This document shows positions 1 through 39,000 of a stretch of DNA of 39,000 nt, in pieces. The notes under the pieces are model-generated. The model searched no databases, was not told the DNA's origin, and saw nothing but the letters and a program-made list of their open reading frames with translations. Origin of the DNA: Halichondria panicea (lineage: Eukaryota > Porifera > Demospongiae > Suberitida > Halichondriidae); the NCBI RefSeq assembly GCF_963675165.1, contig NW_026986618.1, positions 1-39,000 on the forward strand, read 5' to 3'. The stretch's first letter is position 1. Each line of letters starts with the position of its first letter. The translations under genes and the position numbers were made by a program.

Positions 1-1066
1 TTTAGTACCTCGAAAATAACATCCGCTATATGGACCTTAAGGTAACATATTATTTTTTCACAGGTAGATTTGTCTGCAATGTCACTGTTCAGCTCATTAA
101 TTTTAGATTCTGCTCAAGTTGTGAAATTACATAGCGTTTCTAATTATTCGCAAGTGGTTTGAATGAGCATTTTCTGTGATTATACATTTTTGCAATTTTA
201 CTCTCATTCGCAGAAGTAGCAGAAATTAATACCCGCGAAAATACGTCACCTTTTACTATTTTGGCGTTTTCAGATTTTTCTCTGTATTAGGGTAGCAAAT
301 TCATTAGCACAATATTAATTTTGTGTCAAAAGATGTATAAGTATGAGTATGAGTATGTAGTTTAGGGTAGTTAAACGTAGCTAATGAGGGAGCGGCCTTA
401 CCTCGAGGAAAGGGGCACATGCACAGACATACGGGCGTGCCTTTTCGTGTTAAGCTACCGCGCATGCGTAGCCTATACCTACACGTGCTAGTAAAGCTGC
501 TTACAGAACTTAACTATTATAGAACTGATCTACTGGCTGCTGCTCATTTTCGAGCTTCCACCCCCCCCCCAGTCGGTTACCATGCACCTATCACCTATTT
601 CCATCTGACGACGTAATTACCGGGAGGGGGCTGAACGAGGGCCCCCCCAACGGGCCCCTCTCTCAGGACTCCCTCAAAACCAAACCACAGTCACGTGATC
701 CTTGACCTCTAGAGCGACAGAGTCGACGGTACTGCCAAAAATAATCGCGCATCGGATATGACACTCTAGTTATTGCAACACTCTTGCGACCGTAGTTAAT
801 TTAAGGTTGAATGGAAAGTTTAGAGTCAGATACAGATGAAAAAAAGCTAGCTTGCTTCTAAAGCATACTACTCTAAAAGTACATTATGTTTTTTTAAATA
901 CGTTTTATTATTAGCGCGGACTGTTAATTACAAATTCGCTAAAATTCGCTAAAATTATTACTAGTAACATTAAGGTACGTTGAGTTCGCTCTTGTCAATA
1001 CTTTACTGAAATTCGTAGTTTTCACCTTGTTCAACTTTAAATAGTTTGAGCAGAGCGTTGCTTTAC
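1..1066. other. non-coding flank with dispersed repeats
   Basis: I find no convincing exon here. Because the minus-strand cyclase gene ends its third recognisable exon at 1067, this stretch is probably its next intron. It is AT-rich, with a C-run near 560 and GC-richer sequence at 600-730. The segment around 807-900 (aaggttgaatggaaagtt...) recurs near 7062-7140, and 903-974 (ttattagcgcg, then attcgctaaaattcgctaa) recurs near 8354-8450, so these are dispersed repeats. I looked on the minus strand for the family's conserved fourth exon (SERCGQGSLL-like) and did not see it. Confidence 0.5.
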
Positions 1067-2994
1067 CTTTATTCCTCCTGTGAACTACAATGACGACAAC
1101 ACGAGTCACCACCGTTGCATTCAGATTGGGAATCTCATACTTCGCAAAAAAAGAGCTCTCAGAGAACGTTCCATTCACCTTCTCTCCATAGCCGAGGAAG
1201 AAGATGACTCCTTGTGCAGCTCTTGCAAACAAGACTGAAAATTGCTCGAAGAAATCGAAGGCAACACTGCACGGGCAGGACATGTTGTACTCTATACCAT
1301 CTGTGGACCGAGTTGAAAAACGGCATAACAACATAATTATTATAATTATACGTACACACTGATTGTACCAATCAAATTTTATTTTCACAGTAATGTAGAC
1401 AAACCATTTCTAAGTATGCCGCCACAATACTCAGAACTGGTTCACTGTATGCATTGCATGAATATCACTTACAATTGATCTTATAATTATTATTGTTCAA
1501 CAGCTGTAGAATAACATACAGCCCTAGGCATGCACAGATTTCAATGCGTTTTCAAGCTTTTTCATTCGTTCGAAAAAGGAGCCATATTTGATGGTACTAA
1601 AACTCCAAAACGACGGCAGAATCATAGAAGCTGCTCTCTAACGAGATGGCTAGGCCTCAATAGGTCAATGGGCGTCAGTGCATGCATGCATAGTGTTTCT
1701 AGGAGGGTGCTGAGAGCGTGAATGTTGAAACGCCCGCGTACAGGAAGCCACACCCGCTTTCCCTGCGCATGACAATGTTTTTTAGATGTGGTTTCAATCA
1801 TTAGATGTGCAAAAGCTCTAGCTTTCAATCTGTTACCCACCGTTAATAGATAGCTCCCAGATAAACAGTAAGTCAGCAAGGGACGTCGAATGCACAACGC
1901 TTAGACCATGCAAGGAAGCTCCTATATAGCATCGTAGGAGATGACATGTTTGACGGCTGGCATAGTCTCATTTTTTTTGCAGTATGCATCATGCATTGGA
2001 CTGTTGCTAGGAGGTCCTTTTAAGTCAAATTAATGTATCACATTTAAGAGGAGGATATGCACTCGTATATGTTTCGCTACCGTGGTTACTCCAAGGTGTA
2101 CTTAATCAAAAAGCTAGTTTTACATTCTTTGATTTCATGAATCACAGGTGTATTATTACACACAAATGAGTATTTTAACACACCTGTACTGTTGCCGCTG
2201 GTGGTCCCACACCACCTCACCACCTCACTGACTCTTCTCTCAATGTTATTAATGATCGCAGTGGAAGGTTCGTTAGCCGAGGACACGATGTTGGCACCAG
2301 AGGCGCACATGCAACTCAGCATCTCAACCAATTCTGGTGTTTGAGTCCAGAACAAGGAGGTATCGGAACTATTGGATGTTCCAAAATACTGAAAATAGGG
2401 AAAGTAGCTCCTGCATGTGTGTGGGTTTAGCCGAGAGATATAATTTTGATAGCCAGTAGGCTGGCATACACAATACTCTGACCTGGGATGGTATGATAAT
2501 GCAGAGTACTACATGTAGTAACCAGACATTGTGAACACAGAGAGCCATTGTTACATATGTACAGGAATCGTGCGGCATGAGAATTTTCAGAGATTGTATG
2601 GCCTCACCATTAGACACTAATTATGATATAATGCTCAAGGGACTTCTTTTGAATGGGAGCTAAAAATAGCTGGTTTTGTTCATATAGCAATGCAACTATA
2701 TGGACATGCCAATCGATGACCTTTGAACATTTTTTGAACTACATAATAATCAATAATTATAGATTGGAGTACCTTCCGTAACACTTACTGTGGAGTTACT
2801 TGGCTGGGGTCCATCCCAGCGAATGCATCAGTAAATCTCGTCCAAACAAATTCACAAGTAGTGTTTCTCAATAACAGCTTAATGCATTCTTCTCGGTATA
2901 AGATCTCCAGGTTTCGTGGGGTGGGTGAGCACTGCCCACCCTCCTGTCCGTTAACCATGGCCAACAGGCTCAGGATACCAAGCAATATCCACAT
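1067..2994 (-). CDS. ADP-ribosyl cyclase (CD38/BST1 family), partial, copy A
   Basis: Predicted secreted NAD-using enzyme of the CD38/BST1/Aplysia cyclase family, which makes cyclic ADP-ribose or hydrolyses NAD. Three exons join in phase: 2789-2994 (donor gtaagt), 2184-2410 (acceptor after tgcag) and 1067-1300 (acceptor after ccacag, donor gtaaag), giving 222 codons. Seen: a signal peptide (MWILLGILSLLAMVNG), a first-domain motif with Cys and VWTRFTDAF, LFWTQT with Trp90, RWCG at 134-137, FSVLFARAA at 165-173, and YEIPNL with Glu200. By family alignment Trp90 matches CD38 Trp125 and Glu200 matches catalytic Glu226; the second active-site Trp (CD38 Trp189) is Phe162 here. No frame lesions are seen in these exons. 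The last two exons of the family are not in the 1066 bases to the left, so the gene is partial. If the final donor were unused, the frame would run on to a stop at 939. Its upstream side has no CARD partner, unlike the other two copies. Confidence 0.8.
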
Positions 2995-2999
2995 CTGCA

Positions 3000-3300
3000 G
3001 GGAGGAGATCCAACTTAAAGCATGTATTAATTAATACATAATTATTAGAGCTGAAATTATTATTGATTGGCAAGCAGTTATAGATCCAGTCTCAGCTTAT
3101 AATCTAGTTCTAGATAGTCTACAGAATGATGAAAAGTCTAAAGGACAACACAATAACTATTTTGTTTTTAGCTAGATTACCTTTTATCTTATGTTATAGA
3201 AGAACTTGACACAACAACTAACTGCTCATATATATCTACTGACCTAGAGTTTTGAAGTCAAAGCCCTACAAGCTTTGTAGGGAGTTCCCCACAATATTGT
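3000..3300. other. intergenic, upstream of cyclase copy A
   Basis: AT-rich sequence with no gene seen. It lies 5' of the copy-A cyclase and must hold that promoter; no clear element is recognisable. The duplicated block begins at its right edge. Confidence 0.4.
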
Positions 3301-3663
3301 GCAGTAAACCATCATTTGTACTGGGGGATTTTTTGGCAGGAAGATACACCACAGATAGTACAATACACAATACAAAACAGGATCACTTCAGCTATACATG
3401 TAGCTATAGATTAGACACAGGCAAACAAGTCCATAGCAGCTATATTTGTATACATTATTCTGAGTTATTGCTTGCTTATGATGCAGCAATAAAACTGGTA
3501 CCAGTAGTGAAGCCAAAAAAATGATTAAACTTGAAACGCCTTGTCCAGCTGATACACCTGCATACCAAAGACAGTGATTATAGCATTGGACATGTACACA
3601 CAATTATTTGACAGCTTAGCTGAGAATGATATCCACTTTATAATGATTGTGTCACAAGATATA

Positions 3664-4083
3664 TCGTATTACTTGATTAAACGTCTCCTTGAATAATAAA
3701 CGCCCAGGGTAAAAGCTCTGTCTTTGTCAATAAACGCCCATCAGTGTTAAATATATATGGGGCGTGGCACTGTGGATGGAGCTGAAATAGCACATGGAAC
3801 CCAGTTGCAAGCATAGAACAATAATACTTTTATTATGCATCGATGGCAGAGAGAGAGATACCGACACAGAGGGCACTCCTATGACTTAAATTTAAGATGA
3901 GAAATAGATTTAAGCTGAGACAGCAGCCCAAGAAGAGCACAATAAACTGCTGCTGTGCAAGAGTTTTGGAGTATATAGACATAACAATAAACGCCTTCCT
4001 GGATTAAACTACCTCCTCGTTTAAACGCCCCGCCCCCTCTAAAGACTTCGATCTGAAATAAACGCTTAATCAAGTAAATACGG
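3664..4083. mobile_element. MITE, TA-flanked, cgtattacttgattaa termini
   Basis: A 420-bp element with imperfect terminal inverted repeats: left tcgtattacttgattaaacg, right (reversed) ccgtatttacttgattaagc. It is flanked by TA on both sides, as for Tc1/mariner-like MITEs. Inside, the motif aataaacgccc repeats several times. The corresponding place in copy 2 (about 27045-27066) lacks it, so it inserted after the duplication or was lost there. No coding capacity is seen; the ORF on the minus strand at 3879-4106 crosses the element end and is not a gene. Confidence 0.7.
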
Positions 4084-4199
4084 TAACTATAACTGAGCTG
4101 GTACAAGTGCTTAATTGTACATTAACGAGCCCTAGCTGAGCAACCATAGCAGTGTTTGTATATTTAATGATCAATTGGTACTAACTTTCAACATACACC

Positions 4200-4792
4200 A
4201 CCACGCCAGAGGAGGTGGGACGTGTGTCATCAGTCACATGGCAATGAAATGCCGGTGTGGCATACAATGTTTACGTTAGCTAGGCTCTTGACCTTTAACC
4301 TTTCCTTAGATTTCAGTGTAGCTATGGTGCCTGTGGTAGATCTACTGTTGTGCTCTCTAGCAAGCTCACATCGCATTCTAGTAATCTCGAATATTGTAAA
4401 TTGTTATGGAAGATGGCAACCAACCTGAGTTAACCTCCCTAGACTGCTCTCCGTAGTAGCTTATGTACAGTTAGGTTTGATGGTGAATTTCAAGCTATTG
4501 AGCCGGTCCCACTGGGATCGCTGATTCACAATCCTTTCACTACATAATTATTATGATAGCTAAAATGTTAGAGAAAATTACCGTGGGATTGCTAGCTGTT
4601 TTGGATTAAGATTTTTTTTCAGAGGACAAACCTGGGACCTCTCTATAATAAGGATTGTAGATTATCTGTATCGTATGCCACGACTTACAGATCAATTAAT
4701 TATAGGTTTGATTAAGCACTTTCATTACATTCCGTTCACGCCTATAAGTTTATTTATGCTGAGTCAGCTAGACAATATTATTGATCCTGCAC
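4200..4792. other. non-coding insert specific to copy 1
   Basis: This stretch is absent from copy 2, where shared sequence passes directly from the equivalent of 4200 to the cyclase 3' end. No gene or clear inverted repeat is seen. Short ORFs have no recognisable family. Confidence 0.4.
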
Positions 4793-4929
4793 AGAGGACT
4801 GGAGGTCTGACATGCGTGCATGAATCACTACAAGTTCAGTGCATTGATGTCATTGCGGTCACGTGATAACATCCAGGTCACAATGCACTGAACTTGTAGT
4901 GATTCGTGCACGTATGTCGGACCTCCTCT
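4793..4929. repeat. fold-back hairpin element
   Basis: Two arms of about 50 bases pair with each other. The inner 25 bases (4822-4846 against 4881-4905) are perfectly complementary, and the outer parts (gaggtctgacat against atgtcggacctc) have a few mismatches. The loop is about 34 bases. It is most likely a fold-back or MITE-type element; a structured RNA precursor cannot be excluded. Confidence 0.75.
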
Positions 4930-4995
4930 GGATCATGCATGTACCTCCTCTGAGTCGCATGCATGGCTTGCTCGCAATAATTTGTCACATAACTA

Positions 4996-5172
4996 CAGTG
5001 GAACCCCTATAACGGACACCTTTGGGGAACAATTAATGTTTTGGCCTTTATATACAGAGTTGGCCTTTGTTGAGAGGTTGTTTTATACACAAACTGTTCA
5101 TTTGGGACCTGGGTGCCTGGCTGTTATATAGCAGCTGGCCTTTATTCAGAGGTGGTAACAGAGGTTCTACTG
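4996..5172. mobile_element. MITE with CAGTGGAACC termini
   Basis: Starts cagtggaacccct and ends agaggttctactg, which is an inverted repeat with two mismatches, flanked by TA on each side (4994-4995 and 5173-5174). It is 177 bp with no coding capacity. Inside, the phrase ttggcctttatata recurs in variants. Terminal form and TA duplication fit a mariner-type non-autonomous element. Confidence 0.75.
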
Positions 5173-5174
5173 TA

Positions 5175-5605
5175 TTGTATGCATGTCAAAATCCTGAGAT
5201 CTCTGTGCTCATTACCTGGAATCACTGATTGCATGGATAGATTTCTCAGAATCGATTTCCTGGAATTTGATTGCTGACAGTCAGCCCACTCCATTTCCTG
5301 GTAGCGGTATTATGCTTGTGAGGCTTCCCGCCCACAAGCTGGGATGTGGGTAGACCAGGAAATGAGTGAGGTGTTTTAGTACTTAATTGTGTGGAAGCTT
5401 ACAGGTTAATTGGCTGCTTAAAGATCCTCACTTTTCTTGCACAAACCCTTGTCTAAATCTTTGCGGTTAAACGTGGATTGTTAATTATTGAAGCGCACGT
5501 GATGCGTGTCCTATCTCCTCTGCCACCACGCGTAACCTTGACTGCATGCACTAGCATTGATAAACCAGTTTAATTTTCTACACAATTGCAATTAAAGGGT
5601 GTGCA
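5175..5605. other. non-coding stretch 3' of cyclase pseudogene
   Basis: No gene is seen. Sequence shared with copy 2 resumes at about 5570 (ttaattttctacacaa), just downstream of the cyclase stop codon; the rest is specific to copy 1. Confidence 0.4.
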
Positions 5606-7607
5606 CTACTCACCGACGTTGCAAGGATCTGTTCCATTATCCTGACGTCGTTGTCTCCCTGAGTTCAGTGGACAACTGACTTCTTTCTTAAAGCACGGAT
5701 CATCTGATGGTTCTCTATCTGTTGGTTCTCTATCTGTAAAAAGGATGGATCGTAATATTGAACCGGGTTTTTGTAAAGCATTTAGTAATTGGTAATTAGT
5801 AATCGAATGATTATAGCCATGCAGTATAGTTTCTGTAGTGTATATAGTCTGCACTGTACACGGCTAAAGGTGAAAAGCGGTACTACTTACTACTATCATA
5901 CACTTCCTGAATGCTACTGATGATGTTGGCAGTACAATTGGTCAGCTCTACCAAGCTAGAATCAGTGTTAACGAGATAACCGAAAATATCGTAACAGCTA
6001 TATCCGGAATTCGTGCAACAAGTCTCTGTTGTAAAATGAGCAGTGAGCCTTGTCCGCACCTCTCGGAGACACCTGCACATAATCACCAGCAGATGTGATG
6101 GGTAGATGTGATACTGTGTGGTTACAATCCATTCCACACTTATCTTATCAGTATGAATATTAGCATTATACCTGCAATAATCAAGAAAATACACTGAACA
6201 AAAACAAACACATGCTCACAGCTAGTATTTCATGACAGGTTGAATAAAGCAAATACTATATTAACGTACCACCATCAGTCCGTGAGACATGCACCACCAT
6301 GATGACTGCCTGATCTGTTCAAGGCAGGAAGGGATTTCATGCATCGCAAAGAAAGGATCCAAGGGGAAAGCTCCTTTCTCAGACTCTCCAAAGCCGAGAT
6401 AAAAGATGGTGCCTGCTGCAGCTTCAGCAAATCTAACTGAGAACTCTTGGAAGAAAGCATAGGAAGTATTACACGGGCACATTCCAGTGTACTGTATGCC
6501 GTCTGAAATGGAGGAAGATGAACTTGAAGTAATTATTAATCGATCAGAGATGAATGTATAATGCAACTCAGCATCACTGACAACTCTATAGTTTGAGACC
6601 AGAACAGGAACGTGTCCATCTCAGCCATGTTGAAGTAGCGCTCATAGTTTCTATAGGAAAAATAGTATATTGAATTCACTGTATGTATAGCTATAGTAAT
6701 CCATATGCAGGGGAGACTTTGCAACAGTTATAATGGGGACATTGTCTACAGAAATGTTTGTTCAAACAGACATGCACAAAAGGTACCGTTTAGCAATTTA
6801 TTTTCGAGAAGCTAACATTAAATTTTGATGAATTAATCTAGAATTAACCTTGAATGTTAGTGCCTCAAAAAATTTAAACTTTCTACTGTACGTGTAGAGG
6901 TGTAATTATTTGAACCTCTACCTTAATGTTACTATTATAGACGGGTAGTAATTTTAGCATTTTCAGATTTTTTTCTGTTTTTAGGGTACTAATTTTGGCG
7001 GATTTGTAAAATTCATCACCACAATATATCTCAAAAGATGTACATGTACAAGCATGGGTTTTAAGGTTGAATGGAAAGTTTGGAGTCAGATACAGATGAA
7101 GAAAGGGCTAGCTTGCTTAGCATACTCTTAAAAGTACACAAAAGTACATTAAAAAAAAGAAAAAGAAAAAAAACAATAACATTTATTTTATTTTATGAGA
7201 TTCATAATAACAGGAGTACATGAATAGGAGTAAGCAACTACTATACAGCCCATACAAACGTGTTGTTATCTCACTGTGTCATGCCACGTCATACTACATG
7301 TGTAAAACGCCCACATCTCAAGTGGCCTACAACCACAATCAAAACAGTGTGGTTAATTACATGCACTGTGCAAGCACACTTGGTAGAATAGGTCCAGGTG
7401 GCTAGCTCTTGCACAAAATAAAGAAAAGCAAAGAAACATGCACACAGCAAAGCAACTGTGATAGAAGTTGCCAAAAAGCTTGCTAAAATAATCTAGCATT
7501 GGTGAGAAAATTAACTGAAGAAGTAGAGAAGCTACCACAACTAGCTAGAGATGTACCCTGAGAGAAAATAGGTTTCTAATATAATCTCTAAGGAACAGGA
7601 TGATGGC

Positions 7608-8075
7608 TTGGTGAAGCTTGCAGACCGCCTGTGCAATCAATACAAACAATTTTACATCAAGTGTAGAGGCAAAGATGCATACTTAAATTTTCAAATTCAG
7701 TGGTACGATTTCCTACGTTGCGTTGCATCTGGGGCAGAAATGAAGCTCTCAAAAGACTCACAAGTAATAGACTCAGACTATGAAGAAACTTCTACTTTTA
7801 ATCTCTTGTTACTGCTGTGTCTAGTTGACGTTGTTTCCTCAGACACAATAGCAAGTTGTGTGTCTGAGGAAACAACGTCAACCATTGCAAGTAAGAGATG
7901 GAGCAACTTTAGCAGCTGTCACACCTCTAGTTTAGTTCTCTCTATACACGGTAACCCGGCACCACACACAATGCTAACTGCTTTGCATTGCATCAAACAT
8001 GTTATTCAGCAAAGATTAGTCAATTTCATGGTGAACAGCCAATTCCGTCTTTTTCTAAGGTTAAGCATTCTCTAG
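7608..8075 (+). CDS. unrecognised ORF inside the intron-1 transposon
   Basis: A 155-codon open frame within the inverted-repeat element. I do not recognise a family. The first 60 residues look protein-like (LADRLCNQYKQFYIKCRGKD, then a hydrophilic stretch); the middle is encoded by a perfect hairpin (7824-7882), giving a hydrophobic run. It may be a remnant of a transposase exon or a chance frame in a non-autonomous element. Confidence 0.2.
   Translation: MVKLADRLCNQYKQFYIKCRGKDAYLNFQIQWYDFLRCVASGAEMKLSKDSQVIDSDYEETSTFNLLLLLCLVDVVSSDTIASCVSEETTSTIASKRWSNFSSCHTSSLVLSIHGNPAPHTMLTALHCIKHVIQQRLVNFMVNSQFRLFLRLSIL
7824..7882. repeat. 24-bp perfect hairpin
   Basis: Left arm 7824-7847 and right arm 7859-7882 are exact reverse complements with an 11-base spacer. 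It lies inside the intron-1 transposon, so it is probably a recent local inverted duplication. Confidence 0.85.
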
Positions 8076-8353
8076 ATGATAATTATTAGCTGAGTAGATC
8101 TTATCTATGTTATTCTCTAAGTCTTGTATATAGTTTCAGCCTAGCCTGCACATGCACTTGCACTCTTGTTGACAATTTCTAAGTGAGCCTAGCATGCAGC
8201 CATACATGGTCATGTGTACACAAAGTAACCACAGTTTACACTACTACAAGTGTTTGTGCCGTAGTGAGATAATAACGAATTTATATGGTGTACATAGTAG
8301 TTGCTTACTCCTATTCATGTACTCCTGATAATAATAATAATAATTTTTAATTG

Positions 8354-8450
8354 AGTTTTATTATTAGCGCGTACTTAATTTAGCGTTAATTACAAATTCG
8401 CTAAAATTCGCTAAAATTAGTACCCGTTTACAATAGTAACAATAAGGTAT
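8354..8450. repeat. dispersed repeat, second copy
   Basis: Shares ttattattagcgcg, attacaaattcgctaaaatt and the following aataaggta with 903-974 in the same orientation. Low coding content; it is probably a degraded MITE end. Confidence 0.5.
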
Positions 8451-8763
8451 ACCGAATTATATCCTTGAAATTCCGCGAAATGTTTAGTTTGAGCAATCTG
8501 CTAAGTGCCAAATAGTAGCTCCTCAAAAATATAGTGCTATAATACGGTAATTGTATTAGAACAGTCGGTTAGTTGCTATAACAATGAGGAAGTAAACACG
8601 TACACTGTAGTTATACCACTAGGGTCTCAGTGCGGCAAGGCAACACCACATCCAATTAAGAACAGGGTTTGAAATCCTTGTGGGGTGGGGTCACAGTCTC
8701 CATTTGGTTGGTCGTTACCAGCGACAGCAGAAAAAGTAGAGCCAGTGCAATTATGTTCCTCAT

Positions 8764-9095
8764 CTGCATGATAATTATATATACCTGTCCGCGGCATATA
8801 AACCAATGCATAGCATTAAATTTGGTACAGTACTCAGACAAATCTTAGTAGATAGGCTTGTGTTATGTAGACTCTATGATGTCTAGTTATTATCAGTTAC
8901 ATTACCTTATTTGTAGGAATATGGAAGGGAATCTGCTGTCACTTTATACCAATGCACTTAAACTTTGTACTATAATTTGTTCCATGATGTCATAAATTAA
9001 TAATGCAATAAGTTGTTTACCTGCTCTTTTTAACAATCTACATGATCTATATATAGATCTACCTGTGGCTAGCTGGCTTTAATTAATTAGTAAAA
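8764..9095. promoter_or_regulatory. divergent intergenic region of copy 1
   Basis: 332 bases separate the start codons of the cyclase pseudogene (minus) and the CARD pseudogene (plus). It aligns in patches with the copy-2 intergenic region (aatgcactt..aaactttgta, atgatgtcataa). No TATA box or factor site can be assigned with confidence. Confidence 0.4.
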
Positions 9096-10260
9096 ATGAC
9101 TACAGTGCAACCATTAAGTGTAAGTGAAGACACTGATTCAATAGAAGTTGGCAAACTAGTCTACCACACAGCTCTTTGGCAGATACTGATGAATCAGTTT
9201 CTAAGGAATCAATAGTTATACGAGAGAATCTAAAAAAGAACCGTGAAGCCATTCTAAGAAGCCTTGATCCATTGTATCCGCCGCTTTACAAACTGTTAGA
9301 TCACTATGAACTTGCTGAAGAATTTACAAATGGTACTGAGAAGAACCGTAGAAAAATGGCCGAAAGACTTCTCAGCAAGATCGAGCAATCGGGTGATTAT
9401 AGGCAGTTTTTGGACTGCCTTGAAGAAGATTATGATGATGAACACACGGGACACACATACATTGTTTCATTACTCAATGGAAAACAGTTCGGAAAGAAGG
9501 AGGTGGAAAAACACATTGAATCAGAGAAAATTATGAAGAGTACAACACAAAAAGGTGGATTTGTTATAGATCAATTAGATCCAAAAAGTTTGTTGCCGTA
9601 TCTTAAAGTCTATAAACTGGTCACCAGTAACGAGGAGGAAGAGATGTTATTAGAAGGAAAAACTCGTAGGGATAAAGCGATGCGACTTCTCGCAATTCTC
9701 AAAACCAAAGGCCCCACCGCTCATCACGTTTTCCTGCACGATTGTTTAGCTGGAAAAGACGCAAATCATATTCACCTTTATACTTTGCTAACTGAATCTG
9801 ACTCACCTTACACCAGAAAGAGAAAAACATTTGCCCACAGCTCAATTGCTCCCCCTACGAAGGCACAACGAGTAACAAGTGTTCAAAGTGCAATATCTGC
9901 TCCCCCTACAACTTTACTATGGTCACAACTCCGCCTTTTACAGCTGCCTAAAGGTATCACACAAGAATGCTACATAACAAAAATTTCAGGAATTCGACAA
10001 AATTTCTCGACTGCTATGAATTCGTTACAAGCTGAAATGAACTCACCAGATAATTCACGGGAAGCCAGAATCGCATTCTGCCTGGAAAAGTGCTTCTTTT
10101 ACGTAAATAACATAAAGGAAACTGAGCGCATTGTTTCTCAGGCAAGGAAAATGAATCTTGCCGGTAGTAATAGTCAAGTTCTAGAAAGTCGATGTGAGCT
10201 AGTGCTGAGACGGTGCTACACCAAATGTAAAAAATATGACCAAGCCAAGAAATGTCTGAA

Positions 10261-13045
10261 CTAGAGCACTAAAGTGCAAACCCTCGGCTGGTGACATGAT
10301 TATAAAGAAACCAGAAGACTGATATAATGCAGTGCATATAGTGATGTTGTTATCATCATCATGCATGACTTGCACAGCAACTCAGGAGCAATAAAACTAA
10401 ACCAGACTGGAGGCATGCTGAAACATTAATTTTGAGAACAGGTAGTAGTACTATAAATATATGCACTGTGGATTAGGATCACAGCAAAGAAGCATGGAGT
10501 CTCAGAGAAGTATGGCTCCAGGTCCTGCATGGATCCCAGTCAGCTAAAGCAAGCTTTCTGGTTTAGTGACCCTGTTCCAATATTGTTCCTGGTATATACA
10601 GCTTTCTACTTTAGTGACCCTGTTCCATTGTTTCTGGACCTGGTACAGGATCACTTCAGTTATAAGTAACGCATGTGCAAGTTCTGTTCAAGCTACATTT
10701 TGCTCGCTTTTATTAGACAACAAAGCTTTAACACCGAAAGCTGCCACTATTAGAAGTACTGGCTTGTTGTGTGGAGGCTACCCATGCTGTAAACGCAGTG
10801 CTAGAGCATCCAGGTAAGCAGACCCAGTCACAAGCTTCTTAGCTTTTGCTCGTTTTTATTTGACAACGAAGGTTTAACATGAAATTCTGCCACTATTAAA
10901 ATTAATAACTTGTTGTATGAAGGCTATCCATGCTGTAAACGCAGTGTTGTGGCATCCAGTTGAGTAGATTCACCTGTCACAAACAAACAAACAAACAAAC
11001 TAGAGCACTAAAGTGCAAACCCTCGGCTGGTGACATGATAATAAAGATAATGCAGTGCATGTAGCATGTATGACCAGCACAGCAACTCAATAGCTAAACA
11101 CTGGAGGCATGGCATGCTGAAACATTGAGTGGTACATGTCACATGAGACATGCACTGTGGACTGGGATCACAGCAAACTTGCCACGTGGCCTGGAGTCTT
11201 AGGCTTAGAGAGTCCTGCCAGGCTGGAGTATATAGGATCCAGCAACCAGTCACATTTTAGCTTTTATTGTTCCTGGTACAGGATCACTTCAGCTGCAAAT
11301 ACGTAGTCAGCAGAGGTAGATAATTCTAGCTTTCTACTTAGTGACCCTGTTCCATTGTTCCTGGTACAGGATCACTTCAGCTGTAAGTAACCCATGTGGA
11401 AAAATCACAATGTAAATAGGGTATCTCGAATAAAGACCGCGTGTAGTTAGCAGCTGCCAACGGGCAAGTTTAGCTTTTGCTCGCTTTTATTCGACAAAGA
11501 AACTTTAACATCAAAATCTGCCACTATTTAAATCAAGATATTGTTGTGTGAAGGCTATCCATGCTGCAAACGCAGCGCTATGGCATCCAGGTGAGTGGAG
11601 ATTCTCGTGACAAACAAACAAACAGACAAACTAGAGCACTAAAGTGCAAACCCTCGGCTGGTGACATGATTATAAAGAAACCAGAAGACTGATATAATGC
11701 AGTGCATATTATAGTGATGTTGTTATCATCATCATGCCATGACTTGCACAGCAACTCAGGACTAAACCAGACTCGACTGGAGGCATGCTGAAACATTTGA
11801 GAACAGGTAGTGGTACTTTAGATAATATGCACTGTGGATTAGGATCACAGTAAAGAAGCCTGGAGTCTCAGAGAAGTATGGCTCCAGGTTCTGCTTGGAG
11901 TAGGATCCCAGTCAGCAGCAGGAGCTATAATTCAAGCTTTTACTTTAGTGACCCTGTTCCATTGTTTCTGGTATATACAGCTTTCTACTTTAGTGACCCT
12001 GTTCCATCGTTTTCTTGGTACAGGATCACTTCAGTTATGAGTAACGCATGTGCAGGTTCTGTTCAAGCTACATTTTGCTAGCTTTTATTAGACAAAGGAG
12101 CTTTAACACCGAAAGCTGTCACTATCAAAAGTACTAACTTGTTGTGTGGAGGCTACTCATGCTGTAAACGCAGTGCTAGAGCATCCAGGTAAGCAGACCT
12201 AGTCACAAGCTTATTCAAGCTTCTTAGCTTTTGCTCGACAAAGAAGCTTTAACAGCAAAATCTGCCACTATTTAAATCAAGATATTGTTGTGTGAAGGCT
12301 ATCCATGCTGTAAACGCAGTGATGTGGCATCCAGGTGAGTAGATATACCTGTGACAAACAAACAAACAAACAAACTAGAGCACTAAAGTGCAAACCCTCG
12401 GCTGGTGACATGATAATAAAGAAACCAGAAGAGTGATAATGCAGTGCATGTAGCATGTATGACTAGCACAGCAACTCAAGAGCAATAAAACGAAACCAGA
12501 CTGTAGGGATGCTGAAACATTGAGTATGTCACATGAGACATGCACTGTGGACTGGGATCACAGCAAAGAAGCCTGGAGTCTTAGACTAAGAGAAGTATGG
12601 CTCCTTCCAGGCTAGAGTATAGGATCCAGAGTCAGTCAACAACAACTAGTCACAATTCTACTTTCTTGGCCCTTATTCATGTTACGGGATCACTTCAGCT
12701 GCAAATACCTAGTCAGCAGAGGTAGTAATTCTAGCTTTCTACTTTAGTGACCCTGTTCCATTGTTTCTGGTACAGGATCACGTCAGCTGTAAGTAACCCA
12801 TGTGGAAAAATCACACTGTAACGTAGGGTATCTCGAATAAAGGCCGCGTGTAGTTAGCAGCTGCCAACGGGCAAGTTTAGCTTTTGCTCGCTTTTATTCG
12901 ACAAAGAAACTTTAACATCAAAATCTGCCACTATTTAAATCAAGATATTGTTGTGTGAAGGCTATCTATGCTGCAAACGCAGCGCTATGGCATCCAGGTG
13001 AGTAGAAAACCCCATCACAAACAAACAAACAAACAAACAAACCAA
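10261..13045. repeat. higher-order tandem array (A-B-A-B) interrupting the CARD gene
   Basis: Four units each begin ctagagcactaaagtgcaaa, at 10261, 11000, 11631 and 12375; unit lengths are about 739, 631, 744 and 670. Units 1 and 3 resemble each other (both have ccagaagactgatataatgc and a cat-repeat), as do units 2 and 4 (both have agcatgtatgac), so the array is two copies of a dimer of about 1.37 kb. Each unit ends in (caaa)n. Shared inner blocks include gtgaccctgttccattgtt, aggatcacttcag and a block ending gcatccaggtgagt or gcatccaggtaag, which looks like a splice donor. No protein is recognisable. Confidence 0.85.
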
Positions 13046-13047
13046 CA

Positions 13048-13247
13048 GACTACTATACCCGCTGGCCGCGGCACGGCCTCGGGTAACAAACAGACCAACA
13101 TACTACTATACCCGTGGCCGCCCACGCGCGCCTCGGGTAACAAACCAAACGACTACTATAACCCGTGGCCGCCCACGCGCCTCGGGTTAACAAACAAACA
13201 GACCAACAGACTACTATACCCGTGGCCGCCCACGCGCGCCTCGGGTA
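13048..13247. repeat. CpG-rich minisatellite
   Basis: Four imperfect units of 40-60 bases starting near 13048, 13110, 13151 and 13209, each with ctactatacccg, then ggccgcccacgcg, then cctcgggt, separated by (aac/aaac) spacers. It is much more GC- and CpG-rich than its surroundings. The open frame that ends in the CARD gene's 3' half reads through it as repeated PWPPTR units; this is repeat translation, not a known domain. Confidence 0.85.
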
Positions 13248-13796
13248 ATAATGCTCATACAACTTCATCTACCTTTGAACCAGGAGAAGACGCAATATTG
13301 GCCAACTACTTCATAGCATGCAGTCTCAGTACTGATCAGAGGGACATGATCACTACGTTCCTACAAAAAGTTATTTGTTTATCAGAGCAAGAAAACTATG
13401 GGATGGATATCGCTCAGTATTGCAAAATTCGTCTAGCTCAAATGTACATTGGAGTATCGCCGGATAATCCAGATTCTTACAAAGGTGACATCTCACAAGA
13501 TGATTTAAAACGTTGCAACAACTTGTTGGAACACATAGAAGCGAAGCACAAAGACATGCAGCCTGCAGCAAAGTGCCTTTATTTGATTGCCTACTCTGAT
13601 GTGTATCGGCTAGCTGGAAAATTTGATGAAGCAAGAGAATATACAAAACAAGCAGAAAAGACCGCTATGTCGAAGTATCATATTTCGTTAGTAGAAAAAC
13701 GGCAATTTCTTTTGCAGTAGAACTATAGTTGATTATCGAATGTTCTTTTTTTCGTTTTATCAGTTTGGTCTGTTCAGTTCATGTTTTTTGTATATA

Positions 13797-14045
13797 CCGT
13801 ACGGGTGGAAAATTTCGTGCAATTCTCTTATTTGTAAAATTTCGCGGGTAGTAAATTTTGTGGAGTAGGGTGTGGCACTATCTCGCATGCGCATACGAAG
13901 CCTTCCAAGGGTTTAATTTTCGTGTTCTGCGAGGTATTACACTTTCCAGAATGTGGCAATGGACTCTGATAAATGGACCAATGGATAGATTACGTCATAG
14001 AGGCTTGAGAGCTTGCATGGTGGGTGGGGCTCACACAACAAGCTG
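13797..14045. repeat. left terminal inverted repeat of the large transposon
   Basis: Pairs with 24185-24412 in inverted orientation. The best shared blocks are attacactttccagaatgtg, ggcaatggactctgataaat, tagattacgtcat and gtgggtggggctcacaca. The outermost part (aaaatttcgtgcaattct) is more diverged from the other end. No gene; the plus-strand frame at 13858-14046 is the repeat read as protein. Confidence 0.75.
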
Positions 14046-14309
14046 ATACCACACACAGCTAGCTAGAGATATATAGACTAGATATATAGACTAGTTATAT
14101 CATAGATAATAGAGCACAGAAATATGGTTATATAAAGTACCCCCTGCAGCATGTACTATGTCTTGAAGCAAAAGGATATGGAAAGCTGCATGCACATTTT
14201 AATTTTTAATGCATGTCTGGTTTTACCGGGTTGCCCTACAGTTTGCCAGTTTCTTTATCCGTTTCATTGCAAACTTCTGTTCACAGGATCTACAGCAAAC
14301 AGTGTTGCA

Positions 14310-15375
14310 TGTTACACTTGCTTGATTGCTCCAGGCATCATTAAAACCTGCTGGTTGGTCCATTAAGGGGCCTATTAAAATTAGGTGCATGGACCAACTG
14401 CCTGGACGACTGGTAAAAGAATTCACCCAGCTTGCATAAAGTGTTCTAGGTGGGCAGCTCATTTCAAAGCTTGCAGGGGTTCGTTGACATCAGGAAAACC
14501 TGCTTGTTGGTCCATAAGAGGCTGTTTCTGGAAACTAGGTGGACCAACGACCTGGACGGCAAGTAAGAAAATAGTCGCGCAGCTTGAATAATGTGTTCCA
14601 GGCTGGTGTCACAGCTCATTTTTCAAAGTTTAGTGTCTCCATTGGCATCAATTAAAAGAAAACTTGCTTGTTGGTCCATAAGGTTTCCTTTTTCTGGAAA
14701 TTAGGTGGACCAACGGCCTGGACGACAAGTAAGAAAATAGTTCACGCAGCTTGAATGCATTATTTAATGTGTTCCATGTTGGTATCAGATTGGTGTCAGC
14801 TCGTTTCAAAGCTTAGTATCTCCGTTGGCATCAAAACCTGCTTGTTGGTCCATAAGGTTTCCTATTTCTGGAAACTAGGTGGACCAACGACCTGAACGAC
14901 AAGTGAGAAAATAGTTCGCGCAGCTTGAATGCATAATTTAATGTGTTTGAGCTCATTTCAAAGCTTTGTGTCTCCTTTGGCATCATTAAACTGGAAAACC
15001 TGCTCGTTGGTCCATAAGGTTACCTGTTTATGGAAACTGGATGGACCAACGTCCTTGGACGACAAGCAAGAAATAGTTCACGCAGCTTGATTTCATGTAT
15101 ACTCATTTCAATGTTTGGTGGCTCCTTTAGCATTGAAAACCTGCTTGTTGATCTATTAAAGTTTCCAGTTTCTAGAAATTGGGTAGACCAACAGACAACA
15201 GGGGTAAGAAAAGAGTTTTTATGCAGCTTGCATTTATTGTGTTGGTTTCAACTTTCCAAGTTTGGTGGCTCCATTGGCATCAATTAAACGAGATAACTGC
15301 ATGGGGCCCCATCGTATAAGTATATCATAAAAATTATTCCTGGAAATTCGATGGACCAATCCATGCAGGTAAGAA
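14310..15375. repeat. left subterminal tandem array, palindromic units
   Basis: About seven degenerate units of 140-180 bases. Each has cctgcttgttggtccataag, a short spacer, then a reversed partner ggtggaccaac, then cctggacgacaagtaag, cgcagcttgaatg and a tail with tttcaaagctt and ttggcatca. The ttggtcca/tggaccaa pair makes each unit a small hairpin. Units are reverse complements of those at 22286-23940. Confidence 0.85.
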
Positions 15376-16854
15376 AATAATTATGTTTCTCCAGTTGTTG
15401 ACTACTATTACATACAGTGCATGCTGCCTCAGTGTGGGACCTGACATCCTGTGGTTAGACATCACATCTTTTGAATATGTGTGTGTGGGTGTTGTTGCAT
15501 AAACTTTGCTATTTGATGTGGTTGATTTAAACCTGGCTGCGGTGCCGATTATGACATCTAATCTTTCTGTTAATTCTATAGATCTAGACTTAGGCTGTAT
15601 AATGACTGATTCTAATGAAGAGCAGGCTGCCACATGCAGGCAATGAACAAGATGACTTTGAATTCTCGGTGAGCAACAGTGATACTGAGCCTCAGTCTAG
15701 ATCTATATATAAAAAATAGTGATACCATGCACAAGTGAATTATGCACCGATCCATGTCAGTCCCCACTGCCCTCCCCCTGTAGGACATAGTCGGGTTTTG
15801 GTAACCCTGAGGTGCGGGATATAGGGTGAGAATTTGAGTTCCTTAGTATACAAACTTACAACAGCAATATCCATGGAGAGAAGTGTATAGCACATGCATG
15901 CGTGTATAGTCAAATCCCGAGGTTATGAAGTGGGGGTATATGGGAGGGAAAGAGGCAATTTGATTTCACCCAGGCTCCCAGGATATTGATCATGCAAATC
16001 CACACTAAACCCCGACATACGTACACGGGGCGTAGTGGGGCTGAAATTGATACTTCTCCTATCTATATAATTATATTGCTATTTTTGGGTGAACAATAAA
16101 TATAATTATCCCGGACCTCTATAACATCCATCAATCATATCGTCATCATTATAGAAGGCCCATGATCCTGAATCGGTTTTCTTAATCTAGCAACATTGAC
16201 CATGACGATATTTGCCGTGCATGGGTATATTATATATACCCATGTATATCTATATATATATATTATATTGTATCCAATGACATGTATATGAGTAATCAGT
16301 ATAATTGGTTGGGTATCACTGCATGGGTGATTCCTATTCATTCATGCAACATCTGCAACACTGATGTAGTGAGTCACTATAATAATGTATAGCTATCATT
16401 GTGCATGTGCTATGTACAAATGCACTAGCTCGTGGCAATAAAACACGTCATCAATTATAGAAGGCCTATTATATGATCCAGTTATAAGCCACTCATGGAA
16501 ACAGATTCGAGAGGCTAACGAAGATAAATATTTATTTTGCTCAAACAAGTTAAAGAAGAAGAGGAAACACTACCCTATAGTAAGAGTATTAAAGCATAAT
16601 TAGTATAAATCTATATGGGTATGAATGCGGGGTATTCGATATTGATGTACAAGCCTGATTGCTATTGCGAAATGCATGCGCATGCTCTTTCTTTGCGTTT
16701 ATTTCGATTGCGAATTATGCATTCACAGTTTGCAATAGAAAGAACTATCCTCCAATATACGGTACCATCCACAACCTATTGCTAAGTGATCACGAAGAAG
16801 TAAATTAATCCCAAGTGTGTATTACATCGTTCAATTTGTAGGTCAGATCAAGAA
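15376..16854. other. transposon interior without recognisable gene
   Basis: Between the left array and the transposase exons. It contains a short palindrome around 16218-16245 (catgggtata..tatacccatg), AT-rich runs, and no convincing exon. It may hold the transposase promoter or leader. Confidence 0.4.
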
Positions 16855-19800
16855 AATGCACCGAGTTGTTCAGGGAAATGGAATCGTGTCAACTCAATTC
16901 AGGAGTGACCAAGAGGGCCATATAATGAGCCTTTTGATGATGTGACACTAAGTCAAGCCAGATACAAAGTACAGGTAATCGTACAAACTCAAACATTAGA
17001 TCTCTACAATCATGCCATTGCAGGATAATGTTTCAAAGTCAGAAACAAAGCTGTCTGGAATTCCAGTGCCATTGCTGTCTGCATATCTCATCAGTGTACA
17101 TGAACAGCGTGCTTTCAACTCATTGGACAACTCTCTCCGGTCGTTTGTTATACAGGGAATCAATAGAATCGATTCCTCTTTGAATGTAAGTATATTATCT
17201 TTTTCGTGCGTATAATTGCATGCATATAATATTATAAAAATTATAGAGAGATGAAGTATAATTATATTCATGTAGGTTGGTCTGTTGATCTCCTTAATGA
17301 CGCAAATTTGCGTCAACCGCGGCTAATCGGTTAACTTCACTGAGCATGGAGTTTCTTTTCGTCTCACGCTGTGGGTTGCACTTCAGTGATGGTATACAGT
17401 GGGTATACTGGTGCAGTTGTGATAGTGCACGTGGCCACTTACTAAATAGCTGCTCCACTTCGGTTGATTCCACATATGATGCATTCACAAGCATTGTTGG
17501 CTCTGAATGTATCCACATCGAACCAACTAGACTGATTATCCAAGAGACTGACAATATTCACAACATTACATCAGCTCAAGAATTATCAGGTACATGTCTT
17601 CTAAAAGTGCATGCACAGCTAATATTTATGATTTATCCTCATACCCATTCAGATCATTCGTATATACTTTGAATATCGAACCTCACAAGGAGGACACCTC
17701 CTACAGTATAAATGTTGGCACAGAGGTAAGTTGGACACTATTGTGCATGCATGTACATCTCCAATCACAACTATATAATTATAATGATTTACAGGTTGTA
17801 TGCTCTATTGGGCAGGCGGTGGCAGGCGGTATGTACAAGAGCTGATATAGTGGCCATGGTGTTGTACAAGTTCGTATTGATGATAAACAATTAAGGAGTC
17901 TGTACTGTTATACATGCAAGTAAAATAAACAGCACAGTTCACATGTGGACATTGTCGAGAAAGCATTGAATAGCCCGGATGAGGGTAAACATGACTGCCT
18001 CAATAAAATTGCAAAAGATCTGTCTAGTGTGCAGCAGAATAGACAAGTGCATGTGCATCAGTATCGGTCCCTTAATTTCATCAAGCAGTATATACCGTTC
18101 AATTTATCAAGTGAAATGTCTCAACAACTGGCATGTACTGTAGCTGATCGCTTCAACATTGTAAACAACACTTCTATTTTGGGCTCAGTCGACACATATT
18201 GTAAAGTGTGCAGTACGCTTACACGAGATGAAGAAGACAAGCAGGAATCTGTACGGAGCAAAATTATACTGCTCAATACAGTTATCAATGCGAATGGTAG
18301 GTGGCTTTAGAAGTATAAATCCATAACAATTATTATATTGACCAAACAGTGCATGTTAGGTATTGCTCAGGATGTAAGAAACGTAAAGAATTTGATGGCC
18401 AACTAGTAGGATTAGTGACTATGGGCAAGTTCCTGGTATCCTATGAAGTTCTGCGAGGTTTTATGCATCAATTCCTTTTGGGAAGGTAATTAATGTTGCA
18501 TGTGTGTGCACTTTGACTATTAACGATACATTTCCTCTTCAGAACAACTATATATACCCAGTATTGTGTGTTGGTTAAAAACCATGAAGATGCAGGATTC
18601 GGCGATCAGTTTAATAAGTATATGTTTACATACAATCACTATCAGTTGTCGTGGTATGCCTTTCTTGACCTGTTAGACATTGATTATCAAGTAGGATTTC
18701 AGTGCACTGCGTGTGGAGATTGTCCACCCATTGTTGTCATGGATGCTACTTGTTTAGCATTCAGAAAAGACCTTATGCCCTGGAAGTCCCAACTCAACAG
18801 TTCTGGAGTTCATAAAACCTCATCCCCTATCAGCTGTACTGGAAGATAAGTGCAAATTTTCCCATGTCATCAACCACTGTATATAATGATTATATATATA
18901 ATGATAGTCCTCCCTGAGCTAAGACAAAATAAATACCTTGCCAAGCATGCATGCACAGATTTATTCAAAACTTGAATCCATTTGTAGAAGGTGCCTCTCA
19001 TCATAGTAATCATATACAGTGTGGCGAAAGCTGTTTTATTTATTCAGCAATTATTGTTGTGATAAGTTTAGGATCATGCGGACAGCTGAAAAGTTACTGT
19101 ATTTATTTTCTTTCAACACTAGTTTCCATGATCGGATATACATCAACAACAAGACAACACGCACGCATGCAGCTGAAGATGTTTACTACAAAGAAGTGTA
19201 TAAGCCAGCATGAATTCACTTCTCTTCTAGAATTACTACATTTGCACGCACCAAGTTTGGTCAAACTTATCACCACAATAGCTAAAGAAGTCAACAAGGC
19301 TGATACAGCTGTCTCCTGTTGCAAGCACTGGATTAATTTACTGCAAGCTCTCAGTTCAGCATCACCTGTGTGTGCTTTGGTACCACCTACAGAAGAAGTG
19401 CACAAAATGCTAAAGGAAATGGAGTCTTCTGGCTCCTTGAAGTCAAATGCAAAAAAGATGGCCTTTCTACAAAAGGAAGCTCCAGTACTGTTCACTTTAA
19501 TTGAATGTCTTCCTTCTTACCCCACTGAAGCATTGCAGCCTATACTAAAAAGGCTTGTGGAATTATCATTAGCCCCATTTACGCAAGACTTCACAGAGTC
19601 TAGTACTGGTGACCACACTGACATTAATGATGATGATATGATATCGTACTTTCCAAAGCTTCCTTCACTAAGAAAACGAAAGATTTATAAGGCTGACAGT
19701 TCTAAATCCTCTGTATGTACAAAAAAAAGCTCAAGACATCCATCACTGCTACCGGGGATATTTACTCTGTATTGTCAGCATGGTAATGCTGCATGCATGA

Positions 19801-20597
19801 TAATTATAATTATTACGCCTCTACCGTATTACTAGAATATTTTGCAGGTGAAAAACCTTTGCGAATGAGCCAAATCAGCAGAAAATTTGACCCTTTGCGA
19901 TCTAACTATTGTGTTCTGGCAAGTATTTACTAGTAATAATTTAGGTTTTGCGGATTTTATTGATCAACCCTCGCAAAATTCGCAAATGTTTGATGCTCGC
20001 AAAACATTCTAGTAATAATTATGGTACATTAATTTGCATCAATATTGTATAGGAATTTGCTATGGATTCCAACTGATGGAAGTTCAGGAATCCCCCAACA
20101 TTCCTTTCACTATCTTATATGAACGATTCTCATCAGGTATAAATGCTATATATATCGGGATGATTATTTTTGAACTCTTCCGGCATGCAATTGCATAATA
20201 TAATTATATGCCCTTGTATCTGCAGCACCTGAAGTCATCATATACGACAATAGTTGCAACCTGCACCAATACTAGAGAGCCCCCCTTTTTCAGGCACAGT
20301 CGGTTTCTAGGTCTAGTAGATCGTTTCCATTGGCCAAATCATTCAGGTATATAATAATTGTATGTTAAGTATAATTATATGATTTTAATTACCATGCACT
20401 TATATATCATACAGGATGCAGTGTTGCTTACAAAATGAGCACCTATAGACAATAATGATGCCTTGAACAGCCAGATGGTAGAGCAAAGCAATTCATGCTT
20501 GAAGAGAATCAAATCGTCACTGTCGTATATGAATAAAAGAAATTTCCTCACACATTGTGGATTTTATTTATGGTATCACAATCAGAAAAAACTATAA
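16855..20597 (+). pseudogene. DDE-type transposase remnant, KDZ/HMGXB3-like, multi-exon
   Basis: Cut-and-paste transposase remnant. Recognisable exons with GT..AG borders: 17024-17185; one ending 17589; 17619-17725; one ending 18296; 18350-18485; 18543 to about 18849; one ending 19782; 20053-20136; 20226-20346; 20415-20597. In order they show a SWIM-like CSC..CIH cluster (about 17420-17520), a CSGCKKRK segment, CTACG then IVVMDATCLAFRKD (first candidate acidic residue), LLPGIFTLYCQHG joined to ICYGFQLMEVQESP, VIIYDNSCNLHQY (second Asp), VDRFHWPNHSG, and MVEQSNSCLKRIKSSLSYMN (candidate Glu). Lesions: frame lost near 18850 and after HQY at about 20270 (bases missing), and a shift near 20453. 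These motifs match proteins in marine invertebrates often labelled HMG domain-containing 3-like; the KDZ link is my inference. The copy is probably inactive. Confidence 0.75.
19824..20024. mobile_element. MITE inside a transposase intron
   Basis: A 201-bp element flanked by TA (19822-19823, 20025-20026), with imperfect inverted ends: left ccgtattactagaatatttt, right reversed ccataattattactagaatg. It lies in the intron between the CQHG and ICYGF exons, so it need not disturb the protein. Confidence 0.65.
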
Positions 20598-20889
20598 GTA
20601 TAATGTACTCACATGCATGATGGTCTTGTCATGCACTTTTTGTTTTTACAACCATGAATTTAAAATTGTGGCGTCACTTGTTCTGACTTATCATGCATGC
20701 GTTACAATAAGGGGTGACTGAAGAAATTACACACAACACAATCATATTATATGCATGGGGGAATAACAGATGAGAAACTATATGAGGGAAACTAGTAACT
20801 ATATTATTGCACATAATTATATACAATAAAAAATAAACATTCTGATCTATACTACAAGCTATACAATTAATGTTAAGTAAAAATAGCAG

Positions 20890-22080
20890 TTAAGGCTTCG
20901 ATTTTGCTGTCTTCTTAACAGATACACTGGCATCATCATCAGTCTATTGCATAGTAGACAATGTCGGTATAGTTTATATACCAGCATGCATTGAAGCATG
21001 CTCATATACACATTATACAAGTACATAGCAATCAACGTTTGTGAATGCATGAACACAATCATGAGTGCGTGTCAGTGTGGTGTACTCACCTGCAGATCTG
21101 TATTAGCAACCCTTTTACTCCTTCTGACGCCGTGAGATGTCTTTTGGCTGCAGTATATAGGTACACATGCATGAGGGAGTAGCCAAAATCATTTTTTTTA
21201 CCTTTGTTGAGTGGAGTAGCATGATAACAGGATCAATCCACGTAATTCAGCAGTGTTTACAGACTTTTGCAGGTGCTTTGATGCAGGTAGTCCAGAAAAC
21301 TGATCAATTGTGTTAGTGTAAATACTCACGAATGCTTTTACATATACCATCACGTACCTTGACCATTGTCATAATAATTATTTTGTATCACATGAATGCC
21401 ACATTCAACTCCATCCTGAGCGGCCACCTAATACAATAAACATTCATGAAATAAAATCCATCACGAAACAATTAAGGAGTGCGTGGAGTATCCAAGAAGA
21501 CAAAAAAAATTGCATTTGGGGCAACTAAGCAAGTCAATGATTTAACTTTTATGATTACCCCATGCATGTGCACTCTATAAATTATTATAAATTATATACC
21601 TTCACACACTGTATATCCATCTTTGCAGGTGATCGAATGCACATGCTTAAGAATTGATTAATGTCTTGTGCATGCATGTTGCCTGCTCAGTAAAAGGTGA
21701 GAGAATTGGCGACTGGGAGTCAAGAACATAGACACTACAGAAAAGGAAAATTGTACTCACATTAGTAATAACCTTTTTGACAGACCAACAAAACATGTAA
21801 TCCTATCACACAATATAATGCATCCATGAGGAGCTCACATGCATGTATGGGTACTGGTCGAATTAGACTCCAGAAACTCAATCACATGCATAATAACGTA
21901 CGTTTTCTTTGGGAGATTGACAGCAACAAGAATCCCGTGCCAGCCTCTATATGATGTATACGTTGGAACAATGAAATTCTCATAAACACAATATGAAAGT
22001 GAATTCAGTGTGACAACTTATACCTTACTCTACACGGAAACAGAATCCTTAATGTCATTGTAGATTTCAGCATACAGAGT
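20890..22080 (-). pseudogene. Ulp1/SENP-like cysteine protease (C48), transposon-borne
   Basis: Spliced minus-strand gene reading away from the right array. Exon ending 21902 encodes GWHGILVAVNLPKK with the catalytic-type His; exon from 21734 encodes VYVLDSQSPIL with the Asp; the next stretch (about 21606-21675) reads AQDINQFLSMCIRS; exon 21358-21427 encodes VAAQDGVECGIHVIQ with the oxyanion Gln and nucleophile Cys (Q..DGVECG). Later exons near 21204-21299, 21090-21150 and the end at 20890 give a basic tail (VKKTAKSKP-stop). His, Asp, Gln and Cys are thus all present in family order. A frame slip between the Asp exon and AQDIN, and an unsatisfying phase after the Cys exon, suggest decay. It lies tail to tail with the transposase, about 290 bases apart. 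C48 proteases cleave SUMO-like modifiers; many eukaryotic DNA transposons carry them. Confidence 0.65.
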
Positions 22081-22285
22081 CGCAGTGAGGCTTTCATTCA
22101 GTCTGATGTATAATAGAGTCTGTAGATGCAGCTGTATGGTGAGTTTTTACGACAGTAGTCTGACAAATTGTGTAAACAAAATTAATAATTATAGACTTGA
22201 ATTAGTCGATATCATTGTGATCATCACAGCTGTAAAAGTGTACATACCAGACTGTCGTGTGTTACTTATTACCTTACCTGTCGTA

Positions 22286-23940
22286 TAGGCTGTTGTCTAT
22301 CCAATTTCCGGCTGGATATGATATTCTGATAGACCATGCAGGGAACAGGTTTTCGAGTTTCCAACAAAGCCACCATGCATGCAGCATTTGAAATGAGCTG
22401 ATACCCACCTATAAAAGAATGAATGCAAGCTAAGCTGCATGAACTATTTTCTTACCTGTCAGTGTCGTCCAGGCCGTTGGTCCACCCAGTTTCCAAAACA
22501 GAAAAGGTTATGGGCCAACGTCCAGGTTTATTAGTATAACTGCATGATGCCAACGGAGAGCCACCAAGCTCTGACAACCAACTATGCAGGAACACATTAA
22601 AAGAATGCTCAAGCTGCGTGAACTATTTTCTTACTTGTCGTCCAGGCCGTTGGTCCACCTAGTTTCCTTAATTGATGCAAACAAGAGACACTAAGCTTTG
22701 AAATGAGCTGACACCAACCTGGAACACATTGCATTCAAGCTGCGTGAACTATTTCTTACTTGTCGTCCAGGCCGTTGGTCCACCTAGTTTCCAGAAGCAG
22801 GACATCTTATGGACCAACGAGCAGGTTTTCTAGTTTAAAGATGCCAATGGAGACACCATGCAAGCTTTGAAGCTCACACCAACCTGGAACACATTAAAAG
22901 AAAGTGCGTGAACTATTTTCTTACTTGTCGTTCAGGCCATTAATTGTCCACCCAGTTTCCAGAAACATGAAACCTTATATGGACCAACGAGCAGGTTTTC
23001 CAGTTTAATGATGCCAACGGAGACACCATGCAAGCTTGCTCACACCAAACTGGAGAACACACTAAAAAGAATACATTCTAAGTGTGCGAACTATTTTTTT
23101 ACTTGTCGTCCAGGCCGTTGGTCCATCCAGTTTCCAGAAACAGGAAACCTCATAGACCAACAAGCAGGATTTCCAGTTTATAATGATGCAACGGAGACAC
23201 CAAGCTTTGAAATGAGCTCATAATCACACCAAACTGGAGAACATATTAAAAGAATACATTCAAAGTGCGCGAACTATTGTTTTACTTGTCGTCCAGGCCG
23301 TTGGTCTATCCAGTTTCCAGAAACAGGAAACCTCATAGACCAACAAGCAGGATTTCCAGTTTATAATGATGCCAACGGAGACACCAAGCTTTGAAATGAG
23401 CTCATAATCACACCAAACTGGAGAACACATTAAAAGAATACATTCAAAGTGCGCGAACTATTTTTTTACTTGTCGTCCAGGCCGTTGGTCCATCCAGTTT
23501 CCAGAAACAGGAAACCTCATAGACCAACAAGCAGGATTTCCAGTTTATAATGATGCCAACGGAGACACCAAGCTTTGAAATGAGCTCATAATCACACCAA
23601 ACTGGGGAACACAGAATGCATTCAAAGTGCATGCATTCAAAGTGCGTGAACTATTTTTTTACTTGTCGTCCAGGCCGTTGGTCCACCTAGTTTCCAGAAA
23701 CGGCCTCCTGTATGGACTAACGAGCAGGTTTTCCTGATGCCAACGAAGACACCAAGCTTTTAAATGAGCTCGGATACGGCTATAAAAAAGAATGCATGCA
23801 AAGTACAATGTATTTTCTTGCTTGTTATCCAGCCCGTTGGTCCACCCACTGAAATAGGAACTTTAATGGACCAACGAATGCATTTTCAGGTTTACCTGAT
23901 ACCAACGGAGCCATACCGAGAATGTTTAAACACTTGTACT
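22286..23940. repeat. right subterminal tandem array, palindromic units
   Basis: About ten units, reverse complements of the left array. The core is cttgtcgtccaggccgttgg, then tccacctagtttccag, a spacer, gaccaacgagcaggttttcc and gatgccaacggagacacc. Three consecutive units from about 23100 to 23640 are nearly identical with a period of about 182, showing recent local amplification; the outer units are more diverged. Short frames here are repeat translations. Confidence 0.85.
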
Positions 23941-24184
23941 TTGTGTAGGGAGTGAAAGGACGACACCAAGGAGACCTGGACCAGCTGTTCCATACCTTTC
24001 TTAAATTGTTGCTTCAATTATAGATATATAGTAGAGGAATCGACAGACATGTTTCGAGAGACTACTCCCTTACTTCTTCTACTATCTATGCTTCAATCAA
24101 CAGTAGATCTAGTCTACATGCTGCAGTGGATACTTGAGCGTCTAGCACTGTACTGTGTACGTGTGCATACTGCATGGGGCTTGT

Positions 24185-24412
24185 GTGTGTGAGCCCCACC
24201 CACCTGCAGGCTCTCAGCCTCCTCATGACGTAATCTACCGTTGGTCCATTCATCAGAGTCCATTGCCACAATCTGGAAAGTGTAATAACTCGTTCTGCAG
24301 CCACCCTAGCCTCGATCCCAGGCCGCACTTCCCACAAAGGCTGGTGAAGGAGGCTACAGCCACCCACGAAAAACGCGAAATTAAAAACACCTCGAAATTT
24401 TTACTGGTACGG
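24185..24412. repeat. right terminal inverted repeat of the large transposon
   Basis: Inverted partner of 13797-14045: gtgtgagccccacccacctg, atgacgtaatctacc, atcagagtccattgccac and tctggaaagtgtaataac. It contains tagcctcgatcccaggccg near 24307, the end motif of another element family found at 35760 and 35883, absent from the left end, so a small insertion or recombination has altered this end. Confidence 0.7.
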
Positions 24413-25770
24413 TATGCGTGCATGCAATGCGTTTCTTTCACCTTTTTTGGAGAGACACTATAAGAACTATCTTCTATTTTTTTGCATGCAGTAGAATGGA
24501 ATGTAGTATATAAATGGGACCAAGCCAACAACTAAGTTCATCTGAAAAAACTTGAAAATTGAGTATAATGAAAGCACTCACGGGTGCTTACGGGTGCTGA
24601 TGCCTCGGTGGAGGTGTCAAAGTGTTCTATGGTGGCCACCAATCCACTGTGTAAGTTATTATTGTAATTGCTTTTTTCAGTAATTATAGTTTTTGAGTTA
24701 GTTGTATCAAAGTGAGGTAGCTTATAGGTAGCTTCATTCCAGTACATGTATACCCATGCACTAGAATAATTAAAGCTACCTAAGCTATAATTATAACACG
24801 TCAATACATGTATACATTCGAATTTATGTCAGTAAACCTTGAGGACGAGGGCGAAGCCCGAGGCCAAGATGGTTTGCAATTCGAAGTATATAATTATAAT
24901 TATGACGGCTGAATGATTTATTACCATTGTCATGATCAGGGTCCGCCTATCAAGAGTGTTGTCAATGAATGATATCTTGTATTGATTACCCTACCCCGTA
25001 TATTTATCATTCCCCCCAAAAGTTCAAAATGCTTTTGCCTATAAAGCTAAGGCCTTAAATGATCACACAGCACAGAACTCTGACGTCGAACATTTCTTCC
25101 CTAAGTAGCCTATGAATACGAAAAAAAATTTGTGTCTACAACATGCAGTAGAGATTCTACTTAGGTATAGATAGGACCTAGCCTTGTTCGCAAGACAATC
25201 TGTCTCTAGAAAAATATGAGCAGGATGGATTTGAACAAATATGGGGACATAAGTGGCAGAGCCGCCCATGGGAGTGGGTATGGGAAGGGGATGTTCCCCC
25301 TTCTGTACCCATGCACTGTAAGCATGCAGAAGGTATTGCTATGATCTTGTAATTCTTATCCCATTTCATTAGTAGAAAAAAGGCTATCTCTCTTGCGGAA
25401 AAACAAGCAAACATGACCGGCTGTGAATGGTGCAAATTTTTGTATGAACTACATGTACCCATTTAATTTTAAATATTCATACAGTACGTGACGTCACGTT
25501 GAATCTATAAAATTAATTATTGCAGTAGAATAATTTTGTACAATGCTCCACCATGCATACGAAAATAACCAGCTATAGACTCTGTAATGAAAACATAGAT
25601 TCGTGACTGAGCGTGCATGCACATACTAAAAAGATAGTCTAGCCTCATTAACGGCCACCTCTAAAGAACAACCACACTCTATAAAATGGCCAAGAGCTCA
25701 GGCGGTGGCAGAATCACCCAATAAAACGATGCATGCTTTCGCTAGCTATTCGTCTCAGTCTATAATAGCT

Positions 25771-25850
25771 AGACACTGTTTAGGAAGTTTCTAGAAGCCC
25801 AAAGGGCTGGCTGTATTCTAAATCATGTGGAAACTTCCTAAACAGTGTCT
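25771..25850. repeat. 20-bp perfect inverted repeat
   Basis: agacactgtttaggaagttt at 25771-25790 is the exact reverse complement of 25831-25850, with a 40-base spacer. It may mark the ends of a very small MITE or a hairpin RNA. Confidence 0.8.
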
Positions 25851-25920
25851 AAGCATTTTAGATCATAGCAACCATGAGTATCTAGCCAATCAGATTTGAA
25901 TGTTCTTATCTAATCTTTGC

Positions 25921-26000
25921 TACATGATTTTCTAAGTGAAGTACATGATTTTCTAAGTAAGTACATGATTTTCTAAATAAGTACATGATTTTCTAAGTTG
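25921..26000. repeat. short tandem repeat, four units of about 20 bases
   Basis: Consecutive copies of tacatgattttctaagtaag with single-base differences. Confidence 0.9.
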
Positions 26001-27256
26001 GATAGAACACTTCCTTTAGCCAATCAAATTGCAGTATTTATGGCAAACATGATCTAAATAAACGTTAGAAGCCTCTCCCTAAAATAGAATTGATTGCGAT
26101 ATTGATAAACCTCACAATATTGTGAAACTTCGCCAAAGTTGGAGATTATAGCCATGTTAATGGTTACGGCAGGACACAGAAACAGGAATGGTGGCAGAGT
26201 TGCTATCTATAATTATAACAATCTTAGTTATAAAGTCACGGTCATAGACAGTTTGATTGAATGTATTGTTGTTTCTTTGCAATTAAAGTTAGTGTTTTGT
26301 ATAGGCCCCCCCAAGCAGCAAAGCTGATTTCTTATAACACCTACTAACTGGTTATATTGCCTCTTGACATAATAATCATTTTTCTTGAACATAATAATTA
26401 TTATAGGTTACGGTATACTGTACTATACTATACTATATAACCTATAATATTATGTTTGGTGACAAGAAAATTTCGTTGACTACAGGCCTGTTCCAATACT
26501 AGTAATTAAACTGCTTGAAAATAAATTGCAGTCTTGCTGCATGCTGGAGCAAATGAACCACACTCTGAGCACCAATAGGGGTTCACACCTGGTAAATCAA
26601 CTAGATCTACCACTGCCCTCAGTTTCTTGGTAAACCATCATTTACACTGGGGATTTTTTGGCAGGAAGATACATCACAGATAGTATACTATCTGTATACT
26701 ACAATACAAAACAGGATCAGCTATATAGCTATAGATTAGACACAGGCAAAACGAGTCCATAGCAGCTAAAATCTGTATATGAGTTATTGCTTGCTTATGA
26801 TGCAGCAAAAACCAGCACCAGTAGTGAAGCCCAAAAAATGATTAAACTTGAAACACCTTGTCCAGCTGACACACCTGCATACCAAAGACAGTGATTATAG
26901 CATTGGACATGTACACACAATTATTTGACAGCTTAGCTGAGAATGATATCCACTGTTTACATAGTACACATGTGTATATCGACAGTTTGTGGAATCCTAC
27001 ATGCACTCACACACTGTATAGGTCTTGATAAACAATGATTGTGTCCCAAGATTAATTTTTGCAGGTACTAGTTGAGCTGGTACAAGTGCTTGTACATTAA
27101 CGAGCCCTAGCTGAGCAACCATAGCAGTGTTTGTATTTAGATCAATATTATTATTATTAGTCAAACTTACAACATACACAATTGCAGATTAATTTTCTAC
27201 ACAATGGCTTTATTGCTAATCATGCTGAAGCTATAACAGTCAATGAAGGGTATGCA

Positions 27257-29250
27257 CTACTCACCGGCGTTGCAAGGATCTGTTCCATTATTATCCTGGC
27301 GTCGTTGTCTCCCTGAGTTTAGTGGACAACTGACCTCTTTCTTGAAACACGGATCATCTGCAGGTTCTCTATCTGTAAAAAGGATGGATCGCAATTGAAC
27401 CGAGTTTACCGTAAAGAATGGATATGACTATAGCCATGCAGTATAGTTTCTGTAGTAATATAGTCTGCACTGTATATATGGATTATTAACAGGTATTCAA
27501 CTATCATAATAATTATACCTTCTTGTATGCTAGTGATGATATTGGCAGCACAATCGGTCACCTCTACCAAGCTAGCATCAGTGTTAACAGGATAACCGAA
27601 AATATCGTAACAGCTATAGTCAATGTCCGGAATTTGTTCAACAAGTCTCTGCTGTAAAATGAGCAGTGAGCCTTGTCCGCACCTCTCAGAGACATCTGCA
27701 CATAATCACCAGCAGATGTGATAGGCAGACGTTATACTGTGGTTACATTCCATTCTACACTTAATTAGCTTATCAGACCATCATCATTATAGGAAATACA
27801 CAACATGCTCACAGTATAGTGACAGTGTTTCATGACAGGTTGTGTGAATATACTCACTAGATGCCATTACATTAACGTACCACCATAAGTCTGTGAGACA
27901 TGCACCACCATGATGACTGCCCGATCAACCAAATTCCTGTTCAAGGCAGGGATTTCATGCATTGCAAAGAAAGAATTCAAGGGGAAAGCTCCTTTCTCTG
28001 ACTCTCCAAAGCCGAGATAAAAGATGGTGCCTGCTGCAGCTTCAGCAAATCTAACTGAGAACTCTTGGAAGAAAGCATAGGAAGTACTACACGGGCACAT
28101 TCCACTGTACTGTATGCCGTCTGAAATGGATAAGATGACATATTAAATGACATAAGAGATGGATGTATAATTATGTTCTGAACAATTTGTGAACGTATAG
28201 TTATAATAGTAGTTACATAATTCTGGTTTGGGGAATCTTGAAAACCATAAGTAGTTTAATAATGGACAAACTGAAACTATAGGGACTGCATTATGTGGTT
28301 AGTATATACATTTTGATAGTTGACATGGTTACGAGACGTGTCATAACTTTGACTTACTTATACCACCACTGGTAGTTCCACACCAGCGTAACTGCGTCAT
28401 GGGCATGTCCAACCTGTCGGCGATTTTGTCCATGATTGATATCGGGAAATAATTTGGACCAGAAAACACGTCAGCAGCATTACACATGCAACTCAGCATG
28501 ACTGACAACTCTATAGTTTGAGACCAGAACAAGAACGTGTCCATCGCGGCAGTTATCGGGAACATGTTGAAGTAGTCCTCATAGTTTCTATTTAAGGAGA
28601 AAACACAGTACGTTTAATTCATTGCATGTAGCTATAGACCTAGCCTATAATAAATTAGTAACCCATAATTATGTAGGGGGAGTTTGCACAGTTATAATGA
28701 GGATTGAGATGTTTGTTCACAACGGACTGTATACATGCAGAAGGTACCATATAGCGCTTTATTTTCGAGGAGCAAACATTTCATAGTTTTTGCGGATTGA
28801 CCTTGAACCTCGAAATGTTGGTGCCTCGAATCATTGTTTACTCACGGTATTACCTCTCTACTGTAGGGGTGTCACTGTGGTCGTTTGAACCTCTACCCTC
28901 GAAAATATTACTACTAAACGTTTAGTTTGAGCAATCTGCCAAATACTAGCTCCTTGGACAATAAAGTGCTATATAATATCTGTATTATTTGCTGAAACAG
29001 TCGCTGTAACAATGCAGTGACTATAAGTAAACACGTACTCTGTAGTTATACCACTAGGGTCTGTGTTGGCAAATGCTGAAGAAAATGCACTCCAATATCC
29101 ATCACACGTGGTATTTATCCGCCCCAAGGCAACACATCCATCTAAGAACAGGGTTGGAAAGGTTTGTGGGGTAGGGTTGCAGTCTCCATCTGGTTGGCTG
29201 TTTACCAGCGACAGCAGAACAAGTAGAGACAGTGCAAATATGTTCCTCAT
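27257..29250 (-). CDS. ADP-ribosyl cyclase (CD38/BST1 family), complete, copy C
   Basis: Secreted or ectoenzyme-type cyclase expected to convert NAD to cyclic ADP-ribose or ADP-ribose. Five exons with good GT..AG borders join in frame: 29039-29250, 28358-28587, 27881-28120, 27519-27695, 27257-27372 (975 nt, 324 aa plus stop). Signal peptide about 1-18 (MRNIFALSLLVLLSLVNS), no later membrane segment. Family hallmarks: Trp92 in LFWSQT (CD38 Trp125), RWCG at 138-141, CPC at 156-158, FSVRFAEAA at 168-176 (CD38 has SRRFAEAA), and Glu203 in MHEIPAL (catalytic Glu226). Phe165 replaces the second active-site Trp (CD38 Trp189). Exon 4 gives SERCGQGSLL and a Cys pair, and exon 5 adds a Cys-containing hydrophilic tail. 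An NTT glycosylation site lies in exon 1. The frame ends GE-TAG; the same bases form a donor (gtgagt), so an extra 3' exon is possible, but AATAAA occurs about 50 bases on. It is head to head with the CARD gene. Confidence 0.9.
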
Positions 29251-30032
29251 CTACATAACAATTATACTGGTCAGTCACAATTTTAAATAACCAATGCATA
29301 TAATTATTAGCTAATTGGTAGATCTACATTGTCATTGGTACAGAATCTAGATCTACAATTTAATATATAGATAGGCTTGTGTATAGATCTAGAATCTAGA
29401 TCTGGTGTGCTATCTAGACAAGACTCATGTGTAGTTAAGTTAGTCACTCACTGTGAATATTAGAAGAATCTACTGCAGCTAGCTGCTGCACTAATGCACT
29501 TTAAACTTTGTATTATAATTTGGAAGGTACATGTACGTAGCAAACCAGACTGACAAGCAAAGCCATGGTTAGTTGGGCGGAGCCCGACCGTCCCTGACGG
29601 GAGGTCGGGTTGCAAGCCTATCTGGGATTTGTTCTAGCGCCACTATAGTGGCGCCCTATCAGATTGCAGCATTTTTCACGTGGCTTGGTTACACTTCCGC
29701 TTGCATCTAGTTGCAAAACCGCATGCAGTATTGCTGTGCCATCCTTGTGGTTTACACGTCATCAAGTCGGTTAACACCCACTTGAGAATAATAATATATT
29801 ATTCATAGCAGTACTACATAATGCGCAGAACAAATCCCAGATAGGCTTGCAACCCGACCTCCCGTCAGGGACGGTCGGGCTCCGCCCAACTAAGCCATGG
29901 TAGGGATACAAATGAATATGCACGTAGATCTATATATGATTATGTTTCAGTATGATGTCATAATTAAGTGAGTTGTTAATACTGTACTAATCTACATAAT
30001 TCTCATCTCTGTTAATTCTGAATTAGCTAAAA
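29251..30032. promoter_or_regulatory. divergent promoter region of cyclase and CARD-TPR genes
   Basis: 782 bases between the two start codons, of which 332 belong to an inserted MITE with its target duplication. The remainder has repeated agatctagat-type segments (29330-29410). Any shared promoter must lie here; no core element can be assigned with confidence. Confidence 0.5.
29570..29892. mobile_element. MITE with 66-bp perfect TIRs and 9-bp target duplication
   Basis: Left TIR 29570-29635 (starts tagttgggcggagcccgacc) is the exact reverse complement of 29827-29892. AGCCATGGT flanks both sides (29561-29569 and 29893-29901), a 9-bp target duplication as made by Mutator-like transposases. An 18-base palindrome (gcgccactatagtggcgc) lies just inside the left TIR. 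The corresponding place in copy 1 lacks it. Related end sequence (gggttgcaagcctat) appears near 37850 and 38010. Confidence 0.9.
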
Positions 30033-31652
30033 ATGACTACAATGCAACCATTAAGTGTAAGTGAAGACACTGATTCAAGAGAAGTTGGCAAACTACTACC
30101 ACTTAACTATTTGGCTGATATTGACGAATCAGTTTCCCAGGAGTCAATACAAGTAAACTTAAAAAAGAACCGAGAAGCCATTCTAAGAAGCCTTGATCCA
30201 TTGTATCCATCGCTTTACGGACTGTTAGATCACTATGAACTTGCTGAAGAATTTACGAGTGGTTCTGAGAAGAACCGTAGAAAAATGGCCGAAAGACTTC
30301 TCAGCAAGATCGAGCAATCGGGTGATTATAGGCAGTTTTTGGACTACCTTGAAGAAGATTATGATGATGAACACACGGGACACACATACATTATTTCATT
30401 GCTCAATGGAAAACAGTTCGGAAAAATGGAGGTGGCAAAACACATTGAATCAGAGACAATTTTGAAGAGTATAACAAAAAAAGCTGGGTTTGTTATAGAT
30501 CAATTAGATACGAAAGGTTTGTTGCCGTATCTTAAAAGCAATAAACTGGTCACCAGGAATGAGGAGGAAGAGATGTCATTAGAGGGAAAGACTTGCAGGG
30601 ATAAAGCGACGCGACTTCTGGCACTTCTCAAAACTAAAGGCCCCACCGCTCATCACATTTTCCTGCACAATTGTCTAGCTGAAAAAGACGCAAATCATTT
30701 TCACCTTTACACTTTGCTAACGGAATCTAACTCAGCGAATACCAGAAAGAGAAAAATATTAGACCTCAGTTTAATATCTGCTCCCCCTACAAAAGTGCCA
30801 AGGCCACTTGACCCTTTACAACTGCCTGAAGGTATCGTGGCACAACGTTATCTAATAAAAATATCAGGTATACGACGGAATTACTCAAATGCTGAACCAG
30901 ACATATTAAAGACACAGTTAGAAAGTGAAGTGAAGTCAGCCGCTAATCCATTGGAGGCCAGGATCGCATTTTGCCTCGAAATGTCCTACTTCTGTGCAGC
31001 TGACATTAAACAAACAAAGCTTATCGTTTTTAGAGCAAAGGAAATGATGAAAAAGCTTGATGGGTGCAATAAACAAGTTTTGGAAGTTCGATATAGGCTC
31101 ATACTAGGTCGTTGCTACAGAATCTGCGGCAAAAACGATAAAGCCAGGAAACATCTCGATAATGCTTTTGCCATTCTCTACGTTCAAAACATTGAACGAG
31201 GGGAGGACGCAATATTGGCAAATTATTTCAAAGCATGCAGTCTCATGAAAAGTGTTGATAAGGTGGACATGGTTGTTAAATGTCTGAAAAATGCTATTGA
31301 TATTGCACAAAAACAAGACTATGGGATGGATATTGCTCACTTTTGCAAAATTCGCTGCGCTCAAGTTTACATTGGTGTATCTGCTGACAATCCAGTCTCG
31401 TACAAAGAGATTATCTCGCCATCCAGTGTAAAAGACGCCAAGGGATTATTGAAAGATTTAGAAGATAATCACTATTCAGACATGAACCCTGCAGCTAAGT
31501 GCTTTTATCTGATAGCCTGCTCTGATGTATATCGGCTTGCTGGAAATGTCGATGAAGCGCGAGAATATGCAAAGCAAGCAGAAAACACAGCTATGTCGAA
31601 GTATCATATTTCATTAGTAGAAAAACGACAAATTCTTTTGCAGGAGAGCTAG
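30033..31652 (+). CDS. tandem-CARD protein with C-terminal TPR-like repeats, complete
   Basis: Single-exon ORF of 539 aa, probably a cytoplasmic adaptor: CARDs are death-fold interaction domains used in apoptosis and innate immune assemblies. Residues about 42-128 form a first CARD-like six-helix domain (AILRSLDPLY, YELAEEFTSG, AERLLSKIEQSGDYRQFLDY). Residues about 148-232 form a second, more typical CARD (VIDQLDTKGLLPYLKSNKLV, RDKATRLLALLKTKGPTAHH, FLHNCL). A basic, Pro-containing linker follows (235-262). Residues about 308-530 are helical pairs resembling TPRs (LEVRYRLILGRCYRICGKND; AAKCFYLIACSDVYRLAGNV; DEAREYAKQA). There is no NACHT, kinase, caspase or LRR region, and no membrane segment. 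The start is supported because the paralogue keeps the same ATG context although its frame is broken afterwards. It is head to head with the intact cyclase. The domain calls are by eye; the first domain could be another death-fold type. Confidence 0.85.
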   Translation: MTTMQPLSVSEDTDSREVGKLLPLNYLADIDESVSQESIQVNLKKNREAILRSLDPLYPSLYGLLDHYELAEEFTSGSEKNRRKMAERLLSKIEQSGDYRQFLDYLEEDYDDEHTGHTYIISLLNGKQFGKMEVAKHIESETILKSITKKAGFVIDQLDTKGLLPYLKSNKLVTRNEEEEMSLEGKTCRDKATRLLALLKTKGPTAHHIFLHNCLAEKDANHFHLYTLLTESNSANTRKRKILDLSLISAPPTKVPRPLDPLQLPEGIVAQRYLIKISGIRRNYSNAEPDILKTQLESEVKSAANPLEARIAFCLEMSYFCAADIKQTKLIVFRAKEMMKKLDGCNKQVLEVRYRLILGRCYRICGKNDKARKHLDNAFAILYVQNIERGEDAILANYFKACSLMKSVDKVDMVVKCLKNAIDIAQKQDYGMDIAHFCKIRCAQVYIGVSADNPVSYKEIISPSSVKDAKGLLKDLEDNHYSDMNPAAKCFYLIACSDVYRLAGNVDEAREYAKQAENTAMSKYHISLVEKRQILLQES

Positions 31653-31893
31653 AATAGTTGATATTGAATTCATGGTATATTCAGTTGATGTTTGTATATA
31701 CATGCAACAGCGTGCAATGTGTTTCTTCTTCACCTTGTTTGGAGAGACACTATAATTAAAAGAGCAATCTTGTATTTATTGCCTAAAGTACAATGTATAA
31801 TGGGACCAAGCCAACCACTGACAGTGAGTGTTACTAGATCTATACTAGCCTCCTTTGCAGCCTCTCCTTTTCTGTTCTTTGTCACTGAAGAGA
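31653..31893. other. 3' flank of the CARD-TPR gene
   Basis: Contains the empty site (31691-31700, tttgtatata) matching the insertion point of the 10.6-kb transposon in copy 1, then the right end of the duplicated block near 31825. No gene. Confidence 0.7.
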
Positions 31894-31964
31894 AATTGGA
31901 GGAACAAAGAAAGAAAGAAGGAAGCGACTGTCTCTTCCTTCTTTCTTTCTTTGTTCCTCCAATT
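31894..31964. repeat. 31-bp perfect hairpin, purine/pyrimidine arms
   Basis: Left arm 31894-31924 (aattggaggaacaaagaaag...) and right arm 31934-31964 are exact reverse complements around a 9-base loop. One arm is nearly all purine, which also favours unusual DNA structures. Confidence 0.9.
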
Positions 31965-32675
31965 ATTCCCGTATTTTATCTTATTGAACTAAAGGATCTA
32001 GGAGGCTGAGGTTGGAATAGCCTCGACTCTCCAGCCCCCTCTTGAGTAGACTCGCAAGCCACTCCCTTCCCTTTTCTCTGATTGGGCAGGAGAAAAGGGA
32101 CTGGTGACTCTGGGCATAGATTATTGAAGAGAGGGATTGGAAACGCATGCGTTGAAGTCATTGGAATTCCGGCCCATCCGTGTTGCGCCGACGCCCACGC
32201 AGTACTGCTTTTCAGCAAGCTGGTTTTTGCCTTCAATAGTCTACAGAAGGCAGCACAAAGGCTTGGCCTCGGGGCAATGCACACTGATAGTCCAGCTGTT
32301 CTAAATAGTGCTTGCTAAGTTTAATCTGTCTAGAGAAAGAGCAAAGTCTAATAATTTGGTATAAATCTTGACTTACCTTCACTGCCTCAAGTTTGTGGGA
32401 TTATTTTGACTCTCTTGAAAGCAGTTCAGCCTTGCTACACTTTGAAGACAAGATCAGTAGTGTGGTAAGTGTGTTTTAAATCTATCTAATGTTTGATGGA
32501 TTCTCCATGGTAGATTTTATAAGCATATTAATTGCTACATTATTAATTAATCATTTGTGGGATTTTGTGGGATTTTCTGCCAATGTAGGTGGTTCAGCAG
32601 CAGGCTGTTATATGCTAGAAGTGTTCCTTTAATGCTATTGAATGCTTTTGTGCACTTTTATTCACAGTGTTACAA

Positions 32676-32951
32676 ATGGGTCGTCGCAAATTTTATTTGG
32701 GAAGGCGTTTGAAGAATTCTGAAAGACTAAACAAAGGGAAACGTCAATTGGGAAGACCACCACATAAAAAATCGGTAAACTAAATCTATCTGGCTCATTT
32801 ATTTATAATTATTATTGTATGTGTCTTTAACTATCAGATCGTGTCATCCACATCCACTGATGGTACATGTACTGAAAACACATCCACTGATAGCACATTC
32901 ATTAATAGCAGCGTTTCTGATGGTACATGTACTGAAAACTGCTGCACTTGA
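32676..32951 (+). CDS. small basic AT-hook-like ORF, two exons, possibly decayed
   Basis: Exon 32676-32774 reads MGRRKFYLGRRLKNSERLNK then GKRQLGRPPHKKS and ends at a donor (gtaaac). Exon 2 starts after ctatcag at 32838 and reads IVSSTSTDGTCTEN with an internal repeat, stopping at 32951. GRPP with flanking basics resembles an AT-hook. Further basic coding-like sequence (PLPKRARRSKK) to 33060 lies in another frame, which suggests a shift. It may be the other gene of the surrounding element. I do not recognise a family. Confidence 0.3.
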
Positions 32952-33130
32952 TCCAGTTAGAGGTAATTGCAAGTCCAGAAAGAGAATATGTACATCTGTA
33001 GATGTGTCTGAACCTTTACCAAAGAGAGCAAGACGTTCAAAGAAATCTATGAGTGTATGATCTTGTTTTGAAGTGTATTAAATTTTGAAGTTACATCATT
33101 CATATTATAACATTAGTATAAAAATAATTA

Positions 33131-34153
33131 TTAGGTACATTCGGAAGGAGTTGATATAATTTTTAGTTCTTTTCTAAGTGCTTTTTGCTTGCTCTTCTTT
33201 TCTGGCATATACTTTTCCAACCATGCTTTGGCAATAGAAAAACCTCGAATAGTAATCCACATTCCAATCATCTCTTTTAAAAGGTCAATAGCAATCTGCT
33301 CATTTGTGATGTCTACAGACAATAGAGTCCAATAAAACTGGACATCATCATCAGCAGCAACTGCACTCGCAATTACTTCTCTTTTATTTATTTCGTCTAA
33401 AGTGGATCCTTTGCTAAATGAAATCAGCAGGTGCTTTCTTACTCGTAATTCAATTATCCGAAACAACAGGTAAGCAGTATCATTTACCTCGAAGAGGCCT
33501 CCTCTGTCAACCTTAAGGCACCATTCTCGAGTGTAATCTATTAAACTGCTTTCTTCTCCATTCACTGCCATCGAGTGTAGACATTCCACAACTTCAGTAT
33601 TATAAGAGTCCTTGCTAGATCTCTTTTCATACTTACTTAGCATTTTGAAAGGAACGTATCCAGCAATATATCTGACTACATTATCTTCAACATTTGTTAG
33701 GGCAGGTATGTTAACAGTGCTGTCAACGACACTCTTACTGAAGTGCCCTGCAATCATGTCGGCAAAGAGTTTCTGAGTGGCCATCTGGTATATAAGTGGG
33801 GACAATGTGGGGCAATCCATTTCTTTACAAATTTTAGTCCACATTGTACTTAGTTCTCCACTGGATCTCAATTTGTGAAAGGAAGACCACATTTTTTCTC
33901 TGAGCACGTTCTTTGAGCGACAAATTTTATCAGTTATACAGCCAATAAAGCACTTTTCCAAGCTTTGAGTCAACCTGTAGCTGAAGTCATCAAATTTACT
34001 GGTATTTGTTTGGTTACTGGTTGTTGCCTTCAAAAACTTCTTAACTTCTTCCTGAACGTCTGTTATTCGATCTGAACCTGCTGTTGAGATTGTCAAGAGA
34101 TGGCAAATAGCTCCTCTTACAGTAGCTATAGCACTTCCACTTCCACTAGCCAT
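33131..34153 (-). CDS. orphan transposon-associated protein
   Basis: Open frame of 340 codons from the MASGSGS start at 34153; the frame is open further upstream to 34363, but that part runs through an inverted-repeat arm, so I prefer the internal Met. Helical, no membrane segment. Distinctive phrases: VRYIAGYVPFKMLSKYEK (mid-protein), REWCLKVDRGGLFEVND, VQFYWTLLSVDI, and WITIRGFSIAKAWLEKYM near a Lys-rich C terminus. I recall similar unnamed proteins in sponges and cnidarians, with no assigned function. The IAGYV phrase is faintly like parts of P-element-type transposases, too weak to name it. No DDE triad is evident by eye. It lies inside the 32115-35734 element. Confidence 0.55.
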   Translation of the reverse strand: MASGSGSAIATVRGAICHLLTISTAGSDRITDVQEEVKKFLKATTSNQTNTSKFDDFSYRLTQSLEKCFIGCITDKICRSKNVLREKMWSSFHKLRSSGELSTMWTKICKEMDCPTLSPLIYQMATQKLFADMIAGHFSKSVVDSTVNIPALTNVEDNVVRYIAGYVPFKMLSKYEKRSSKDSYNTEVVECLHSMAVNGEESSLIDYTREWCLKVDRGGLFEVNDTAYLLFRIIELRVRKHLLISFSKGSTLDEINKREVIASAVAADDDVQFYWTLLSVDITNEQIAIDLLKEMIGMWITIRGFSIAKAWLEKYMPEKKSKQKALRKELKIISTPSECT

Positions 34154-34195
34154 GACAGAATAGCGGTGTACTTGTAGATCTATTGAACAGTCCTC

Positions 34196-34556
34196 TTGAT
34201 ACTGATGGCTGTAGCAATTTCTCATAAGGACAAAGGTCAAATACACAAGACGGAGGCAGCAAAGATAAAAACAATGACCGTAACACGGATGGGCCAAGCA
34301 TTTATGTATGGAACGCCGTTTGCGACAAAATTCAGGCAGAATCTGATAGGCGTGTGCATCCAATATAAAATGGATTTTTGAAGATCGATTTTTAATAATC
34401 GATTTTTTACAGTTGATTTTCGATTTACACGTGAACGATCTTTGACAATCGATCTGATAATCGATTTTTGAAATTCGATTTTTGACAATCGATTTTTGAA
34501 ATCAACTTTTGATAATCGATTATTGAAATTCGATTTTTGATAATCGATTTTTAATA
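34196..34556. repeat. left arm of internal inverted repeat, ATCGAT-rich
   Basis: Pairs with 35465-35700: aggcgtgtgcatccaatata, ttttacagttgattttcgat and acgtgaacgatctttgac have inverted partners there. From 34380 on it is made of aaatcgatttttgataatcg-like units that are themselves near-palindromic. It overlaps the 5' extension of the orphan ORF. Confidence 0.8.
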
Positions 34557-34942
34557 CCGTATATCTTCTAATTTATCGGACAGCAAAAAATAATTATTTT
34601 CCGGGTATAATTGGAACAGATTTTTATAGAGCATGCAAAGTGTCCGGAATAATTAGAACAAGCAAGCAGCTGCATGCGAGCTAGCTAAGTTTAATAGAAC
34701 AGGGTACGACTGAATAGTTGCACTAGCTATCTAAAACTAGCTAATCAAAGCTATCTAACTGCAGTACTGTAAGTCTTACTTGCCGTCTATATGATAACTC
34801 CAACTTTTCAAGGTATTGTCCGGATATTTAGAACAAATGTAATATTAAAGTACTGGAGTGTCCGTTGTATTAGAACAACGAAAATTGCCCAAAAGAGTGT
34901 CCGAGGTAATTAGAAGTGTCCGATAAATTAGAAGATATACGG
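34557..34942. mobile_element. TA-flanked MITE with 25-bp perfect TIRs
   Basis: Left 34557-34581 (ccgtatatcttctaatttat...) is the exact reverse complement of 34918-34942; TA is present at 34555-34556 and 34943-34944. 386 bp, inserted inside the ATCGAT array, which resumes at 34945. Inside, gtccg..attagaac repeats several times. It is a Tc1/mariner-like non-autonomous element and, from its perfect ends, young. Confidence 0.9.
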
Positions 34943-34944
34943 TA

Positions 34945-35464
34945 ATCGATTTTTGAAATTCGATTTTTGATAATCGATTTTTAAAAATCGATTACAAAAA
35001 TCGCAATTGATTGATATACTAGCCTCGAATCCAGGCCGATTAAAATGGATTCAAGGCTACAGTTAGGCCGCCCTTGAAACTCAGAACATGCACAAACTCC
35101 TTCTCCGCGGCCTGGAAACAAAGCTTGGCTTGGTTAGCTATCTCACATGATAGACTATAACGCAAAAGCGAAACATTATTGTTTTTTGGAACCATTAAAA
35201 AGGAGGGCCATAGTCACAGTAAAAATCATTAATTTTAGAACTGCTCAGTTGGTGCTATCTTATTTAGTTTCTTCATGCACCCATTTTTGTATGCTTTCTC
35301 GCCAGCACTGTTTTATTTGGCCATCTTGTGTGTGCTTAGAGAAAGAGCTGAGAAAGAGTTTGGTGATTCCAGATAGAATAGAAGTCATGAATAGTGGCTT
35401 CTTCAATGGATAGTATCACGTGATACAGCTTTAGACAGGGGCCCCCCCAGCCCACCCTCAGAGC
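34945..35464. other. loop region of the inverted repeat
   Basis: Starts with the rest of the ATCGAT array (34945-35005), then a tagcctcgaatccaggccga motif at 35022 related to the end family below. A plus-strand ORF (35147-35413) shows no recognisable domain. No gene is supported. Confidence 0.4.
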
Positions 35465-35700
35465 AGTTCTAAAATCGATTATCAAAAATCGAATTTCAAT
35501 AATGATTATCAAAAATCGATTATCAAAAATCGAATTTCAAAAATCAGATCGATTGTCAAAGATCGTTCACGTGTAAATCGAAAATCAACTGTAAAAAATC
35601 GATTATTAAAAATCGATCTTCAAAATCGATTTTATAATGGATGCACACGCCTATCACATTCTGCCTGAATTTTGTCGCAAACGGCGTTCCATATTTATGT
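35465..35700. repeat. right arm of internal inverted repeat, ATCGAT-rich
   Basis: Reverse complement of 34196-34556 in its main blocks; the end repeats the coding start of the upstream-extended orphan frame (atggatgcacacgcctat at 35639) in the opposite orientation. The array of aaatcgaatttcaaaaatcg-like units spans 35472-35640. Confidence 0.8.
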
Positions 35701-35759
35701 AGGCGTTTCCAATCCCTTTCTTCAATAATCTATGCTCTGGGCTATAGCTTGTGTAAATC

Positions 35760-35844
35760 TAGCCTCGGTCCCAGGCGGATTTTTTTTAATTAATAGAAAC
35801 TCAAAGAAGTTGACCTAGCGTTCAATTGGAGACGGACGAGGCTA
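35760..35844. mobile_element. very short MITE with tagcctcg ends
   Basis: Starts tagcctcggtcccaggcgga and ends ggacgaggctag, an imperfect inverted repeat; 85 bp. It shares gacctagcgttcaattgga with the right end of the element at 35883-36681, so the two are one family. Confidence 0.6.
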
Positions 35845-35882
35845 GTGTAAATCAGGAATGCAAATGATGTCACGTGCAAATT

Positions 35883-36681
35883 TAGCCTCGGTCCCAGGCC
35901 GATTTTTTTTTAATAGAACGAAGTTGAAAAATACGGCCTGGTATTGATTGTATCTGGGCGTGGCAGGAACCGGAAACTAAAGCAGAGATTCTTCACATTT
36001 TGTTTCCTGCTTTTTTTCCGTAATACTAAAGGTGTACGTAGAGGCATTTTACTCCCGTAAAACTTACAGTAATGTAGCTCCGTGTCATGTTCTCAATTTA
36101 TAGTAGCTATGGCATGCAACGCGTTGTTTGTTTGAAGCAAGATGGCCTCACTCTCATGGCAGAACAGGCCCAGGCTCTCAAGCTCCTGTTTGAGGGAAGG
36201 GACGTGTTTATCTGGTTCCCAACGGGGTATGGCAAGTCTCTCTGCTATATCAGTTGCTACCCTTTTTAATGGACTACAAGCTAGGTAGGACCAAGGCTCC
36301 TCCTGTTGACAAAAGTGTTGTTCTTGTTAATTGTCTCTCCCCTTGTATCTCTCGTCATGAGACTCATAATTGACCAGGCAGGAGTCTAAACAATAGAGGT
36401 GTTTCTGCTGCCATCCTCAGACTCAGTAGCTCAGTAGCAATAAAGGAATCGACAAAAATTTGGTTGCCACTGCCAAAGAAGTGTCTTCTGGGAAGTATTT
36501 CCTGCTGTATACTGCCCCAGAGGCTGTTGTTGAAGACCACTGTTGGAGGATTCATTTTTTGTTGTACCAGAGTCAATTTATTAAAAAACCACGCCCAGAT
36601 CACGCCCAAATACAATCAATACCAGGCCTAGTAGGCGACCTAGCGTTCAATTGGAAACGGATCGGCCTGGGGTCGAGGCTA
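35883..36681. mobile_element. 0.8-kb element carrying a RecQ fragment
   Basis: Left end tagcctcggtcccaggccga and right end, reversed, tagcctcgaccccaggccga differ at two positions. A second, inner inverted pair (ggcctggtattgattgtat at about 35934, with partner ataccaggcc near 36620) extends the arms. It encloses the RecQ-like pseudogene. The nested inverted pairs suggest two related elements, one inserted in the other, or a single element with long decayed arms. Confidence 0.65.
36087..36560 (+). pseudogene. RecQ-like DNA helicase fragment
   Basis: The first frame (36087-36269) reads QAQALKLLFEGRDVFIWFPT then GYGKSLCY: helicase motif I (Walker A PTGYGKS) with the upstream Gln-containing segment expected for RecQ. 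After a stop, the following sequence in shifted frames still reads SVVLVNCLSPLVSLVM (motif Ia region) and GKYFLLYTAPEAVVED (the LLYxxPE element). At least two frame breaks occur between them, and motifs II-VI are absent. RecQ enzymes unwind DNA in repair; this fragment cannot. It lies wholly inside an inverted-repeat element, so it was probably carried there. Confidence 0.75.
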
Positions 36682-36689
36682 GTGCAAAT

Positions 36690-38556
36690 TATGCAATTTA
36701 AATAGCGTCAAAGCAGAGTCAAAGCATAGATAGTGTAGTAAGAGGGATTGGAAACGGGATCACGTGGGCTTATCAATGCAATGTAATGAACTTGGGGCCT
36801 TGTGGACAATCCAGGCTGCGCGTAACGCAGCTATAAGCGCTAAATCACGCCCGTCCAGAGATACAAAGACAAGGTTTTCTCCTGTTCTAGGACAAAGGTA
36901 AAGCACTAAAACTAGTAGCAGTATTTATTAGAGCCTCTCTTACCATGTAGATACTTATTATTTATTGGGACCTTATTTACCAGTCCTATATCAGAAATTG
37001 GCGGCATTTTCACACTGGAATGACTTTCTGTACCTATATCTTTTTTGTTATACAAGCAATATTAAGGTATAGCCAGCGATCCGATTTACGGCCAATGTTT
37101 TAATATACCTGATGATAGACCTTGATTAGTGCTCTCTAGTGGTGGTCTTGGATTTTCAGTGCCTTGCTTGGTTCTCTAGATATGAAGGCCGAAAGTAGCT
37201 GGGCGTGGTCTGGTGAGTGGGTAAAGGGTGCTAGGTATGAAAGTGGCTTAATGGGGGTCAGAGGTCAGTTTGGAAAAGGGTTGGGCTTGCAAATGAGAAT
37301 CCGGATGACGACATGTCTGGGTCAGAGGTCAGATGGGCTGGGCATCCGGATGACGTAGTACTGGAGTTCAGAGGTCAGCGAGATAAAACGGGTCAGAGGT
37401 CAGCTCAGAAAAAAGGGGCTGGGCTCTGTGCTTTATATAGAAATACAAATAATTTTTTATACAAATAAGTACGGCCTAGGGTCCAGGTAGCTAGCTACTA
37501 TACTATACCTTAGGGCAGTGCTAAATAGACAAAGACAGCACTCTACAGAGTATCACAGGTGAGGAAGTACACGTGCATTGGAGGGTAAAAATACACGTAT
37601 TGGAGGTTATATGTATATTATTGTGTCTTCTCTCCAACACAAGACAACCCCTGAGGGCAGAGCAGTGTCTCCACCATTGTCTGCTGGGCTGGCTACTCAT
37701 TCATTTGTGATACCCAAAGGCGGTGGTCTGAGGATTGTGATTGGGATGGACCTCATCTCTTTATTGAGAAGAACCTCAATGGAATGGCTGCTGCCCAAGG
37801 TAGGGGGTAGATGGGCGTGGTCCGCCTCCAAAAAGGGAGACGGGTTGCAGCCCTATCTAGCATTCACGCAGCACCAATACTGGCAAGTTGCCGTGTGAGA
37901 GTTGTCCTGCAAACCACAAAATGCATGATGGGGTGATATTGCTTCCATACTGCTCCTATATACGCCTCTAACCCTAACCGTTGCCCGTCCACCCAAAAGA
38001 AGGGAGGACGGGTTTCAAGCCTATGTCTAGATTTGTATAGTGCTGCATTTACGTACAGCTTCTTATCAGTTTTTACATTTAGTCATAACGTTGCTACACT
38101 CTTTCCGCCATTTCACCCCCTTTTGGAAAATATCATCTGGTTGCTTAGCCGCATAGTCAATTGCCGCTGTTACATGCAGTATAATAGAACTTTTTATGGT
38201 AAATACTAGGAGTATGTATAAAAGCTATTTAGTATTAGTAGAGCTTTATGTTATGTATAGCTCTGGTATCTCCACCGAGGCATCAGCACTTGCGGTGCTT
38301 TCATTTAACAGGGTTTCATACAGGATTCTTAGCTAGGAGGGGGAAGCGTTTAATTCAGGGGTGTCCCGGGGGAGGACAAAATTGCACGCTGTCAACGACA
38401 ACGTATTGTTTTCGAATAACTCCCGTGGCCGAAAATGTTAATAAAAACTGCAGAGAACTTCATCATTCACGATTAGAAATCAATAGTATGGTTACTTGTG
38501 CTATTAATCCCATATTGCAATTCTATTAATTATATACATGCAGTCTATTATTAGAG
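36690..38556. other. non-coding stretch, right part
   Basis: No gene is supported. It contains one isolated element end near 36726, a G-rich repeated segment at 37160-37430 (listed separately), two related gggttgcagccctat / gggtttcaagcctat segments near 37850 and 38010, and an inverted relative of 24562-24625 at 38268-38308. ORFs at 37578-37898 and 38248-38529 have no recognisable family. Confidence 0.45.
37255..37402 (+). promoter_or_regulatory. four DR1-like direct repeats
   Basis: GGGTCA-G-AGGTCA at 37255-37267, 37319-37331 and 37390-37402, and AGTTCA-G-AGGTCA at 37365-37377. This is the direct-repeat-1 spacing bound by RXR and HNF4-type nuclear receptors in animals. It may instead be a minisatellite-like local duplication, since catccggatgacg or a variant also repeats between the sites. 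No gene start is seen close by. Confidence 0.35.
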
Positions 38557-39000
38557 TTATGATTGTTCTGTGCATGCCTCGCACTTCCATTCGACGCCAT
38601 CAACTTGAAACACTTCGTTGGGAATGCTCAAGCACGATCGATGATACCACCCCTTGCAAACATCACATTCTGCCATAGGATCGTCTTCGATGCTTTCCTC
38701 GGGCATTCTGCATGTGCAGTACAGGGAGACATGCTCAGCGTGGATCACACCTGTTGAGGTCCTCGAATTCCTTATTGGGAAGCGATCGAAGCAGCACTTC
38801 TTGAGGCTCTCCTTCAGGTGTTGTCTTGTGGATGTGTGCTCGTACACCACGGTCAGCGGATCGTTCCCAGCACACAAGTCATAGGCAATGGCGATAGCTA
38901 GCACACCACAGTCAGAGCCGTTTGTCTGTCGACCGACGTCCATCATGTTGATTGTGAGGTTGGGTAAGGTGCATAACATCAGGCTTGCTATAATTGGAAT
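38557..39000 (-). CDS. Ulp1/SENP-like protease with C-terminal PHD finger, partial
   Basis: The last 147 codons of a gene that continues beyond the right edge; the frame is open to base 39000, so the Met at 38979 is internal. Near the start GRQTNGSDCGVLAIAIAYDL contains the C48-family Gln, Asp and nucleophile Cys. After a linker, a PHD finger spans the last 50 residues: CTC, then ECDVCKGWYHRSC, then WKCEAC, giving the C4-H-C3 pattern. The catalytic His and Asp should lie off the window. C48 enzymes process SUMO-like modifiers and PHD fingers read histone tails. The combination is often seen in repetitive, mobile-element-linked genes of invertebrates, so this may be transposon-borne. Confidence 0.8.
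   Translation of the reverse strand: MPIIASLMLCTLPNLTINMMDVGRQTNGSDCGVLAIAIAYDLCAGNDPLTVVYEHTSTRQHLKESLKKCCFDRFPIRNSRTSTGVIHAEHVSLYCTCRMPEESIEDDPMAECDVCKGWYHRSCLSIPNEVFQVDGVEWKCEACTEQS

Follow-up and report, generated by a model that had tools for sequence, protein, structure and literature searches.

Genes and duplicated block in the window

The window, by which we mean the whole stretch of 39,000 bases of Halichondria panicea DNA analysed here, carries genes of two families, one encoding PF02267 (cyclase) proteins and the other proteins that combine CARD and TPR-like parts (Table 1). CARD-TPR 2 and cyclase 2 form a genuine head-to-head pair, and the distance of 782 bases given for them in the earlier note was confirmed as the exact distance from start codon to start codon. 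The gene model of cyclase 2, with GT-AG introns and a product of 348 amino acids, was built from the genomic sequence alone.

Table 1. Features of the window (positions in bases; exons and pieces in the order of transcription)
Feature	Position	Strand	Exons, pieces or regions	Description
Cyclase 3	1067-2994	minus	2994-2789, 2410-2184, 1300-1067	exons 1-3
Cyclase 1	3304-8763 (3' flank included)	minus	~8763-8600, 6652-6548, 6503-6258, 6076-5898, 5722-5606, 3561-3493	relic copy
CARD-TPR 1	9096-13720	plus		relic; mosaic of CARD-TPR 2-like and C1-like sequence
Duplicated block, copy 2	26630-30800 (right end approximate)			counterpart 3304-9861
Cyclase 2	26795-29250	minus	29250-29039, 28587-28358, 28120-27881, 27695-27519, 27372-27265, 26874-26795	PF02267 gene, six exons; from gene model, Pfam, PDB matches and hydropathy of the termini
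Spacer between start codons	29251-30032	none		782 bases
MITE-like insertion in spacer	29569-29893			325 bases; 67-base inverted ends, 7-9 base flanking duplication
CARD-TPR 2	30033-31652	plus	residues ~36-130 probable CARD, 155-224 CARD, ~266-539 TPR-like helices	open single-exon ORF, 539 aa

The two copies of the duplicated block could be aligned in pieces, with identities of 71-90%. It had been stated that both copies keep the pair; this holds for the head-to-head arrangement, which in copy 1 leaves 332 bases between the minus-strand start codon at 8763 and the plus-strand one at 9096, but both copy-1 genes are broken relics. A working pair in each copy was therefore rejected, and the window holds a single intact head-to-head pair, that of copy 2. 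In cyclase 1, exon 1 has a 1-base deletion and has lost a chunk, more than half of exon 2 is absent, exons 3 and 4 have a 7-base deletion each and exon 6 has a 2-base insertion. CARD-TPR 1 suffers a frame shift near codon 22, followed by a TAG, and its TPR half is interrupted by about 3 kb of repeats (10.26-13.25 kb).

A third cyclase gene, left out of the pairs listed in the earlier note, leaves the window at its left edge. A fitting exon 4, in place and by our reading in frame, was found on the right end of another contig (C6), while exons 5 and 6 were not found on the C6 end beyond the left edge of the window.

Divergent PF02267 proteins with a retained catalytic Glu

Cyclase 2 matched the PF02267 profile with an E value of 3.8e-31 (108.7 bits), and the related gene of contig C1, described below, with 1.9e-36 (126.1 bits), the cut-off being 25 bits. 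Among PDB entries, cyclase 2 matched CD157 best (E 9e-16), and also Aplysia cyclase and CD38; the alignments inspected were those with CD157 and Aplysia cyclase. All three genes examined retain the catalytic Glu (MHEIP, KHEIP and KYEIP), and in cyclase 2 it is aligned with the Glu of CD157 (DYEIP) and with that of Aplysia cyclase (KYELP), which we take to be E179. The role of the catalytic Glu, which is E218 in the bovine and E226 in the human enzyme, is described in PMC3329556. The first active-site Trp (LFW) is also kept. The second one, presumably W189 in the human protein, is replaced by Phe in the three sponge genes (AFFQEF, AFFQEF and DFFEQF), whereas CD157 and Aplysia cyclase have FW.

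The sponge genes also differ from the CD38 family in that the TLEDTL signature is absent; at its place they have SIMDKI, AIMGSI and AIINNI, with Met, Met and Ile instead of the signature Glu. Human E146 governs the balance between cyclase and NADase activities. TLEDTL is named as a signature motif in PMC3329556, according to which the second Trp is bovine W181 and, in bovine CD38, nicotinamide is held by the signature Glu together with an Asp, with this Trp stacking on the leaving group. Since TLEDTL was not found, we class the sponge genes as divergent PF02267 homologues and not as canonical CD38-type cyclases. This departure is not unique, because CD157 itself has a Ser at the position of the signature Glu if residues are counted back from the conserved Trp, the HMMER alignment having a gap there.

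The product of cyclase 2 has a hydrophobic, signal-peptide-like start and a GPI-type tail, whose last 18 residues have a mean hydropathy of 2.19. Such a start and tail would be looked for in a GPI-anchored protein, of which CD157 is an example (PMC4001052), and from them we infer that the product is secreted, GPI-anchored and extracellular. Tandem gene copies are a further likeness, as CD38 and CD157 are themselves duplicates (PMC6952987). The three sponge genes examined, in which the catalytic Glu persists but the signature Glu and an active-site Trp have changed, are useful natural variants and offer a direct way of testing what controls NADase versus cyclase activity.

A CARD-TPR protein with two CARDs, one of them probable

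The CARD at residues 155-224 of CARD-TPR 2 was recognised by PF00619 with 39.9 bits (cut-off 23.9), and its best PDB profile match was CARMA1/CARD11 (E 7.6e-7). The earlier note had spoken of a tandem CARD. Pfam bears this out for the second domain; the first one had no Pfam CARD match in any of five family members (5/5), one of which gave a weak match to PF06757 (E 0.0011), and searched alone against PDB profiles it had two matches, neither of them a CARD. What speaks for a CARD here is profile and fold comparison. Comparison of the first domain with the profile of the second CARD gave a probability of 81%, and in a two-sequence model, modest in quality (mean pLDDT 58.8; 40.5-43.4 in the other four models), the first domain could be superposed on RIG-I CARD1 with a Z of 8.6 and an rmsd of 2.7 over 88 aligned residues, and on the CARMA1 CARD with a Z of 7.2. 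Among the best 50 of 74 folds, CARDs and three designed proteins scored between 5.2 and 8.6 and all others 2.9 or less, although Z values of helical bundles may reflect a mere shared arrangement of helices. Foldseek with the tandem-CARD model returned 66 matches at E <= 10 and none at E <= 0.001. Altogether, the N-terminal domain is probably a further CARD.

In the C-terminal half, the best TPR profile match stayed below its cut-off (21.7 versus 30.1 bits). A model of this half (mean pLDDT 55.4) resembled the TPRs of LGN (Z 14.6) and kinesin light chain (Z 13.5), and other helical repeats as well. No membrane segment was seen in the protein.

RIG-I-like receptors consist of tandem CARDs followed by a DExD/H helicase. 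CARD-TPR 2 is like RIG-I/MDA5, CARMA1 and CARD9 in its second CARD by profile, and the modelled fold of its first domain is nearest to RIG-I CARD1; unlike RIG-I/MDA5, the ORF encodes no helicase according to Pfam, and its C-terminal half appears to be a TPR-like solenoid. NLRs, including those of sponges, are defined in PMC12909245 by NACHT plus LRR; CARD-TPR 2 differs from them, with neither domain found in the ORF by Pfam. In layout it is like the TRADD-N death-fold proteins of Amphimedon, in which N-terminal death-fold domains are combined with a variable C-terminal part (PMC8195603). Searches for relatives in prokaryote genomes and viral contigs gave 31 and 34 pattern matches, respectively, none of which was confirmed. 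Among the titles and abstract openings listed from the open-licence literature, we found no description of a cyclase/CARD gene pairing, and searches of the same literature gave no paper for CARD-TPR or for Amphimedon together with CD38.

Linkage of the two families in the genome

The whole assembly of 131,455,214 bases in 39 contigs, of which the window is C39, was searched for both families. The assembly may be incomplete and weak exons may escape detection; the counts of cyclase and CARD-TPR genes are thus counts of genes found. The PF02267 profile gave six matches. Half of them fall in the window, two are exons of a single C1 gene and the sixth, below the threshold, lies on C12. This last one, with two in-frame stops and no tblastn match to cyclase or CARD sequences at E <= 0.01, was excluded from the counts. 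Searches with cyclase proteins (E <= 0.1) retrieved exons in the window, the same C1 gene and the single C6 exon 4 described above, and none elsewhere in the genome.

All four cyclase genes found (4/4), a number that includes the relic cyclase 1 and the partly external cyclase 3, are no more than about 6 kb away from a CARD-TPR gene, and they lie at two loci, the window/C6 cluster and C1. Cyclase 3 is the farthest from a CARD-TPR gene, with the relic cyclase 1 in between. The CARD-TPR search yielded ten matches, among them six genes in which a CARD is joined to a TPR part. The window and C9 have two of these each, one of those in the window being a relic and one of those on C9 shorter, and C1 and C10 have one each. 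Three of the six, those of the window and C1, have a cyclase neighbour, and the three on C9 and C10 have none. CARDs as such are frequent in this genome, with 43 of 48 profile matches exceeding the cut-off.

The neighbourhood of the two families reported in the earlier note is thus real, and it recurs on C1 with the sole cyclase gene found outside the window cluster. There, the pair is convergent: the CARD-TPR gene, on the plus strand, ends at 1082305 and the cyclase gene occupies 1084533-1082564 on the minus strand, which leaves 258 bases tail to tail. When eight exon-sized ORFs around the C1 pair were searched with Pfam for a head-to-head partner of the C1 CARD-TPR gene, none matched at E <= 0.01 (0/8).

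The last base of C6 and base 1 of the window lie inside a single repeat element, and the two other copies of it that were compared align across the join. The window therefore continues C6, and its cluster belongs to C6 and not to the C1 locus; for the same reason we rejected the possibilities that the window is an unplaced scaffold and that it and the C1 locus are alleles. With the C1 locus more than 1 Mb deep in its contig, a large distance separates the two loci even in the case of a shared chromosome.

Divergence between the loci and a mosaic relic

Between the window and C1, divergence amounts to a Ks of about 0.9-1.3 and an amino acid identity of 49-55%. A simple counting method, rough for values near 1, gave Ks 0.93 and Ka/Ks 0.44 for CARD-TPR 2 and Ks 1.29 and Ka/Ks 0.29 for cyclase 2, each compared with the C1 gene; the N half of CARD-TPR 1 compared with CARD-TPR 2 gave Ks 0.26 and Ka/Ks 0.36. 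These values are consistent with both genes having been constrained at both loci and with a late decay of copy 1.

In CARD-TPR 1, we counted the sites that match just one of its two relatives, CARD-TPR 2 or the C1 gene, on either side of a split at about position 9910. To the left, CARD-TPR 2 was favoured at 205 sites and the C1 gene at 19 (205/224), while to the right the C1 gene was favoured at 132 sites and CARD-TPR 2 at 80 (132/212); the last ~95 bases return to CARD-TPR 2 (20 versus 5 sites). No shuffle out of 1000 was as extreme as this split. The relic is therefore a mosaic, and sequence has probably moved between the window locus and the C1 locus.

The spacer and the question of a shared promoter

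The spacer of the intact pair is split by a MITE-like element, without which it measures 457 bases. Of 353 candidate copies of this element, 40 were scored, comprising the one in the window and those at 39 other places, with identities of 88-98% over the whole element or most of it. With the MITE excluded, the spacers of copies 1 and 2 are identical in 192 of 329 aligned columns (58%), whereas 20 shuffles averaged 46% and reached at most 51%. The cyclase side reaches 67% (142/211), and the CARD side 53% (51/97), which is inside its own shuffle range (maximum 62%). For comparison, cyclase introns 3 and 4 are identical at 71% (101/142) and 73% (88/121), the 3' flank at 92% (142/154), and the CARD half shows 78% agreement at its synonymous sites (pS 0.22). 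A piece of intron 5 reached 49% (45/92), no better than shuffles; the stretches compared are probably not true counterparts, and this weakens an already thin neutral yardstick. The spacer is homologous between the copies and, not exceeding introns 3 and 4, seems by this rough measure to carry no extra constraint.

The earlier note had proposed that the two genes are co-regulated through a shared promoter. A bidirectional promoter in the copy-2 spacer would drive both genes and lead to their co-expression, and some of the observations are in its favour: the start codons are 782 bases apart, or 457 without the MITE, the spacer is recognisable between the copies, and in Amphimedon divergent genes with less than 1 kb between them, a spacing that this pair has too, are classed as potential bidirectional promoters (PMC4773876). 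The criterion of that study, divergent start sites within 1 kb, was applied here to start codons only. The same source gives 18,054 divergent genes (45%) in Amphimedon and 11,379 with start sites within 1 kb, calls this the highest number among animals then known, and reports intergenic distances with a median of 587 bases (PMC4773876). By this base rate, a head-to-head pair at 782 bases would be ordinary there, and of all that was found, only the families involved distinguish cyclase 2 and CARD-TPR 2 from other divergent pairs. Against the proposal, too, is the tail-to-tail pair on C1, for which a shared promoter is impossible and where linkage therefore persists without one, as are the conservation of both spacer sides below that of introns 3 and 4 and the high-copy element that splits the spacer. 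With copy 1 a relic as well, the idea that a shared promoter co-regulates the two genes is left unsupported, and we regard a bidirectional promoter as rather unlikely even for the intact pair. As the cause of the linkage, a conserved shared promoter was rejected on account of the C1 orientation and the comparison with introns 3 and 4.

Origin and meaning of the linkage

We consider it probable that a single old juxtaposition was spread by duplication and sequence exchange, with the divergent arrangement being incidental. A gene for a CD157-like, probably GPI-anchored ecto-NAD-glycohydrolase/cyclase and an intronless gene for a CARD/TPR adaptor would have become neighbours once in the lineage of this sponge. 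The pair would then have been copied locally, which gave the C6/window cluster, and also to the remote C1 locus, its relative orientation being altered and the loci exchanging sequence, and the close head-to-head spacing would be a product of a very compact genome. On the side of this duplication are the presence of a CARD-TPR gene near every cyclase gene found, the convergent C1 pair, the join to C6, the mosaic relic, the Ka/Ks values, the Amphimedon base rate, the spacer comparison, the termini of cyclase 2 and the lack of a visible membrane segment in its partner.

The linkage has nevertheless outlasted deep divergence, a change of orientation and a move. Pure hitchhiking predicts some separated cyclases, and none was found; on the other side of the pair, half of the CARD-TPR genes (C9 and C10) stand without a cyclase. 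Functional coupling of the two genes is possible. Selection could have kept the NAD-consuming ecto-enzyme and the CARD/TPR adaptor linked as a cassette for one immune or cell-death response, with orientation left free. The association of all four cyclases found with CARD-TPR genes, which spans two loci and both orientations, would fit such selection, together with Ka/Ks values below 0.5 for both genes between the loci. However, the two loci are paralogous, hence not independent, and count as one event; copy 1 has lost both genes, three of the six CARD-TPR genes do without a cyclase, and the predicted compartments differ, with the enzyme placed at the cell surface and its partner in the cytosol. 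For these reasons we hold selection for a cassette to be less probable than even the bidirectional promoter. Still more doubtful, by a little, is its most far-reaching form, a sponge immune cassette in which a surface NAD-consuming enzyme with a rebuilt active site would be kept linked, in either orientation and at two loci, to a RIG-I-like tandem-CARD/TPR sensor or adaptor, such that intracellular sensing and extracellular NAD clearance or cADPR signalling would make up one response, an animal counterpart of bacterial sensor-NADase operons.

Under the duplication that we favour, the two proteins would work without acting directly on each other. On the cell surface, the enzyme would use its retained catalytic Glu, with the nicotinamide-holding residues altered, to split extracellular NAD. 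Its partner would serve as an adaptor in the cytosol, where ligand binding by the TPR solenoid would allow the CARDs to nucleate assembly. A link between them could be indirect, for instance through NAD spilled by a CARD-driven lytic death. If, on the other hand, the linkage is functional, extracellular NAD metabolism and CARD signalling would be paired in sponges, and the two genes would offer a handle on how death-fold immunity came to be connected with NAD at the root of the animal tree.

Continuation of contig C6 and probable exchange between loci

The last base of contig C6 (G000:C6:7592338) directly precedes base 1 of the window, and both lie inside one TIR repeat element. The end of C6 also carries an exon 4 that fits cyclase 3, the PF02267 gene running off the left edge of the window. 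The window is thus the continuation of C6.

CARD-TPR 1, the relic CARD/TPR gene, contains a tract resembling the C1 locus, with break points at window positions 9907-9913 and ~13624. These break points indicate that sequence was probably exchanged between the two distant loci.

Further CARD-TPR genes and other elements

No cyclase was found near the three additional CARD-TPR genes, two on contig C9 and one on C10.

Features recorded in the window and on other contigs
Feature	Location	Strand	Remarks
CARD-TPR tandem pair	C9:2510001-2519900 (L003)		One member shorter
CARD-TPR gene	C10:5641501-5651400 (L004)		Internal repeat, N-terminal
MITE-like element	window 29569-29893		67-base inverted ends
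456-aa ORF	window 33131-34501	minus	Adjoins AT-rich inverted repeats (34307-35693)
300-aa ORF	window 18933-19835	plus	

The MITE-like element has 39 further copies with 88-98% identity (40 scored out of 353 candidates). Neither ORF gave a match above a Pfam cut-off; the 456-aa ORF and the adjoining inverted repeats may constitute a mobile element. Two arrays of related repeat units, at 22627-23749 (unit length ~184 bases) and 14658-15109, are in mutually opposite orientation.
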